NCBI GenBank assembly: GCA_031271345.1
Contig: JAISVX010000004.1
Span: 1 to 64,000, forward strand
Source of the DNA: Lactobacillaceae bacterium
GTDB lineage: Bacteria > Pseudomonadota > Alphaproteobacteria > RF32 > CAG-239
Direction: 5' to 3'
Length of the DNA stretch: 64,000 nt
Under the pieces are notes generated by a model that was not told the DNA's origin, did not search any database, and saw nothing but the letters and a program-made list of their open reading frames with translations. Both the position numbers and the translations under genes were made by a program. Shown one piece after another: positions 1 to 64,000 of the stretch (position 1 is the stretch's first letter; each line of letters begins with the position of its first letter).

Positions 1-57
1 ATTCGCGAAGGCGGCAGAACTGTCGGCGCCGGTGTCGTCTCTAAAATATTAAAATAA
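1..57 (+). CDS. tuf: Elongation factor Tu, C-terminal end (partial)
   Basis: The window opens inside this gene. Frame 1 reads the last 18 residues, IREGGRTVGAGVVSKILK, then a stop, which is the conserved C-terminus of EF-Tu, the GTPase that carries aminoacyl-tRNA to the ribosome. Its position just upstream of tRNA-Trp matches the common bacterial order tuf-trnW-secE-nusG. Only the end of domain 3 is visible, so nothing can be said about the rest. Confidence 0.93.
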   Translation: MREGGRTVGAGVVSKILK

Positions 58-210
58 AACTCATCTAATGGGTTATTAATACATAAAAGAAGAAAAATGC
101 TAAGTTATGTAGGTTTGCTACATGTCTGTCGCTTTTTTCTTCTTTTCTTGTTTATATCATAATTATTCAAGTTTTTTAAAGCTTATGTACCAGGATTTTT
201 AATAATTATA

Positions 211-237
211 AGCTTCTATTAAGAAGCTCTTTTTTTG
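211..237 (+). terminator. Intrinsic terminator between tuf and the next gene
   Basis: A 7-bp stem (AGCTTCT / AGAAGCT) with an ATTA loop is followed by CTTTTTTTG. It would end transcription coming from tuf. The remaining 58-210 stretch holds only a weaker hairpin (ATGTAG / CTACAT at 107-123) before a T-rich run. Confidence 0.7.
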
Positions 238-285
238 TTTGATTTTATTGAAAATTAAGATGATTATAAGTTAAGGAGAAGTGCC

Positions 286-717
286 ATGAAAACTAAAATA
301 TTAATACTTGCCATATTATTGTCTTTTATGCTGCCTGATAATGCGAAAGCTCAAAGATATGATATAGATGAAGAACTGATTTTTTATATATACAGCTATG
401 ATGAAGATATGCGCAGCAGAGCGTATGCCGAAGAGTTGAAAGTTCATAAAAAGGTTTTAGACTTTTTAGAAAAAGAGGACATGGTTTCAGATTTTCGGAT
501 AATCGCGGTTGATTACAGCGGAGGTAGAGCGGTTTATCAAGAAGACGGAACTTGGAGCGAGTATGACCAATTGCTTATAAAAGCAAAAAACTTAATTGAG
601 GCGATAGTTGAAAATTGTGTTGTCAAAAAGCTGGTTTGCGTGTTTGATCCATATACTGATAAATTAAAAAGCACAGAAGATTTTGACGATATAGAAAGGC
701 TTATTGACAGCCAATAA
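286..717 (+). CDS. Exported hypothetical protein
   Basis: A 143-residue protein of unrecognised family. The N-terminus is a classic Sec signal peptide: Lys at 2 and 4, a hydrophobic core to about residue 17, and an Ala-x-Ala-like end around residue 22. The mature part is acidic and rich in Asp, Glu and Tyr, and no catalytic motif stands out. The start is supported by AAGGAGAAG about 8 bases upstream. It sits alone between the tuf terminator and tRNA-Trp, so it is probably its own unit. It is likely periplasmic; no function can be assigned. Confidence 0.75.
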   Translation: MKTKILILAILLSFMLPDNAKAQRYDIDEELIFYIYSYDEDMRSRAYAEELKVHKKVLDFLEKEDMVSDFRIIAVDYSGGRAVYQEDGTWSEYDQLLIKAKNLIEAIVENCVVKKLVCVFDPYTDKLKSTEDFDDIERLIDSQ

Positions 718-762
718 AATATATTGACAATGTTGTTGAAAGTGTTTATAAACTAGGCTTCT

Positions 763-838
763 AGGGGTGTAGTTCAGTTGGTAGAGCGTTGGTCTCCAAA
801 ACCAAATGTCGCGGGTTCGAATCCTGCCGCCCCTGCCA
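763..838 (+). tRNA. trnW: tRNA-Trp (anticodon CCA)
   Basis: A complete cloverleaf can be folded. The acceptor stem is AGGGGTG with CGCCCCT, the anticodon stem is TTGGT/ACCAA, and the loop is CTCCAAA with anticodon CCA at 796-798. The T-loop is GTTCGAATC and the CCA end is encoded (836-838). The 3' end from 822 is the integration site for the elements that follow: copies of it recur at 13725, 13899 and 17018, and the integrase gene begins 137 bases downstream. Confidence 0.97.
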
Positions 839-840
839 CT
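822..840. repeat. Attachment-site core, left copy (att 1)
   Basis: A 19-bp stretch from the T-arm/acceptor end of tRNA-Trp (TCCTGCCGCCCCTGCCACT) recurs exactly at 13725-13743. A 19-bp overlapping version starting at 820 recurs at 13899-13917. Direct repeats of a tRNA 3' end, with an integrase gene next to the tRNA, are the usual mark of site-specific integration that leaves the tRNA intact. Confidence 0.85.
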
Positions 841-895
841 TTATAGGTTAACTATTTGATAATACTAAATAGTTGGTTGCAAAATTTGAAATTTA

Positions 896-929
896 AGCAC
901 TTCTGCTAATAAGAAGTGCTAATTTTTTT
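896..929 (+). terminator. Intrinsic terminator after tRNA-Trp
   Basis: A 9-bp stem (AGCACTTCT / AGAAGTGCT) with loop GCTAATA is followed by AATTTTTTTA. It would end the tRNA transcript and insulate the integrase gene. It lies on the element side of the attachment site, so it was probably supplied by the element. The loop overlaps a TGCTAAT motif that also occurs near the right attachment site. Confidence 0.75.
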
Positions 930-974
930 ATCAAAATCCGATGAGTATTAGACGCAACTCAAGAGAGGTCTAAT

Positions 975-2852
975 ATGAAACTTTACAATCGGGTGTCTTC
1001 GTTTTATATTGTTTTTAATGTTCCTATGAAACTCAGAGCCAAAGTCGGTAAAAGCCAAATTTGGAAGTCTTTAGGAACCAAAAATAAAACCATTGCCAAG
1101 CTACGAGCGGAGATGACACTGATGACGATTAAGCAGAAAATCATTAATAAAGTTAAGAATGAACTGGTTGAAGACCTTGACTGGCTTGATGATGATATTG
1201 ATATTAGTGATGATGAGGTTAATGCTGCAATTCGTGAGCGGTCTGGTGTTTCGGTTGGTGGTAAACCCAGAAAGAGGTTAAGTAGTGAAGAAAAGCGTGC
1301 GAAACTTCCTGCAAGTAAAGATTTTACTGAGAAAGAAGCTGAAACGTTGGCTTATGAGTGGTTGGTTGGTAAAGTTGAGAAAGAGTTGGAAACTCTTAAA
1401 TCGGTTGGCAAGCCAGTTGAGGAACGCAAAAAGTATCAAAAGTTGCTTGATGAAGTAAAATGGCAATATGCCAACTGGGATTATGCAATTGTTGAGGATG
1501 AAATGACAGGGTTTTTGTTTGACTTCATAGAACCGAAACCGTCAGAAGCTACAAAAAATGTTATGTTAAATGCGTTTATGCGGGCAAAAATCCAGTTTTT
1601 GGACTACATTTTGAGCTATTTATATGGGATACGCCAAAATTTAAGCAAGGAGTTGATAAGTGGTGCTGACGAGTATGTTGGTAGTCGAAAAGTCATCAAC
1701 AGCATTCCTGACATCGGGCAGTGCGAGGAAAGTACATTTAATTTGGTCGAGCTGACTGAAGTTTATAATAATGACATTTCCCGTGAGAGAGTTTCTAAAG
1801 AACAAAAAGCTAAGATTTTACTGAGGATTGAAAATATTGTAGAATTTATGGGGGATATGTCTATAAGTAATATAACTGATAAAGATATTGAAAACTTCAT
1901 AAGAGAGATACAGTGCTTGCCAGCACATTATGGAAAAATGAAAGTGGCTAAGAAGTTTACTTTAAAGCAAGCCATAGAATGGGGTAAAAAAGACAATTCT
2001 ATTCAAAAGATTTCCCCTAGCACGCTTGAGAGATATATACAAACATTCAAATCTATTTTGCAATATGCGGCTATGAAAGAATACATACCAAAGAATCCAT
2101 TTGATAAAATTTCGCTACCCAAATTTGATAATTCTGATGATGAAGACAATAAACGTTGCTCTTTTTCGACGTTTCAGTTGAAGACTATATTCGACTCTCC
2201 AGTGTTTTCGGGAGCAATTAATGATGGTAGCGGTTGGAATACTAAGGGTGATAAAATATTTAGAAATTATAAGTTTTTTATACCATTAATCTCGCTATAT
2301 AGCGGGGCTAGACTGAATGAGATTTGCCAACTCTACGTGGAAGATATAAAAAATATCGATGGTACAGATTTCTTTTCAATCAACGATGATGGAGACAAAA
2401 GTGTAAAGAAGTCAACATCTAGACGCAATGTTCCCATACATTCGGAGTTGAAAAAAATGGGGTTTATGGAATATGTAGAGGAAATGAGAAATAAAAATTC
2501 AAAATACCTATTTCCTGAATTGACCACTGAAAAAAGTGGTAGACGTTCAAATGTCTTTAGCAAGCTGTTTGGGAGACTTTTGAAGACTGTTGATAAGCAA
2601 CTTATTGATGAAAAAGATAAATTTATCAAGAGTAAGCACTGTTTCCACTCTTTTAGACATACTTGTCGAGACTGTTTCAGAAATAATGAGTGTGAGAACA
2701 TAGAAGCTATTGAGGCGATTATGGGCTGGAAAGGGCAATATAAAGGTCTTAGTTATTACTATGGACAGGGTTTCACTATGCCCAAATTGAGCGAAATTAT
2801 GGAAAATAAGCTGATTTATCACGATTTAGATTTGAGCCATTTATATAAATAA
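975..2852 (+). CDS. int: Tyrosine integrase of the tRNA-Trp element
   Basis: A 625-residue site-specific tyrosine recombinase expected to integrate and excise the element at tRNA-Trp. The catalytic domain is in the last third: Arg446 in SGARLNE, His558-x-x-Arg561 in HSFRHT, and the nucleophile among Tyr594-596, after a GW motif. The N-terminal 60 residues resemble the short beta-rich DUF6538-type domain of proteobacterial integrases, and a SAM-like core-binding region lies around 260-400. It is longer than typical phage integrases (about 400) because of a charged middle section. The gene sits directly beside the tRNA attachment site in the same direction, as is usual. Confidence 0.93.
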   Translation: MKLYNRVSSFYIVFNVPMKLRAKVGKSQIWKSLGTKNKTIAKLRAEMTLMTIKQKIINKVKNELVEDLDWLDDDIDISDDEVNAAIRERSGVSVGGKPRKRLSSEEKRAKLPASKDFTEKEAETLAYEWLVGKVEKELETLKSVGKPVEERKKYQKLLDEVKWQYANWDYAIVEDEMTGFLFDFIEPKPSEATKNVMLNAFMRAKIQFLDYILSYLYGIRQNLSKELISGADEYVGSRKVINSIPDIGQCEESTFNLVELTEVYNNDISRERVSKEQKAKILLRIENIVEFMGDMSISNITDKDIENFIREIQCLPAHYGKMKVAKKFTLKQAIEWGKKDNSIQKISPSTLERYIQTFKSILQYAAMKEYIPKNPFDKISLPKFDNSDDEDNKRCSFSTFQLKTIFDSPVFSGAINDGSGWNTKGDKIFRNYKFFIPLISLYSGARLNEICQLYVEDIKNIDGTDFFSINDDGDKSVKKSTSRRNVPIHSELKKMGFMEYVEEMRNKNSKYLFPELTTEKSGRRSNVFSKLFGRLLKTVDKQLIDEKDKFIKSKHCFHSFRHTCRDCFRNNECENIEAIEAIMGWKGQYKGLSYYYGQGFTMPKLSEIMENKLIYHDLDLSHLYK

Positions 2853-2879
2853 AAAGTTGCATTTTTTGACCTATTTAGC

Positions 2880-2908
2880 TTGACAATTTGGTTATAATTT
2901 GCTAGGGT
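2880..2908 (+). promoter_or_regulatory. Sigma-70-type promoter for the structured RNA
   Basis: A consensus -35 box TTGACA (2880-2885) is followed after 17 bp by TAGGGT (2903-2908), preceded by TG as in an extended -10. Transcription would begin near 2915 and run into the hairpin-rich region. This is one of the clearest promoters in the element. Confidence 0.6.
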
Positions 2909-2914
2909 ATTTCT

Positions 2915-3119
2915 TGTAGGGAGGGAGTTTCTTTCTACTGTGTCTTTCGGACTTTTTATAAAGTCGGAGCCTTAGTAATGTATTCAGTAGGGTCCTAAGG
3001 AACGGGCTTCTAAAGAGAGACACATCGACTTAACCTGCACTTAGTGGAAACGCCGTTTGGCGTTCTGTGAGTGTTTGGTTTAAGTGGCATTCATAGTCTG
3101 ATTTCATCAGGCTTTTTTT
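2915..3119 (+). ncRNA. Structured RNA with its own promoter and terminator (unknown family)
   Basis: About 205 bases with no open reading frame but dense pairing. TGTGTCT (2939-2945) pairs with AGACACA (3018-3024) and encloses two hairpins, GACTTT/AAAGTC (2950-2965) and CCTTAG/CTAAGG (2970-3000). A second domain is closed by ACTTAACC (3028) with GGTTTAAGT (3077) and contains ACGCC-GTTT-GGCGT (3050-3063). It ends in an 8-bp terminator stem (3095-3113) with seven T. It lies directly upstream of the replication genes, so it could be a copy-control RNA, a leader, or, as DNA, the nicking origin of the Rep protein. I do not recognise an Rfam family. Confidence 0.55.
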
Positions 3120-3173
3120 GTTATCAAAATCACATTTCAAAATCCTTCAAAGATTCTCCTAAGTGCAGGTTAA
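3030..3173. repeat. 15-bp perfect inverted repeat spanning the RNA and the rep leader
   Basis: TTAACCTGCACTTAG at 3030-3044 lies inside the structured RNA. Its exact reverse complement is at 3159-3173, downstream of the RNA's terminator and about 15 bases before the Shine-Dalgarno of the next gene. The two arms can pair in one transcript, which would disrupt the second RNA domain. Alternatively, the released RNA could pair with a separate mRNA leader. Confidence 0.7.
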
Positions 3174-3200
3174 TTAACTTTAACTTACGGAGAATAAAAA

Positions 3201-3866
3201 ATGTCAAAAAATCCTGTTGTAAAAATTAAAAAAGAAATTTCAGAAATTAATAAGAAAATTGAATCTGCTAGAAAGCAAACGTTTGCAGGCAGAACTGAAA
3301 AAATACGTGCTTTTTGCGGAGTATATAAAATCATCAAAAAATGTGAAGCTAAGAAAAGTTACTTAGAAATCTGTCAAAAAATATCTAAACCAAAATGGAA
3401 TAAGAAGAATTTATCACGTTCGGTTGTTGATATGGTTTTTTATAGTGAAAATGCGTCTGATAAAGAGAAACGATTTAATCAACGTGTTACTAGGTTGATG
3501 GTGAATCTATTAAATGCAGACGTTGAGTCTAAAAATGCATTTGAATATATGAAAAAGAATAAGCTGAAAAATCTTTATGGAAAAAATGCAGAACAAAAGC
3601 CTGATTTTAAACCTCGTTTTGAGCCTAAAGTTAAGGGAAAATTTCAGAATATTTTATTGCGTGAAGGTACAGAACTTTATCTTGTTAGCAATAAAAAAAG
3701 GAAAAAAGCGATTGAGCTATTTAATAAATACCAAACCAACATTGATATTGACCTTATAGCTTATGATGACAGAAAAGACGTTGAGAATGGAAGATATAAA
3801 GTTATTGAAACTTTGATTAATCCCACATTAGCCAAGAAGATTAAGGAGCTTATCAATGACAAATAA
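3201..3866 (+). CDS. Basic hypothetical protein coupled to the Rep-helicase
   Basis: 221 residues, strongly basic (many Lys and Arg) and largely helical by composition; no family recognised. An ACGGAG ribosome-binding site lies about 8 bases before the ATG. Its 3' end overlaps the start of the HUH-RecQ gene by 11 bases, so the two are probably translationally coupled and work together. A DNA-binding accessory replication factor would fit the composition and position, but that is inference. Its promoter is either the one at 2880 reading through the terminator at 3095 or an unrecognised one after it. Confidence 0.75.
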   Translation: MSKNPVVKIKKEISEINKKIESARKQTFAGRTEKIRAFCGVYKIIKKCEAKKSYLEICQKISKPKWNKKNLSRSVVDMVFYSENASDKEKRFNQRVTRLMVNLLNADVESKNAFEYMKKNKLKNLYGKNAEQKPDFKPRFEPKVKGKFQNILLREGTELYLVSNKKRKKAIELFNKYQTNIDIDLIAYDDRKDVENGRYKVIETLINPTLAKKIKELINDK

Positions 3867-5952
3867 CTTTAGAGCACCTAAAATCGAGGATACACGTTTT
3901 ATGAAAGCTGATAAAATATCAGAAGAACGTGCTGAGAGAATTAAAATATTAAAACGGGAGATTAATAGTAAAAACACAGAGCCTACTCATAGGGGTAGGC
4001 TCAAAACCCTGCTTGCTAAAATTATGAATTGGGAAGATACTCTTGCTGATATTTTTTATAGTACCAAGTTTCAAGATAAATTATATGCAGAAATAAAATC
4101 TAAGTGTAGAATTTTTAGAAAAAATACCTCTGATTCATCTGCTGTCTTTATGACCTTGAACTGTTGGAATTATAAAAACAATAAAACAGACTGGATTGCT
4201 GTTGATGATTTATTGAGTTTTGACCCTAAAACACCTCTTAATACATTGCGTAGAAAACTTGAAAAATTGGATGATATTGCCGCTTTTATTAGTTTTGAAG
4301 TTAAGTATGACATTAGGGTTGGTGCTTTTCTTCCACATTTTCATATTTTGATTTTAGGTGCTATGGAATCTGACGTTGAACAAGTATTTGATATGTCTGC
4401 AGATACATTTATGTTGAATAGAAACACTTTCAAGATTGATGAAACTAAACACGACCCTTTAATTTATCGTAAGGAATTTAAGCTTAAACCTATAAAAATT
4501 GATGCAGTGTTGAATGATGGTAAAAATCTTAGAGGTTATATTTGTAAGTTTAGAACTTATCAAAGAGCTTATATGCAACAAATTCTTAAACTTAAACAAA
4601 GAGATGGTGCTCAACGACCTATTCCTCATATTCATAATATGCATCTTTTATATTTGGATAAGATGACTCGTGGTAAAGTTTTTTCAACTTATGACCCTCA
4701 AAAAATGATGAAATACATCACAAAACAAAAAATCGATAGTGATAGTTGTGGCTATTTAGATACTGATGAGATGTGTTTAAGTGGGGTTAAATCCAATATA
4801 TGGTATGAGAACAATACTAGCTTGAAAGCTGCATTGAATTATTTAGGTTATGATAAGTTTAAGTCTAAAAAACAAAAAAGAATCGTAAAATACTTGAAGA
4901 AGAATAAAGCTTGCTTCGTGTTGCAACCTACTGCATTCGGAAAAAGTTGTATTTATCAAACTGTGGCTTTATCGCAAAAAGGCTTATGTGTAGTTATTGA
5001 ACCGACAAAATCTTTGATGCAAGACCAAGTTGATAAGCTTAATGCTCATATCAAAAATATTGCTATAACTATTAATAGCGACAAAACTGGTGCAGAAAAC
5101 GAGGAAGCTTTGAAAGCTCTGTCTGTTGGGAAGTATAAGTTCATATTTATATCTCCAGAAAAGACCTTTGATGACAATTTGATAAAAGTGCTTAAAAGCT
5201 TAGATGTGTCCTTAATCGTCATTGATGAAGCACATTGTGTTGAACACTGGGGTTATGATTTTAGACCTCAATATGATAATCTTGATAAATTTTTGCAAAA
5301 ATTTTCATCTGCAAAGAGAATTGCTATGACAGCAACTGCTGATGAATTTACGCAAACAAAAATATTAACATTGTTGCAGACTGGAGGAGTTGGGTTTAAA
5401 AGCTTCATTGGTAATTTGAGCCGTGATAATATTTCCTATAAAGTTGTTGAGAAAAAAGCTGATGGCTTTAATCAACTGAAAAAATATTTATCGCCTTGTG
5501 TTAAAAATGGAGAGGTTATTAAAACCGCTTTGGTGTATTGTAATGTGCGTGATAGAGTTAACCTGTTATGTGATGAGCTAAATAAGGTTGGAATATCTGC
5601 ACATAAATTTCATTCACACGTGAAGAACAAAAACAAAGTTCAGCATATTTTTATGAATGAACCTGCTATTGTTGTTGCTACAAATGCCTTTGGAATGGGA
5701 ATTGATAAACCTGACGTTGAATTGGTTATACATTTTGAACCGTCAAAAAGTTTAGAGCTATATTACCAAGAATCTGGTCGAGCAGGTCGTGATGGTAGGA
5801 AGTGCTGTGCTATACTGATGTGCTGTGATAGGGATTTTAAATATCTATTTCCTAAAACAGAAAAAGAAGAACAAAGAGTAAAAAAGATGAAGAAATATGT
5901 AAACTTGCCTGATTATAAGCGAGTTGGATTTATGTTGGAGTCTATATCTTAA
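3856..5952 (+). CDS. Rep-like HUH endonuclease fused to a RecQ-family helicase
   Basis: 698 residues with two domains. Residues about 95-295 carry the three motifs of rolling-circle Rep proteins: a hydrophobic strand FMTLN (98-102), an HUH metal-binding motif PHFHILI (His161, His163), and a catalytic-tyrosine motif KYITK (Tyr287, Lys290). Residues about 335-665 are a RecQ-type superfamily 2 helicase: Walker A TAFGKS (Lys363), DEAHC (457-461) followed by the RecQ-typical WGYDFRP, TATA (492-495), GMGIDKPDV (613-621) and QESGRAGRDG (638-647). No RQC or HRDC domain follows. Rep would nick and hold one strand while the helicase unwinds, so it is probably the element's replication initiator. The HUH assignment rests on motifs only. 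Confidence 0.8.
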   Translation: MTNNFRAPKIEDTRFMKADKISEERAERIKILKREINSKNTEPTHRGRLKTLLAKIMNWEDTLADIFYSTKFQDKLYAEIKSKCRIFRKNTSDSSAVFMTLNCWNYKNNKTDWIAVDDLLSFDPKTPLNTLRRKLEKLDDIAAFISFEVKYDIRVGAFLPHFHILILGAMESDVEQVFDMSADTFMLNRNTFKIDETKHDPLIYRKEFKLKPIKIDAVLNDGKNLRGYICKFRTYQRAYMQQILKLKQRDGAQRPIPHIHNMHLLYLDKMTRGKVFSTYDPQKMMKYITKQKIDSDSCGYLDTDEMCLSGVKSNIWYENNTSLKAALNYLGYDKFKSKKQKRIVKYLKKNKACFVLQPTAFGKSCIYQTVALSQKGLCVVIEPTKSLMQDQVDKLNAHIKNIAITINSDKTGAENEEALKALSVGKYKFIFISPEKTFDDNLIKVLKSLDVSLIVIDEAHCVEHWGYDFRPQYDNLDKFLQKFSSAKRIAMTATADEFTQTKILTLLQTGGVGFKSFIGNLSRDNISYKVVEKKADGFNQLKKYLSPCVKNGEVIKTALVYCNVRDRVNLLCDELNKVGISAHKFHSHVKNKNKVQHIFMNEPAIVVATNAFGMGIDKPDVELVIHFEPSKSLELYYQESGRAGRDGRKCCAILMCCDRDFKYLFPKTEKEEQRVKKMKKYVNLPDYKRVGFMLESIS

Positions 5953-5970
5953 AAGTCAACCGTTGACTTT
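5952..5970. terminator. Hairpin shared by two convergent gene ends
   Basis: AAAGTCAAC and GTTGACTTT form a 9-bp stem around one C, which in practice means an 8-bp stem and CCG loop. It contains or touches the stop codons of the helicase and the convergent recombinase gene. T-runs are short on both sides, so termination would be weak. Confidence 0.35.
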
Positions 5971-6517
5971 ATAAATAGTTATAAATGCTCTGTCTTGTTA
6001 TACCGAATTTTGAGGCTATGGAGGTGATGGTGTGGTTTTTGGACTGCACCATCTCTCTTAACTCGTTTTTCTGTTCATCTGTCAGCTTTCCTTGATAACC
6101 TTTATACTTTCCTTTTTGTTTGGCTATGGCAATTCCTTCTTTTTGGCGTTCTAGTATGATGGATCGTTCAAACTCTGATACTGCACCAAGTAGGGTTAGC
6201 ATTAGTTTTTGGAATGGGTCGGTTTTTTTGTTTGATTCGAAACTTAGGTTTTCTTTGAAAAACTTAACTGAGGCGCCTTTTTTGAGTATGGTGTCGATTA
6301 GTTGGAGCAAGTCGGCGGTGTTTCTTGCTAAGCGGTCGAGACTGTGAACTTGAATTAAATCTCCATTGCGTAAGTTGTCTAGCATTGCTTGTAGTTGTGG
6401 TCGGTTTGTATCTTTGCCAGAGAGCTTGTCGATGTATTCTCGGTCGCATTCGATGTTTAAGAGCTGTCTGTCGGTGTTTTGAAGTTGAGTGCTAACTCTG
6501 ATGTAATTAAAACGCAT
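5969..6517 (-). CDS. Serine recombinase (resolvase/invertase family)
   Basis: 182 residues, the usual length for small resolvases and DNA invertases. The nucleophile is Ser9 in YIRVST; the family motifs LDRLARN and GAVSEFERSI...ERQKEGI follow. The C-terminal 40 residues form a helix-turn-helix (SIASKFGITRQSIYNYL) for site recognition. A good AGGAG lies 6-7 bases before the start. Repeated TGTCAAA half-sites upstream (6568-6643) are a plausible target or operator. It may resolve dimers made during replication of the element or invert DNA; the sequence alone does not say which. Confidence 0.92.
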   Translation of the reverse strand: MRFNYIRVSTQLQNTDRQLLNIECDREYIDKLSGKDTNRPQLQAMLDNLRNGDLIQVHSLDRLARNTADLLQLIDTILKKGASVKFFKENLSFESNKKTDPFQKLMLTLLGAVSEFERSIILERQKEGIAIAKQKGKYKGYQGKLTDEQKNELREMVQSKNHTITSIASKFGITRQSIYNYL

Positions 6518-6567
6518 TGTATTCTCCTAGATGTGTAAAAATTGGTTTATAGATGTTGGTTGTCAGG

Positions 6568-6643
6568 TGTCAAAAGTATTTGGGTCTGAACTTATTTTTG
6601 ACAGGTTTGGTGCTGTCAAATTTAACTACACTCATTTTTGACA
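6568..6643. repeat. Two inverted TGTCAAA pairs, candidate recombinase site
   Basis: TGTCAAAA (6568) faces TTTTGACA (6596-6603), and TGTCAAAT (6614) faces TTTTGACA (6636-6643). Both pairs are inverted, of about 36 and 30 bp, immediately upstream of the serine recombinase gene and running into the end of the gene beyond it. Small inverted half-sites of this size and place are typical of resolvase subsites. The arrangement is read by eye only. Confidence 0.5.
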
Positions 6644-7152
6644 AGCTGAACTGCGTAGAGTTGTCTGATGAAAATTCGGTATTTAGTCTCCCCATCGATG
6701 GTTGATACTTCATCAATAGGAACTTTTCGTAAATCATCGCTATCGAAAAAGTGGATGTGGGTATCGTCTATACTTCTGATAACTGTGAAGTGGTCAAAAT
6801 CTTCTTTTTCACATTGAATCCGAACAATGACGGCTCCGAGGTTACGAATGTATCGGCATAGTTCTTTACCGTTAAATCTTTCATTCCAAAATATTCTGGT
6901 GGTTCTGAACTCGGTTCTATAGTTTTTAAGCAAGTGGTTGTTGGTGGTGTCGATTAACATTTCGAAGCATTCTCTGCCGCAGCCGTTTAACATTAGGTCG
7001 CTGAGAAGTTCTTGGTCGGTTAGCATCTCGGAGAAGTCGTCGAAAAGAGCTTGAACTTTTTTCTTGGTTAGTTTTAATCCGCAGAGCTTGATACTATTGG
7101 CTAGTACGTAGTAAGAACATAAGCGGTCTGTTCCTTGTTTGTATGGTCGCAT
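6622..7152 (-). CDS. Putative papain-fold (C39-like) cysteine peptidase
   Basis: 176 residues. The pattern QGTDRLCSYYVLANSI at residues 6-21 puts a Gln ahead of Cys12, the order seen in papain-fold peptidases. DHFTVI near residue 120 gives a candidate catalytic His, and HFFDSD shortly after gives a candidate Asp. That is the order Gln-Cys-His-Asp of C39-like and BtrH-like proteins. No signal peptide is present, so it would be cytoplasmic. AGGAGAT precedes the ATG. A terminator-like hairpin stands only 17 bases upstream of that site, which suggests regulated read-through. A non-enzymatic relative of the fold is possible. Confidence 0.5.
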   Translation of the reverse strand: MRPYKQGTDRLCSYYVLANSIKLCGLKLTKKKVQALFDDFSEMLTDQELLSDLMLNGCGRECFEMLIDTTNNHLLKNYRTEFRTTRIFWNERFNGKELCRYIRNLGAVIVRIQCEKEDFDHFTVIRSIDDTHIHFFDSDDLRKVPIDEVSTIDGETKYRIFIRQLYAVQLVKNECS

Positions 7153-7168
7153 TTTTATCTCCTAAGCA

Positions 7169-7200
7169 TAAAAAAAGACTGAGGTGATGTTCCTCAGTCT
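7169..7200 (-). terminator. Minus-strand intrinsic terminator just ahead of the C39-like gene
   Basis: On the minus strand AGACTGAGG pairs with CCTCAGTCT around a 7-base loop, followed by seven T. No minus-strand gene lies between here and 7469, so the hairpin ends a short leader or small RNA made from 7200-7450, or acts as an attenuator for the gene starting at 7152. Confidence 0.65.
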
Positions 7201-7468
7201 GATGTGGTTAATATCATTTATGTAAAAATTCGGTTCTTTCATATATTACCTTTTAAAATACCTTACCTACCGCCAGTTTGCGGGCGATGGTTAAGTTATG
7301 AATTTTTGTGATTTTTACAGTTATATTATATAACCGAATCGAGTCGAAAACAAGGAAAATCAACACTTTTCAACTAAAACGAATCGAGAAAAAGTCGATA
7401 CGAATCGATGATTTGATAATTTTGTTATGTAATAAGTAAAAAATCGATTTTTTATAAAGGATGATAAA
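7201..7468. other. Non-coding control region with CGAATCGA repeats and a palindrome
   Basis: No gene found. CGAATCGA occurs at 7335, 7380 and 7401, and an extra TCGATA is at 7395. A 16-bp palindrome, six A then TCGA then six T, is at 7438-7453, just ahead of the Shine-Dalgarno of the gene at 7469. The left part contains a possible small hairpin around 7270-7285 that would be in the leader ahead of the minus-strand terminator. The repeats could be operators for a regulator or iteron-like sites. Confidence 0.5.
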
Positions 7469-7690
7469 ATGACACCTCAAGAACAAATCAAGCTTGAAAA
7501 TCGGCTCTGTATGTTGGAAAGACAGGTTAAAAAGATTATCAAGCATCTAAAGAGCCAACCTAAAACGGAACAGAACAAAAAAGATAGTTCTGGGTTTGTG
7601 TGTCGGTATTGTGGCAAAAGAGCGAAAACTCCAAGCCCTGGCACTTGTCCATATAGCCCGGATGGTAATCACGTTTTTCTAAAAGCCTAA
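7469..7690 (+). CDS. Small zinc-ribbon-like protein
   Basis: 73 residues. The N-terminal half is a predicted coiled coil (residues 5-30). The C-terminal half has Cys-x2-Cys-x11-Cys-x7-His (VCRYCG ... GTCPYSPDGNH), which could hold one zinc ion. AAAGG lies 8 bases before the ATG and a terminator follows immediately. Small proteins of this design are common on mobile elements; the partner and function are unknown. Confidence 0.65.
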   Translation: MTPQEQIKLENRLCMLERQVKKIIKHLKSQPKTEQNKKDSSGFVCRYCGKRAKTPSPGTCPYSPDGNHVFLKA

Positions 7691-7696
7691 ACAAAA

Positions 7697-7729
7697 GCCC
7701 CAGTTCATAACGAATTGGGGCGGTTTTTG
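7697..7729 (+). terminator. Intrinsic terminator after the zinc-ribbon gene
   Basis: GCCCCAGTT pairs with AATTGGGGC (one G-T pair), then GGTTTTTG. It separates this gene from the convergent three-gene cluster. Confidence 0.8.
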
Positions 7730-7736
7730 TCTTTAG

Positions 7737-8480
7737 TCACCACGTGTATCTGTAGCTTTTGCCAGATCTAATTGCTAGTCCAGATTTGCTTTTAAACCAT
7801 ACAGTCACTTGCTTCTGTGTTTTACCAGAGCTGTACTCATCTCTACCTCTGTAACACAAGACCCTATATATGCCACTATCAAAAAGCCCTAAAAACTCGG
7901 CGGGTTGTTCTCCTATTACGAAATATGATTCATATTCTTTATCTTTTTCGATTTTATCGTAGTCATAAAAAATTACATCATCGTCAGCATTTTCTTTTAT
8001 GGCTCTTTTGCAAGCTTCAATCGTTTCTTTAGTTTCTTTATCCTTCTCGGCTTTAGCCTGTTTATTGAATAAACTTTTATCAATGGCATGTTCTTCGGGG
8101 AGAATGTTATCACTTGGTTGGTTCTCTCTGATTAAGCCGCATCTTCCAGCAGGTACTTTCTCAGGGAATGCGGCATCAATCATATATTGATAATCCTCAG
8201 TAATATTAGAGAGAACTTCACCTGCAAGCATACGATTCATTACTGAAATGAAATTGTTTTTGCGGTTTAGTTTGCAGTCGTAAAGTTCTTTACCATCTGA
8301 AAAGACTAAATGTCTCTCGTTAGTTTGGCAGTTTCCATTTATATCAAACCATTTTTTTATAACATCAACTTTATATTGAGCTTTGATTCTTTCTGCACAC
8401 AGGTTCATGTCGTCTGTTTGTCCTGCGTGTGCGATGGTGGTTGTTAAGCATAGCGCCATAGTTAGTATAAGTTTTCTCAT
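7737..8480 (-). CDS. Exported hypothetical protein
   Basis: 247 residues with a clear Sec signal peptide (Arg2, Lys3, hydrophobic core, cleavage near AHA-G at 17-20). The mature protein has six or so spaced Cys residues, which may form disulfides in the periplasm, and a Lys/Glu-rich helix around 140-165. No family recognised. It is the last gene of a three-gene minus-strand cluster (8924, 8482, 7737) with gaps of only 1-4 bases, so its role is probably tied to the two membrane proteins upstream. Confidence 0.72.
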   Translation of the reverse strand: MRKLILTMALCLTTTIAHAGQTDDMNLCAERIKAQYKVDVIKKWFDINGNCQTNERHLVFSDGKELYDCKLNRKNNFISVMNRMLAGEVLSNITEDYQYMIDAAFPEKVPAGRCGLIRENQPSDNILPEEHAIDKSLFNKQAKAEKDKETKETIEACKRAIKENADDDVIFYDYDKIEKDKEYESYFVIGEQPAEFLGLFDSGIYRVLCYRGRDEYSSGKTQKQVTVWFKSKSGLAIRSGKSYRYTW

Positions 8481-8481
8481 A

Positions 8482-8919
8482 TTAATTCCTGTCTAACCTT
8501 TCAATTGTTTCAAGTTGTTGGTGTAGGTCATTTACTTTTTGTTTTATCTCTTTGTCGTTCATAATGCCCTCGGTGCAGGAGATTGGAAAGCCAACTAAAG
8601 CTAGGATGATTAAGTATTTGATAGTTTTTAGGCTTCGATTACCCCATAGAACCAATAGACTGGCTCTTTTCTTAGTGAAAAGTGAACATAAGAGCATTAT
8701 TGGTATGGTGAAAATGTTTGCTACCAATAATATGGCTAGAAACAGCAGGCAGTTGGTTAGAACCAAACCTTTGCCCGGCTCGAATGTTTCAAATAAAGTG
8801 ATGGCTAAGCCGATGTTCAAACAAGCCCACACTATTGTCAGCCAGTTTTTGGTAGCATCGTTTTTCTCGGAAGAATCGACAATCTCGATTTTATGAACTT
8901 TTTCCTTGTTTTCGGTCAT
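8482..8919 (-). CDS. Membrane hypothetical protein, three predicted helices
   Basis: 145 residues. Predicted transmembrane helices lie at about 25-45, 52-80 and 98-115. The N-terminal 24 residues are charged and the C-terminal tail (120-145) is an acidic coiled coil. No family recognised. It is the middle gene of the cluster, four bases after the upstream gene and one base before the exported protein gene, so the three are almost certainly co-transcribed. Confidence 0.72.
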   Translation of the reverse strand: MTENKEKVHKIEIVDSSEKNDATKNWLTIVWACLNIGLAITLFETFEPGKGLVLTNCLLFLAILLVANIFTIPIMLLCSLFTKKRASLLVLWGNRSLKTIKYLIILALVGFPISCTEGIMNDKEIKQKVNDLHQQLETIERLDRN

Positions 8920-8923
8920 AACA

Positions 8924-9745
8924 CTATCCTATTTGACCGCCAAGAAATAATGGTTCTTCGTTCTCATCAATACCCATAGTCATACCCCCATAATTGTTTA
9001 GCCATTCAATGATTTTGGGACATTTTATGTTTTGAGGATTAACTTGATCCAATTTAGTCCAAGCAGTGTCGTTTTTATCAAATGATGTGGTTGAACCCAT
9101 TAATAGAGTTAATACTTCGCCTTTTGTGCAAAAACGTTGGCTGTATAGTGCTTGGTTTGGTGATGTGTTTTGGCTCATAATTTCGACTTTGATTGTGTCA
9201 CTGCCATATTTACAGCCAGTATCCACCGATAAATTAATTAAGGAACCGTCACAGGAGGAGTAGAGATTATTTGATGTTTTTTGTGGAGCAGAGGTTTTAG
9301 TGGTTGGTTTGGCATCTGATTTTTCCCATTTGCTCCCTTTCTTATTGAATAATACGCAGTTTTGAGGGTGTTGTTCTTCGGTGATTTCTGCTGAAATCAT
9401 ATCACCGTCTTTTTCAGTTTTAACCCACATAATTTCATTATCAAATTCAAAAGAGTAGTAAATTACGGAGTTTTTGCATTCTTTTTTGCTTTTGTTCTTA
9501 AACAATGAAGCGGTCGAGTCAACTAATTCATTGGTGGGATTAATACCCTCAGAAGCAAGACCAAGCCTAGTTGCTTTTTTTATCATATCATTAGCGAGGT
9601 TCAGTCTTTCTTTTTCATTGTTGCCAAATATTATTTGAAATGCACCATAGACAAGTCCTGCTAGAACAATTAAGCCGACTATATAGTTAATCCAGTGCCA
9701 GATTTTACCAAGGATTGATTGGGTTTCTTCTTTATTTTTGCTCAT
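8924..9745 (-). CDS. Single-pass membrane hypothetical protein
   Basis: 273 residues. A short cytoplasmic N-terminus is followed by one transmembrane helix (about 17-38), and the remainder is probably periplasmic with several Cys residues and a low-complexity Lys/Thr/Ser linker near 140-160. No family recognised. It is the first gene of the three-gene cluster. Its promoter region (9746-9827) is shared with the divergent HTH gene and contains a nested palindrome, so that regulator probably controls the cluster. Confidence 0.72.
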   Translation of the reverse strand: MSKNKEETQSILGKIWHWINYIVGLIVLAGLVYGAFQIIFGNNEKERLNLANDMIKKATRLGLASEGINPTNELVDSTASLFKNKSKKECKNSVIYYSFEFDNEIMWVKTEKDGDMISAEITEEQHPQNCVLFNKKGSKWEKSDAKPTTKTSAPQKTSNNLYSSCDGSLINLSVDTGCKYGSDTIKVEIMSQNTSPNQALYSQRFCTKGEVLTLLMGSTTSFDKNDTAWTKLDQVNPQNIKCPKIIEWLNNYGGMTMGIDENEEPLFLGGQIG

Positions 9746-9761
9746 ATTATTCCTCTCTTTA

Positions 9762-9792
9762 TGTAATTAAAAATACTGTAAGTATAATTACA
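9762..9792. promoter_or_regulatory. Nested palindromic operator in a divergent promoter region
   Basis: TGTAATTA (9762-9769) faces TAATTACA (9785-9792), and inside them ATACT (9773) faces AGTAT (9781-9785) around GTA. It lies between the divergent HTH gene (9828) and the membrane cluster (9745), as expected for a phage-type repressor binding site. Confidence 0.55.
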
Positions 9793-9827
9793 TTTAAATA
9801 AAGAATGTCAACAGGTAAGTTGGTTAT

Positions 9828-10061
9828 ATGAATAGAGAAAATGCCGAACATATAACCCAAAATGTCGTTGACTTGCTTGAAAAAGAGAGGGTTAAAAGAA
9901 AAATCACAAAGACCGAGATTAATACAAAAACCGGTCTAAGCCGTACTGCGTGGACGTTGACAGTTTCAAAAAAGAACAGCCCAACCCTTCGGACTCTGCT
10001 AATGGTTGCTGATGTTATTGGGATTGACTTAAAAGAAGTCATCAGACAGGCTGAGAAATAG
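9828..10061 (+). CDS. Small Cro/CI-type HTH regulator
   Basis: 77 residues, essentially one helix-turn-helix domain: ITKTEINTKTGLSRTAW is the recognition region (about 26-42) and TLRTLLMVADVIGIDL the typical following helices. Size and fold match Cro or XRE repressors. It diverges from the exported/membrane cluster with a nested palindrome in between, so it probably represses that cluster and itself. No strong Shine-Dalgarno is seen (AACAGGTAAG is about 12 bases upstream). Confidence 0.8.
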   Translation: MNRENAEHITQNVVDLLEKERVKRKITKTEINTKTGLSRTAWTLTVSKKNSPTLRTLLMVADVIGIDLKEVIRQAEK

Positions 10062-10113
10062 TCCGCTAAAATTATTATATAGTGGACTGTTATTATTACT
10101 CATTGCTATAAAA

Positions 10114-11688
10114 TTATGCAGCAATTTTACTTACATGCTTAGCAAATAATGGATGAATGACAAATTTTATATCATCAATATAATCCAACTCATTTAGAAT
10201 AGGTTGGTTTGGGGTGGAGTAAACTATTGAGCCATCTATATCTTCCTTGCCAATGATACCAATCATAAATAAGACATTTAACAACTTTTTAATATTAGCT
10301 GTTTTGCAATAGTTATCATCTTTTTCACAAGATAAAAACATTTCAACAATGGTATCATCATTTTTATTAGAGGATAGCAGTACACCTTCTACATCTTTGT
10401 AGTTTGCAATGGCATCATTATATGAGAATTTATTCCCGAGCACATAAACTGTTTGAATGTATGTCATAATGTTTGGGTAATTATTAGCCCATTCGTGACT
10501 TAAAGAATTTAATCTGTCATGTCTAAAAGCTTTCTCTGCCATTATTATAGCTGCAGGAGTTATTGCATCTGCATCATCTGATTCGGCAATACATAGATTA
10601 ACGAACGAAATAGCGTCTCTAGGTCTCATCATAGTTCTTTCTAGAATGTAATCATATCCCTTTATTCCTGATATTTCACAATCAAACAGGTCTTTGAAGT
10701 TAACTTTTACGTTTTTCTTATATTTATGGTATACAAGGAAATTCACTCTTTTATTGAGCAAATCAATAAGCATATTTCTTGTCCAATTTAACTTTAATGT
10801 AAAAGCAACATCTTTTTCGTTTTGACGCTTCATAATCTTACATGTCTTGGCTAATAAATCCGCTCTCATTGCAATAATGATCTTTAAATTAGGCACGTCT
10901 ACAAACAACCTTATTGCATCCAACAAAGCATTAATAAGTTTGTATTTTGCATCGTCGTCTACCCAGTTTTGGTCTAGATCGTCAATTGTAACGATAATTT
11001 TTCTCTGCTTGTTGTTTTCTAGATATTCTTTCAATAAACTTATAACATTTTTTAGCTGATTTATCTGAGTAGAATTTATACACTGACTTGCTTTTGTTTG
11101 TATTTCCTGTTTCTGTCTTTCAGATAATGTTCCCCTTAGTTTTGCAAAGTCAGCAAACCCTAACTCGGCAGCTAATTTTTTTTCTATTTCAGTAGTGATT
11201 ATTTGGGCACTTCTCTCTTCGAAGAAGATATTCCCATATTCATCTAGATATTTTTTCAATTGGGCAATTCGTGTGTTGCTACAAAGTTTCTCTGTGAAAG
11301 CTTTGAAAAAATCTTTTCTATTATATGCAAAGTACTGCTTAATAATGTTTGAGATTATTTCGTGAAGCCATAAGAATTTATAAAATATTTCTAGATTTAT
11401 TCCTTCGTCTTTCATACCCTTAATAAATGGTATATTGTTTATATATTGAAGAGCAAAAGTATCGGGTTTTACAGATATAAAAACATCGACATCCTTTTCT
11501 AGCATGTTAATAATTGCTGTTTTGCCACTTCCTGTACGGCCGAGCAAAATCATTTTCTTATCTTCAAAATCTAAAACAGATTTATATTCAGGTGTTTCCA
11601 GAAAACATTCTGATAAAAATTCACCATCATTCTCGGCTGCTCCCGTTCCGATGTTCATATTTCTCTTAAATATAATGTTAGCAACCAT
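10114..11688 (-). CDS. P-loop ATPase, Sll1717/KAP-like, putative defence protein
   Basis: 524 residues. Walker A is GRTGSGKT (50-57) and a Walker B-like strand IVTIDDLD lies near residue 237, followed by a sensor-like IIIAMRADLL. That arrangement matches STAND/AAA-related ATPases of the Sll1717 or KAP kind. The N-terminal 45 residues would couple to nucleotide binding; the C-terminal 150 residues are helical. It lies 110 bases downstream of the DUF6119 gene on the same strand, on a mobile element, and the pair resembles defence cargo. The antiviral role is inference. Confidence 0.72.
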   Translation of the reverse strand: MVANIIFKRNMNIGTGAAENDGEFLSECFLETPEYKSVLDFEDKKMILLGRTGSGKTAIINMLEKDVDVFISVKPDTFALQYINNIPFIKGMKDEGINLEIFYKFLWLHEIISNIIKQYFAYNRKDFFKAFTEKLCSNTRIAQLKKYLDEYGNIFFEERSAQIITTEIEKKLAAELGFADFAKLRGTLSERQKQEIQTKASQCINSTQINQLKNVISLLKEYLENNKQRKIIVTIDDLDQNWVDDDAKYKLINALLDAIRLFVDVPNLKIIIAMRADLLAKTCKIMKRQNEKDVAFTLKLNWTRNMLIDLLNKRVNFLVYHKYKKNVKVNFKDLFDCEISGIKGYDYILERTMMRPRDAISFVNLCIAESDDADAITPAAIIMAEKAFRHDRLNSLSHEWANNYPNIMTYIQTVYVLGNKFSYNDAIANYKDVEGVLLSSNKNDDTIVEMFLSCEKDDNYCKTANIKKLLNVLFMIGIIGKEDIDGSIVYSTPNQPILNELDYIDDIKFVIHPLFAKHVSKIAA

Positions 11689-11798
11689 TTTAATCCTCTT
11701 TTAAAGTATAATTTGCCATAGTACTTTACATTTTAAATGCATTATCCATTAATATTAGTAATATAGACTATAAAAGTCGATATTCAAATAGATTAATT

Positions 11799-13436
11799 TT
11801 ATATTTGAGAATTTTTGATTACATCAAATTTTACAACCATTCCCATATAATCACATAAGCGTTCACAAGTATTGTTAAGATTAACCTTGCTAAAGAAAGG
11901 GATATCCACAGTTGAGTTTTGTGGTTTAGCGATTATTGCATACACTATTTTAAAATTTCTAATATTACTACCGAAAGAAAAATTAGATGCGGGATACTTG
12001 TCTTTTATTTTTTTCTCTGCTTTTTTAACAAAGTTTTTATCTCCAATTAGAGATTCTGCAGATATCAGCCCCTGGGCAAATAAATGGCTTAGTACACTGG
12101 AACCGGAATATCTTTTGATATGTATTAAATGGTTGTTTTGGATATCCAATAGGTCACATACTTCAATTCTACTTGTTTTGCCGCCATAAGATACCATTTT
12201 TCTATCTAGACACAGAAAACCTGTATTTAATGCTAATGCCTCATTGTATTTTTGTTCATCATCATGGTTATAATCTATATAATTTATACCAGAAGATTGA
12301 GAAAAAAAGTTACTAAATTTATTGTTTGTATTCGTTAAGAAATCTTGATTTATTTCATACCACCCTTTGTTTATGAGCATGTATGTTTTATTTTTTCCGT
12401 TATGAGATATGGTAATTTCAGCATTTAGGCACTGAAATGCATCCCAAGAGTAAGATATTTTCTTTTCTTCTGAACTGGCTGCATAAATATAGGAGTTTTT
12501 AAGGCGTTCTACATTGAAATCTTTGTTGGGAGATTTTTTTATCATAGTTTTTAAGTCTATTAAATTAATGTCATCAAACGTTTCTTTGGAGTTTTTGCGA
12601 CAATAACGGAAGCCTTTTATATTCTCCCATTTTATAATTTCAGGAACAGCTATCCACATTTTATCATCTTCTTTTGTTATGTTAGATAGTTTTTTGTTCA
12701 ATTCATCATCTAGCCTATCCAGTAGTATTTTATCGTTTTTTACGTAGAATACGTTATCAATCCATGAGAATCCTTTATTTTCATATTTCTTGAACTGGTA
12801 TCTTTTTGACAAGAATCTTAACAATGTATCAATATTATTAATATCTGCTCTTATGCTCAAAGATAAACTGCTTGCCCCTGATATGGTTTTTCCCACGAAT
12901 TTTATCAATCTTTTATTTTTATCGCTGATTGTACCGGTTACCCCAGTTAATATATCGGTTTGTGTATTAATATTAAAATCTGTCTGTGAGCCTTTTTTTG
13001 ATAATTGCTCACTAGTTTGTTTGGGTGTGGATGATATATCATATTTAGATATTTTTCTTAAACCTTCACTTTCTGGTATTAGATTAAGTATACATTTAAG
13101 ACCGAAGTTTGGTATGTAACTATCACTTTTTAACATATGAAAACCAGTTCCGAATGTTATAGCAAATGTGTATGTTTTGTTTTTACGAGTAACGTTTTTA
13201 ATAAATAAAGCTTGGGATGAAGATGTTTTAAATATATTGTTTCCATAGTTATCAGTAAAACTTTGGCAAAAAAAGCCTTGCACCCAGTCAGGTTCGTTTA
13301 CGCCTTTAGGATTATAATAAAGGTTTCCCCCACCTACATTTATGCTTTTGTATGATGAAATATTATCTTTGAATATATCATTTGGCATTTTTCCATCTTT
13401 TATAAGATATATGTTGAGTTTATTTACTTCCATCAC
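11799..13436 (-). CDS. TIGR04141 / DUF6119 family protein, putative defence protein
   Basis: 545 residues. The start (NKLNIYLIKDG), the central WVQGFF...FTFG-like block and the middle SLSIRADI and TLLRFL regions match my memory of the 'sporadically distributed protein, TIGR04141' family. This family is patchily found on mobile DNA and has no settled biochemical role. The start could be Met1 or Met2. It precedes the P-loop ATPase gene in the same direction, suggesting a two-gene system. It is close to the right end of element 1, where cargo is commonly carried. Confidence 0.7.
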   Translation of the reverse strand: MMEVNKLNIYLIKDGKMPNDIFKDNISSYKSINVGGGNLYYNPKGVNEPDWVQGFFCQSFTDNYGNNIFKTSSSQALFIKNVTRKNKTYTFAITFGTGFHMLKSDSYIPNFGLKCILNLIPESEGLRKISKYDISSTPKQTSEQLSKKGSQTDFNINTQTDILTGVTGTISDKNKRLIKFVGKTISGASSLSLSIRADINNIDTLLRFLSKRYQFKKYENKGFSWIDNVFYVKNDKILLDRLDDELNKKLSNITKEDDKMWIAVPEIIKWENIKGFRYCRKNSKETFDDINLIDLKTMIKKSPNKDFNVERLKNSYIYAASSEEKKISYSWDAFQCLNAEITISHNGKNKTYMLINKGWYEINQDFLTNTNNKFSNFFSQSSGINYIDYNHDDEQKYNEALALNTGFLCLDRKMVSYGGKTSRIEVCDLLDIQNNHLIHIKRYSGSSVLSHLFAQGLISAESLIGDKNFVKKAEKKIKDKYPASNFSFGSNIRNFKIVYAIIAKPQNSTVDIPFFSKVNLNNTCERLCDYMGMVVKFDVIKNSQI

Positions 13437-13724
13437 AAGAATCCTATGTTGATTATTATCTTAAAGATATAACAATAATAGTCTTTTGCAAGTGTTAATT
13501 GTGATAGGCTGTTTTTTATAAATGGATTGTTGGTATACTTATTGATATTTTTGTTTTTGAAATAGCTTGTAAGCAAGTATTGACAAGCTTTTAAGATACA
13601 TTTAAACTGCTAATAACATTGCTAATAGATTCTGCTAATACTTTTTGATTTTGACAAATATTTTGCAGGGTAGAAGTTGTTTGATTTCAATGAGTTATGG
13701 GTAAATATGGCAGGGGCGTAAATT
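13437..13724. other. Non-coding right end of element 1, with repeated TGCTAATA
   Basis: No gene found. TGCTAATA occurs three times in the same direction at 13608, 13620 and 13633 (spacing 12-13 bp), 85-117 bp from the attachment core at 13725. TGCTAAT also occurs at 904 and 917 beside the left core. These could be integrase arm-type sites. GGCAGGGGCG (13709) and CGCCCCTGCC (13731) form a 10-bp inverted repeat into the core. Confidence 0.5.
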
Positions 13725-13743
13725 TCCTGCCGCCCCTGCCACT
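13725..13743. repeat. Attachment-site core, second copy (right end of element 1)
   Basis: Nineteen bases identical to 822-840 at the 3' end of tRNA-Trp. Together the two copies bound about 12.9 kb that starts with the integrase gene. A strong bidirectional hairpin follows at once. Confidence 0.85.
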
Positions 13744-13780
13744 AATAAAAAAGCCCGTTTTAGCGGGCTTTTTTATTAGT
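13741..13780. terminator. Bidirectional terminator with 17-bp perfect arms
   Basis: ACTAATAAAAAAGCCCG (13741-13757) and its exact reverse complement (13764-13780) surround TTTTAG. The CG-rich top with A and T runs on each side acts as an intrinsic terminator on either strand. Directly behind a tRNA-end copy, it may be the original terminator of tRNA-Trp before element 1 inserted. Confidence 0.8.
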
Positions 13781-13898
13781 GAGGGTCTGACAGGTTTGAA
13801 GACGCAGAAGCGAGTTCGACTACCAGGCTTAGGTGAGGCGGGAGCATCGCTGGTTTGCGGAGCAAAAGCCGCCAGTGCAACTCGAATGAAATGAGAAT

Positions 13899-13917
13899 AA
13901 TCCTGCCGCCCCTGCCA
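13899..13917. repeat. Attachment-site core, third copy
   Basis: AATCCTGCCGCCCCTGCCA equals bases 820-838 of tRNA-Trp. It lies only 156 bp after the second copy. The short segment between them (13744-13898) is more GC-rich than its surroundings and has no convincing gene, only the terminator and some pairing potential. Confidence 0.8.
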
Positions 13918-13923
13918 TATAGA

Positions 13924-13950
13924 ACAGTCCTCCTTGTGAGGGCTGTTTTT
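13924..13950 (+). terminator. Intrinsic terminator behind the third attachment copy
   Basis: ACAGTCCTC pairs with GAGGGCTGT (one T-G pair) around CTTGT, followed by TTTTT. Like the second copy, this tRNA-end copy is immediately followed by a terminator. The remaining stretch to 14175 shows no gene. Confidence 0.65.
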
Positions 13951-14175
13951 GCTTTATATTCCAATACTTACAGACAGTTCGAAAAAGACATTTTACAAAA
14001 TGGTCGTTTTTTAGAAGTTCTCGAACCAATTAGGCAAAAGGACTTGTTTTTCAACAAGTCTCACGTTTCTAACTTAGGTATTTAAATGTCTGTAAGTTAT
14101 TCATGATTGATTTTAGAAATTCGAAGTTTATAATTGCGATATAAATGAAACCCAAAATAAACAGGATAGTATATA

Positions 14176-14922
14176 ATGGCAATTTATCGTATTTTTTCAA
14201 CTGATGAACAAATTAAAAATAATGAAATTCGCACTGGGTATGGCTTCAAAATCAATCTTAAAAATTTCGATAAATATAAAGAAGACTATTCTAAATTTCG
14301 GGATGAATACATAGAAGATTTCGAGGAAATGACAGGCAATTCTTCGAGAATATCTTTAGGATTGGCTCTCGGAAAAATATGGATGTTCTGTAATCTAAAA
14401 AAAGGTGATTATGTTGTCGTCGTCTCATTGGAGGAGAAGGAAAAAATGAGCCTTGTTGAGGTTGTCGGTAAATATAAGTATGACGGTGAAAACGATTGGT
14501 GTCATATTCAAGAAGTGAAGAAGATTAAAGATATTCAAAGGAATGGCTTAACGGATGATTTTAAGCAATTTCTTGGAAACCGGCATAGTATTCTTGCCAT
14601 TCCGGAGAAATATTACAGTGAAATTCCTTTAGAAGAACAAATTAAAGATAGTAGCGCTGGAAAAGTAGATGATATTAGTGAGGCAATAGCCAAAGGGATA
14701 AAAGAAGCCGTAGATAAAAAACTGAATATTTCATTTAAAGTGTTTTCCGTGCTTTTATTAATAGTAGGAATTATAACATTCATATCTCATGATAAAGGAA
14801 TGCTTTGGTCGTTTCCTTTATTGCTTTGGATTCCCACTTGTGCAGCACTTTGGAATATGGCAATTCTTATATCTAAAATAGATGAGCGTATTAAACATTA
14901 TATTGACGGCAAAGAAGATTAG
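14176..14922 (+). CDS. PUA/EVE-like domain protein with two C-terminal membrane helices
   Basis: 248 residues. Residues 1-155 look like an EVE/PUA-like fold: ALGKIWMFCNLKKGDYVVV (about 72-90) matches the lid motif found at the N-terminus of Mrr-like and related nucleic-acid-sensing proteins. Two transmembrane helices follow (about 194-212 and 217-240), with a charged C-terminal tail. A soluble sensor plus membrane anchor would fit an abortive-infection effector, but this is inference. It is the first of four same-strand genes between attachment copies 3 and 4. Confidence 0.62.
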   Translation: MAIYRIFSTDEQIKNNEIRTGYGFKINLKNFDKYKEDYSKFRDEYIEDFEEMTGNSSRISLGLALGKIWMFCNLKKGDYVVVVSLEEKEKMSLVEVVGKYKYDGENDWCHIQEVKKIKDIQRNGLTDDFKQFLGNRHSILAIPEKYYSEIPLEEQIKDSSAGKVDDISEAIAKGIKEAVDKKLNISFKVFSVLLLIVGIITFISHDKGMLWSFPLLLWIPTCAALWNMAILISKIDERIKHYIDGKED

Positions 14923-14947
14923 TTAGTTTTGTGAGGGAAAAGGTGTA

Positions 14948-15223
14948 ATGATGAATCGTAGTATAAATTCAGCTAAAACTGTTGGACTGGTTGCTGAACG
15001 TGAAAGAAAAGCTAAAGAAGAGCAATTAATTAAAGAATATAGAGAACAAGCTAGAGAAATAGAGCGCGATAATCGTGATATTGAACGTGATAGAAGAAGC
15101 TTAGAGAGTGAGAGAAAGTCGGAAGCAAGAGAAAATAAGACCATTAAGATTGCTATGTGGTCTATGGGGATTGCAGTGGTGTCTCTTATTGTTAGTATAA
15201 TTGCTTTGTTTATTAAGAAATAA
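14948..15223 (+). CDS. Coiled-coil protein with C-terminal membrane anchor
   Basis: 91 residues. Residues 15-65 are almost all Arg, Glu, Lys, Asp and Ser in a long coiled coil with repeated ERD/RDIER units, and a single membrane helix fills residues 67-88, ending in two Lys. This tail-anchored layout suggests an oligomerising membrane partner of the preceding protein. It starts 25 bases after that gene. Met1 and Met2 are both possible starts; GAGGG about 9 bases before Met1 supports them. Confidence 0.6.
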   Translation: MMNRSINSAKTVGLVAERERKAKEEQLIKEYREQAREIERDNRDIERDRRSLESERKSEARENKTIKIAMWSMGIAVVSLIVSIIALFIKK

Positions 15224-15273
15224 CAACATTTATTGTTCTTTGTTTATGCCATATATTTATGAAAGGAGCAAAA

Positions 15274-15564
15274 ATGCCAACTATTGAAAATATTAAAAAT
15301 TTATTGGAAGATTCTTTTAGTCAGTTTTTAAATACAGGGAATTATTTAATTGAACATAATCTGCACGAACAGACTATTTCTACTGAGTTAGTGTTACATT
15401 GTATACAAGTTTATGATAGAGATATTCCAAATAATAAGGAAGATAACTACGACAAATACTTAGATTTTCTGAATTATGATGACTTGAGAAATCCAATGGA
15501 ATACAGAGAGAAAAATAAGGAATTTGTAACTAAGAGTGTATTGTCAAAGGATAAGAAAAAATAA
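15274..15564 (+). CDS. Small hypothetical protein
   Basis: About 96 residues, acidic, unrecognised. The ATG at 15274 is preferred over an earlier one (15259) because AAAGGAG lies 7 bases before it. It has no membrane segment or cysteine motif. The stop is 14 bases before the ApeA-like gene, so the two are probably co-transcribed and may act together, for example as a regulator or immunity-type partner, although nothing in the sequence proves that. Confidence 0.6.
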   Translation: MPTIENIKNLLEDSFSQFLNTGNYLIEHNLHEQTISTELVLHCIQVYDRDIPNNKEDNYDKYLDFLNYDDLRNPMEYREKNKEFVTKSVLSKDKKK

Positions 15565-15578
15565 AGAAGGGTTGTAGT

Positions 15579-16940
15579 ATGAAGCATATTGATTTGTTGG
15601 GTGAGTATGAATGGTTAGCAGATTTTCAAATTCCTGGAGTAGAAGATAAAATATCGGGAATAGTTAAATATAACAAAGATGACGGACTAAAGATAGAACT
15701 TCTTGTGCCAGAAAATATTTATAATCCTCACCGGCAAGAAGATAAAATGAAGTTTGATGTTTTATATGGAGCTAATAATGATTTAGGTCTATTCACTTTA
15801 ATAAATGTTAAAGAATTAGGATATAGTTCTAATTGGGTATATACTAGTTGTAAGTGCTCTGCAGAGATATTAATAATTGGTGGTGCTTTTGATAGTAAAG
15901 ATGCAATTTTTGATAAAATGACTTTTAATACTAATGACTTAGAGAGCTTTTGTACGCATAATAATCATTTGATTGAAATAGATTATAAACCTTTACTTTC
16001 TGCTAAAATGGGTGGGGCTGATTTTAGAATAGGTAAGGCTTGGTCATCATCGTGTTCACATAGGAATCGAATATATTTTAGTGGAGATAAAGCGGACGAA
16101 CTTAAGAAGGAGTTAGCAGAACTTGAAAAAAGGTATGCTGAACAGAAAACGTATATTGGAAGTAAAGATAAGGTTGAATTATATTTTATTTATGAAAAAC
16201 AAGGGAGTTATAGGGATTATTTCTCATTTTTATATGATATTAATTCATTGCTTTCCATTTTGATGTTGAGGCCAATTTATACATTACAAGTTTCTTTTTA
16301 TCATAAGGATGGTATCAAAACGCATGATGGATTACATTCGATTGATAAAGAATATCAGGTTTTATTTACTCCATATATACGTAATAAAAAGTATGATTTG
16401 GAAAAAAACAACTATCATAGTCTGTTATTCCATCTAGAAGATTTTAGTAACTTTGATGATATTTTTTGCAATTTTTCTAAGCTAAACGATGATAAAAACA
16501 TTATTTTACAAGTTTTAAGAAAGAATATTTATAGAGACAATGTAGCCAATGTTTATGAAAGATATATAATGCTCGTGACAGCATTGGAAGCCGCATATTA
16601 TCAATTTGGGAAAAAATTTAAGACGGAAGCATGTTATGATGAAGTGATAAACTTATATGCTGGGGATAGGATAATATCTGATATTATGCGTTATCTTGAT
16701 TGTGATAATAATGCAATAGGTAAGATCTTGAGTTCTATAAGAAACTATATTGTTCATTATAACAACAAAGACAAAAAGGCAAAGAAAATAATCGCTTCTA
16801 TTGATTTCTATAATCTTTGTGAGTCTCTTTATATGGTTTTAGCCATTGCAACTTGTGAGTTTTTGGGTTTTGAGGGTAGGTTACTTGGATTGCTTCAATA
16901 TAATTATGATAAAATTGGACATGGCTGGAGTAGGGATTAA
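15579..16940 (+). CDS. ApeA-like HEPN protein, putative anti-phage abortive infection
   Basis: 453 residues. The N-terminal 300 residues have the look of the ApeA N-terminal domain (YEWLADFQIPG near the start, then a beta-rich body with repeated aromatic strands). The C-terminal part (about 325-445) is helical and carries Arg388-x4-His393 (RNYIVH), the signature of catalytically active HEPN ribonucleases. ApeA proteins are HEPN defence proteins that sense phage and stop cell growth. A GGGTTG-type site precedes the ATG. It is the last gene before the degenerate tRNA copy at 17018, the usual cargo position. Confidence 0.72.
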   Translation: MKHIDLLGEYEWLADFQIPGVEDKISGIVKYNKDDGLKIELLVPENIYNPHRQEDKMKFDVLYGANNDLGLFTLINVKELGYSSNWVYTSCKCSAEILIIGGAFDSKDAIFDKMTFNTNDLESFCTHNNHLIEIDYKPLLSAKMGGADFRIGKAWSSSCSHRNRIYFSGDKADELKKELAELEKRYAEQKTYIGSKDKVELYFIYEKQGSYRDYFSFLYDINSLLSILMLRPIYTLQVSFYHKDGIKTHDGLHSIDKEYQVLFTPYIRNKKYDLEKNNYHSLLFHLEDFSNFDDIFCNFSKLNDDKNIILQVLRKNIYRDNVANVYERYIMLVTALEAAYYQFGKKFKTEACYDEVINLYAGDRIISDIMRYLDCDNNAIGKILSSIRNYIVHYNNKDKKAKKIIASIDFYNLCESLYMVLAIATCEFLGFEGRLLGLLQYNYDKIGHGWSRD

Positions 16941-17006
16941 TAGAAATCATTTAAAAACGAACATTTAGAGCAAGACATATGAGACTAACAAAACCAGGCA
17001 TATATT

Positions 17007-17034
17007 GGGTTCGCGATGAATCCTGCCGCCCCTG
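17007..17034. repeat. Attachment-site core, degenerate fourth copy
   Basis: GAATCCTGCCGCCCCTG (17018-17034) equals bases 819-835 of tRNA-Trp. Upstream, GGGTTCG (17007-17013) also matches the T-loop but is separated by a four-base insertion CGAT. This looks like an old tRNA-end remnant and is the likely right edge of element 2. The stretch to 17131 has no gene. Confidence 0.7.
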
Positions 17035-17090
17035 TCTTCTTGGACAGGATTGGTCTAAGTTCGCTATTACACTGCTTTGCAGTCATCGTA

Positions 17091-17122
17091 TTAAAGTAAA
17101 GAGGAGCAAAAGCTCCTCTTTA
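17091..17122 (-). terminator. Hairpin at the end of the cysteine-rich gene
   Basis: GAGGAGC and GCTCCTC pair around AAAA (17101-17118). On the minus strand it is followed by TTTACTTT, a moderate T-rich tail, so it probably terminates the gene that ends at 17132. Confidence 0.5.
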
Positions 17123-17131
17123 TAGTTATTC

Positions 17132-17413
17132 TTAGTCTGGCATTTGGCAGTCATTGGTTACGACGCCGCAGTGGCAGACTCCGTTTCTTTCGACTTGTGC
17201 GGCGCAGGCTTCAGTGATGCAGGCATCACCGCCGGAGCAGATACACTTTCTCCATCCGCCGTCGAGGAACTCCCGTTCGGTTCCGGGGTAAAAATTCTTT
17301 TTGCCCTTGATGATTCTTTTGGCGATGTCGGGTTTGAGGCAGAATCCTTTTTCAACGGCTTCCTTCTCGAGGATGTCATAAACAATTTCCTCGCTCGTTT
17401 TCGGGTTTTTCAT
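17132..17413 (-). CDS. Cysteine-rich protein resembling ferredoxin-thioredoxin reductase beta chain
   Basis: 93 residues. The spacing of KCIC, ACITEAC and CHCG with a preceding CLKPD block recalls the catalytic chain of ferredoxin-thioredoxin reductase, which binds a 4Fe-4S cluster next to a redox disulfide. The first and second CPC pairs of the family appear here as CIC and a spaced C-x4-C, so cluster binding is uncertain. No Shine-Dalgarno precedes the ATG, and the gene is GC-richer than its neighbours, which hints at recent transfer. Partner genes are not nearby. Confidence 0.45.
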   Translation of the reverse strand: MKNPKTSEEIVYDILEKEAVEKGFCLKPDIAKRIIKGKKNFYPGTEREFLDGGWRKCICSGGDACITEACAAQVERNGVCHCGVVTNDCQMPD

Positions 17414-17578
17414 AATAGTGATGGTTTAGTTAGTAATAAAATTTTCAAGAAATATTATGCAATAAAAAGATAAATTACAATATATAATGGTTGGAATTGG
17501 GGTTTGGTGGTTTTAATCAGTATTTTACTTTTTTGATATATGGTTTGATTAGTAAAAAATAATAAAGGAAAACAAAAG

Positions 17579-17845
17579 ATGCTTTTTGAATTTATAGGTT
17601 ATCTGGCTGGAATCTGCACGGCGGTGTGTTTTATGCCCCAGACGATTAAAACCTTGCGGACAAGGGACGTTAAGTCTTTGTCTTTGACTAGTTATATTAT
17701 ATATAATTTAGGAATTTTTAGCTGGACGCTTTATGGTCTGCATTTGAAATCTGTACAAATGGTTCTGTTTAACTCAATCAGCCTAATATTCTCATTATCT
17801 ATCCTTTATATGATTATTAAATATAAGAATAAAAAAGCTAATTAA
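17579..17845 (+). CDS. SemiSWEET/PQ-loop transporter
   Basis: 88 residues with three predicted transmembrane helices (about 5-22, 35-55, 60-82), the exact layout of bacterial SemiSWEET proteins. The PQ motif lies in MPQTIKTLRTRDVKSLS (about 19-35). SemiSWEETs dimerise to form a small sugar-type facilitator in the inner membrane; the substrate here is unknown. AAAGGA lies about 10 bases before the start. The next gene begins 28 bases downstream and may be co-transcribed, but no functional link is obvious. Confidence 0.85.
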   Translation: MLFEFIGYLAGICTAVCFMPQTIKTLRTRDVKSLSLTSYIIYNLGIFSWTLYGLHLKSVQMVLFNSISLIFSLSILYMIIKYKNKKAN

Positions 17846-17873
17846 ATTTTCTGTTGTTGATATGGAGCGGGTT

Positions 17874-18746
17874 ATGAAGCATAAAGCGATTGTAGTTGGA
17901 ATGGGCAATATTGGCAGGAATGTTATAAAAGCAATTATGGACAGTCCTGATTTTGAGTTAATCGGCGTTATTAGAAGAGTTCCTGACCAAAAGGCGGAGA
18001 CTAAGGAATACGCCAATGTTGATGAGATTGGCGTAAAACCGGATGTGGCGATTTTGTGTGTGCCGTCGGTTATGTCTCAAGAAACCGCAAAGTTTTACTT
18101 ATCAAAAGGGATTAATGTTGTCGACAGCTTTGATATTCATAAGGAGATTAATGATTATGTTGCAAATTTGGAGGATATTGCCAAACGGCACAACAAGGTG
18201 GCAATGCTGGCTTGCGGATGGGATCCTGGAACAGATAGTCTGGTGAGGGCAATATTTAAGATTTTTGCGCCTAAGGCGATAACGTACACAAACTTCGGTC
18301 CGGGCATGTCTATGGGACACAGCGTTGAAGCCAGACGAGTTAAAGGCGTGAAAGAAGCGGTGTCGATTACTCTTCCTTTGGAAGAAAGCAAACATGGCAG
18401 AAAGGTTTATGTCGAGCCTGATGGAAGTTTGAGCAAAGAAGATATTTATAAAGAGATGAAGCAAAATAAGTATTTTGAGAATGATCCTTTAGAAATTGTT
18501 TTGGTTGATGATGTCGCTCCTTATTACAAGACATCGCACGGCGTAAAAATTGTGATGGACAATGAGGAAAATCATTTTGAGTTTGGAATGCGGATTGATA
18601 ATCCGACCGTAACGGCGCGGGTTTTGCTAGCTTGCGCAAGGGCTTCTTTGAGGCAGCCGAAGCCAGGCGCTTATACAATTATTGACGTGCCTTTGTCATA
18701 TATGCTTGAAGATGACAGAAAAGAAAATATCAGAAAGCTTGTATAA
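17874..18746 (+). CDS. ddh: Diaminopimelate dehydrogenase
   Basis: About 290 residues. An N-terminal Rossmann fold (IVVGMGNIGRNV at residues 5-16) is followed by the family blocks FDIH near residue 80, ACGWDPGTDSL near 118 and NFGPGMSMGHS near 142. These match meso-diaminopimelate D-dehydrogenase, which aminates tetrahydrodipicolinate with NADPH in one step, making the cell-wall and lysine precursor. I chose the ATG at 17874, since GGAG lies about 8 bases before it and the protein then begins MKHKAIVVG. This short route would replace the longer succinylase path. Confidence 0.88.
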   Translation: MKHKAIVVGMGNIGRNVIKAIMDSPDFELIGVIRRVPDQKAETKEYANVDEIGVKPDVAILCVPSVMSQETAKFYLSKGINVVDSFDIHKEINDYVANLEDIAKRHNKVAMLACGWDPGTDSLVRAIFKIFAPKAITYTNFGPGMSMGHSVEARRVKGVKEAVSITLPLEESKHGRKVYVEPDGSLSKEDIYKEMKQNKYFENDPLEIVLVDDVAPYYKTSHGVKIVMDNEENHFEFGMRIDNPTVTARVLLACARASLRQPKPGAYTIIDVPLSYMLEDDRKENIRKLV

Positions 18747-18872
18747 AGTTTTTACAAGAGGGGATCAGCTTGAGGATCATAAAATGCTTCCTGTCTTTTG
18801 GCAAGAAATTTTAAAATAAGACTTCTTTTTTGGCTAAATTTGATATATCATAAATGCAAAAGGAGAAAATCC

Positions 18873-20141
18873 ATGGCTTTAAAAGATTTTAATAACTACA
18901 TGAAAAAAGGCGCGGTTACCGTAATGGTTGCCGCTGCAACCGCTCGTTCTGTTCAGGCTAATACCGCCGAGGCAGAAATTAAAGACAAAGAGCCGGAGCG
19001 TACAGAGCAGACAGTAGAGCCGGCGCCAGAAGATACGTTAGAAAAAATAGTTCTTTTTGATGAAATAGAAGTAACCAAAGTCAGCGAAAATGGTGCTATT
19101 GTTATTAATGACGGGCAATATATAGAAGCAGAGGATTTGGACAATCGCAAAGAAAAAATAAAAAAATATGAAGAACGTCAGGACCGTAAATTTGAAGAAG
19201 CTGAGCCTGATCGTATTCATCAAGATACGGTTGACATTGAAGATCGTCCTCGCGCGGCAACTTATGACTGGGAAACAAAAATTATAGAAGTGCCTTATGT
19301 TACAAATCTTGACACCCCTAATCCCAATATTTCCAAAGAGGCAAGGCAGCATGCGGCTGCTCAGAATGACCAGACCTCTATGGATTTTAAGGCGGCGATG
19401 GTTCATGAAGAACAGCATAGAACAAACGATAAATTAGGCGTTTATGCTCCGGGGTTAAGCGGGGAGCAATATGCCGTTATTGATAAATATGACGAGCTTT
19501 CCGCCCAAATGAAAGTCCTTCTTATGTATAAAAAAGAATATCAGGACCGAATTGAAAAAGGAGAGTCCAAAGAAGAAGCTTTAAAAGTCTTTGATGGAAA
19601 CAGCGATTTGGATTTTTATAAAAATGCCTTAGAAAACGGGCTTGATCCCGAAAGCAAAGAAAGTTACAAGCTTATAGTCGAAGGCACTATAAAAATGTGG
19701 GAAGAAAATTATGAAGCTGGTTATGAAACACAATTGACTGATGCCGGAACCCTCCGCTCCAGTGTCCTTTCTAACGATGTTGCGTCCATTGCTTTGGGCA
19801 ACGAAAAAGAAATGGATAAAAGAATTGAAAAAATGATTGATGCAATTGACAATACCGGCAAACTGAAAGAGCATTTTCCGAAGAAAAGGCTGGATGTTTC
19901 AGATAATGTCAAAGCAGGTATCGACAAAGTAGTAAAAGAAACTATCGGGCTTAGTAAAGAGCAGAGAGAAAAAATAGATAATGAGCTTGGCGGAGACAAA
20001 GTAAGCGATAAAAAGAAACAGGCTAAACTTATCAAAAAATTGAGCGGGCGAGACAGACCAAAATCTAAAAAAGCCGCCAAAGAAACAAAGCTTACTGCAG
20101 AACAGATAAAAGCCGCCGCTAAGGCAAAAAGCAACGATTAG
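18873..20141 (+). CDS. Exported protein with an HExxH metalloprotease-like motif
   Basis: About 422 residues. The start is set at 18873 because AGGAG lies 8 bases before it; an earlier ATG at 18798 adds a less likely leader. Residues 1-30 look like a signal peptide (basic, Ala/Val core, ending QANTAEA). The mature part is Lys/Glu-rich. VHEEQH (His178, Glu179, His182) is an HExxH zinc-binding motif, with an extended helical C-terminal region. No further family match came to mind. It may be a periplasmic peptidase or a degenerate one. Confidence 0.6.
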   Translation: MALKDFNNYMKKGAVTVMVAAATARSVQANTAEAEIKDKEPERTEQTVEPAPEDTLEKIVLFDEIEVTKVSENGAIVINDGQYIEAEDLDNRKEKIKKYEERQDRKFEEAEPDRIHQDTVDIEDRPRAATYDWETKIIEVPYVTNLDTPNPNISKEARQHAAAQNDQTSMDFKAAMVHEEQHRTNDKLGVYAPGLSGEQYAVIDKYDELSAQMKVLLMYKKEYQDRIEKGESKEEALKVFDGNSDLDFYKNALENGLDPESKESYKLIVEGTIKMWEENYEAGYETQLTDAGTLRSSVLSNDVASIALGNEKEMDKRIEKMIDAIDNTGKLKEHFPKKRLDVSDNVKAGIDKVVKETIGLSKEQREKIDNELGGDKVSDKKKQAKLIKKLSGRDRPKSKKAAKETKLTAEQIKAAAKAKSND

Positions 20142-20161
20142 AGCTTGATACGGTTAAGACC

Positions 20162-21070
20162 ATGAAAGCATTTGATGACGTAATCTTTTTTGAGAAAGTA
20201 AAAGAAATTAAGGGCAGCATTGAGCTGCCGGATGTAATTTGTTTTGACTTGTTTGGCACGATGATTGACAGCTTGGAGTCAGACCGCGCCGCTATCAAAA
20301 AGATTGTCGGATGCGATGTCGCTTTCCCTTTAAAAACCGGCAAAACATTATACGATAGTCTTCCTGAATTAGTTGACCCTAAAATTGCCGACAAAGCCCA
20401 AAGCATGTATGTCGAAGCGTTAATTGAAAACGCCAATTTGGGGCTGGCGCGCCCATATCCTAATATTGATAAAGCCTTAAATTATCTCTGGGCTTTGGAT
20501 GTAAAAGTGCTGGCAATAACCAATCGTCATCCTAATGCCGTTCGTCCGTTTATTTCAAAATATCCAGAGGTTTTTCGGTTTGTAGGGGCAATTGGATATG
20601 GAAGCGTTGAGGCTGAAAAACACAAGCCAAATCCTGAAATCTTTAATAATACACTGAAAAAAGCTGGGCTGAAACCGACAGAAAAAATGTGGATGGTTGG
20701 AGACGCCGTTACGGATATTGAGTTTGCGCGGAACTGCAATATGAAGCCGATTATGATGGGGGATAATTTTGCTCATAATAATCCGAAGTTTTGGGTTGAT
20801 AATCAGGATGTTTCGTCATGGCCGATGGATGCGTATGAAAGATTAGAGCTTATGCTGCGTCATAAATTTTCCAGCTATGAGGATTATGAGCATAAATATA
20901 AAGAGCAGGCAAAAGCAAGCTGGGGAGTCGATTTAGACAAAGATGCTCCGATGGAACTTAGCGCGGACGGATATACCAAAAAGCAGCTGCAAAAGCTTCT
21001 GCCTAACAATATTTCCTATAAATTTGTTCTGGATAAAAGAACCGCGGACAGCATTAAAAACAATCGTTAA
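20162..21070 (+). CDS. HAD-superfamily phosphatase
   Basis: 302 residues. The HAD motifs are present: motif I as FDLFGTMID (about 23-31, first Asp the nucleophile), motif II as AITNRHP (about 119-125), motif III Lys in EKHKPNPEIF, and motif IV as MVGDAVTDIEFA. A cap region lies between I and II. The last 80 residues after the HAD core are unusual and helical. The substrate cannot be predicted. It starts 20 bases after the HExxH gene, so the two are likely in one operon; no strong ribosome site is seen. Confidence 0.85.
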   Translation: MKAFDDVIFFEKVKEIKGSIELPDVICFDLFGTMIDSLESDRAAIKKIVGCDVAFPLKTGKTLYDSLPELVDPKIADKAQSMYVEALIENANLGLARPYPNIDKALNYLWALDVKVLAITNRHPNAVRPFISKYPEVFRFVGAIGYGSVEAEKHKPNPEIFNNTLKKAGLKPTEKMWMVGDAVTDIEFARNCNMKPIMMGDNFAHNNPKFWVDNQDVSSWPMDAYERLELMLRHKFSSYEDYEHKYKEQAKASWGVDLDKDAPMELSADGYTKKQLQKLLPNNISYKFVLDKRTADSIKNNR

Positions 21071-21105
21071 GCCCAGTTGAAATCGGCAACTTAATCTAGT
21101 TATTT

Positions 21106-21411
21106 TTAGCTTTGAGATTCATCCAGATATAAAATTTCTTTGCCTAAAGCTTTGGCATAATCAATTTCGCTCCTTGTGCTGCTGCCAATATATCCATCCC
21201 TGTTTACAACAAAAATTGAGTCGGATAAATCTATTTTCTTTTTATGCATCTTATTTAACAAGTCGTGCTGTTCAGGCGTATAAGTGCCTTTATCCTGTCG
21301 CGTTGGATAAATAATGGATAAAACACAATTCCCTTCCAGTGTCAGTTTTTCAGTCCAATACATAATATCGGATACAAATTTTAGCGAACCGCACATAGTT
21401 ATAATTTTCAT
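21106..21411 (-). CDS. DUF4406-like / nucleoside deoxyribosyltransferase-fold protein
   Basis: About 101 residues, starting at the ATG at 21411 where AGGAG lies 6 bases upstream. IITMCGSLKF at the N-terminus, IDLSDSIFVVN in the middle and GSSTRSEIDYAKALGKEILYL at the end match the nucleoside 2-deoxyribosyltransferase superfamily, where the GS(S/T)xxEI segment binds the sugar or phosphate. Members of this size are often uncharacterised. It is convergent with the HAD gene and monocistronic. Confidence 0.72.
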   Translation of the reverse strand: MKIITMCGSLKFVSDIMYWTEKLTLEGNCVLSIIYPTRQDKGTYTPEQHDLLNKMHKKKIDLSDSIFVVNRDGYIGSSTRSEIDYAKALGKEILYLDESQS

Positions 21412-21471
21412 AGCCAACTCCTATTTTTTTTGAATTGTAAACTCTATTCTTTCAAAAATAAAGACAAAAAA

Positions 21472-21501
21472 ACACCCAAATCCTGTTAAGGAAATGAGTG
21501 T
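21472..21501 (-). terminator. Intrinsic terminator of the small lipoprotein gene
   Basis: ACACCCAAATCC and GGAAATGAGTGT pair with one mismatch around TGTTAA. On the minus strand the stem is followed by seven T. It lies just below the end of the gene at 21529. Confidence 0.7.
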
Positions 21502-21528
21502 TTTTCGTTTCATGGGCTGCTTTCGCGC

Positions 21529-21927
21529 TTACCATTTGAGGTAGTTTACCAACCCGTATCCCATTAGTTCGTCGTGGGTCGGGTTGAGCGCGTTGATACC
21601 TCTTTGTACTCTGGACTTTTGAGTTTTCACCTTGTCCACGGTTGTCAAATTGGCAAATCTGGCTTGCGTCCAGTCGACATACTGTTTCAGGTAAGTTTCT
21701 TTATCGTCCACAGGGGTTTTGGGGTCGAGAATTTTGCCTTTCAGAACCAGAAGAGCGGAGTCTTGCTTCGCGATAATAGGTTCGTAGTATGCGAGCTTTT
21801 CGTTCGCCAGGTGCAGTTCTTTCGCATAACCCGAGATTTCTTCGTTTCTTTTTTCCTCAGCCCGATTGCCGCAGCTGCAGAATACGAATGCCAGCATCAT
21901 AAAAGACGCAAAAATTAAATTTTTCAT
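21529..21927 (-). CDS. Small lipoprotein of unknown function
   Basis: 132 residues. The N-terminus is a lipoprotein signal, with a hydrophobic core to residue 16 then a Cys-Ser-Cys lipobox (FVFCSC). The rest is helical and charged. No Shine-Dalgarno is present and the stretch before the ATG is A/T-only. A TATTTTTG element upstream on the minus strand matches the TAnnTTTG promoter box of Bacteroidetes. GC content and codon choice differ from neighbours. These signs suggest acquisition from a Bacteroidetes-like donor. Function unknown. Confidence 0.7.
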   Translation of the reverse strand: MKNLIFASFMMLAFVFCSCGNRAEEKRNEEISGYAKELHLANEKLAYYEPIIAKQDSALLVLKGKILDPKTPVDDKETYLKQYVDWTQARFANLTTVDKVKTQKSRVQRGINALNPTHDELMGYGLVNYLKW

Positions 21928-22100
21928 GTTTTTTGTTTTTAATGTTTTTATTTTTGTTGATTGATTTGCAAAAATAAAAGCATTACCGCAACAATTGCTG
22001 ATTGCTCAATAATTGACCCAATAATGCTTTGAATGTAAAAAATATATCATGGACATTTGGTTATTGCAAGAGCTATTTTGGACAAAATTACGGAAAAACA

Positions 22101-23063
22101 TTACGGCTTTTCAAAAACAACAAAGTGCGAATGCCCGGTAAGCGATTTTTTAGTTTCTAAATATCCCTGTATATCTGGAGCTGTAAGAGGTTTTTTTGTT
22201 ATGTTTTCCACATATTTTAAGTATGTCCGATAATCCAGCTCCGATTTTTTATATTCAAGAATTTTCAAGTTATAGGTTTTTGCAAGATATTCAAAAGATT
22301 GATACGAGAATTCAAACTGGTGGTGAGGCGGCAAATTTAAGAAACCTGTTCCGTTTATGGCTAATGCTCCTTCCGGGTCGGGTGTTCCAAAGATTAACCA
22401 GCCCCCTTTATTTAATAAATTTAAGCAGTTTTCCATAAATGGTTTGGTATGCCAAACATGTTCCAGAACTTCAAAAGCGCATACAATATCAAACTTTTGA
22501 TTTAGTTTGCTTATGTCTTCAGTCGAGGTGTCAATGCCTTTTTGTCTGCAAATCTCAATGGCTTCGCGGTTGTATTCGCTTGCTAAAACATGGGAAACGA
22601 CGTTTTTAATTCTCTCAACAAAATTTCCTGTTCCGGCGCCGATTTCAATAAGACTTTTCGGTTTTTGTTTTTCAATAAATTCTGTTGCGGCTCCGTATTC
22701 CCATCGATAGTTTGTGTAATATGGGACGGTTTCCATAATTTTCTTGTATAAATCTTCGCTGTCAGGAAGGTGGTAGTTGTAAAAATAAAGACCGCAGTCA
22801 AGGCACCTTCTTTTTTCCAAAAAGCTATGGCGGTAGACATCCGCAATCGGGTTGAAATTTGTGCGTTCCAGCCAGTTTTCAATCATCACGTCTATTTGCA
22901 TTTTGCCGGTCATCAAATAATATTTGCCGCCGCACAAAGGACATGAGTTAACCTCTTCTTTTTCTTTTATTTTAGAAACGGTGTCAATCGGCTTTTTGTG
23001 CTTAAACTCGATTTTGTCATCGAAAAATATTGGTCCGAATAAAGTGTAGTGATAATTACCCAT
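22101..23063 (-). CDS. Zinc-ribbon class I SAM-dependent methyltransferase
   Basis: 320 residues. A four-Cys zinc ribbon (CPLCGG and RCLDCGLYF, residues about 41-100) precedes a Rossmann methyltransferase core. The SAM-binding motif is LIEIGAGTGNFVERI (about 140-154), followed by DIVCAFEVLEHVWH. This layout is seen in methyltransferases of sugar or surface-polysaccharide pathways. No partner genes are nearby. It is transcribed on the minus strand, just beyond the tracrRNA terminator. Confidence 0.78.
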   Translation of the reverse strand: MGNYHYTLFGPIFFDDKIEFKHKKPIDTVSKIKEKEEVNSCPLCGGKYYLMTGKMQIDVMIENWLERTNFNPIADVYRHSFLEKRRCLDCGLYFYNYHLPDSEDLYKKIMETVPYYTNYRWEYGAATEFIEKQKPKSLIEIGAGTGNFVERIKNVVSHVLASEYNREAIEICRQKGIDTSTEDISKLNQKFDIVCAFEVLEHVWHTKPFMENCLNLLNKGGWLIFGTPDPEGALAINGTGFLNLPPHHQFEFSYQSFEYLAKTYNLKILEYKKSELDYRTYLKYVENITKKPLTAPDIQGYLETKKSLTGHSHFVVFEKP

Positions 23064-23133
23064 GCGGCTTTCCTCTAAAATGTTCTCCGTTTATTTTATA
23101 GGATATATATTACATAGATTTTTAATAAAATCA

Positions 23134-23240
23134 AAAAAAGATGACAGCTGTTCAAAAGAGCAGCTGTCAGGGCTTTACACGAAATTTTCGATTATTATAG
23201 CTTCCTTTCCAAATCAGATACATAAATGAAAATTCCTTGA
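23134..23240 (-). ncRNA. tracrRNA of the type II-C CRISPR system
   Basis: On the minus strand the RNA begins near 23240. The anti-repeat (complement of 23195-23220) is exactly complementary to 26 of the 36 repeat bases. A short CGAAA/TTTCG hairpin follows, then a perfect 9-bp terminator stem (TGACAGCTG / CAGCTGTCA, 23142-23169) and seven T. This layout matches tracrRNA: it pairs with crRNA and is held by Cas9. It is transcribed divergently from cas9. The -10 box used is inside the ATTATAAT palindrome. RNA ends are inferred from the promoter and terminator. Confidence 0.92.
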
Positions 23241-23273
23241 AATCATATTATAATGTGATAAATTAGCAGTCAA
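23226..23273. promoter_or_regulatory. Divergent promoter pair for tracrRNA and cas9
   Basis: For tracrRNA (minus), -35 TTGACT (23268-23273) and -10 TATAAT (23247-23252) are 15 bp apart. For cas9 (plus), the same palindrome ATTATAAT gives -10 TATAAT (23249-23254), with a weak ATGAAA (23226) 17 bp before it; another -35-like TTGAAA is at 23237. So one 8-bp palindrome may serve both directions and tie the two transcripts together. Confidence 0.55.
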
Positions 23274-23296
23274 GAACAATTTTTAGGCGGTGTATA

Positions 23297-26218
23297 ATGA
23301 AAAAGAGAATTTTTGGTTTTGACTTGGGAATAGCCTCCATCGGTTGGGCAGTCGTGGACTTTGATAAAGAGAAATTTGATTCGGAAACAGGCGAGATTAT
23401 TGAAGGGCGGATTGTAAAATCGGGCGTCCGAACATTTCCGGTGGCTGAAAATCCTAAAAATGGAGAGTCTCTTGCGAAACCAAGAAGAGATAGTCGCTTG
23501 GGACGCCGAACAATCAGGCGTAAAGCTCGCCGTATGGATGGTATTAAAGGTCTTTTTGTTGTTAAAGGTTTAGCTCCATCAAAAGAATACTTGAAAGATG
23601 TTTATGCAAAGCAGATAGGCGGTGATGTTTGGGATTTGCGTGTCAAGGCGTTGTCTTCAATGCTGGAAAAAGATGAGTTGTTAAGGGTTCTCAAGCATCT
23701 GGCAAAGCATCGCGGGTTTAAATCATACCGTAAAGCGGCGGAAGAAGCTGATAAAGAAGGCGGAAAAGTTTTAAAAGCTATCAAAGCCAATAAGGAGTTG
23801 TTGTCAGAAGACAAAACATTGGCCCAAATAATTGTCGAACGTGCCGGAACAGGCAAGAAAAGAAACAGCACGGCGACAAACGCGAAAGGGAAAATTGAAG
23901 CGGTTTATAACAACTCTATTCCGCGTGATGAAATTATTAGGGAAGCTGAGAAAATATTTGAAGTCCAAAAACCATATGGTTTGTTTACCGAAGATTTATT
24001 GAACGATTATAAAAGGATTGCGTTTCGTCACCGAGCTGTCGGAGGTGTCGGGGATATGGTTGGATTTTGTACTTTTGAAACTGGAGAAAAGCGTGCGCCT
24101 AAGGAAGCTCCCAGCGCTGAGATATTTGTAGCATTAGGAAAAATAAATAATCTAAAGGTTAATGGGCGGTTCTTAACTTCCGAGGAGCGAACAAAAGCGC
24201 TAGATATTCTTAAAAATACTAAAGAAGTTAAATATACAAGTCTTAAAAAAGCATTTAATGAGGATGTTAAATTTGATGATATTAACTATAACAAAAAAGA
24301 TAAGGTAAATAAAAAGACAGGAGAAATTACCAAGACAAAGCCGGAGGATGCCAAATTTTATGCGATGAAAGGCTGGCATAAACTGAGGGATGAGCTTGGT
24401 GAAGATATAAAAAATATTGATGTAAAGATTTTAGATAAGGCAATAAATATTATTGCATGCGAGAAGAACGATGCGGCTATAGAACAAGGTTTGAAAGAAC
24501 TTAGCTTAAAAGATGAACATATAAAGAAGTTGAAGAAAATTACCTCCGATAAATTTATCAATTTGTCGCTCAAGGCGCTTTATAATATCAACCCGCATCT
24601 CGAAACTGGCTTAAAATATAATGAAGCTTGTGAAAAAGCCGGTTATGATTTTAAGAAATCAGGAGAGGCATTGGTCGAAAAAGGTTTTATACTTGCGCCT
24701 ATTCCACAAGATAAACTCACTGCGGTCCCTGTTGTTAATCGAACAACCGCGCAGTTTCGTAAGGTCTATAATGCAATAGTGCGGGAATATGGTTATCCCG
24801 ATCAAATTAATTTGGAAGTTAGCAGAGAATTGAAAAAGAGTTTTGATGACCGCCAAAAAGATATTAAAAAAAGAGATGATAACACTGATGAGCGCAGTTC
24901 TGCCATTGAAGAGCTGCAAACAGAAGGTTTGGACACTAACGGAAAGAACATTTTGAAATGGCGTCTCTACCAGCAGCAAAACGGTAAATGCATATATTCA
25001 GAAAAATCTTTAGATTTAAGACGATTAGATGAATATGAAGTTGATCATATTTTACCATATTCCCGTTCGTTGGATAACAGTTTTAACAATAAAGTCTTGT
25101 GTCTTGCTGAGGAAAATCAAAAGAAGCGCAATAGAACGCCTTTTGAATATTTACCTAAAGATAAATGGGAAGAATTTAAAACTGTTGTTTCAACCACTCC
25201 ATCGCTGGGTCGCCGGAAAAAAGAAAATTTGTTGAATGAGAGTTTTTCGAAAGAAGAAGATGAATTGAAGTTCAGAGAAAGAAACTCTAATGACAATGCT
25301 TATATATCGAGATTCGTTAAACAATATCTTGAAGATGGTGTCGATTTTTCAAAAAGTGTTTGGAAAGATATAAAAAACCGCATTCAGGTTCGTACAGGTT
25401 CATTAACAGACTATCTTCGCGGACAATGGCATTTGGAAAAAGACCGAGATAAAGACGATAGGCATCACGCGCAGGATGCAATTGTTGTGGCTTGTGCGAC
25501 ACAGGAAATGGTCAAATATCTTTCAACGGTTTCAGGCTTATTCGAAGATAAATATCAATTGGGGCAAAAAAACGGCGAAGCATGGTATAAATCATTAAAA
25601 CAAAAATTCCGTGAACCGTGGATCGGCTTTAGGGAGGAAGTGTCGAAATCATTAGATAATATTTTTGTCTCCCGCCCGCCAAGAAAAAGCGCGACAGGGG
25701 AGATACATCAAGAAACTGTTCGCTCTCTTAATCCTAAGCATAAAAAATACAGCGAAAAAGATGTGAAATCCGGCCTAAAAGTCCGCGGCGGTTTGGCAAA
25801 TAACGGCAATATGCTAAGAACAGATGTTTTTGTTAAAAAGAATAAAAAAGGTAAAGATGAGTTTTATTTAGTGCCGATTTACTTGTCTAGTATGGGTAAA
25901 GAATTGCCGAATAAAGCGATTGTTGCTGGTAAAGAAGAAGCCGAATGGCTTGATATGGATGAGACTTTTGCTTTCAAGTTTAGTCTTTATAAGGATGATT
26001 TGGTAAAAGTAAAAAAAGGCGATAATGAAATCTTTGGTTATTTTGATGGAACGCATAGAGGAACAGGAGCAATTACAATAGAGAAACATGATCGTTCAGA
26101 TTTAACCAGTATTGGCGCGAAGACTCAGGACATTATCAAAAAATATCAGGTAGATATGCTTGGAAACTATCATGAAATAAAAAAAGAAGTCAGGCTGCCG
26201 TTGAAAAAGGAAAAATAA
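23297..26218 (+). CDS. cas9: Cas9, type II-C CRISPR effector nuclease
   Basis: 973 residues, in the short class typical of type II-C. RuvC-I holds Asp9 (FGFDLGIASIGWAV), the Arg-rich bridge helix is around 56-80 (RRTIRRKARR), RuvC-II holds Glu507 (NLEVSRE), HNH holds His584 (DEYEVDHILPYSRS) with the usual Asn downstream, and RuvC-III holds His724 and Asp727 (RHHAQDAIV). All catalytic residues are present. It uses tracrRNA:crRNA to cut DNA beside a PAM that cannot be read from here. No csn2 or cas4 is present, which fits II-C. The ribosome site is GGCGG about 9 bases upstream. Confidence 0.97.
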   Translation: MKKRIFGFDLGIASIGWAVVDFDKEKFDSETGEIIEGRIVKSGVRTFPVAENPKNGESLAKPRRDSRLGRRTIRRKARRMDGIKGLFVVKGLAPSKEYLKDVYAKQIGGDVWDLRVKALSSMLEKDELLRVLKHLAKHRGFKSYRKAAEEADKEGGKVLKAIKANKELLSEDKTLAQIIVERAGTGKKRNSTATNAKGKIEAVYNNSIPRDEIIREAEKIFEVQKPYGLFTEDLLNDYKRIAFRHRAVGGVGDMVGFCTFETGEKRAPKEAPSAEIFVALGKINNLKVNGRFLTSEERTKALDILKNTKEVKYTSLKKAFNEDVKFDDINYNKKDKVNKKTGEITKTKPEDAKFYAMKGWHKLRDELGEDIKNIDVKILDKAINIIACEKNDAAIEQGLKELSLKDEHIKKLKKITSDKFINLSLKALYNINPHLETGLKYNEACEKAGYDFKKSGEALVEKGFILAPIPQDKLTAVPVVNRTTAQFRKVYNAIVREYGYPDQINLEVSRELKKSFDDRQKDIKKRDDNTDERSSAIEELQTEGLDTNGKNILKWRLYQQQNGKCIYSEKSLDLRRLDEYEVDHILPYSRSLDNSFNNKVLCLAEENQKKRNRTPFEYLPKDKWEEFKTVVSTTPSLGRRKKENLLNESFSKEEDELKFRERNSNDNAYISRFVKQYLEDGVDFSKSVWKDIKNRIQVRTGSLTDYLRGQWHLEKDRDKDDRHHAQDAIVVACATQEMVKYLSTVSGLFEDKYQLGQKNGEAWYKSLKQKFREPWIGFREEVSKSLDNIFVSRPPRKSATGEIHQETVRSLNPKHKKYSEKDVKSGLKVRGGLANNGNMLRTDVFVKKNKKGKDEFYLVPIYLSSMGKELPNKAIVAGKEEAEWLDMDETFAFKFSLYKDDLVKVKKGDNEIFGYFDGTHRGTGAITIEKHDRSDLTSIGAKTQDIIKKYQVDMLGNYHEIKKEVRLPLKKEK

Positions 26219-27121
26219 ATGGGCTGGCGGATTGTTCAAATAACTAAACCATGTCGCCTTTCGGTTAAGAATAAGCAGCTTTCTTATGAGCCTGTTGAAG
26301 GCGAGGGGGTGACTATTCCGCTCGAGGATATTTCGGTTTTGATTTTGGAGAATCGGCAGATTTCTTTGAATAATTCGCTTTTGTCGGAGCTTTCCGAGTA
26401 TGATATCGTGCTTTTTTCCTGCGATTTTTCACATCATCCGTCGGGCGCGTTTTTCCCGTTTCATAATCATTCGAGATATTCGGAAATCGCCTGGCTGCAA
26501 ATGGAGGCTTCGGAGCCTCTTAAGAAGCGTATGTGGCAGGATGTGGTTAAGGCTAAAATCTGCAATCAGGCAGAAACATTGGATATTCTTGGCAAAGATA
26601 ATGCTGGAAAATTGAGGGAAATTTCCAAGCAAGTGCAGTCTGGAGACGCCAAAAACTCCGAAGCTTTTGCCGCGGGAATTTATTGGAAAAGTTTGTTTGA
26701 GAATTTTAATCGCAGTGATGAAAACGACATCAGGAACTCTGCACTTAATTATGGATATGCTATTTTGCGTGGATGTGTGGCGCGGTCGATAGTAGGGGCA
26801 GGTTTGCTGCCTTGCTTTGGCATTCATCATGCAAACAAGTTAAACCAGTTTAATTTGGTAGATGATATTATAGAGCCGTTTCGCCCGTTTGTTGATTATC
26901 AAGTGCAAAAGCTTGATTTATCTGAACAAACAGAACTTACGCCGATTTTAAAAAATCAATTAGTAAGTATATTAACTCAAAATTGCAGTTTTGAAGATGA
27001 GGAGTTGGGTTTATTAAAAGCCTGCGAGAATACGGCATTATCTGTGGCAAAAGCATTTAAAAATAAAGATGCTAAATTTTTAAAATTACCGTTAATGAAA
27101 AAATCTTTATCTTTTTTATAA
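26219..27121 (+). CDS. cas1: Cas1, CRISPR spacer integrase
   Basis: 300 residues, starting directly after the cas9 stop with no gap, so probably coupled. The N-terminal beta domain (to about 90) and the helical integrase domain are both present. Type II Cas1 hallmarks include SVLILENRQISL, the active-site Glu region around NYGYAILRG, His in GIHHANKLNQFNLVDDI and the Asp in that last block. With Cas2 it forms the complex that cuts and inserts new spacers. The length is normal. Confidence 0.95.
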   Translation: MGWRIVQITKPCRLSVKNKQLSYEPVEGEGVTIPLEDISVLILENRQISLNNSLLSELSEYDIVLFSCDFSHHPSGAFFPFHNHSRYSEIAWLQMEASEPLKKRMWQDVVKAKICNQAETLDILGKDNAGKLREISKQVQSGDAKNSEAFAAGIYWKSLFENFNRSDENDIRNSALNYGYAILRGCVARSIVGAGLLPCFGIHHANKLNQFNLVDDIIEPFRPFVDYQVQKLDLSEQTELTPILKNQLVSILTQNCSFEDEELGLLKACENTALSVAKAFKNKDAKFLKLPLMKKSLSFL

Positions 27122-27134
27122 GGTCTGTGGATAA

Positions 27135-27464
27135 ATGGCAAAAGAAGGGGAGAGATATATGCGGATGTTAGTCTTTTTTGACCTTCCCACCTTGACAAAG
27201 ACCGATCGCAGGAATGCGAGTCGATTTAGGAATTTCTTGGTAAAAGATGGGTATATAATGCTGCAGCTGTCTGTTTATTCCCGAATTTGTAAAGGTCAAG
27301 ATGATGTGGAAAAACACGCAAAACGCTTGAAAGGCTTGATTTGTAAAGAGGGAAGTGTTAGACTGTTGACAGTTACCGAAAAGCAATATGCCTCTATGGA
27401 AATATTGGTTGGAACGCTAAAAAAAGAGGAAGAATTAGGTGATAAACAGTTACTTTTGTTATAG
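27135..27464 (+). CDS. cas2: Cas2, CRISPR adaptation protein
   Basis: 109 residues with the ferredoxin-like fold of Cas2: LVFFDLP at residues 12-18 holds the metal-binding Asp, followed by the Arg-rich helix and FLVKDGYIMLQLSVYSRI. Cas2 dimers bridge Cas1 dimers during spacer capture. The gene starts 13 bases after cas1 and ends 57 bases before the first repeat. Confidence 0.94.
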   Translation: MAKEGERYMRMLVFFDLPTLTKTDRRNASRFRNFLVKDGYIMLQLSVYSRICKGQDDVEKHAKRLKGLICKEGSVRLLTVTEKQYASMEILVGTLKKEEELGDKQLLLL

Positions 27465-27471
27465 TTTTTTA

Positions 27472-27511
27472 TTTTCAAAAAACAAAAAAGACGTTGAATT
27501 TCAACGTCTTA
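27472..27511 (-). terminator. Terminator of the CRISPR array transcripts
   Basis: A 10-bp perfect stem (AAGACGTTGA / TCAACGTCTT, 27488-27510) has a three-base loop. On the minus strand it is followed by TTTTTTGTTTTTTG, a strong tail, while the plus-strand side is only AATTT. It therefore serves transcripts coming leftward through the array and supports minus-strand transcription of the spacers. Confidence 0.75.
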
Positions 27512-27521
27512 ATTTGTATCT

Positions 27522-28790
27522 AGTATAGCATATCTGATTTGGAAAGGAAGCTATAACCAAGACATAGAGGTTTATCGAGCTTTGAAGAGTATAGCATATC
27601 TGATTTGGAAAGGAAGCTATAACTTACTATGTATTCGTTCATTGTGTGCCTTCAGTATAGCATATCTGATTTGGAAAGGAAGCTATAACTAGCAATTCCG
27701 CTAATCAAACAAAGGAGTTAGTATAGCATATCTGATTTGGAAAGGAAGCTATAACTCGGTAAGACCATAAATTGAAGCTTTTATTAGTATAGCATATCTG
27801 ATTTGGAAAGGAAGCTATAACGTGTAACATCTTACGCAGAGCAGTACATCAAGTATAGCATATCTGATTTGGAAAGGAAGCTATAACAGGTCTGGGCGGT
27901 GCGGGTAAATCTTTTTAAGTATAGCATATCTGATTTGGAAAGGAAGCTATAACGTAATTTTGCAAGCTACAGCGCTAGTAACAAGTATAGCATATCTGAT
28001 TTGGAAAGGAAGCTATAACGTGTACCTTTCAAAAGCCTTTTCGTACTCCAGTATAGCATATCTGATTTGGAAAGGAAGCTATAACGTATAATGATAATGT
28101 ATATAAAGAAATAACAGTATAGCATATCTGATTTGGAAAGGAAGCTATAACTAACATTTTCATCTTAATACTCCTTAGTTAAGTATAGCATATCTGATTT
28201 GGAAAGGAAGCTATAACTCAGTTGAACGCCTGTATACCAATACTTATAGTATAGCATATCTGATTTGGAAAGGAAGCTATAACGCACACCCTAAACATTT
28301 TTTACACGGTACCAGTATAGCATATCTGATTTGGAAAGGAAGCTATAACTGAATAGTACTTCTAGTGGAACGGTTGTTGAGTATAGCATATCTGATTTGG
28401 AAAGGAAGCTATAACCTTGTCATGATACTCCCACATAACTAAAAAAGTATAGCATATCTGATTTGGAAAGGAAGCTATAACTTGTTACCGGTACAATGCT
28501 AAATTCTCGCAAGTATAGCATATCTGATTTGGAAAGGAAGCTATAACAAATTATCTTGCGGCTTGTCAACCCAACGTAGTATAGCATATCTGATTTGGAA
28601 AGGAAGCTATAACTCTTCAGACAAACTCCCGCGATTGTATCAGAGTATAGCATATCTGATTTGGAAAGGAAGCTATAACGTTGGGTGCGATTTTCCGATG
28701 GCGGTGTGCAGTATAGCATATCTGATTTGGAAAGGAAGCTATAACCCGCTCATTGTCGTGCCATCCCAAGTAATGAGTATAGCATATAAC
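27522..28790 (-). CRISPR. CRISPR array, 19 perfect 36-bp repeats, 30-bp spacers, one degenerate end repeat
   Basis: Repeats begin at 27522 and recur every 66 bp without drift to 28710, with every spacer exactly 30 bp; a shortened repeat closes the array at 28776. In crRNA sense (minus strand) the repeat starts GTTATAGCTTCC and ends ATATGCTATACT, like the Neisseria II-C repeat. The last nine bases TGCTATACT are an extended -10 promoter, so each repeat can start the following crRNA. Nineteen spacers result. The tracrRNA anti-repeat at 23195 matches 26 repeat bases. Identity of all repeats suggests a young or active array. Confidence 0.98.
28776..28790 (-). repeat. Degenerate terminal CRISPR repeat that keeps its promoter
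   Basis: Only 15 of 36 bases remain; an internal deletion of 21 bp removed the tracrRNA-pairing core. In crRNA sense it reads GTTATATGCTATACT, so the TGCTATACT extended -10 stays intact next to the first spacer. It sits at the end where minus-strand transcription begins. Confidence 0.85.
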
Positions 28791-28834
28791 CAAAACATTA
28801 AAAACTTTACTTGTCGTATGACATATAAAAACCC

Positions 28835-29572
28835 CTATAATTCTTCTTTAAAACCATTTCTGCTCCATAGCCATAGAGGGGTGTGGACATCTATAGGGCA
28901 TATTGTCTGGTCTTTTAGCAGTTCCTGCCATCTTTGTGCCAGCCGTTCGCGGATGTCGGTTTTATTTATCTCATCTTCGCCGATTATTCCAAGTTTTACG
29001 CTGGCTTGGATTACATGAGTATCTGGAGCGATAGATATAAGCTGTCTGTCGCTGAACTTCGCGTCGGTATGCTGCTCCATAACATACAGCCAATAATTTA
29101 GGATTTTTGCTCCGCCTAAATATGGGAAACTCTTTTTATTGGATAGTATATATCCCTTAATTTTCTTTATGCTGTAGCTGTTTTGTATGAATAAATTTCG
29201 CAGGTCTCCATCAAAATTATTAGCAATCGTTTCGGATATTGTCTGCCAAATTTTAGTATTTTTATCAGGCTGTATAGCAGTTTTATGCTTTAATAGTTTT
29301 TTCTGAAGTTCAAGAAAATTCATTTTGGCAGCTTTATGGGGAATGAATATGTCCGAAGTCGTTTTATCTGAAAATGATTTATTGGCGGCTTCCCATAATT
29401 TGTAAGAGTTTCTTTGATAGTTTAAAGCCATTGGCAGTGTAAAATATATATAGTTTTCATTAGAGCTTTTTGGCAAATGAGGATTTGCGTCTTCCGGCAT
29501 AACCGCGCCGCCAAGTGTTCCGTTTTTGTAAAGTTTTATAAGTTTATGGACTTTATCTAAAATTATGTTCAT
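28835..29572 (-). CDS. Possible HhH-GPD-type DNA glycosylase-like protein
   Basis: 245 residues, helical. The segment FPYLGGAKILNYWLYVMEQ then PDTHVIQASVKLG (about 149-195) resembles the helix-hairpin-helix and following Asp region of base-excision glycosylases, and PIDVHTPLWLWSR ends the protein. No Fe-S cysteine cluster is seen. The match is from memory of the fold and is uncertain. AAGGCGG precedes the start. It is transcribed toward the CRISPR array but separated from it by 45 bases. It is probably not a cas gene. Confidence 0.45.
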   Translation of the reverse strand: MNIILDKVHKLIKLYKNGTLGGAVMPEDANPHLPKSSNENYIYFTLPMALNYQRNSYKLWEAANKSFSDKTTSDIFIPHKAAKMNFLELQKKLLKHKTAIQPDKNTKIWQTISETIANNFDGDLRNLFIQNSYSIKKIKGYILSNKKSFPYLGGAKILNYWLYVMEQHTDAKFSDRQLISIAPDTHVIQASVKLGIIGEDEINKTDIRERLAQRWQELLKDQTICPIDVHTPLWLWSRNGFKEEL

Positions 29573-29648
29573 TCAAACCGCCTTCCAGATAAAGATAATA
29601 TTCGGCTTTACCGATTTTGTCAGCATAACTTTTTAGAAGAGCCAGAAA

Positions 29649-29672
29649 AAAGGGAGCCAACCAGCCCCCTTT
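29649..29672 (-). terminator. Intrinsic terminator of the OmpA-like lipoprotein gene
   Basis: On the minus strand AAAGGGGGC pairs with GCTCCCTTT (one G-U) around six bases, followed by more T. It lies 11 bases below the stop of the gene at 29683. Confidence 0.7.
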
Positions 29673-29682
29673 AGAGAAAACT

Positions 29683-30078
29683 TTAGTAGTAAATAACTTC
29701 TACCCTGCGGTTTTCTTTGCGACCTTTTTTAGTCATATTTGTTGCTATTGGGTCGCTATCACCATAAGCAACTGTCTTGATACGGCTTGATTTTATGCCC
29801 TTTGCCACCAGATAATCAGAAGCGGCGCCGGCTCTTTCTTGTGAAAGAGTCATATTATGTTCGCTTGTTCCTGTTGCGTCAGCATATCCGTAAACTTTAA
29901 CTTTTTCGCTGCTGTTTGCTTTTAAGTTTTTTGCAACTTTATCCAATTCGTGTTTGTCATGCTTTGTTAAGGCATACGAATCTGATGCAAAGTGAAGCTT
30001 TTCTTCTTTGTCTTTGTGGCAGCATGCTGAAACGGCTAAAACGCTGACAATTGCCAAAATGGTCATATATTTCTTCAT
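29683..30078 (-). CDS. OmpA-like (Pal-type) peptidoglycan-binding lipoprotein
   Basis: 131 residues. The signal ends in the lipobox VSAC (Cys19). The mature part is a single OmpA C-terminal domain with the hallmark GYADATGTSEHN, LSQERAGAASDYLVAKGI and RKENRRVEVIYY, where the Asp and the second Arg contact diaminopimelate. It should be lipid-anchored and hold a membrane to peptidoglycan. It is shorter than Pal and not next to tol genes, so I do not name it pal. Confidence 0.88.
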   Translation of the reverse strand: MKKYMTILAIVSVLAVSACCHKDKEEKLHFASDSYALTKHDKHELDKVAKNLKANSSEKVKVYGYADATGTSEHNMTLSQERAGAASDYLVAKGIKSSRIKTVAYGDSDPIATNMTKKGRKENRRVEVIYY

Positions 30079-30196
30079 TTCTCTTTCTCCTAAAAAAACA
30101 CTGTTTTTAAAAATAATTCAACCATTAGTACACAAATAAATGTATTTAGTAATTATAAGTATTCAAGGGGGTGATAGTATTTTTTATATAATTGTT

Positions 30197-30943
30197 TTAA
30201 ATTGTCCCGACATACAAGGCGGTATCGCATGATGTCCTGATTATACCGCGCTTTTGATATTTATCAAAAATATCCTCTAGTTCGCTTACAAAAGTTTTAA
30301 ATTCTTTATCTTTAGGCGTTAATGTCGCTGAAATTGACAGGTGATAAGCGACAAAAGTTTCTTTGTTATATGTAATCTCATTATCAAATTTTTTTGCTTC
30401 AAAGTTTTTAAAGAATTTCTGCACGGCTTCTTCAGTGTCTTTGTTTTTGGAGTTCTTTTTATCTCTAGGATTGTATTTTTCATACAAATCATAGCATTCA
30501 TCGCGCATATCGCCGGCTTTAATGCCGTTGTTCCACAGTAAAAAGATTTTGCCGTTTGGTTTTAAGATACGTCGGCATTCATTTTTAAACAACTCGGGGT
30601 CAAACCAATGAAAAGCCTGGGCAACAGTTACAAAATCTATGCTGTGGTTATTTAATAAAGTATTTTCCGCGCTGCCTGAAACAGAGTGAAACTTTGCATA
30701 GCCAGCCAAATTTTTTTCCGCTTTTGCTCTCATTTCTTCATTAGGTTCGACCGCATAAACTTCGGCTTCAAGGTCAAGAAGCTGCTTTGATAATATACCC
30801 GTTCCCGAACCGATGTCCGCGGTAACCGCATTTTTATTTACTCCGCATTTTTCCATGTAGAAGAGGGCATCTTGAGAATAATTTGGTCTCCCCTTATCAT
30901 ACGCGTCTGCTTTTCCTAAAAATTTTTTTGTATTATCAGTCAT
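30197..30943 (-). CDS. Class I SAM-dependent methyltransferase
   Basis: 248 residues. The SAM-binding motif is ADIGSGTGILSKQL (about 41-54), then YAVEPNEEMRAKAE gives the acidic residue that holds the ribose. FVTVAQAFHWFDPELF is typical of small-molecule methyltransferases of the UbiE/BioC-like type. The substrate is unknown. Transcribed alone on the minus strand, in the opposite direction from secE. Confidence 0.85.
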   Translation of the reverse strand: MTDNTKKFLGKADAYDKGRPNYSQDALFYMEKCGVNKNAVTADIGSGTGILSKQLLDLEAEVYAVEPNEEMRAKAEKNLAGYAKFHSVSGSAENTLLNNHSIDFVTVAQAFHWFDPELFKNECRRILKPNGKIFLLWNNGIKAGDMRDECYDLYEKYNPRDKKNSKNKDTEEAVQKFFKNFEAKKFDNEITYNKETFVAYHLSISATLTPKDKEFKTFVSELEDIFDKYQKRGIIRTSCDTALYVGTI

Positions 30944-31187
30944 AATTGCGGCTCCTCAGCTTTGTTTATATGATGATAGCAAGAAAATCAGATGAAGCAA
31001 TTTAAATTTCTCTCTTGATTAAAAAAGGTATTGCAATATTTTGTTTAATGGTTTATGTTGCAGGAAATTCAGGCAATCTTAGTTCACTATTAAAAATCTA
31101 TTTGTTTCAGATAAATACCTTTATTTATGTTGAGTTAATGACTGTCTCTGGCTTAGAAATTAATTCTAATATTGAATAGGGTTTATG

Positions 31188-31385
31188 ATGGGAAAAATTA
31201 ATCCGATACATTTTTTAAAACAAGTTAAGCAAGAAGTTAAAAAGGTCAGCTGGCCAACTCGTAAAGAAACTTCTCAAACGCTTGTTATGGTATTAATTAT
31301 CGTGGCGTTGGCATCAACATTCTTCTTCTTTGTCGACCAAATACTTGGTTGGGCGGTTAGAGGAATAATCAGTTTTGGAGGATAG
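31188..31385 (+). CDS. secE: SecE, protein translocase subunit
   Basis: About 65 residues, the short single-helix form of Sec[15 protein letters not shown] (about 15-28) is the conserved cytoplasmic clamp before one transmembrane helix (32-60). SecE braces SecY in the inner membrane. The second ATG (31188) is preferred, since AGGG then lies 6 bases before it. nusG overlaps by context and follows within 5 bases, as in almost all bacteria. Here secE lies about 30 kb from tRNA-Trp rather than next to it. Confidence 0.93.
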
Positions 31386-31389
31386 TTTG

Positions 31390-31923
31390 ATGTCAGAAGC
31401 TCGTTGGTATGTAGTTCATGTGTATTCTGGTTCGGAAAAAAAAGTTGCTGAGTCTATCAAAGAACAGGCAATATTAAAGAAAATGGAAGACAAAATTTTA
31501 GAGATTTTGGTTCCTACCGAAGAAGTTATTGAAGTTAAAAAAGGCACTAAAGTAAACTCTGAAAGAAAGTTTTTCCCAGGATATGTTTTGGTTAAAATGA
31601 TTATGACAGATGACGCTTGGCATGTAATTAAAAATACGCCGAAAGTATCAGGGTTTTTGGGCGGACGCAACAAGCCTCAGCCTATTTCTGACAGAGAAGC
31701 GGAAAAAATCATTATGCAAATGCAGGAAGGTGTTGAGAGACCTAAAACAATTATCGCTTATGAAATTGGAGAGCAGGTTAGAGTTTCCGATGGTCCTTTC
31801 GCTTCATTTATCGGTTTGGTTGAAGAGGTTGACAACGAAAAAACAAGACTTAAAGTTTCTGTTTCAATTTTTGGTCGTTCTACGCCAGTTGAGCTTGAAT
31901 TTAGTCAGGTTGAAAAAGTTTAG
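31390..31923 (+). CDS. nusG: NusG, transcription elongation/antitermination factor
   Basis: 177 residues. The N-terminal NGN domain begins [18 protein letters not shown], and the C-terminal KOW domain has [16 protein letters not shown]. NusG binds RNA polymerase and couples it to Rho or the ribosome. The ATG at 31390 is chosen because GGAGG lies 8 bases before it, and it follows the secE stop by 4 bases. A strong terminator after the gene isolates secE-nusG from rplK. Confidence 0.96.
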
Positions 31924-31939
31924 TTTTTTATGATTTAAT

Positions 31940-31973
31940 AAAAACGCTGCCTTATGATCAAGGCAGCGTTTTT
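31940..31973 (+). terminator. Terminator after nusG
   Basis: A 14-bp perfect stem (AAAAACGCTGCCTT / AAGGCAGCGTTTTT) has loop ATGATC. The A and T runs make it work in both directions; it also closes the minus-strand gene ending at 31992. Confidence 0.9.
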
Positions 31974-31991
31974 ACTTGTTTGTTTGTGAAT

Positions 31992-32705
31992 TTAACTTCT
32001 GCGTAAGAGAGCGGCTGCTCTTTCCTCGATTTGCTGGCAGCACTCCCTGCGCCTTTCGTTTAAGAGCGGCAGGAAGACATTGTCAACCAGACCAGTTATC
32101 GAGCCAGCCAAAACCGCGCTGTCTCCGAAAAGGTCGTCCGCGCTCATCCTGAGGATGCCGGACATCGGCGGCAGAAGGCTGTCAAGTCCGCCAAACCCAA
32201 GAATGGCGCATTCGCAGCCATCGGGAAGCCCAAGCACTTCGACTATCTCTTCGACCGAATGGATAATTTCTTCCATCTCGAGGCTTTCTTCCTGTTCGGC
32301 GAGCCTTTCTTCGAACTCGAGCTGATAACAAAGCTCTTCGACGGCGCGTTGAACGCGGTTTTGAGCTTCGCAGCACGTATCGTTGAACATTAAGTTCATG
32401 AACTCCGCGCAGATTTGTTCCGTTGCGTCGCAGCGTCTCTTTATCTCTAAAGCGCTGTTGATAGAATCATCGGAGACGATTTTTTCAACGGCGTTGTCCG
32501 CGAGAGAGAGAACTCTTTCTTTGCCGCGACCTTGCCCTTTCACGGTTATGTCTATTTCTGCGCCAGCGAGAAAATCTTCTACTTCCGAAAGCTCATGCTT
32601 CGTTTTAAAGCTTTTGATTTCTCCGTTTTTGAACTGCACAGTAAGCCACTTGTTTTCAGCGCCTAGCACTAAAACACGATGTTTTCCATTTGAATTTTTG
32701 CTCAT
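31992..32705 (-). CDS. Hypothetical protein between nusG and rplK, copy A
   Basis: 237 residues. The first 75 residues look like a small beta-barrel (VLVLGAENKWLTVQFKNGEIK), similar to the start of the neighbouring gene at 32889. The rest is a very acidic helical region with repeated Glu and several Cys (CRECC-like at the end), then hydrophobic stretches. The gene is GC-richer than its neighbours and has no Shine-Dalgarno, but a good promoter (32762) lies upstream. Function unknown. Confidence 0.62.
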   Translation of the reverse strand: MSKNSNGKHRVLVLGAENKWLTVQFKNGEIKSFKTKHELSEVEDFLAGAEIDITVKGQGRGKERVLSLADNAVEKIVSDDSINSALEIKRRCDATEQICAEFMNLMFNDTCCEAQNRVQRAVEELCYQLEFEERLAEQEESLEMEEIIHSVEEIVEVLGLPDGCECAILGFGGLDSLLPPMSGILRMSADDLFGDSAVLAGSITGLVDNVFLPLLNERRRECCQQIEERAAALLRRS

Positions 32706-32761
32706 AACTTTATGAAGTTAAGTGAATTTATAATAAAAGTATTTAATTGTTCGTGGGAAAA

Positions 32762-32790
32762 AAATTAACATTTTCCTTGCAAGTTGTCAA
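32762..32790 (-). promoter_or_regulatory. Promoter of the gene at 31992
   Basis: On the minus strand TTGACA (32785-32790) and TAATTT (32762-32767) are 17 bp apart. Transcription would start near 32755, about 50 bases before the start codon. Confidence 0.6.
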
Positions 32791-32822
32791 CCCAAATTAG
32801 ACAAAATTTTTTATTAAGGCAG

Positions 32823-32847
32823 AAAAAAAGGACCTCCTTTGGGGTCC
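32823..32847 (-). terminator. Terminator of the gene at 32889
   Basis: GGACCCC pairs with GAGGTCC around four bases on the minus strand, then seven T. It lies 42 bases below the stop codon of the gene at 32889. Confidence 0.7.
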
Positions 32848-32888
32848 CGTTATAGTTAATAATTTTTTCCGTTCTCACGATGCGACGC

Positions 32889-33476
32889 TTAAAGAAGGTT
32901 AAATTCCCGAAGCAGCTCCTCGCCATCAAGTATCTCTCTTGTGGCTTCGATAATAAATGCTTCTTTGTCCCGTATTAAACCTAAAGTGTCGAGAACGCGT
33001 TCTCTTTGTTTAATCAGGAGTTTTTGGGCGGTTTCATCTTTTTCTTTTGCAAGCTCTCCGTCAATATAATGGAGAACGATGTCAGGGCGCAGTCTTTCGC
33101 ACTCTTTGAGGGAGACGTAAGTCTCGGCAACGCTTTGTTTGAGGTCGTCGATGGCTCTGATTGTGTCTGAAATGTCTTTGGCGCGTTTTGCATACTTCTC
33201 ATACTTACCCCAAGGAACAACTCTGATTTGTTCGTCGCAGGTAATGTGAGTGATTCTGACTTTTGTCTGCTCGTATTTGCTTTTTGCGGCAATCATTCTT
33301 GCCCATACATGGGGACCGCATTTCATGAAGACATTGTCAAAATCGATGGTTGCGAACATGCCGTTTTCAAGCTGTACAAGAATAGAATCTTTTTCTCTGC
33401 CCAAAATAGTCGCTTTTGCCGTCTTGCCCTTGGCAATATCTAAATTACCAGGAAGGGCATGTAAAAACTTTTTCAT
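32889..33476 (-). CDS. Hypothetical protein between nusG and rplK, copy B
   Basis: About 195 residues from the ATG at 33476 (MKKFLHALPG); an upstream ATG at 33521 is possible. Residues about 15-80 form a likely small barrel (KATILGREKDSILVQLENG, then VRITHITCDEQIRV) resembling the start of the gene at 31992. The remainder is a long charged coiled coil. GC-rich, no Shine-Dalgarno. It has its own promoter and terminator and faces away from the ribosomal genes. Function unknown; an RNA-binding role would be a guess. Confidence 0.6.
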   Translation of the reverse strand: MKKFLHALPGNLDIAKGKTAKATILGREKDSILVQLENGMFATIDFDNVFMKCGPHVWARMIAAKSKYEQTKVRITHITCDEQIRVVPWGKYEKYAKRAKDISDTIRAIDDLKQSVAETYVSLKECERLRPDIVLHYIDGELAKEKDETAQKLLIKQRERVLDTLGLIRDKEAFIIEATREILDGEELLREFNLL

Positions 33477-33542
33477 AACAATATGCTTTGAAATGGTTTG
33501 TACAAAAATCCAGTAATACATAAAAAATAAAATGTTATGTAT

Positions 33543-33570
33543 ATGATAACAGCATAAAAAGCATAGTCAA
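33543..33570 (-). promoter_or_regulatory. Promoter of the gene at 32889
   Basis: On the minus strand TTGACT (33565-33570) and TATCAT (33543-33548) are 16 bp apart. The start would be near 33536, which allows either candidate start codon. Confidence 0.6.
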
Positions 33571-33657
33571 CACGAAACGGATAAAATACCCAGATTATTA
33601 TTAAAAGTTTTTGTTATAAAAAAGTTCTTTTTTTGTATGTTTTTTTAAATAAAATCC

Positions 33658-33685
33658 TTGCAATTAGAATCGTTTATGCTATATA
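33658..33685 (+). promoter_or_regulatory. Promoter of the rplK operon
   Basis: TTGCAA (33658-33663), 16 bp, then TATATA (33680-33685) preceded by TGC as an extended -10. A leader of about 110 bases follows with a hairpin (CTCTTTAAAGGGACA against TGTCTCTTTAGAG). It replaces the usual read-through from secE-nusG, which is cut off here by a terminator. Confidence 0.65.
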
Positions 33686-33805
33686 TACGCGACTCTTTAA
33701 AGGGACAAACTTGTCTCTTTAGAGCGAATCGTTTGTTTTTAATATAATTTCGTGGGAGGCTTGCCATAGTCTTATACACCACGAAGCCGTGAAAAGAGGT
33801 ATAAA

Positions 33806-34243
33806 ATGGCAAAATCTAAAAAGAAAATTTTAGGTTTCATTAAGCTTCAAATCCCTGCAGGAAAAGCTAACCCTTCTCCTCCAGTTGGTCCAGCTTTGGG
33901 TCAAAAAGGTTTGAATATTATGGAATTCTGCAAAGCATTTAACGCTGAAACCCAGAAAATGGAGCCGGGTGTTCCAACTCCAGTAATTATTACTGCTTAT
34001 GAAGACAGAACATTTACTTTTATTATCAAACTTCCTCCGGTTGCTTACTACATTAAAAAAGCAGCTAACGTGAAGTCTGGTTCTAAAGAGCCAAGCAAGA
34101 GCTTTATTGGCAAAATCACTTCTGCTCAGGTTAAAGAAATTGCTGAAGCAAAAATGCCGGATCTTAACTGTTCTACAGTTGAGTCTGCCATGAACATGGT
34201 TGCAGGTCAGGCTCGCTCTATGGGCATTAAGGTAGAAGGATAA
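33806..34243 (+). CDS. rplK: Ribosomal protein L11
   Basis: 145 residues, standard length. The N-terminal [22 protein letters not shown] is the conserved domain facing the factor-binding site, and the C-terminal rRNA-binding domain ends [14 protein letters not shown]11 forms the GTPase-associated centre with 23S rRNA and helps stringent-response sensing by RelA. AAGAGG lies 8 bases before the ATG. rplA follows after five bases. Confidence 0.97.
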
Positions 34244-34248
34244 CAGCC

Positions 34249-34929
34249 ATGGGAAAAAGAATTGTAAATGCTTACAAAGGTCTTAATAAAGATGCTGTTT
34301 ATTCTTTAAAAGATGCTGTTAAAACGGTTAAAGAAAATGCAACGGCTAAATTTGATGAAACAATTGATATTGCAATGAACTTAGGCGTTGATCCTAAACA
34401 CGCCGACCAAATGGTCAGAGGCGTTTGTTCTCTTCCTAACGGAACAGGCAAAACTCTTAGAGTTGCCGTTCTTGCTCAAGGCGAGAAAGCTGATGAAGCT
34501 AAAGCTGCCGGAGCGGATATTGTTGGTTCCGAGAACTTGGTAGACAGCATTCTTTCTGGCAAAATTGATTTTGACAGAATGATTGCAACTCCAGATATGA
34601 TGGGAATTGCCGGTAAAGTTGCAAGAGTTTTAGGTCCTAAAGGCTTAATGCCAAATCCAAAACTCGGCACTGTTACCGTTGATGTTGCAAACGCTGTTAA
34701 AAAAGCAAAAGCCGGTGAAGTTCAATATCGTGTTGAAAAAAATGGTATTATCCATGCCGGTATCGGCAAAGCTTCTTTCTCGGAAGACGCGCTTTATGAA
34801 AATGCCAAAGCTTTTATTGACGCTATCAATAAAGCAAGACCACAAGGTCTTAAAGGTACTTACTTAAAGAAAATTTCTTTAAGTTCTACTATGGGCGTTG
34901 GCTTGAAGATTGATTTAGCTAATTTATAG
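34249..34929 (+). CDS. rplA: Ribosomal protein L1
   Basis: 226 residues. The two-domain L1 fold is seen in [20 protein letters not shown] and [16 protein letters not shown], plus GKASF near the C-terminus. L1 binds the mobile stalk of 23S rRNA and in many bacteria represses its own operon by binding the rplK leader. It is co-transcribed with rplK. Confidence 0.97.
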
Positions 34930-34939
34930 CTGGGAAAAG

Positions 34940-35132
34940 TTTTGAGCGGCGAGCTTTATCACCGCTCAATGAAACCCTCGGGTTTCAACACTGTCCAAGA
35001 CTGTAGGTGGCGTAAGCCCTAAATATCCTACACAGACGGGAGCGATTAAGGGATTTTTCTTTTTTCTCCTGGACAGATTAGTGCCACTGCTTGCAGTGGG
35101 TGTGTGAATCGACATTGTAAAGTTTACAATGT
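34940..35132 (+). promoter_or_regulatory. L10 leader (ribosomal protein autoregulation element)
   Basis: Noncoding bases between rplA and rplJ hold the conserved L10-leader block TGTCCAAGACTGTAGGTGG (34992-35010) with a kink-turn-like helix, plus paired stretches (GAGCGG / CCGCTC near 34954-34978; GTGCCACTGC / GCAGTGGGT later). L10(L12)4 is known to bind such leaders and repress translation of rplJ-rplL. Confidence 0.8.
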
Positions 35133-35137
35133 TTTTT
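35112..35137 (+). terminator. Attenuator-type hairpin directly before rplJ
   Basis: ACATTGTAA pairs with TTACAATGT around AGT, followed by TTTTTT and then the GGAG of rplJ one base later. A terminator in this place would let the L10 leader control read-through into rplJ, not only translation. Confidence 0.65.
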
Positions 35138-35150
35138 GGAGATAACTCAA

Positions 35151-35633
35151 GTGAACCGTGAAGAAAAAGCACAGTTGCTCAGCGAACTTCAAGATATGTT
35201 TAATAATTCTGAAGCCGTTGTAGTTTCTCACTACAAAGGTTTGACAGTTCAGGCTGTTTCTGAATTAAGAAACAAAATCAGAAGTGTTGGAGCTGAGTTT
35301 AAAGTTACCAAAAATCGAATTACACGTCTTGCGCTTAAAGGCACAAAATTTGAAGGCTTAGCAGATTTATTTGCAGGTCCTACGGCAGTTGCGTTTGCAA
35401 ATGACCCTGTAGCTGTAAGTAAGATTTGTGTTGAGTTTGGAAAAACTAATGAGAACTTTATTGTTCTTGGCGGTGCTACCGGCACAGTCGTTCTTTCATT
35501 GAGTGAAGTTAATACTTATGCTTCTCTTCCAACAATGGACGAACTAAGAGCAAAACTTATTGGTTTACTACAAGCTCCTGCTTCTCAGGTTGCACGCGTT
35601 CTTGCTGCATACTCAGAGAAAGAGGCTGCATAG
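35151..35633 (+). CDS. rplJ: Ribosomal protein L10
   Basis: 160 residues from a GTG start at 35151, chosen because GGAG lies 9 bases before it and the protein then begins VNREEKAQLL as usual; a TTG 15 bases earlier is not convincing. The N-terminal fold has VVVSHYKGLTVQAVSELR, and the C-terminal helix that carries L7/L12 dimers is present. L10 anchors the L7/L12 stalk. Confidence 0.94.
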   Translation: MNREEKAQLLSELQDMFNNSEAVVVSHYKGLTVQAVSELRNKIRSVGAEFKVTKNRITRLALKGTKFEGLADLFAGPTAVAFANDPVAVSKICVEFGKTNENFIVLGGATGTVVLSLSEVNTYASLPTMDELRAKLIGLLQAPASQVARVLAAYSEKEAA

Positions 35634-35696
35634 TTTTTGTGTTTAAAAGTTTAAGACTTTTGATTTTTAGTTAAATTTAATTTATGGAGAAAAGAA

Positions 35697-36065
35697 ATGG
35701 CAAATTTAGCCAAGTTAGTAGAAGATTTATCAGCTCTTAGCGTTATTGAAGCTGCTGAATTATCAAAAATGTTAGAAGAAAAATGGGGCGTTTCTGCGGC
35801 TGCTGCTGTAGCTGTGGCTGCTCCTGGCGCTGCTGCTCCTGCGGCAGAAGAAAAAGATGATTTTGATGTTATACTTGCTGAAGCAGGCGCAAACAAAATC
35901 AACGTTATTAAAGAAGTTAGAGCAATCACTGGTTTAGGCTTGAAAGAAGCTAAAGACCTGGTTGACGGCGCTCCAAAGACTGTAAAAGAAGCTGCTCCTA
36001 AAGCTGAAGCTGAAGAAATTAAAGCTAAGTTAGAAGCTGCAGGCGCTAAAGTAGAATTGAAATAA
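35697..36065 (+). CDS. rplL: Ribosomal protein L7/L12
   Basis: 122 residues. An N-terminal dimerisation helix ([20 protein letters not shown]), an Ala-rich hinge (about 37-52), and a C-terminal domain with the conserved [22 protein letters not shown]. The stalk recruits translation factors. GGAG precedes the ATG. It is the last ribosomal gene before the long leader of rpoB. Confidence 0.97.
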
Positions 36066-36430
36066 TTCACTTATTGGATGATTACCGGGGAATTTTTCGC
36101 TTATGTATTGGTTTATACGCGGCGCTTAAAATTCCCTGCGTACTCATCGTAATAGATTGAACGGTTTCAATTCTAAAAATTAAACTTCCTTTTTATGGGA
36201 AGTTTTGGCGCATTAATTAGTCTATTATTTTTGAACTTTATAAAATCATAGTTTTTTATGGTTTTACAAAATTCAAATAATTATTTTAATCAGTCTGGCT
36301 TATAGGGGCTTTCATGCACGGCGGTCAAGACTGAATGTTCAAAAAACTATAGTTTAAATCTTCTGTTATCGGGGTTCAAAAGCGTTGGCGGTATTGGTAA
36401 CAGAATTCAACATAAAAGGACAAATAGGCA
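36066..36430 (+). promoter_or_regulatory. Noncoding rplL-rpoB region with hairpins
   Basis: No gene found in 365 bases. AACTTCC (36183) pairs with GGGAAGTT (36197-36204), followed by TTGG, a weak attenuator. ATAGTTTTTT (36248-36257) and AAAAAACTAT (36341-36350) close a 103-base element. This region probably sets the lower dose of rpoBC relative to rplJL, as in other bacteria; which structure does so is not clear. An AAAGGAC site lies before rpoB. Confidence 0.5.
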
Positions 36431-39400
36431 ATGGATAAATCTTATACGAGCAAAAAACGTGTAAGAAAGAGCTTTGGAAAAATCGACGCAGTTGCTAAGA
36501 TGCCAAGCTTAATCGAAGTTCAAACAGGTTCTTATGATGCTTTTATTGGTAAAGTAGACAACACGGAATTTGGTCTTGAACAAGTATTTCAATCAATTTT
36601 CCCTATTAAAGATTTTTCAGGAACAGGCGAGTTGGAATTCGTTTCTTACGAGTTGGAAGAACCGAAATACGACGTTGAAGAATGCATTAAACGTGGTATG
36701 ACTTATGCCGCTCCTGTAAAAGCTACTTTACGTCTTGTCGTTTGGGATACGGATGAAGCAACAGGCGCTAAATCTATTCACGACATTAAAGAGCAGGATG
36801 TTTATATGGGTGACTTACCTTTGATGACTTCAAAAGGTACTTTCGTTTTTAATGGTACAGAGCGTGTGGTTGTATCCCAAATGCACCGTTCTCCAGGCGT
36901 TTTCTTTGACCATGATAAGGGCAAAACGGTTGCTTCGGGCAAATATTTGTTTGCGGCGCGCGTAATTCCTTACCGCGGTTCTTGGTTGGACTTTGAGTTT
37001 GACGCGAAAGATTTGGTTTATGCCCGTATCGACAGGCGCAGAAAAATTCCGGCGACATCTATACTTTATTCTTTATATTCCAAAGAAACCGAAGAAAAAT
37101 TGAAAAAACTTCATAAAGAAGGCAAAACAATTGCTCCTTCAGATATTAAAGGCATGGATAAAGAAGAAATCCTTCATTACTTCTATGAAGTTGACGCTTG
37201 GAAGCTTGATAAAAAAGGCTGGGTTTCGGATTTCTTTCATCACCGTATGAAAGGCGTTAAATTTGACGTTGATTTAATCAATGCTGAATCTGGTGAGATT
37301 GCAGTGGAAAGGGGCAAAAAACTAACTCCTCGTTCCGCAAAAAAACTTTTTGATGACGGGTTCAAAAAAATATTAATGCCTACAGAATATTTGTACGGCA
37401 AATTCCTGGCTTCTCCAGTTGTTGAAAAGAAAACAGGTGAAGTTATTGCTGATGCCGGCGATGAAATTACCAAAGAATTAATGGAAAAAATCTTGTCCGC
37501 TAAAGTTGCAGAAATTAAAACATGCTACATTGACGGCGTGAACGTTGGTCCTTATATCAGAAACACTTTGGAAGTCGACAAAAACAACTCCCGCGAGGAA
37601 GCTCTTCTTGATATTTACCGCGTTATGCGTCCCGGCGAGCCTCCGACCTATGACACGGCTGACCAACTGTTCAGAAGCTTGTTCTTCGATATTGAAAGAT
37701 ATGATTTGTCTTCAGTCGGTCGCGTTAAAATGAACTCTTCATTGGATGTTCCAATGGAAGACGCTCCAGACACAAGAAGAACTCTTCGTAAAGACGATAT
37801 TTTAAGAATTGTCAAAAGATTAGTAGAGCTTCGTGACGGCAAGGGCGAGGTTGATGATATTGACCACCTTGGCAACCGCCGCGTTCGTTCCGTCGGCGAA
37901 TTGATGGAAAACCAATACCGCATGGGCTTGCTTCGTATGGAAAGAGCTATTCGCGAAAGAATGAGTTCTGAATCTTTATACAACGTAAAACCTCAGGATT
38001 TGGTAAATGCAAAACCAATCGCTTCTGTTATCAGAGAGTTCTTTGGTTCTTCGCAGTTATCTCAGTTTATGGACCAAAACAACCCGTTGTCAGAGGTTAC
38101 TCACAAACGTCGTCTTTCCGCGTTAGGACCAGGCGGTCTTTCACGCGAGAGAGCGGGCTTTGAAGTTCGCGACGTACACCCGACTCACTACGGTCGTATT
38201 TGTCCGATTGAAACTCCTGAAGGTCCAAACATCGGTTTGATTAACTCGCTTTCAACTTATGCGCGCATTAATAAATATGGTTTTATTGAATGTCCGTATC
38301 GTAAGGTTGTAAAAGGTAAAGTTACAAGTGATGTGATTTATCTTTCCGCAAACGACGAGGGCAAATATGTAATTGCCGAGGCTAATGCCGTTGTTAAAGC
38401 AGACGGTCATTTCAAAGAAGACTTAATTGCTTGCCGCAGAGCGGGCGAGTTTGAGTTTGCAACTCCAGAAGAGATTGACTTAATCGACGTTGCTCCGCAG
38501 CAGTTGGTTTCTGTTGCGACCGCGCTTATTCCATTCTTGGAAAACGATGACGCGAACCGTGCATTGATGGGGTCAAACATGCAGCGCCAAGGCGTTCCGC
38601 TATTGCGCTCGTCAGCTCCGCTTGTAGGTACAGGCATGGAAGCTACTGTCGCTCGTGACAGCGGCGCAACTGTAGTTGCTAAATATGACGGCGTTGTTGA
38701 CGCTGTTGACGCCAACCGTATTGTGGTTCGTTCCCGTTTAGAGGGCGAAGGCAATATAGGCGTGGAAATTTATAAACTTCAAAAGTTCCGTCGTTCAAAC
38801 CAAAATACCTGTATTAATCAGGTTCCGCTTGTTAAAGTCGGCGATGAAGTTAAAGCCGGCGATATTATCGCGGACGGTCCATGTACAGATATGGGCGAGT
38901 TAGCTCTTGGTAAAAACCTGTTCGTAGCATTTATGCCATGGAACGGTTATAACTATGAGGACTCAATTCTTCTTTCAGAAAGAGTTTCCCGCGATGATGT
39001 TTTAACATCACTGCACATTGAAGAATTTGAAGTTATGGCTCGCGATACCAAGCTGGGTCAGGAAGAAATCACCCGCGATATTCCTAACGTTGGCGAGGAA
39101 GCTCTCCGCAACCTGGATGAAGCCGGTATAGTTTATATCGGAGCGGAAGTTAAAGCCGGCGATATTTTAGTCGGTAAAGTTACTCCAAAAGGCGAAAGCC
39201 CCGTTACTCCGGAAGAAAAACTACTTCGCGCAATCTTTGGAGAAAAAGCAAGCGACGTTCGCGATACATCTTTGAGGGTTCCGCCCGGAATTGAAGGTGT
39301 TATTGTCGATGTTCACGTGTTCTCCCGCAGAGGCGTTGAAAAAGACGAGCGTGCTTTATCTATCGAACAGCAGGAAATTTCTCAGCTTGCAAAAGACAGG

Positions 39401-40597
39401 GACGATGAGATTTCAATTGTCCGCAGAAACTTTGAAAACAGATTAAAATCCCTGTTGGTTGGTCAAACAGTTGTTGACGCGCCAAAAGGCATTGACAAAA
39501 AATCTAAAATCACAGCCGAAGCGTTGAGTACTCTTCCGTCTGCGCAATGGAGAAAAATCATTGTTAAAGATGAGACGGTAATGTCAAATGTTGAAGGTTT
39601 GGTTTCTTCATTCGACGCTCGTTTGGACAAAGTTCAGAAACACTTTGAAAATAAAGTTGAAAAAGTACAGCGCGGCGACGACTTATTGCCGGGCGTTTTG
39701 AAAATGGTTAAAGTGTTTATAGCAACAAAACGTAAAACTCAGCCAGGCGATAAGCTGGCAGGACGTCACGGCAACAAAGGCGTGGTTTCACGCGTGCTGC
39801 CACTGCAGGATATGCCTTATATGGAAGACGGCACCGCTGTTGACATCGTGCTGAACCCATTGGGCGTGCCTTCGCGTATGAACGTTGGTCAGATTTTGGA
39901 AACTCACTTGGGCTGGGCTGCAAAAGAGCTTGGCAAACAGTTAAACGATATGGTTGAAGACTATAAGTCCGGCAAAAAGTCGCTTAAAGAAATCAACAAT
40001 AAGCTTCAGGAAATTTATGGCGACAAACAGTTTAACAAAGATGTCAAGTCATTAAACGAAACTGAAACTTTGGAAATGGTTTCTAATTTAAAAGACGGTA
40101 TACCTATGGCGACCCCCGTATTTGACGGCGCTCATGAAGCGGACATCAACAAAATGCTCGAGATGGCAGGTCTTCCAACCTCCGGTCAGATTGACTTGTA
40201 TGATGGCAGAACAGGCGAGAAGTTTGATAGAAAAGTTACTGTCGGCGTGATTTATATGATTAAACTTCACCACATCGTAGATGAGAAAATGCACGCTCGT
40301 TCCGTTGGTCCATACTCTTTGGTTACTCAACAGCCATTAGGTGGTAAGGCTCAGTTCGGCGGTCAGCGTTTCGGCGAGATGGAAGTGTGGGCGCTGCAAG
40401 CTTACGGCGCGGCATATACTCTTCAAGAAATGCTAACTGTGAAATCGGATGACGTAAACGGTCGTACAAAAGTTTACGAAGCAATTGTCCGCGGCGATGA
40501 TGGATTTGAAGCTGGTATTCCAGAGTCATTCAACGTATTGACTAAAGAAATCAAATCACTTTGCTTGAATGTTGAATTATTGAACGAAGAAGTATAG
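36431..40597 (+). CDS. rpoB: RNA polymerase beta subunit
   Basis: 1388 residues, full length for an alphaproteobacterium. The rifampicin region is present ([34 protein letters not shown]) with wild-type Gln, Asp, His, Arg and Ser at the usual positions, so no obvious resistance change is visible. ISSUES such as truncation are absent; the C-terminal [19 protein letters not shown] is conserved. It forms the catalytic core with beta'. rpoC follows after 19 bases. Confidence 0.98.
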
Positions 40598-40616
40598 GCG
40601 AAGGGAGAATATAAAA

Positions 40617-43600
40617 ATGAATGATATAATGAAATTTTTTGGACAGCAAGGTAGCGGCGATAGTTTTGACGCTATTAGAATTTCTATTGCTTCTCCTGAA
40701 CAAATTCGTTCTTGGTCTTATGGCGAAATTAAAAAGCCTGAAACCATTAACTACAGAACATTTAAGCCAGAAAGAGACGGCTTGTTCTGCGCGCGTATTT
40801 TTGGTCCGGTAAAAGACTACGAATGTTTGTGCGGAAAATATAAAAGAATGAAATACCGCGGTATCGTATGCGAAAAGTGCGGCGTTGAAGTTACGCTTTC
40901 AAAAGTACGACGCGAGAGAATGGGACACATTGAATTAGCGGCTCCAGTCGCTCATATATGGTTCTTAAAATCTCTGCCTTCGCGTATTTCAATCTTAACT
41001 GATATGTCTATCAAAAATCTGGAGAGAATCCTTTATTTTGAAAGCTATGTCGTTATTGAACCAGGTCTTACTCCTTTGGCTGTGAATGAGCTTTTAACCG
41101 AAGAGCAGTATCAAGAAGCGATTGATGAGTACGGAGAAGACAGTTTCCGCGCTTCTATCGGTGCGGAAGCTCTTAAAGAGATTTTATCTCAAATCGATTT
41201 GGAAGCTGAAAGAGACACTATTCGTGAAGAGCTAAAAGACAATGCTTCTGAAAGCAAGCGTAAAAAATTAATCAAAAGATTAAAAATTATCGAAGCTTTC
41301 TTAGATTCTGAAGCTAAACCAGAATGGATGATACTTGACGTGCTGCCGGTTATTCCTCCAGAACTGCGTCCATTGGTTCCATTGGATGGCGGCAGGTTCG
41401 CGACATCTGATTTGAACGATTTGTACAGACGCGTTATCAACCGCAACAACCGTTTGAAAAGACTGTTGGAACTTCAGGCTCCAGACATTATTGTACGCAA
41501 CGAAAAAAGAATGCTGCAAGAAGCTGTTGACGCATTGTTTGATAACGGTCGCCGAAGCAGAGCGATTACCGGCACAAACAAACGTCCGCTGAAATCTTTG
41601 TCAGACATGCTTAAAGGCAAGCAGGGTCGTTTCCGTCAGAACTTACTTGGTAAACGCGTTGATTATTCGGGTCGTTCGGTTATTACTGTTGGTCCGGAAT
41701 TGTTATTACATCAATGCGGTCTGCCGAAGAAAATGGCGTTGGAATTGTTCAAGCCTTTCGTTTATGCGAAGTTAGAGCTTTATGGTCATGCGACAACAAT
41801 TAAAGCCGCAAAAAGAATGGTTGAGAAAGAGCGTCCGGAAGTTTGGGACATCTTGGAAGAGGTTATCCGCGAACATCCAGTGCTTCTTAACCGTGCGCCT
41901 ACACTTCACAGGCTTGGTATTCAGGCTTTTGAACCGGTTCTGATTGAAGGCAAGGCTATTCAGCTGCACCCGTTAGTATGTACCGCATTTAACGCGGACT
42001 TCGACGGCGACCAGATGGCGGTTCACGTGCCTTTATCTATTGAAGCACAGCTTGAAGCCCGCGTATTGATGATGTCTACAAACAACATCCTGCTTCCAGC
42101 TTCCGGCAAGCCTGTTATCGTTCCTTCTCAAGATATGGTTTTGGGTATCTACTACTTATCTTATGAAGCGGAAGGCATGATTGGCGAAGGCAGCGTATTT
42201 GCCGATATAGATGAAGTTCGTATGGCTTTACACTCAAGAGCGGTTGATTTGCATGCAAAAATTAAATGCCGTATGAAATATATCAATGATGACGGTATCG
42301 AGACTTATGGTATTGTTACGACAACTCCGGGACGTATTTTGATTTCCGAGATTTTGCCAATGCATAAAGATGTTCCTTTCTCTTTGGTTAACAGATTGAT
42401 TAAGAAGAAAGAAATCGGCGAGATTATCGACGTTATTTATCGTCACTGCGGTCAGAAAGAAACCGTAATCTTCTCTGATAAGATTATGGCTCTAGGTTTC
42501 AAACACGCTTGTAAAGCAGGTATTTCATTTGGTAAGGATGACCTCATCATTCCAGATGCGAAAAAAGTTTTAATCGAGGAAACCGAAAAGCAGGTTAAAG
42601 AGTTTGAGCAGCAATACCAAAACGGTTTAATCACTAAGGGTGAAAAATATAACAAAGTGGTTGATATTTGGGCTGCCTGCACAGATAAAGTTGCCGATGA
42701 AATGATGAAAAACATTTCTCAAATCAAAGACGGCTATATCAACTCCGTATATATGATGGCTCACTCCGGCGCCCGCGGTTCCGCTGCGCAGATGAGACAG
42801 CTTGCGGGTATGCGAGGTTTGATGGCTAAACCTTCGGGTGAAATTATCGAACAGCCGATTATCTCAAACTTTAAAGAGGGTCTGACGGTGTTGGAGTATT
42901 TTAACTCTACCCACGGCGCTCGTAAGGGTTTGGCGGATACAGCACTGAAAACCGCGAACTCAGGTTACTTGACACGTCGACTTGTCGACGTTGCTCAAGA
43001 CGTTGTAATTACTGAAACTAACTGCGGCACTGATAAAGGTATTGTGGTTCGCCCAGTGGTTGACGGCGGTAACGTTATCGTATCAATCGGAGAGAGAATT
43101 CTTGGTCGTACAATTCAAGAAGACATCGTTCATCCAGAGACTGGCGCAATTGTTCTGCCAAAAGGCAAGCTGGTTGATGAAATTGACGTTGAATTAGTTG
43201 AGCGTGCCGGCGTTGAGCAGGTTAAAATCCGTTCGGTTCTTACCTGCGAAACTAAAGACGGCGTTTGCGCGGCATGTTATGGTCGTGATTTGGCCCGCGG
43301 TACCGCGGTTAATATCGGCGAGGCTGTCGGCGTTATTGCCGCTCAGTCAATCGGCGAGCCAGGCACGCAGTTAACGATGAGAACGTTCCATATCGGCGGC
43401 GCGGCGCAAAAAGGCGCCGAGCAGTCAAGCGTGGAAGTTCCGTTTGCAGGCGAATTAAAATTGGAAAACAGCCGTCTTGTGATTAACTCAGAAGGTAATG
43501 GAATTGTTTTATCCCGCAACTGCGATATTGTGGTTGTTGATACGGCAGGACGCGAGAAATCCCGCCACCATGTTCCTTATGGCACTAGACTTTTGGCTAC

Positions 43601-44798
43601 TGAAGGCGATAAAGTTAAAAAAGGACAGAAAATTGCCGAATGGGATCCGTTTACTGTTCCTATTATCACTGAAAAAGCAGGTAAGGTTGAGCTTGTTGAT
43701 TTAATCAATAATGTTTCCGTAAGAGAAACTGTTGACGAGACTACCGGCATTGTTTCAAAAGTTGTTACAGACTGGAGAAATGGTTCGGCTGGTACTCAGG
43801 GTCTAAAGCCAAGCATTATCTTAAAAGATGCAAAAGGCAAACCTGTTAACTATGAAAACGGCAAGGAAGTTCGTTATTACCTTGTAGCAGATGCCATTCT
43901 TAATGTTGACAATGGTTCTGAAGTTAAAGTCGGCGATATTTTGGCGAGGGTTCCAAGAGAAAGCTCAAAAACTAAAGATATTACCGGCGGTCTGCCACGC
44001 GTGGCTGAGTTGTTCGAAGCGCGTCGTCCAAAAGACCAGTCTATCATCTCTGACGTTGACGGTATGGTTGAATATGGAAAAGACTACAAAACTAAACAAA
44101 GAATCAGAGTTGTTCCTAAGAAAGGGGAAGCAATTGAGTATTTGGTTCCGAAAGGACGCCATCTTGTTGTTCAGGACGGCGATATTGTGAAGAAAGGCGA
44201 CCTTCTTGTTGACGGTACTCCGGCTCCACACGACATCCTGCGCGTTATGGGAGTTGAAAAACTGGCTGAATACCTGGTGAAAGAAGTTCAGGATGTGTAT
44301 CGTCTTCAAGGTGTGAAGATTAATGATAAGCATATTGAAGTTATCGTTTCTCAGATGTTAAGAAAAGTTGAGGTTACCGTTCCTGGCGACACAACATTCT
44401 TAGTCGGCGAACAAGTAGATAGAGATACATTTGACGAAGAAAATGCAAAAGTATTGTCAGAAAACGGCGCTCCTGCGGAAGCAGACCCAATTCTTTTAGG
44501 TATTACAAAAGCATCTCTTCAAACTAAGTCATTTATCTCTGCTGCATCGTTCCAAGAGACAACAAGAGTACTTACAGAAGCGGCGGTTTCTGGTAAAACA
44601 GATAAGCTTATCGGCTTGAAGGAAAACGTCATTGTCGGACGTTTAATCCCTGCCGGTACTGGTAATGTGCTTCGCGCTCTCAGACGTGTTGCGGCACAAA
44701 ATGATAAAGAAATTCTTGCTCTTAAAAACGAGGATGTTACAGCTGACGCCGTAATTGAATCTGTTGGCGAAGCAGTTGAAGAAGCTGTTAACGAGTAA
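40617..44798 (+). CDS. rpoC: RNA polymerase beta' subunit
   Basis: 1393 residues. The N-terminal zinc ribbon ([20 protein letters not shown]), the catalytic magnesium loop NADFDGDQM, and the second zinc site ([19 protein letters not shown]) are all present. The trigger-loop region [11 protein letters not shown] is conserved. GGGAG lies before the ATG. A strong terminator follows, ending the operon; rpsL, rpsG and fusA do not follow here. Confidence 0.98.
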
Positions 44799-44816
44799 GG
44801 TTTGATTTGTCGGATA

Positions 44817-44849
44817 AAATGCCTCATTAGAAATAATGAGGCATTTTTT
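44817..44849 (+). terminator. Terminator of the rpoBC operon
   Basis: A 13-bp stem (AAATGCCTCATTA / TAATGAGGCATTT) with loop GAAA and a T tail. Confidence 0.93.
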
Positions 44850-44919
44850 AATTGTTTTTATCAGGATAAATTGTTATAATTGTCGCATCTTGATATTATA
44901 AATTTTAATAATTCTGCGT

Positions 44920-45261
44920 ATGAAAAAGTTTTTTAAAAGGCTGGACCAGATTCTCAACAATCTCACCAGCATTGAAACCGAAGAGGAAAAAGCGAAACGC
45001 GAAGCACTGAGGCAAGAATGTGAAAACTTTAAATTCGGTCGACCTGTCATTTCTGATGAACAGCTCAAAGATTTAAGGTCTCGTATTCTTGTGCAGAGAG
45101 CAAATGATTGCGGCATCCAGTATGCTATCTACGGTTATCCTTTTTGCAATATTGCGCTCTTTAGCTTCCAGCCTGCAGTAGAAAACGTATTGCTTGGAAG
45201 CTCTTGGGACGTATATCTTGAAGAGGTTTCCGCGGAGATTTCCAGAAGAGAACGGCTCTGA
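44920..45261 (+). CDS. Hypothetical protein
   Basis: 113 residues, unrecognised. The N-terminal half is a charged helix (RLDQILNNL then EEEKAKREALRQE), and the C-terminal half is mixed with one pair of Cys. It has no Shine-Dalgarno (AT-rich bases only before the ATG) and is GC-richer than rpoC or the genes that follow. A perfect palindromic terminator lies 22 bases after the stop. It is one of several such isolated genes in this window. Confidence 0.55.
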   Translation: MKKFFKRLDQILNNLTSIETEEEKAKREALRQECENFKFGRPVISDEQLKDLRSRILVQRANDCGIQYAIYGYPFCNIALFSFQPAVENVLLGSSWDVYLEEVSAEISRRERL

Positions 45262-45282
45262 TGGAGCGATGGATTTTATGAG

Positions 45283-45317
45283 ATGGAGGCAGAACAATTG
45301 TTCTGCCTCCATTTTTG
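45283..45317 (+). terminator. Palindromic terminator
   Basis: ATGGAGGCAGAACAA and TTGTTCTGCCTCCAT form a 15-bp perfect palindrome with no loop bases, then TTTTTG. Confidence 0.85.
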
Positions 45318-45384
45318 TTAACAAATACTTGACTCTTAAAACAAATGATTTATTGATTAAATATAAGATAAATGGAGAAAATAC

Positions 45385-45855
45385 ATGAAAAAACTGTTAG
45401 CTATAGGATTATTGTTTTTTATTTCCGCATGCAGCCATTGCAATGGCTGCGGCTGTCAGGAAACTAAATCTGCCCAGACATATCATAAGCCAGCTTATAA
45501 TGAGTGCGGCAATGTTACCAGAGTTAACGCGTATAACCGCACGGCGGAAAGCCGTTGCGGAAATTCTTGCGGCTGCGCGGAGCAGGTGCCTTGTCAGGAC
45601 AGGGTGGTTCGCGAACCGATAAACAAAACAGTTTATCAAACAGTTTATAATCCGGGAACCTATTCAAAAGAAGCTTGCGAGCGTCTGCCATATAAAACTG
45701 CCGACTGTACGGCAAAAGTTTATGAGGATGAAGCTCCAAAAAGAACAGGAGCGCCAATTGTTTACTATGAGCAGAAAACATATAATGTTAAAAACGAATG
45801 CGGTCCTTGCTGCAATAAACCAAAATCAATGACCTGCACATATTCTTACGAATAA
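45385..45855 (+). CDS. Cysteine-rich lipoprotein
   Basis: 156 residues. The lipobox is ISAC (Cys16). The mature protein contains more than fifteen Cys, several in pairs or CGC groups (NGCGC, NSCGC, GPCCNK), together with repeated Tyr-Asn-x motifs. It may be a disulfide-bonded or metal-binding outer-membrane lipoprotein. No family recognised. TGGAGAAA lies before the ATG. Its own terminator follows. Confidence 0.72.
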   Translation: MKKLLAIGLLFFISACSHCNGCGCQETKSAQTYHKPAYNECGNVTRVNAYNRTAESRCGNSCGCAEQVPCQDRVVREPINKTVYQTVYNPGTYSKEACERLPYKTADCTAKVYEDEAPKRTGAPIVYYEQKTYNVKNECGPCCNKPKSMTCTYSYE

Positions 45856-45860
45856 CAAAA

Positions 45861-45887
45861 GTCCCCTCTTTCGAGGGGATTTTTTTA
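45861..45887 (+). terminator. Terminator after the Cys-rich lipoprotein
   Basis: TCCCCTC pairs with GAGGGGA around TTTC, followed by seven or eight T. Confidence 0.85.
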
Positions 45888-45966
45888 TTGAAATATTTTT
45901 GACTTTTTGTCAATTTTGAATTAAAATCTTTTTTAAACTTATGGTAAATTTCTAAGGAGAAATAGA

Positions 45967-47181
45967 ATGTCGAATAAAAAATATAACATTGCAGTTACTT
46001 CCTCTAAGAATCTCGGGTATACAAATTCTGCGAAAGCTTTGGCTGGAGTTCATGAGCAGTTTATCGAATTTGACGCGATGATTGATGATGAAACAAAACA
46101 GGAATCTCACAACAAAAAATTGGCAGAAGCTTTGAAAACCAAGCTATCAGAAGATAATAGCAGTAAAATAAATTTAATAAGCGCTGGCAAGTTTGGCGTT
46201 GATTTTTATAATGATGTTATATTAGCTGATGACGAGCTGAAAAATTTTTATTTAAACAATCGTATAGAATTTGTATGGTCTTCAGATAGATATTATGACG
46301 TGGACCTTTCAGGTTTCTCTAATGGAATGGCAATTATAATGCCGGAAAGCGAAATTGCTAAATATAAAGAACAAATCGGAAAACTGCCTATTGATACTAT
46401 CGGAGTGGATTTAGTGGCTGCCGCTGACGGTGCAAGCATGGACGCTTCCGCAGAGCAGTTTGCGGAGTCTAATATAAAAGCGGCTGAAGTAATAAGCGGT
46501 TTTGACTATAAGGTAGCCGAGTTTTTGGGCGGTCGCGTGCAGCTTCCTGATGGCGGTTGGAAAGAAAATACTCTCGAAGTATTTGCGCAGGAAGCAAAAG
46601 AACTGCTTGAGAGGGCTGCCGGCGGAAATATTGTCGTCGGCACTCATGGGCTAAGAACATTTACCAATGGTGATAAATCAAATGACTTTGGCGCGTATAA
46701 TGCTTTTGTTGAAACTCTTGTCGATGGTTTGGCAGAGGGGCAGAAAGTTATGCTGATTACTAAAGATTTACGCGAAGACAGTCGAGTGTCAGTTTTGCAG
46801 ACATTAAGTAAAGCGGATGGAGAAATTGTATCTGATAAATATGATTTGGAAGATAAGGGAAGCTCATATAATTTCTTATTGAGAGACGCCGCTAATAAAA
46901 ATGCAAAAGCCAGAGTTACCGGCGAACAGATGAATTTTCCTACGGAGTTTTTGTCTGTCGGCGGAGACAGCAGAAATATAGAACCGGCTATGTGGGATTT
47001 AACTGTTCCGTCGAATGTCGAGGCTTATGAAAAAATAGATAAAAAAACTAAGGCTGGCGAAAAACTTATTACGGCTCAAGACGCATATTCCGAATATGTC
47101 AGCTCGGAAGCGGCGAGAGAAGAGGCGAAGAATATGGTCTATATGAAAGCGCTTGATGAGAAAAAAAGAAGATCAAAATAA
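45967..47181 (+). CDS. Hypothetical protein, possibly Rossmann-like
   Basis: 404 residues without signal peptide or membrane helix. Segments such as KINLISAGKFGVDFY, IDTIGVDLVAAADGAS and NIVVGTHGLRTFT look like parallel beta-alpha units, and the last 60 residues form a charged helix. I could not place it in a family. AAGGAG lies 6 bases before the ATG. It stands alone, convergent with ftsZ, and shares a bidirectional terminator with it. Confidence 0.65.
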   Translation: MSNKKYNIAVTSSKNLGYTNSAKALAGVHEQFIEFDAMIDDETKQESHNKKLAEALKTKLSEDNSSKINLISAGKFGVDFYNDVILADDELKNFYLNNRIEFVWSSDRYYDVDLSGFSNGMAIIMPESEIAKYKEQIGKLPIDTIGVDLVAAADGASMDASAEQFAESNIKAAEVISGFDYKVAEFLGGRVQLPDGGWKENTLEVFAQEAKELLERAAGGNIVVGTHGLRTFTNGDKSNDFGAYNAFVETLVDGLAEGQKVMLITKDLREDSRVSVLQTLSKADGEIVSDKYDLEDKGSSYNFLLRDAANKNAKARVTGEQMNFPTEFLSVGGDSRNIEPAMWDLTVPSNVEAYEKIDKKTKAGEKLITAQDAYSEYVSSEAAREEAKNMVYMKALDEKKRRSK

Positions 47182-47182
47182 C

Positions 47183-47210
47183 AAAAATCCCCTCGAAAGA
47201 GGGGATTTTT
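47183..47210. terminator. Bidirectional terminator between the hypothetical gene and ftsZ
   Basis: AAAAATCCCCTC and GAGGGGATTTTT form a 12-bp stem with loop GAAA, with A/T runs on both sides. It serves both convergent genes. Confidence 0.9.
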
Positions 47211-47229
47211 TATTTGTAACAATTTATAA

Positions 47230-48933
47230 TTATTTTCGACGAAGGAAGGAAGGGATTTCCAAGTTTAATTTACTGTCGGAAAAATCATTGTCTTTTTCTC
47301 TTGAGAAACTAGGAGAAATAGGCTCTTGGATATGCTCTTCTTCTTTTTTCTTCTTATTTCTTTTTGCGATAGAAAATCCTGTTACACGCTCGATAAGAGT
47401 CGGCGTATATTCGTCTTCATCATTAATAATTAGTTCCTCCGGCTCTTCGCCTTTTTTATTTACATAACTGTTAAAGTCATGGTTTGGAAATAGTTCAGGT
47501 TCGTCATCGGCAATTTTGATGGTTGATTTTGGCGTAAAGCTGTCTTGGTTTGCCGCAAGAGCAATTTCTAATTGAGAATCCACATTAAATTTTTCAGGTT
47601 TATTAGTTATTGCCTTAAATAGTGAAGACGCTTTAGGCATGTCTTCGATTATGTTGGAATCATCCATATCGTATAGGTTTTCATCGTCTTCGGCAATAAT
47701 CTGGCTTCTTATTTCTTCATCAGCAGCGCTTTCTTTTTCTATTTGCTCAAAAGTCTCATATTTAAAAGCTTCTTCTTCTGAGTCTTGAACAACATCGCCT
47801 ATGGTTTCATCGTCGTCATATTCTTCGGAAGGTCTGTTTGCTGAAAATTTTTCAAGATTAGCGCTTAAAGTTTCGTTAGGTATCTGCACTTTAATATCTT
47901 GCCTCATACTTTGTTCAATGTAGCTTTGTTTTTTTATAATAGGCTTTGCTTTTTCTTCTTCAGCCTTATCAATGCCCGTAGCAACGATGGAGACTCTTAT
48001 TTTTCCAGATAAGCTTTCATCAAAGCTTGAGCCGAAAATTATTTGAGCGTCTTCATCAATTTCTTCTCTTATACGGTTTGCCGCTTCGTCAATTTCAAAT
48101 AAAGTAATATCCTGTCCGCCGGTAATGTTGATTAAAACGCCCTTTGCCCCTTTTACCGAGCAATCGTCTAACAGGGGATTTGAAAGAGCCTGTTCAGCGG
48201 CCATAAGCGCTCTGTTGTCGCCTTCTGCCTCGCCTGTTCCCATAATGGCTTTACCCTGATCTTTCATAATGCATTTTACGTCGGCAAAATCCAGATTAAT
48301 TAGACCTGGCATCATCATTAAATCCGTTATTGAGCGTATGCCTGCATAAAGAACATTATCCGCCATAACAAAAGCGTCTGCCAGAGTTGTGTTTTTATCC
48401 GCTACTCTGAAAAGATTTTGGTTTGGAATGATAATTATGCTGTCAACGACTTTTGTAAACTCTTCAATTGACTGACGCGCTATTTCGGAACGTCTGCGAC
48501 CTTCAAATTCAAAAGGCTTTGTCACTACGCCGACAGTGAGGATACCTTTTTCTTTTGCCATTTTTGCAACTACCGGGGCTGCTCCAGAACCTGTTCCGCC
48601 GCCCATGCCGGCAGTGATGAAAACCATGTTTACGCCTTCAAGTTCTCTTTCTATATCAGGCAGAGCTTCTTCTGCCGCCGCTTTACCGATTTCGGGGTTT
48701 GCTCCGGCGCCTAATCCTTTTGTAGTTTCCAAGCCAAGCTGAATTCTTGTGTTGGATTTTGAATTTGCAAGAGCTTGAGCGTCTGTATTGGCAACAATAA
48801 AATCAACGCCTTCAAGGTTTTGATTAATCATATTATTTACGGCATTGCCGCCGCCGCCGCCGACGCCAACTACTGAGATTCTTGGCTTTAGGTGAGGCAT
48901 AGCTTTCTCTGGCACAGTCAGTTTAATAGACAT
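47230..48933 (-). CDS. ftsZ: FtsZ, tubulin-like division protein
   Basis: 567 residues. The GTPase domain (to about 320) has [13 protein letters not shown], the tubulin signature [13 protein letters not shown] and NLDFADVK for nucleotide contact. A long acidic linker of about 230 residues follows, ending in the conserved C-terminal peptide [10 protein letters not shown] that binds FtsA. Long linkers are typical of alphaproteobacteria. FtsZ forms the division ring. GAGGAAAC lies before the ATG. It is the last gene of the cluster. Confidence 0.96.
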
Positions 48934-49030
48934 ACATGTTTCCTCATATTTAAAATTCTTGTTAATCTTAGAATATTACAAAAGATGTTAAGTTTTAGTT
49001 ACTAATGTCATACTAAAATTGAATTAATTC

Positions 49031-50284
49031 TTAGAAATTTTGTTTCATCCAGCCGAATATTCTGCTTAAGTATCCGGCGTTTGACGAAGGTTTGCTGATT
49101 ATTTTATTCGGCTTTTTCTCTGTGTAGCTCAGAGCAAACAGCAAGAGACCAATTACGGTTGAAAAAGAAGGAGTGTATAAGCTGTCGGGGAGGTTGACCA
49201 GATTTTTAGGTTTCCCCAGTCTTACTTGTTTATCCAGGACCATTGAAGCAACTTCTCTAATGCCTGGAAGCTGAGAGGTTCCGCCGGTTAGAACAACGCG
49301 GTGGCTGGAAACGTCCTTTAGTCCCTGTTCCGCAAGCTTTTCGTTTACCAGCTCGAAAATTTCTTCAATTCTTGGGGTTATAATGCTGATTAAATCAGAT
49401 TTTGGAATTTGTCTGATTGAGCTGTCGTCTTCTTCGCCGACAGGATAAATATTTAGAGTTTCCGACTGGTCATGGCTTGTTAAAAAAGCGCAGCCGTGAA
49501 GAGTTTTTAATCTTTCGGCATGGGTAAAAGATGTTGTTAAACCCCAGGCTATATCATTGGTGATATTATTGCCGCCGACGCCGATTGAGCCAAAATATAC
49601 AGGATAGCCGTTTCTAAAAGTTGTAATGCTGGTTGTGCCGCCGCCGACATCGACAATGGTGGCGCCGATTTCTTTTTCGTCTTCAACCAGACACGAAAGA
49701 GCGGACGCGTAAGCGGAAAAAGATTTTTCCGCAATTTCAAGATGCGAGTTTTCAATTACGGTCGCGATGTTTCGATAGTTTATTTCGGGTATCATTCCAA
49801 GAAGAATATCTACGGAAAGATTTTCACCAAAAATATTGCGGGGGTCTTTAATTTCTTCTCCGCCGTTTAAGCGGTAGCTTGTAGGGAGACAGTGAATCAG
49901 CTCGTTGTCTTCAACGTTGATTTTGCTTATGCCTTTTTCGATAACTTTGTTGATGTCAGCCTCGCTGACCGGGCGGTTTTTGTTTATTTGGATTACCGAA
50001 TTTTTCATAATGCTCTTGGTCTTATCGCCGGAGACGTTGACAATGACTCTGTCAATGCGCTCATTTGCCATTTGTTCGGCGCTTTCAACAGCGTTGCAGA
50101 TAGATAAAGTCGCCTGGTTGATGTCGGTTATATAACCGTTTTTTATACCTTTGGAGGCGTTATATCCGTAACCGACAACATTCATTTTTTTATCACGGCT
50201 GATTTTTGCAATAATGCAGCATACCTTAGACGACCCAATATCCAAGGCAGCGATAGTTGTTAGCCGATTAAACGAATGTGACAA
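49031..50284 (-). CDS. ftsA: FtsA, actin-like division protein
   Basis: 417 residues, starting with a TTG codon; AGAGGAG lies 7 bases before it. The actin-fold signatures are present: LDIGSSKVCCIIA at the phosphate-1 loop, IVDVGGGTTSITTF at phosphate-2, and VVLTGGTSQLPGI at the adenosine site. The C-terminal GWMKQNF is the amphipathic membrane helix. FtsA tethers FtsZ to the membrane. Confidence 0.95.
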   Translation of the reverse strand: MSHSFNRLTTIAALDIGSSKVCCIIAKISRDKKMNVVGYGYNASKGIKNGYITDINQATLSICNAVESAEQMANERIDRVIVNVSGDKTKSIMKNSVIQINKNRPVSEADINKVIEKGISKINVEDNELIHCLPTSYRLNGGEEIKDPRNIFGENLSVDILLGMIPEINYRNIATVIENSHLEIAEKSFSAYASALSCLVEDEKEIGATIVDVGGGTTSITTFRNGYPVYFGSIGVGGNNITNDIAWGLTTSFTHAERLKTLHGCAFLTSHDQSETLNIYPVGEEDDSSIRQIPKSDLISIITPRIEEIFELVNEKLAEQGLKDVSSHRVVLTGGTSQLPGIREVASMVLDKQVRLGKPKNLVNLPDSLYTPSFSTVIGLLLFALSYTEKKPNKIISKPSSNAGYLSRIFGWMKQNF

Positions 50285-50296
50285 GTTTTCTCCTCT

Positions 50297-51154
50297 CTAA
50301 ATCTTTGATTCTTTGGTGTTTTTCAATTTATCCCGCTCTTCCGGGTTCATTTTTCCAATCTTTACAACCACTTTATCTGGCAATCTTAAATCTATTATGG
50401 TTAATTTACGTTTAAAAATACCGCGCGTTTTATTAATTTTTATCAACTTGTTCCATGTTTCTTCAATGTTTGTTTCTGGAAGCTTTATGGTTACGCCGCT
50501 TTCTATATTATCCAAAACAACGTTCCAGCGGCGCCCGGATATATAATTCGCGACTTTAATGCGGGAGAATATGTCTTCGTCTTTTTTTATAACCTGCAGA
50601 AGCTCTTTGAAGTTTTCAGGCGCGCCTTTGCCGACAATAAGCATTATTGGTTTTGTCGGGATATATTCGGCATTGATTACTTTGCCGTCTTCGTCAATCG
50701 GATGAAATTTTCCTCCGACCTGCCACAGAGATTCAACTTCTTTTTCTTTTAGCGTTATATGTATAACGTTTGGAAAGTATCCTCTTTTGACGGTCGCGGT
50801 TTTAATCCATGGCAGAGTTTCAAGCTTGGTTTTAATCTCGGAAACATCAATGCTTAAAATGTTTTTGTCCCGGTCTAATCCCAGAGCTTTTTTGATTTCT
50901 TTCATAGTTGTTTTATTGCGGTTTTCGATAATTATATCGTCCAGTGTCCAGCCCATTTTATTTGACTGCTCGTAGAAATACTGCGTAAGGTCAAAAAACT
51001 TTTTGCTGACAATTTCTTGTTTTAATGTGTAGGCAATAAGAGCCAAAGAAAAAACGATGCATAAAATTATGACGTTTCCCAATAAACGATACGGCCATTC
51101 TAACGGCGGGGTGACGATTTTTTGTTCGTTTATGATTTTCTGCTCTGTCGACAT
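50297..51154 (-). CDS. ftsQ: FtsQ, division protein
   Basis: 285 residues. A short cytoplasmic tail and one transmembrane helix (about 25-45) precede a POTRA domain (ILSIDVSEIKTKLETLPWIKTATV, about 96-120) and the FtsQ beta domain. FtsQ links the early and late divisome. Its C-terminal 25 residues are charged. Three bases separate it from murB. ddl, which usually precedes ftsQ, is absent. Confidence 0.92.
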   Translation of the reverse strand: MSTEQKIINEQKIVTPPLEWPYRLLGNVIILCIVFSLALIAYTLKQEIVSKKFFDLTQYFYEQSNKMGWTLDDIIIENRNKTTMKEIKKALGLDRDKNILSIDVSEIKTKLETLPWIKTATVKRGYFPNVIHITLKEKEVESLWQVGGKFHPIDEDGKVINAEYIPTKPIMLIVGKGAPENFKELLQVIKKDEDIFSRIKVANYISGRRWNVVLDNIESGVTIKLPETNIEETWNKLIKINKTRGIFKRKLTIIDLRLPDKVVVKIGKMNPEERDKLKNTKESKI

Positions 51155-51156
51155 TT

Positions 51157-52089
51157 TTATTTGTTAACACCTAAACGTTTTACTTCCCATTCCAAATCTA
51201 TATATGTTTTCTCTTTAACGGTTTTTCTAATTTCTTCGCCCAGAGTTTCAATGTCGCCGGCTGTGGCGCCGCCGGCATTTATCAGGAAATTGCAGTGTTT
51301 GTCGGAAACTTTTGCTCCGCCGACCTGGAGTTTGTCTGCTCCTGATTTTTTAATCAGCTCCCAGGCTCTCAAACCTTCGGGATTTTTAAATGTTGATCCA
51401 GCCGTTCTTTCGTTATGGGGCTGGTTTCTCATTCTGTATTCTTTTTGTTCTTCAATCTTTTGAATTATGTTGTGTTTTGTATCTTTTATTGTTTTGAAAG
51501 TTATATTAATGATAATCCAGTCGTCGGGAAACAGGCTTGTTCTATATCCAAGTTTAAGGTCGTCAACGCCGACGGTTTTAATTTCTCCGAGAGCGTCGAT
51601 TATTGTCGCGTTAAAAATGAAATCTTTTACTTCGCTTCCGAAACATCCGGCGTTTGTTTTGACGCATCCGCCCACAGCGCCTGGAATGGAACATAAAAAT
51701 TCCAATCCTCCAAGTTCGTTTTCAATCAGTATTTTTTTTAAATCGACATTTTTTCTGCCGGCGTAACAAGTTATGGAATTGTCATCGTTAATAGTGACCT
51801 GTTTGAAAAAAGGACTGTCCAATTTTATGACCACTCCTGGAACTCCGCCATCTCTGATAAGAAGATTGGAGCCGCCGCCGATTACGGTTACAGGAATATT
51901 GTATGGCTTATTTTCAAGAAAATGCTTAAGGTCTTTATCATCGGCAGGCATGAACATAACCTCGGCTGGTCCGCCGACCCCAAACCAAGTGTGTTTTGCT
52001 AGAGGAGCGTCTTCAAGATATTTTCCTTTGACATCTGGAAGCAAATCGATAATGCTTTTTTTATTTCTCCTGAAAAGATTCTTAAACAT
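51157..52089 (-). CDS. murB: UDP-N-acetylenolpyruvoylglucosamine reductase
   Basis: 310 residues. FAD-binding blocks are VIGGGSNLLIRDGGVPGVVI and SIPGAVGG; the catalytic Ser lies in AGSTFKNP, and Glu near the C-terminus in ADKLQVGGAKVSDKHCNF...E. It is a type I-like MurB and makes UDP-MurNAc, the first committed peptidoglycan precursor, with NADPH. It is one base away from murG on the same strand; murC is not between them. Confidence 0.94.
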   Translation of the reverse strand: MFKNLFRRNKKSIIDLLPDVKGKYLEDAPLAKHTWFGVGGPAEVMFMPADDKDLKHFLENKPYNIPVTVIGGGSNLLIRDGGVPGVVIKLDSPFFKQVTINDDNSITCYAGRKNVDLKKILIENELGGLEFLCSIPGAVGGCVKTNAGCFGSEVKDFIFNATIIDALGEIKTVGVDDLKLGYRTSLFPDDWIIINITFKTIKDTKHNIIQKIEEQKEYRMRNQPHNERTAGSTFKNPEGLRAWELIKKSGADKLQVGGAKVSDKHCNFLINAGGATAGDIETLGEEIRKTVKEKTYIDLEWEVKRLGVNK

Positions 52090-52090
52090 T

Positions 52091-53212
52091 TTAGTCCTCC
52101 GTATTTTTTTGTTTAATTACAGCGTTTATCGCATCCGCAAATCTTTTTGCCGCATCTGTAATTCCTAATGATTTTGCATTGCCCGCCATTGTCAGCAAAT
52201 CTTTTTTATTGTTTATTAGCCTAGTAATTATATTAAATAAATTATCAATATTAAAGTCTTTTTGCTGCAGCACAAACCCGGCTTTTGCCTCAGCGACTTC
52301 TTTTGCATTGCAAGTTTGATGGTCGTCCGCCGCAATAGGCAGAGGAACCAAAATAGAAGGAATGCCGACAGCCAGAATCTCGCTTACGGACGAAGCCCCG
52401 GCTCTTGATACCATGAGATTGGTTTTTGCGTATATTTCCGGCATGTTATTAAAAAAGTGGGAGATAATTACTTTCGATTTAACCCCCTCATAAGCCTTTT
52501 CTACATCTGGTTGGTCCTGCTCTCTGCACTGCTGATAAATAATGAAATTTTTTTGCGTCGCCTCGTCAAATTTTTTAATGGTTTGCGGGATTACTTCTCC
52601 AAAAATTTTCGCTCCCTGACTGCCGCCTAAAACGGCAATTTGAAATTTTCCCGTCATCGGATATTCTCTGTTTTTAATATTGATAATTGACTGCCTTATA
52701 GGCATTCCCGTTAAAACTGTTTTGATGTTTTTGGGAGTATATTTTACATCTTTAAAACTTTGGGCGATTAGTGCTGCGTGTTTGCTTAATATGCGGTTGG
52801 TTCTGCTCATAACGGAGTTTTGCTCATGAATGATGAGTTTTTTTCTCATGGCGATTGCCGCGACGGAGCAGGGGAAAGACGCATATCCTCCAAACCCGAC
52901 TACGCAAATCGGCTTGTTTTTTATTAAGATATAGCAAGATTGCAAAACCCCAATCATGGTTTTTGCGAGGCTTTTAACCTTAAACCATTTAGATTTGCCG
53001 ACTAATGCGCCGGATAATACGGAAAAGTTTTTAATCTCGCCAAGCCTGCCTTTATAATTGTCTTTGCCTCTTTTATCTGTGACCAACGCTAAGTCGTATC
53101 CTCTTTTTAAAAGCTCTTCGGCAAGAGATTCCGCAGGATATACATGTCCGCCCGTGCCGCCGGCCGTTAAAATAATCAAAGGTTTCTTTGTCTCGGTTTT
53201 TTTAGAAGTCAT
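52091..53212 (-). CDS. murG: MurG, lipid II synthase
   Basis: About 373 residues from the ATG at 53212, where GGAGGATAAAG precedes it; an ATG further upstream is not favoured. TAGGTGGHVYPAESLAEEL and the later HEQNSVMSRTNR and SRAGASSVSEILAVGIPSILVPLPIAADDHQ match this glycosyltransferase, which adds GlcNAc to lipid I at the inner membrane. It overlaps the ftsW stop by 11 bases. Confidence 0.95.
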   Translation of the reverse strand: MTSKKTETKKPLIILTAGGTGGHVYPAESLAEELLKRGYDLALVTDKRGKDNYKGRLGEIKNFSVLSGALVGKSKWFKVKSLAKTMIGVLQSCYILIKNKPICVVGFGGYASFPCSVAAIAMRKKLIIHEQNSVMSRTNRILSKHAALIAQSFKDVKYTPKNIKTVLTGMPIRQSIINIKNREYPMTGKFQIAVLGGSQGAKIFGEVIPQTIKKFDEATQKNFIIYQQCREQDQPDVEKAYEGVKSKVIISHFFNNMPEIYAKTNLMVSRAGASSVSEILAVGIPSILVPLPIAADDHQTCNAKEVAEAKAGFVLQQKDFNIDNLFNIITRLINNKKDLLTMAGNAKSLGITDAAKRFADAINAVIKQKNTED

Positions 53213-54332
53213 CTTTATCCTCCGCATTAACGTTTTTACGTGTAATTGCCAGCAGCATTCCCATTCCAAAAGCGGTTGCGAGCAATGATGAACCGCCGTA
53301 AGAAATGAAAGGAAGAGTCATGCCTTTTGTCGGCATTAAATGGATTGTCGAAGCTATGTTTATAATTGCCTGAAGCCCGAAAGAGGCAGAAATAGCTCCC
53401 GCGGCAAGCAGTATAAACATATTGTTTTCTTTCATGGAAACAAACAGAGAATGGATAACTATTGTCGCAAACAGCGCGACAATTATCAAGCAAAGAATTA
53501 TGCCGAATTCTTCGCCTGCGACAGCAAAAATAAAATCTGTATGCGCATCGGGAATATGCAGCTTAACAACTCCTTCGCCCGGACCTTTTCCAAATATGCT
53601 GCCGTTTTCAAAAGCCTCAAGCGATTTTCTTACCTGAAAACTCAGCTCCCCGTCGGAAGATAAAAACTGCTGAACGCGGTCGTGAACGTGGTCAAATGAA
53701 AAATAGGCGACCGCAGCCATGAGAACAAAAGCTATACCCAGCCCAAAGATAAGAGTCAGCGACAATCCTGATAAAAATAATTGAAAGCCCCAAATTAGGG
53801 TTACGACGATTGTCATGCCGATGTCTGGCTGTAAAATGAGAAGAGAAACCGTAATCATATATAAAATTGTTGAAATTATGTTGCCCGGAAAATCTTTGTC
53901 TTTTATCTGTCCGTCAAAAAGCCATGCAGCCACAACGGCAAAGGTCGGTTTTATAAACTCCGAAGGCTGGAGAGAAAACCCGGGAAGACGAATCCATCTT
54001 GACGCGCCTTTTGTTTCATATCCCATAAACAGGGTTAACGCTAAAAGTATTAAAGCGATTATGTATCCGACGATGGCAATTCTTCGTATGTTTTTTAACC
54101 TTTGCATTGATATGAAAACCATTAGTCCATAAGCTATTGGTATGAAAAGCAACTGTCTTTTGACAAAGTGAAAACTTCCGTATCCAATGCGCTGCGCGAC
54201 AGCGGGACTTGAGGAAAAGTTTAGGAAAATGCCGATAAGAATTATTAAGGTTATGGAAACAAGCAGAACTTTATCTATTGTCCACCACCAATTGCTTAAG
54301 ATATTTCTGCTATTTCGCGAGAACGAAAACAT
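53202..54332 (-). CDS. ftsW: FtsW, SEDS-family septal glycosyltransferase
   Basis: 376 residues with about ten transmembrane helices. SEDS-family landmarks are RWIRLPGFSLQPSEFIKPTF, LLILQPDIGMTIV and TKGMTLPFISYGGSSL. FtsW polymerises glycan during septation with its cognate transpeptidase. It starts 10 bases after mraY; murD, which usually lies between, is missing here. Confidence 0.95.
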   Translation of the reverse strand: MFSFSRNSRNILSNWWWTIDKVLLVSITLIILIGIFLNFSSSPAVAQRIGYGSFHFVKRQLLFIPIAYGLMVFISMQRLKNIRRIAIVGYIIALILLALTLFMGYETKGASRWIRLPGFSLQPSEFIKPTFAVVAAWLFDGQIKDKDFPGNIISTILYMITVSLLILQPDIGMTIVVTLIWGFQLFLSGLSLTLIFGLGIAFVLMAAVAYFSFDHVHDRVQQFLSSDGELSFQVRKSLEAFENGSIFGKGPGEGVVKLHIPDAHTDFIFAVAGEEFGIILCLIIVALFATIVIHSLFVSMKENNMFILLAAGAISASFGLQAIINIASTIHLMPTKGMTLPFISYGGSSLLATAFGMGMLLAITRKNVNAEDKDDF

Positions 54333-54341
54333 ATCTGCCTC

Positions 54342-55379
54342 CTAAGCAACGGCAACTAAACCGATAATTGCGAGGATTAAGCCAATAATCCAAAATCTTA
54401 TAACAATTGTGGTTTCTGGAAGTCCTAATTGTTCGAAGTGATGATGAATTGGCGCCATTCTGAAAATCCTTTTTCCAGTCTTCTTAAACCACAGCACTTG
54501 CAGCATTACGGAAACGGCTTCAACGACAAAAATCAGCCCTACCAAAGCAAGCATGAACTCGCTTTTGGTTATTACCGACACGGTTCCCAGAAGTGCGCCT
54601 AATGACAAAGACCCGGTATCTCCCATAAATACTTTTGCGGGATAAAAATTGAACCATAAAAACCCGACGCAGCCGCCGACAACGGAAGCGCAGATTATTG
54701 CGACTTCATCAGCGCCTTTAATCATCATGCTGCTCTCAAAGCATATCAAAACAAAGAACGAAAAGATAATGGCAAGAAGCCCTGCCGCCAGACCGTCCAG
54801 ACCGTCTGTCAGGTTAACGGCATTTGATGCTCCCGCGATTACAACCATTGCGAAAGGAATATAAAACCATGATAAATTTAGGATAAAATATTTTATAAAC
54901 GGCAGTCTGATGCTAAACTCTATTTCATTGGGGGTTGCATGGCATACTGTTAATATGCAAAGTAAAGACACCGTAAACTGCAAAAGCAGTTTCATTTTTG
55001 GCGTCATCGCGTTTGATGTCTGTTTGGTCACTTTTTCATAATCGTCAATAAAACCGACAAGCGCGTATATAACCAAAACCACCAGAGACGTTATTACAAA
55101 AATATTATTGATTTTACCCCAAAGAAGAGTTGAAAGCAAAATGCTTCCGATAATCATTATTCCGCCCATTGTCGGAGTGCCTTTTTTTGTCAGGAGGTGG
55201 GACTGGGGTCCGTCTTCGCGAATAGGCTGACCTTTGCCTTGTTTATGCCTTAAAAATGATATGAATTTCCTTCCTGGCAGAACAACAATAAAAAATGCCG
55301 TGAAGAAGGATAGAAGAAGCCTTGCGGGAAAAGAGCTTAGGAAGTTAAAATCAAAATATTCAGATAAGAAATCTATCAT
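54342..55379 (-). CDS. mraY: MraY, phospho-MurNAc-pentapeptide transferase
   Basis: 345 residues, ten transmembrane helices. GTPTMGG, the catalytic DDYEK, NLTDGLDGLAAGL and GDTGSLSLGALLG are all present, as are MAPIHHHFE and the loop after it. It transfers phospho-MurNAc-pentapeptide to undecaprenyl phosphate, making lipid I. It begins this seven-gene cell-wall and division operon. Confidence 0.96.
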   Translation of the reverse strand: MIDFLSEYFDFNFLSSFPARLLLSFFTAFFIVVLPGRKFISFLRHKQGKGQPIREDGPQSHLLTKKGTPTMGGIMIIGSILLSTLLWGKINNIFVITSLVVLVIYALVGFIDDYEKVTKQTSNAMTPKMKLLLQFTVSLLCILTVCHATPNEIEFSIRLPFIKYFILNLSWFYIPFAMVVIAGASNAVNLTDGLDGLAAGLLAIIFSFFVLICFESSMMIKGADEVAIICASVVGGCVGFLWFNFYPAKVFMGDTGSLSLGALLGTVSVITKSEFMLALVGLIFVVEAVSVMLQVLWFKKTGKRIFRMAPIHHHFEQLGLPETTIVIRFWIIGLILAIIGLVAVA

Positions 55380-55487
55380 TTTATGACACCCTTAAAAACA
55401 TAGTGGAAGATGTCTTAAATAATAAGGCATAATATCTAAAATAAAGATTAATATTCTTCTGATTATGCAATCTTGTGGAAATATGTT

Positions 55488-56561
55488 CTAATCTTTGTAA
55501 TATGGGCTTTTTTTGTATTTATCAATAAAGTGGCGGAGAAGCACGCCGATAATAGCAGCGACCGGGACAGCAATCAATATGCCTAAAAAACCCAGAATTA
55601 CGCCGCCGGCAAGTATGGCAAACATTATCCAGACAGGGTGCAGCCCGACGCTGTCGCCGACTAAAGTCGGGGTCAAATAGTAGCTTTCAAGCAGCTGACC
55701 AATGGCAAAGACTATAATAACCTGAGCGATTGGTCCGAAAGTGTCATATTGGATAAACGCGATAATCATCGCGGTTAAAAAACCTGTTATAGTACCGACA
55801 TAAGGGATGAAGGATATTATGCCCGCCATAAAGCCGATAGCTACTCCCAGCTGCAAGCCCACGGCATATAAGCCTGCGGAGTAGATTGTTCCCAAAATTA
55901 CGCAGACGCTGAACTGTCCTCTGATAAAGCCGGCTATCGCTCTATCAATTTGTTCGGTGACGGAGCGGATTTCCGCACGCTGCTGGCGGGGCAGCAGATT
56001 ATCAATTTTTTTGGTAAAGACATCCCAGTCTTTCAACATATAAAACGCTACGATTGGCGTAATTATTAAGAGTGAAATTATGTTTACAAAAGCAAGGCTG
56101 CTTGTGACGATTTTTCTTAAAACTGGAGTAACATATTTTACGGCATTATCGGCATTGCTTTGCAGATATTCTCTTATGCTGTCGGGAGAAAGCCCTGGAA
56201 AATATTCTCCAACATCCTCCAATACGGGAGTAATTTTAGCGATTATTGCAGGTACAAGGGTTGGAAGAGAGCCTATGAACTTTACGGTTTGTTCATGGAT
56301 AACGCTCAGCAACAGCAAGAGCGCAGGGACAACGGCAATTATAACAAGAAAAACGACAATTACTGTTGCGCAGGTTCTTCCGATTTTTAGTTTTCCGAGT
56401 TTTTTTACGAAAGGGTCTAATAAATATGCTATCAAAATACCCGCGGCAAAAGGCATTATTACGGAGCGGGTAAGATATACAAAATAGCAAAAGATAGCGA
56501 ATACCGACAACCAGAATACCCAATTGTTAGATTTTTTTTCCGCATTCGCCGTCTTTGCCAT
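55488..56561 (-). CDS. PerM/AI-2E family membrane transporter
   Basis: 357 residues with seven to eight predicted transmembrane helices. GYFPGLSP-like loop, GPIAQVIIVFAIGQLLESYYLTPTLVGDSVGLHPVWIMFAI is the typical C-terminal block of the AI-2E/PerM family (read in two parts). Family members move autoinducer-2, salts or unknown solutes. It lies 12 bases after the DUF2066 gene on the minus strand, a pairing common in alphaproteobacteria. Confidence 0.88.
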   Translation of the reverse strand: MAKTANAEKKSNNWVFWLSVFAIFCYFVYLTRSVIMPFAAGILIAYLLDPFVKKLGKLKIGRTCATVIVVFLVIIAVVPALLLLLSVIHEQTVKFIGSLPTLVPAIIAKITPVLEDVGEYFPGLSPDSIREYLQSNADNAVKYVTPVLRKIVTSSLAFVNIISLLIITPIVAFYMLKDWDVFTKKIDNLLPRQQRAEIRSVTEQIDRAIAGFIRGQFSVCVILGTIYSAGLYAVGLQLGVAIGFMAGIISFIPYVGTITGFLTAMIIAFIQYDTFGPIAQVIIVFAIGQLLESYYLTPTLVGDSVGLHPVWIMFAILAGGVILGFLGILIAVPVAAIIGVLLRHFIDKYKKSPYYKD

Positions 56562-56573
56562 TAAATATTATCC

Positions 56574-57629
56574 TTAAATCTTTTCTAAGATGTAAAACTC
56601 GCCTTGAGGTTTCAATGAGAAGAAATGCTCGTTTAATGTAAGCAGCAATTTCTCAAGGTTTCCAGAAAAGCTGATTTGGAACTGAACTCTGCCGCTGGAC
56701 ATCGCGGTCATTTTAACATCTTCAACGCCGTTGACTTCTTTTAAAGCTCTTTCGACGTTTACCCAGTCAGACATGCTCTCATAATTATACAAAGCTTCAA
56801 TCTCATTTTTTTGATTGCTCTCAATAACGCTTTGTTTTTTCAGTCTGTTTTCAATGCTTTTTTTAACTTCGCTGATTGCGTCCAAAATCAGCTGCGGAGA
56901 ACGCTCGCCGTAAACTTCCACAGTTTCAACTGTGCCGTCCTGGTATGAATGCACAGAGATTGTCAAACCTTCAATTCCATTATAAACGGCGTCCGCGACA
57001 AAAATATCTTTAGTGTCGTTGTTAAACGCAATCTGCTCCATTGCAATATTGTCTAATTTCAGAGCTTTTTTTGCATCAAGGCTCGCATAGTTTGAACCGT
57101 TTGCAGGAATGCTTACAAACTCTAAAATATCGTCTTTATTGCTTGATTCTTCTTCCCATATTTTGCGCCAGAGGTTGTTTGCTTCCCACAACATTGGGGT
57201 ATCTGTCTTAAATTCTCTAAATGTTGGGATAATTGAAACTTTTGACGCCGTTAAGATTGCGGAAGGAATATCTTTTTCCTCCATATACTGTCTTAAAAGC
57301 TCGTCGTTTATGATAACTTTTAAGTTTGCGATATAGCGTACGTTTGATGCTTTTTCCGACTTGATAGAAACTTCTTTAATAAAGTTTAATATCTGGTCGT
57401 CATCCAAAGTTTTAAGTTGTTCAACGCCGTCCTGAGTGGTAATTCTTCTAGCGACGGTGCCGAAGGCGGTTTTGTTTGCCTGATTCATGGCTTTTTCTTT
57501 TGCCAGAGCGGCATTCTCTTCTGTTACGTCCACATAAACGTCAACGCTGTAAAGAGAGTCATTTCGCGCCTGAGCTATATTGGAAATGGCAATTGTAAAA
57601 ACGAACAATAAACAAATTATTTTTTTCAA
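56574..57629 (-). CDS. DUF2066 domain exported protein
   Basis: 351 residues. Signal peptide at the N-terminus (Lys2, Lys3, hydrophobic core, cleavage after QA about residue 22). The body contains the DUF2066 pattern: YSVDVYVDVTEENAALAKE, then NKTAFGTVARRI and ASKVSIIPTFRE. The family is common in alphaproteobacteria beside PerM-like genes; its function is unknown. The C-terminal part (about 300-350) looks like a separate small domain. Confidence 0.85.
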   Translation of the reverse strand: MKKIICLLFVFTIAISNIAQARNDSLYSVDVYVDVTEENAALAKEKAMNQANKTAFGTVARRITTQDGVEQLKTLDDDQILNFIKEVSIKSEKASNVRYIANLKVIINDELLRQYMEEKDIPSAILTASKVSIIPTFREFKTDTPMLWEANNLWRKIWEEESSNKDDILEFVSIPANGSNYASLDAKKALKLDNIAMEQIAFNNDTKDIFVADAVYNGIEGLTISVHSYQDGTVETVEVYGERSPQLILDAISEVKKSIENRLKKQSVIESNQKNEIEALYNYESMSDWVNVERALKEVNGVEDVKMTAMSSGRVQFQISFSGNLEKLLLTLNEHFFSLKPQGEFYILEKI

Positions 57630-57640
57630 GACTTATACTC

Positions 57641-58057
57641 CTAACCGACGATTTCAATTTCATTAAAGAAAAAATTTATCTCACGTTTTGCGCTTTCTGG
57701 AGAATCTGAGCCATGGACGGTGTTTTGGTCGATTGACAGCGCAAAAGTTTTTCTTATTGTCCCCTCATCCGCAACGGCAGGATTTGTCGCGCCCATAATT
57801 TTGCGGTATGCCGCAATAGCGTCTGGAGCTTCCAATACTTGAACAACCACAGGTCCAGCAGTCATTTTTTCAACAATGTTGGGAAAGAAAGGTTTTCCTT
57901 TATGCTCCGCGTAAAATTCTCCGGCGTTTTCCGGGGTTAAACGAATCATTTTCTGAGCAATAATTTTCAGCCCCGCATTTTCGATGTGATCGTTTACTTT
58001 TCCGATGATATTTCTTGATGTGGCGTCTGGCTTGAGTATTGATAATGTTCTCTGCAT
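57641..58057 (-). CDS. ndk: Nucleoside diphosphate kinase
   Basis: 138 residues. [13 protein letters not shown] at the start, the phosphate-accepting His in [11 protein letters not shown], and the middle [15 protein letters not shown] block are conserved. The enzyme swaps phosphate between nucleoside di- and triphosphates. A small gap to the DUF2066 gene suggests possible read-through. AAGGAC lies before the ATG. Confidence 0.96.
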
Positions 58058-58256
58058 TTTCTTTGTCCTTAGATATTATCCATAATGTGGCGATAATATT
58101 ATAGTTCTTATCAAAAATCAAAGGATTTTATACAAAAAGACATAAAAAGTTTAAAAAACGTTAATTTTCTTTAATGTTTTAATTTTTAGCTAGACTTTTC
58201 TTCTGGAAAGTCCTATTTACAAAATATAATTAACATTATGTTTTTAGGAATTACTG

Positions 58257-59264
58257 ATGATAAAAAGCAATTATTTAAAAGGTCTTGTCGCAAAAGCAAA
58301 GCCTCACTATAAAACTATTGTGCTTCCCGAGGGCGAAGACATTCGCGTTTTAGAAGCGGCGCATATTATCAATCGAGAAAAATTTGCCAAAGTAATAATT
58401 CTCGGCGATGAAATGGAAATTAAAAAACATTATGGCGAGAAAGGCTGGAGTCTTGATGGTCTTACCATAATCAATCCAGAAAAATCTGAAAAATTGGAAA
58501 AATATATAGAGCTTTTGTATAACTTGCGCAAAGATAAAGGAATGACTCTTGAGCAGGCAAGAGAAGCAGCGCTGAACCCCAACTATTTTGGAACGCTCAT
58601 GATAAAATCCGGCGATGCCGACGGCATGGTAAGCGGCGCAAATCACTCGACGGCAGATACTGTTCGACCAGCTTTGCAAATAATTAAATCTGTAAAAGCC
58701 GGCCGCGCCGTATCTTCTTTCTTTATTATGGTGTCAAGCGAAGGAAAAGAATATTTCTTGTCTGACTGCGCTATTGTTGTTGACCCAAATGCTCAAGAAA
58801 TGGCGGACATTGCGGTTACGACTGCGGAAACAATGATACAGTTTGCCCATAAGCCAAAAATTGCAATGCTTTCTTTTTCAACGGCCGGTTCAGGAAAAGG
58901 TCCTTCTGTGGAAAAAGTTGTCGAAGCGACAAAAATTGCAAAAGCAATGCTTGAGTCTGACGAATATAAAAATCAGGAAATTTATCTTGACGGCGAAATG
59001 CAGGCGGACGCGGCTCTTGATGAAGCGGTCGGAAAAAAGAAGTTTCCCGAAAGCAAAGTTGCCGGTCATGCGAACGCGCTTATTTTCCCAAATATTGATG
59101 CGGGAAATATAGGTTATAAACTGCTTCAGAGGATTGGCGGGTGCGAAGCTTACGGTCCGATACTGCAAGGCTTAAACGCTCCTGTTAACGACCTTTCAAG
59201 AGGAACGTTAGTGGAAGATATAGTTGGGACTGTGGCTATTACATGTTTACAGTCTATTAAATAG
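58257..59264 (+). CDS. pta: Phosphate acetyltransferase
   Basis: 335 residues, the short single-domain form. IVLPEGEDIRVLEAA at the start, MVSGANHSTADTVRPALQII and SFSTAGSGKGPSVEKV are the acyl-CoA and phosphate-binding regions. It converts acetyl-CoA and phosphate to acetyl phosphate. ackA follows 184 bases later on the same strand; together they make acetate and ATP. AGGA precedes the ATG. Confidence 0.95.
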   Translation: MIKSNYLKGLVAKAKPHYKTIVLPEGEDIRVLEAAHIINREKFAKVIILGDEMEIKKHYGEKGWSLDGLTIINPEKSEKLEKYIELLYNLRKDKGMTLEQAREAALNPNYFGTLMIKSGDADGMVSGANHSTADTVRPALQIIKSVKAGRAVSSFFIMVSSEGKEYFLSDCAIVVDPNAQEMADIAVTTAETMIQFAHKPKIAMLSFSTAGSGKGPSVEKVVEATKIAKAMLESDEYKNQEIYLDGEMQADAALDEAVGKKKFPESKVAGHANALIFPNIDAGNIGYKLLQRIGGCEAYGPILQGLNAPVNDLSRGTLVEDIVGTVAITCLQSIK

Positions 59265-59448
59265 AAAAGTTCATAAATGGCTTATTAATACAGAATTTTC
59301 AGATATTTTGCTCAGTTATTTACTATTTTTGTAAACTCATTCGCAAAATTCTTTAATTCTTATTGCTAAGCCAATTATCTGAGCTTTTGAAATAAAGAGT
59401 TTGCTTATATATCGAACTCATGGAAGATTTATTAAAAGGGAATAAAAA

Positions 59449-60627
59449 ATGCAAAAAATATTGGTACTAAATTCTGGTTCGTCTTCGCTCAAATATCAAT
59501 TGTTTGAAGTTGAGGGTCATAGCTACAATGTTGTGGCAAAAGGTCTTGCCGAGCGTATAGGTATTGGCGGTTCTTTTGTCAGTATCAAAATAGGCGATGG
59601 CGAAAAAATTACAAAAAACATTGATTTGCCAAGTCACAATGAAGCAATTAAAGAAGTGTTCGGACTTTTGTTAAACGGCGCTTTGAAAAATATGGAAGAG
59701 CTTTCTGCCGTTGGTCACAGAGTAGTTCACGGAGGCGAGTATTTTGCAAAATCTACAGTAATTACGGCGGATGTTTTGGCAAAAATTGACGAGTTGTCGG
59801 TTTTGGCGCCGCTGCATAATCCCGCGGGAGTTTTAGGTATTAAGGCAATTACAAATCTATTGCCGAATGTTTCGCAAGTTGCCGTTTTTGATACGGCGTT
59901 TCATCAGACAATGCCAAAAGAGTCTTTTTTATATCCGCTTCCTTTGGAACAATATAATGAGAATAAAATCAGAAGATACGGCTTTCACGGAACATCTCAC
60001 TTGTACGTTTCTAAAAGAGCTGCGGAGATTATGGGCAGAAATGGTAAAATCGTTACCTGCCATCTTGGTAATGGAGCTTCTTTGTCAGCGGTTGACAACG
60101 GCATCTGCGTAGATACCTCTATGGGTTTCACTCCTCTTGCCGGCGTTGCGATGGGAACAAGATGCGGCGATATTGACCCTTATATTCCTCTTCATATCAT
60201 GAAATATCAAAACAAGTCGGTTGATGAAGTTAATAATATTATGAACAAACAAAGCGGCATGCTGGGCTTAAGCGGTTTTTCTGATATGAGAGACGTTGAA
60301 GAAAAATATCTTGCCGGCGACGAAAGAGCGGTGGCGGCTCTGGATGTTTATATCCACTGTCTGCTTAGATTTATTGGTTCTTATATAGCCGTTATGGGCG
60401 GTGTCGACGCTATTGTGTTTACTGCCGGCGTTGGCGAAAACTCTTCGCTAATCAGAGAAAAAGTCTGCGAGAGGTTGGCATATCTTGGAATTAGCGTTAA
60501 TGAAGAAGCTAATAATCAAAGAGGAAAAGATATTGCGATTACAACTCCAAACTCAAAAGTTACAGTATTCGTTATTCCGACAAATGAAGAGCTTGTCATC
60601 GCTCAGGATACCGTAAATCTTATTTAA
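59449..60627 (+). CDS. ackA: Acetate kinase
   Basis: 392 residues. ILVLNSGSSSLKYQLFE, VGHRVVHGGEYF, FHGTSHLYVSKRAAE, CHLGNGASLSAVDNG and the Asp in VFDTAFHQTMP are the family landmarks. It makes acetate and ATP from acetyl phosphate. AAGGG precedes the ATG. A bidirectional terminator follows. Confidence 0.97.
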   Translation: MQKILVLNSGSSSLKYQLFEVEGHSYNVVAKGLAERIGIGGSFVSIKIGDGEKITKNIDLPSHNEAIKEVFGLLLNGALKNMEELSAVGHRVVHGGEYFAKSTVITADVLAKIDELSVLAPLHNPAGVLGIKAITNLLPNVSQVAVFDTAFHQTMPKESFLYPLPLEQYNENKIRRYGFHGTSHLYVSKRAAEIMGRNGKIVTCHLGNGASLSAVDNGICVDTSMGFTPLAGVAMGTRCGDIDPYIPLHIMKYQNKSVDEVNNIMNKQSGMLGLSGFSDMRDVEEKYLAGDERAVAALDVYIHCLLRFIGSYIAVMGGVDAIVFTAGVGENSSLIREKVCERLAYLGISVNEEANNQRGKDIAITTPNSKVTVFVIPTNEELVIAQDTVNLI

Positions 60628-60644
60628 TAAGCGAGCTTTTTATA

Positions 60645-60668
60645 AAAAGGGGCATTTTTGCCCCTTTT
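60645..60668. terminator. Bidirectional terminator between ackA and trmB
   Basis: AAAAGGGGCA and TGCCCCTTTT form a 10-bp stem around TTTT. Both convergent genes end here. Confidence 0.9.
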
Positions 60669-60672
60669 GGGT

Positions 60673-61392
60673 TTAAATTTTTCTAAAATCTAAAAAGACG
60701 GGTTTTCTGCCTTCGCGAATAGCTTTACGTTGGTATTTGGTTTGCACCCAGTCGGACGGTTCTCTGCGCCAGTCGTTTGAGCATTTTGCAGTCCACTCAA
60801 AAATGCCGCTTTCAATGGTTTTTCTCAATGCCCAGCTTTTATAAACTTTGTGGTCTGTCGCAATTCTGAGTATGCCGTCTTTTTTTAAGATTCTGTGGAT
60901 TTCTTTTAAATTGTCAGGATTTATAAAACGTCTGTCCGCATGACGCTTTTTAGGCCATGGGTCTGGGAAAAGCACAAAAACTTTATCTATGGAATTGTCG
61001 GGTATATATTTAAATAATATGCGCATATCGTCGTCAAAAACCCTGATGTTATCGACCCTGTTGTCTGTCAGGCTGATTGTTTCAGGCAGGTCGGAGCCTT
61101 CTTTTATCCCTGTGATAATTGATAAAAGATTAGCGACGCCGTTTTTAAAGACTTCTGCTCCGATAAAAGCTGCGTCTTGGTTTTTAAGGGACTGACCGGC
61201 TAAATGTTCGCCGTTTCCAAAGCCTATTTCTAAATATGTTTTTTCGTATTTATCAGGAAACAGCCTATCAAAACTTTTTTCCGTATCAAGCTTTACCACG
61301 GGAAGGAAAGCGTCAAGCAAGGTGGTTTTCGCTTTGCGTATTCGTCTTCCCTGGCGGCGTCCGAAAAATTTTGGTTTGTCATTTTGAAGCAT
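60673..61392 (-). CDS. trmB: tRNA (guanine-N7)-methyltransferase
   Basis: 239 residues. YLEIGFGNGEHLAGQS is the SAM-binding motif, and VLFPDPWPKKRHADRRFINPD is the signature that holds tRNA G46. ILRIATDHKVYKSWAL completes the family pattern. It methylates G46 in the variable loop of many tRNAs. In related bacteria metK lies between the XRE gene and trmB; here metK is missing. Confidence 0.95.
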   Translation of the reverse strand: MLQNDKPKFFGRRQGRRIRKAKTTLLDAFLPVVKLDTEKSFDRLFPDKYEKTYLEIGFGNGEHLAGQSLKNQDAAFIGAEVFKNGVANLLSIITGIKEGSDLPETISLTDNRVDNIRVFDDDMRILFKYIPDNSIDKVFVLFPDPWPKKRHADRRFINPDNLKEIHRILKKDGILRIATDHKVYKSWALRKTIESGIFEWTAKCSNDWRREPSDWVQTKYQRKAIREGRKPVFLDFRKI

Positions 61393-61431
61393 ATATTCTA
61401 CCTTAATGAATGAAATTTTTTATACTAATAC

Positions 61432-61460
61432 AAAAAAAGCCGGTTAATTACCAGCTTTTT
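61432..61460 (-). terminator. Terminator of the XRE gene
   Basis: An interrupted stem AAAAAAAGC / GCTTTTT with inner GGT / ACC pairs. On the minus strand it is followed by a T tail, 19 bases below the XRE gene end. Confidence 0.7.
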
Positions 61461-61478
61461 ATTTGCGAAACTTATTTA

Positions 61479-61973
61479 TTATTCTTCGTCTGATTTTTCT
61501 ATTGTTGTTTTTGACATAGAAACAATCAGGTCAAAAAGGTGTCTTGCCGCTTTTCGGCTTGGAATTTTATAATAAGCTTTAACCAGCTCCAATGTTTCTT
61601 TACGGTTCATCGGGTCGGAATCAAAAGCTTCGTTATCTTCGGCAAAACATATTGGAGTGCTGTCAGGAATACTGAACATACGAGGACTTTGGCTTGCAAC
61701 TTCTTTGTCCATGTCTTCATAGAAAAAGCTTATCGGAACTTCAAGAACTTTTCCAATATCCCATAATCTGCTTGCGCCGACACGGTTGCTGCCTCTTTCA
61801 TATTTTTGCACCTGCTGGAAAGTTAAACCCAGAAGAGAAGCAAGTTTTTCCTGACTGAAACCCAATAAAGTTCTTCTTAGCCTAATCCTGTTCCCAACGT
61901 GGACATCAATAGGATTGGGCTGTCCAGTAGGGGTTCTGCCTCTGCTTGATCTAGTTGACTTTTCTAAACTCAT
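61479..61973 (-). CDS. XRE-family transcriptional regulator
   Basis: 164 residues. The helix-turn-helix is at about 25-75: LRRTLLGFSQEKLASLLGL, then FQQVQKYERGSNRVGASRLWDI. A C-terminal region of about 80 residues is conserved in alphaproteobacterial relatives that precede metK or trmB. The N-terminal 20 residues are disordered and Arg-rich. It is probably an autonomous chromosomal regulator and not phage-derived. Confidence 0.88.
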   Translation of the reverse strand: MSLEKSTRSSRGRTPTGQPNPIDVHVGNRIRLRRTLLGFSQEKLASLLGLTFQQVQKYERGSNRVGASRLWDIGKVLEVPISFFYEDMDKEVASQSPRMFSIPDSTPICFAEDNEAFDSDPMNRKETLELVKAYYKIPSRKAARHLFDLIVSMSKTTIEKSDEE

Positions 61974-62119
61974 ATTTAGTTCCTTAATGTCTATTTATTA
62001 GCTCATATTTCCTAAAAATATGATTTTATAGTTCGTTCGTCAATATAAATTTATATAATATCTTATATTATTAATATATAAAATAAACAAATAGGAATAT
62101 TTTTATTAGATTCAAGAGG

Positions 62120-63658
62120 TTATTTTTTGGGTTTTCTGCACATAAAAATCATTATTATATTAGCTAAGAATAATATAACGATTAGGTAGTTTCCGAATTT
62201 TCCATAAAGAGTTGGCGTGGAAAGTTTCTTTGGCAGATATATGTCGAGAATGTCTTTTTTGCCTAAAGGAATGCTGCCGAGGATTTCTCCCGTATATGAG
62301 ATGACCGCGCTGATACCCGTATTGGCAACTCTGACAATCGCAACGCCTTCTTCAACTGCGCGAAGCTGGGTTGTGACAAGGTGCTGCCTTGGACCCATGC
62401 TGTCGCCGTACCACCCGTCGTTTGTCACGTTTATCAGCCAATGCGGTTTATTTTTTTTATTAATGATTTCCGAAGGAAATATTATCTCATAACATATAAG
62501 CGGTCCAAAGCTTGGATATTTATCCAGCTCAAAGGTTTTATTGCCGCTTCCTTTGATGAAGTCTCCAACAACTTTGGTAATGGGTTTTATCCATTCTGGA
62601 AGATATTCTTTTAACGGGATAAACTCTCCAAAAGGAACCAGATGGTGTTTGTCATAATATTCTTCAATATCCCCATCTCTGTTTATAACAAAAAGAGAAT
62701 TTGCGGGTCGGTATGTTTTATCATTCTCATTATATTCGTAACGCAGGCTTCCAGTGACTAAATATCCTTTTTCTGGAGCTGCTTTGGCGGTCATCGTCAA
62801 ATGGTTTGGATCCATATCAAGAGGAAACGGGCTTGCCGTTTCGCCCCAGATGACAAAATCAACGTTATTAAGACCCGGGCTTTTGCTCATGTCTATATAT
62901 GACTTTAGATTTTCTTCAAGGGTCTGTCGGTCCCATTTAAGTTCTTGAGCAATGCTCGGCTGGACTAACCTGACTTTTATATCTGACGGGTCAAAAAATG
63001 TATTGCTTTGCAGTCTGCCGTTTCCATAAAGAAGAACGCCTAAAGTTATTGTTAAAATGACTGCCGCCGCGGTTATTCCTGATTTGGCATCCCTTTCGCT
63101 CAAATAAAGTCCCATGGCGGAACATATTAAAATTACAAACAATGAAAGTCCGTAAGTTCCAAAAATTGAGGCTGTTTGCAAAAGCCTTATATCAAAAGCT
63201 AAAACAGAACCGAATTGGTTCCATGGAAAGCCCGTTAAAATAAAGCTTCTTATCCATTCAAAAATAACCAGCATTGAACAAAAAGCCATGTATTTAAAGT
63301 AAGTGTTTCTAAATTTGTAGGCGATTAAAGCTGGTATAGCGGTAAAAAAACCAAAGACAATTCCCGCGGAAAACAGGGCTATCGGATACAGCCACCACAT
63401 TGTTTCCGCGTCAATTAGTAAAGCATTGCCCACCCATGAAAAGCCGATGGCAAAAAAACTAAAACCAAACCAATATCCAACGCCGAATGCCTTAAATGCA
63501 GTTTCCGATTTTTCTGTAAGCAGAAATAAGCCGCTGAATGTGATAAACAGGATATAAAACTGAAAAAACGGCGGCAGAGCGAGTACTGATAGCGCTCCCA
63601 GAATTAAAGCCGTCAGCTTTTTTTTGCGGCGGAGTTTATTTATTATTTCTTTCATCAT
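62120..63658 (-). CDS. lnt: Apolipoprotein N-acyltransferase
   Basis: About 513 residues from the ATG at 63658 (63655 also possible); an ATG 12 bases earlier would add four residues. The first 220 residues form about six to eight membrane helices, then a nitrilase-like domain: Glu in VIWGETASPF, Lys in YYDKHHLVPFGEF, and Cys in LICYEIIFPS form the catalytic triad. It adds the third acyl chain to lipoproteins. Its start overlaps the end of the corC-like gene. Confidence 0.93.
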   Translation of the reverse strand: MMKEIINKLRRKKKLTALILGALSVLALPPFFQFYILFITFSGLFLLTEKSETAFKAFGVGYWFGFSFFAIGFSWVGNALLIDAETMWWLYPIALFSAGIVFGFFTAIPALIAYKFRNTYFKYMAFCSMLVIFEWIRSFILTGFPWNQFGSVLAFDIRLLQTASIFGTYGLSLFVILICSAMGLYLSERDAKSGITAAAVILTITLGVLLYGNGRLQSNTFFDPSDIKVRLVQPSIAQELKWDRQTLEENLKSYIDMSKSPGLNNVDFVIWGETASPFPLDMDPNHLTMTAKAAPEKGYLVTGSLRYEYNENDKTYRPANSLFVINRDGDIEEYYDKHHLVPFGEFIPLKEYLPEWIKPITKVVGDFIKGSGNKTFELDKYPSFGPLICYEIIFPSEIINKKNKPHWLINVTNDGWYGDSMGPRQHLVTTQLRAVEEGVAIVRVANTGISAVISYTGEILGSIPLGKKDILDIYLPKKLSTPTLYGKFGNYLIVILFLANIIMIFMCRKPKK

Positions 63659-64000
63659 GCGGCAATACAATCATAACTTTTTTTATTTTTCTGGAATCAA
63701 CGTCAAGAACTCTAAACTCAATGCCGTTGTCTCCTTTAATAACTTCTCCGACATTGGGCAGTTTTTGCGCATAATGCGAAACAAGTCCGCCGAGAGTTTC
63801 AATCTCTAAGTCTTCGCATAAAGAATCATCACATATCCTTATGCCGGCAATATCGTTTATTTCTTCAATTAAAGCGCTGGCATCGGCAACAATGCTGTTG
63901 TTGTCTTTTTTAATTGCGACAAGAGGCTCTGATATATCATACTCGTCTTCAATATCTCCGACAATCTCTTCCAGCAGGTCTTCAATTGTTACTATGCCGT
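63636..64000 (-). CDS. CorC/HlyC-type CBS and transporter-associated domain protein (partial)
   Basis: Only the C-terminal 120 residues are inside the window. They begin GIVTIEDLLEEIVGDI, the end of the second CBS domain, and continue with the CorC_HlyC domain (ETLGGLVSHYAQKLPNVGE, then FRVLDVDSRKIKKV), ending VLPHDERNNK and a stop. The stop at 63636-63638 overlaps the lnt start by about 20 bases. The corC-lnt pairing is common in proteobacteria. The family is linked to magnesium or cobalt transport and membrane homeostasis. Confidence 0.88.
   Translation of the reverse strand, partial: GIVTIEDLLEEIVGDIEDEYDISEPLVAIKKDNNSIVADASALIEEINDIAGIRICDDSLCEDLEIETLGGLVSHYAQKLPNVGEVIKGDNGIEFRVLDVDSRKIKKVMIVLPHDERNNK

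Follow-up and report, generated by a model that had tools for sequence, protein, structure and literature searches.

According to the accessible parts of three sources, fusions of HUH proteins with SF3 helicases occur in CRESS-type Reps and in plasmids (PMC6668415), Rep_2 proteins with a 'helicase domain' are found in streptococcal IMEs (PMC5704250) and Helitrons have an SF1B helicase (PMC5876387). RecQ is not mentioned alongside HUH fusions in those parts of PMC6668415, PMC5704250 and PMC5876387. A search of the accessible literature for HUH proteins or rolling-circle replication paired with RecQ gave, among the papers listed, no fusion of this kind, which agrees with a first-pass annotation that knew of no described HUH-RecQ replicase, absence not being proof; the co-occurrences of HUH and RecQ seemed unrelated, judging by title. 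The gene analysed here is probably the rolling-circle replication initiator of a tRNA-integrating element, endowed with its own 3'-5' helicase. Since rolling-circle initiators, Rep_2-helicase proteins among them, have been described before on integrative elements (PMC5704250, accessible part), what is new here is the RecQ partner together with the Rep_1-like lineage. Thus, of the earlier suggestion (an initiator, on an integrative element of a new, rolling-circle type), the initiator is still the best reading, while the element type as a whole is not new.

The window, by which we mean the whole stretch of 64,000 nucleotides that was analysed, holds at 3856-5952 an uninterrupted frame for the single protein of 698 residues previously proposed. 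Its features are as follows.

3856..5952, + strand: HUH-RecQ fusion protein, 698 aa (open frame)
4129..4575, + strand: predicted HUH nickase core, residues 92-240 (invariant columns, Rep_1 comparison, AF2, fold searches)
4153-4155, + strand: T100, HUH core, invariant
4297-4299, + strand: E148, HUH core, invariant
4336-4338, + strand: H161, HUH core, invariant
4342-4344, + strand: H163, HUH core, invariant
4537-4539, + strand: Y228, HUH core, invariant
4546-4548, + strand: K231, HUH core, invariant
4831..5925, + strand: RecQ helicase core, residues 326-690, without RQC/HRDC (TIGR00614, TIGR01389)

All the RecQ motifs that had been listed for the C-terminal half (TAFGKS, DEAHC..WGYDFRP, TATA, GMGIDKPDV, QESGRAGRDG) are present, and residues 328-687 match TIGR00614 with 295.9 bits (E=5e-88), above the curated cut-off of 219.8 bits. 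By contrast, the RecQ equivalog TIGR01389 scores 308 bits, below its cut-off of 640.2, as the protein is not a full-length RecQ: the alignment spans only positions 7-351 of the 591 in the profile, and the RecQ half ends where RQC and HRDC would start. Its nearest plasmid relatives are ordinary RecQ proteins, at about 35-38% identity (37.5% for RecQ on E. coli records), and matches in phage collections are no closer than ordinary plasmid RecQ.

Nine further copies of the fusion were found in MAGs, nearly all alphaproteobacterial, with identity in the HUH half going down to 24%. Five full-length homologues come from other genera within the GTDB family of the host, and three copies from a second alphaproteobacterial family (one in genome G434 and two in G537, one of the latter frameshifted). 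A copy whose short contig was assigned to a Lachnospiraceae bin (L021) is nearly identical to alphaproteobacterial ones and was probably misbinned. At another locus (L046:6995-9063) a frameshift, from decay or assembly error, splits a HUH-RecQ copy into pieces of 509 and 183 aa. The carriers are gut and rumen Alphaproteobacteria. The two halves are joined in every full-length homologue, and a tyrosine integrase is present at 9/9 loci where the contig extends far enough, so that the search for homologues of the same two-domain order, proposed at the outset, succeeded on both counts. Among close copies dN/dS ranges over 0.09-0.26 for the HUH half, 0.09-0.17 for the RecQ half and 0.30-0.66 for the linker: both halves are under purifying selection. 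That an HUH Rep-like predicted nickase is joined to RecQ in one protein, and conserved as a fusion, is well supported. RecQ matches occur in only 9 of the 136 genomes of the host family, and six of these nine are HUH-RecQ fusions. Three other RecQ-like matches in this family (L076, L077 and L078) were checked and are not HUH fusions.

The gene is part of an integrated element having its own integrase, as had been claimed: a PF00589 integrase at 975-2852 directly follows a tRNA-Trp gene, the 3' end of which is repeated downstream. The element and its surroundings comprise:

763..838, + strand: tRNA-Trp (CCA), target of integration, with the left att copy at its 3' end (822-840; ARAGORN, repeat scan)
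975..2852, + strand: tyrosine integrase, 625 aa, with N-terminal DUF6538 (PF20172 E=3e-10, PF00589 E=6e-8)
2853..3200, + strand: structured intergenic region, candidate origin or regulatory region (ssDNA fold z=-3.76)
3030-3049 / 3154-3173: inverted repeat with 20-nt arms, 90%, within 2853-3200
3201..3866, + strand: partner ORF, 221 aa, overlapping the start of the fusion gene (no reliable Pfam match)
5969..6517, - strand: small serine resolvase, 182 aa, convergent with the fusion gene (PF00239 E=7e-36)
6622..7152, - strand: conserved element protein of unassigned function, 176 aa, adjoining the resolvase in relatives
10114..11688, - strand: cargo P-loop NTPase of the KAP family (PF07693 E=1.5e-7)
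11799..13436, - strand: cargo DUF6119 protein (PF19614 E=3e-126)
13725..13743, + strand: att copy identical to 822-840 (19/19), where the element probably ends on the right
13899..13917, + strand: second att-like copy, 19/19 to 820-838
17018..17034, + strand: third att-like copy, 17/17, ending an adjoining module without integrase

GC content is 33.6% in 840-13743 vs 39.7% past 17034. In a genome of the same genus the tRNA is present without the element, but its flank is non-syntenic, so that it provides no clean empty site. As a single strand, region 2853-3200 folds better than 100 of 100 shuffled sequences (z=-3.76). The hairpin-rich character attributed to this upstream region is therefore borne out in the window, but a conserved hairpin origin, sought in the relatives, was not conserved, and an Rfam search of the region gave no convincing match; it is a putative origin. 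Between the tRNA and the integrase stand TGCTAA(T/C) repeats (895-925), also seen at four other loci (L011, L013, L045 and L046), possibly integrase arm sites. Past the likely right end, at 13725-17034, the extra att-like copies bound a 3.1-kb module without integrase, in which a gene at 14176-14922 matches PADLOC candidate PDC-S02; the arrangement looks like tandem accretion of elements at this tRNA. Further along the window, a Cas9-like ORF of 973 aa is followed by Cas1- and Cas2-like ORFs (23297-27464), and nearby, at about 28560-28770, SIAYLIWKGSYN recurs in a single reading frame; by eye, these look like a Type II CRISPR-Cas locus.

From the tRNA, the element runs through the tyrosine integrase and the partner ORF to HUH-RecQ, followed by the convergent serine resolvase and the cargo. 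Relatives at tRNA-Gln and tRNA-Asn share this order, with an extra ORF of about 317 aa after the integrase; in the second family integrase and fusion adjoin tRNA-Ser and tRNA-Gln. A positional counterpart of the partner ORF (203-316 aa) lies immediately upstream of the fusion at every locus, its sequence being poorly conserved. In one genome (G103) the tRNA-Gln is duplicated whole at a distance of 16.9 kb, and an 18-nt copy is found at 46.7 kb. The cargo of relatives includes, by eye, DNA methyltransferases.

The identity of the N-terminal half is less immediate. Residues 1-335 gave no convincing direct profile match in Pfam, PHROGs, NCBIfam or PDB sequences, the HUH half proper (residues 92-240) matched no library family directly, the fusion itself failed to match Pfam Rep_1 (PF01446) at the gathering score, and relatives of its HUH half were not found in IMG/VR or in phage and plasmid collections. 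Yet when the 10 N-terminal halves are aligned, the most distant sharing 24% identity with the window protein, just 21 columns are invariant, and they include T100, N102, E148, K150, D152, R154, P160, H161, H163, Y228, K231, T234 and Y235. A lone H-x-H means little, but the presence of all these motif residues among so few invariant columns exceeds chance. The set that is kept (T100-x-N102, E148, H161-x-H163, Y228-x-x-K231-x-x-x-Y235) follows pC194-type Rep_1 initiators in order and spacing. Of the Rep-type motifs noticed in the first pass, FMTLN and PHFHILI are present and H161 and H163 invariant, whereas Y287-x-x-K290, taken then as motif III, is not conserved. Residue Y287, as a catalytic candidate, is replaced by F or another residue in homologues and K290 varies too. 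Because Y228-x-x-K231 is invariant, Y228 is the better candidate, and most likely the catalytic tyrosine, in a Y-x-x-K-x-x-x-Y arrangement as in pC194 Rep.

A stand-alone relative of the HUH half provides an intermediate. This protein of 298 aa, from another family of the phylum, is encoded 3' of a small HTH gene (AlpA/excisionase-like, by eye) and has T, E, H-x-H and Y-x-x-K in common with the fusions. It matches Rep_1 (PF01446) with E=0.0019 and 18.1 bits, under the Pfam gathering cut-off of 33.2. On the Salmonella plasmid pIndS104-CTX, an island carries, following an AlpA family gene, a 'hypothetical protein' (L053, 5722-6594) that resembles it. Against a set of 10 Rep_1 proteins, including those of pC194 and pKYM, which keep F-x-T-L-T, E, H-x-H and Y-x-x-K, the fusions read F-x-T-x-N, E, H-x-H and Y-x-x-K; E and the first H are 13 residues apart in either group, and Y stands 65 residues past the second H in the fusions vs 57 in Rep_1. 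Comparison of the two families by hhalign reaches 82% (E=1e-5) with E148 and H-x-H aligned when the stand-alone relative is included, and only 44% without it. Before motif I, the cysteines of the zinc-finger C-x-x-C are invariant in the Rep_1 set, where the fusions read A-(N/D)-x-x-Y.

An AF2 model of the whole protein from 6 sequences was poor (pLDDT 53), the HUH half being better modelled alone (pTM 0.72, 10 sequences). Strands are predicted at 96-102, 142-152 and 157-167, the last bearing H-x-H; helices separate the first two strands, as is the case in HUH Reps. The best Foldseek match, to AAV Rep, was weak (E=0.026). In VIA the best match was SIRV1 ORF119, which we take to be an HUH Rep (Z 5.5, rmsd 5.5 over 106), with ribosomal S6 close at Z 5.1; pMV158 RepB, MVM NS1, AAV Rep and PCV2 Rep are also listed, and unrelated ferredoxin-like folds score nearly equal. 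In BFVD, viral proteins, mostly unnamed, match the model at E=1e-5. As the PDB matches are weak, we do not claim the HUH fold from them. The structure and profile check that had been called for thus came out in part: motif order and hhalign favour a Rep_1-like protein, the PDB fold matches being weak. From motifs, spacing and the stand-alone intermediate, we conclude that the N-terminal half is a predicted Rep_1-like HUH nuclease, with which the modelled fold is consistent.

The main rival is a relaxase-type use, in which HUH-RecQ would nick the circle at an oriT after excision; a helper conjugative element would take the strand, unwound by RecQ, so that the element would be an IME. We hold this to be unlikely. 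In relaxases the catalytic tyrosine is N-terminal to H-x-H, whereas the conserved Y-x-x-K is C-terminal to it here, the order of Reps; an N-terminal tyrosine, Y68, is invariant across the fusions, but it is absent from the stand-alone relative and its segment aligns with the Rep_1 zinc-finger region. By eye, no coupling protein, secretion or transfer genes were recognised in the regions inspected. The elements nevertheless occupy different tRNA genes and genera, and therefore move, and mobilization is conceivable because Rep_1 initiators can serve it through ICEBs1, streptococcal IMEs having initiator-type relaxases that include Rep_2-helicase proteins (PMC5704250, accessible part). A further reading, which we find quite improbable, makes the N-terminal half a degenerate DNA-binding domain that targets RecQ and is inactive as a HUH nuclease; it would account for the weak fold matches and for the missing direct profile match, but not readily for the invariance of T, E, H-x-H and Y-x-x-K in 10 fusions and the stand-alone relative (H161-x-H163 and Y228-x-x-K231 among them), nor for purifying selection.

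Sister elements share the serine resolvase, relatives of which are present in 42 of the 136 genomes of the host family, and in the 8 resolvase regions on which our reading is based, other small H-x-H proteins occupy the position of the replication gene. Three (L118, L120 and L121) are HUH proteins of 250-254 aa with HIHGIFF and Y-x-x-K; regions L115, L116, L117 and L122 have other H-x-H proteins, that of L122 weakly matching REP_ORF2-G2P (E=6e-4). In L119/L120 the HUH gene (254 aa) overlaps by 17 bases a separate gene for a UvrD helicase of 422 aa (PF00580 E=4e-50); a large serine recombinase lies, by eye, near this pair (e.g. L120:9450-11466). As HUH variants stand at one place in elements sharing the resolvase, these elements form one family, with HUH alone, HUH with a separate UvrD, or HUH-RecQ. 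This bears on the proposal, very improbable in our opinion, that the fusion is a defence or repair cargo gene sensing or processing DNA ends instead of the replication protein of the element. Defence systems do include RecQ-like helicases, the protein matches the PADLOC DpdF and PsyrT models via its helicase, and restriction-modification genes are seen by eye in the cargo of relatives. But host-family copies have the fusion in the constant integrase-to-resolvase part, outside the variable cargo, those of the second family adjoin the integrase as well, and sister elements carry another HUH gene at the same place. Finally, that the element owes its mobility to a Helitron- or IS91-like rolling-circle transposase, and that its tyrosine integrase is a bystander, is barely credible: the Helitron plan is indeed HUH plus helicase, but that helicase is SF1B and 5'-3' (PMC5876387, accessible part) whereas the fusion has an SF2 RecQ, and integration at tRNA 3' ends with tRNA sequence duplicated and a tyrosine integrase adjoining is the integrase pattern.

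The preferred reading is thus the replication initiator, and comparison points to rolling-circle replication by the element. The integrase would excise it as a circle; the HUH half would nick one strand at an origin on it via Y228, with H161 and H163, and possibly E148, holding the metal. As with Rep_1 enzymes, the HUH half would remain attached to the 5' end, and synthesis would be primed from the free 3' end. The RecQ motor, on the intact template strand, would displace the nicked strand, later re-ligated, and the resolvase would resolve multimers. For strand displacement plasmid Rep_1 proteins rely on the host helicase PcrA/UvrD, whose part the fused motor would take. The genome of the window carries UvrD-type helicases of its own, so that the element has no strict need to bring one. 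UvrD, like RecQ, moves 3'-5', the direction in which a helicase must run if it is to peel off the nicked strand in rolling circle, and the same as that of host PcrA/UvrD; together with the sister modules, this shared polarity is the strongest functional argument, a comparative one. On balance we lean to the wider view that a family of tRNA-integrated alphaproteobacterial elements, replicating by rolling circle, exchanges its initiator modules: HUH alone, HUH beside a UvrD gene that it overlaps, or, in one lineage, a RecQ core joined to a Rep_1-like nickase, which would be the first known HUH-RecQ replicase. If true, a job known with SF3 and SF1B helicases would have recruited another, unrelated class, in a compact enzyme that holds nickase and 3'-5' helicase within 698 residues, and the RecQ would be unusual in acting in replication initiation instead of repair. 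Sister elements, with a separate UvrD or without helicase, are the natural comparison for why elements bring their own motor.

How, then, does the fusion stand beside known systems? With cellular RecQ (TIGR00614/TIGR01389) it shares complete helicase motifs, including the W-G-x-D-F-R-P loop; it differs by the absence of RQC and HRDC, the added N-terminal HUH half, its coding on mobile elements and its hosts, mostly without RecQ. With Rep_1 (PF01446, pC194 and pKYM plasmids) it has in common F-x-T, E-x12-H-x-H and a downstream Y-x-x-K at similar spacing, but it is sub-threshold in Pfam, lacks the C-x-x-C zinc-finger region, has a helicase attached and resides on an integrated element. As far as the accessible parts of the sources describe them, Helitron transposases follow the same HUH-helicase order, theirs being SF1B and 5'-3' in transposition without integrase (PMC5876387); streptococcal Rep_2-helicase proteins likewise place HUH before the helicase in one protein, on IMEs (PMC5704250); and the Rep-SF3 fusions of CRESS-DNA viruses and pCRESS do so too, some on integrated plasmids, with an SF3 helicase where the protein described here has an SF2 RecQ and Rep_1-like HUH motifs (PMC6668415).
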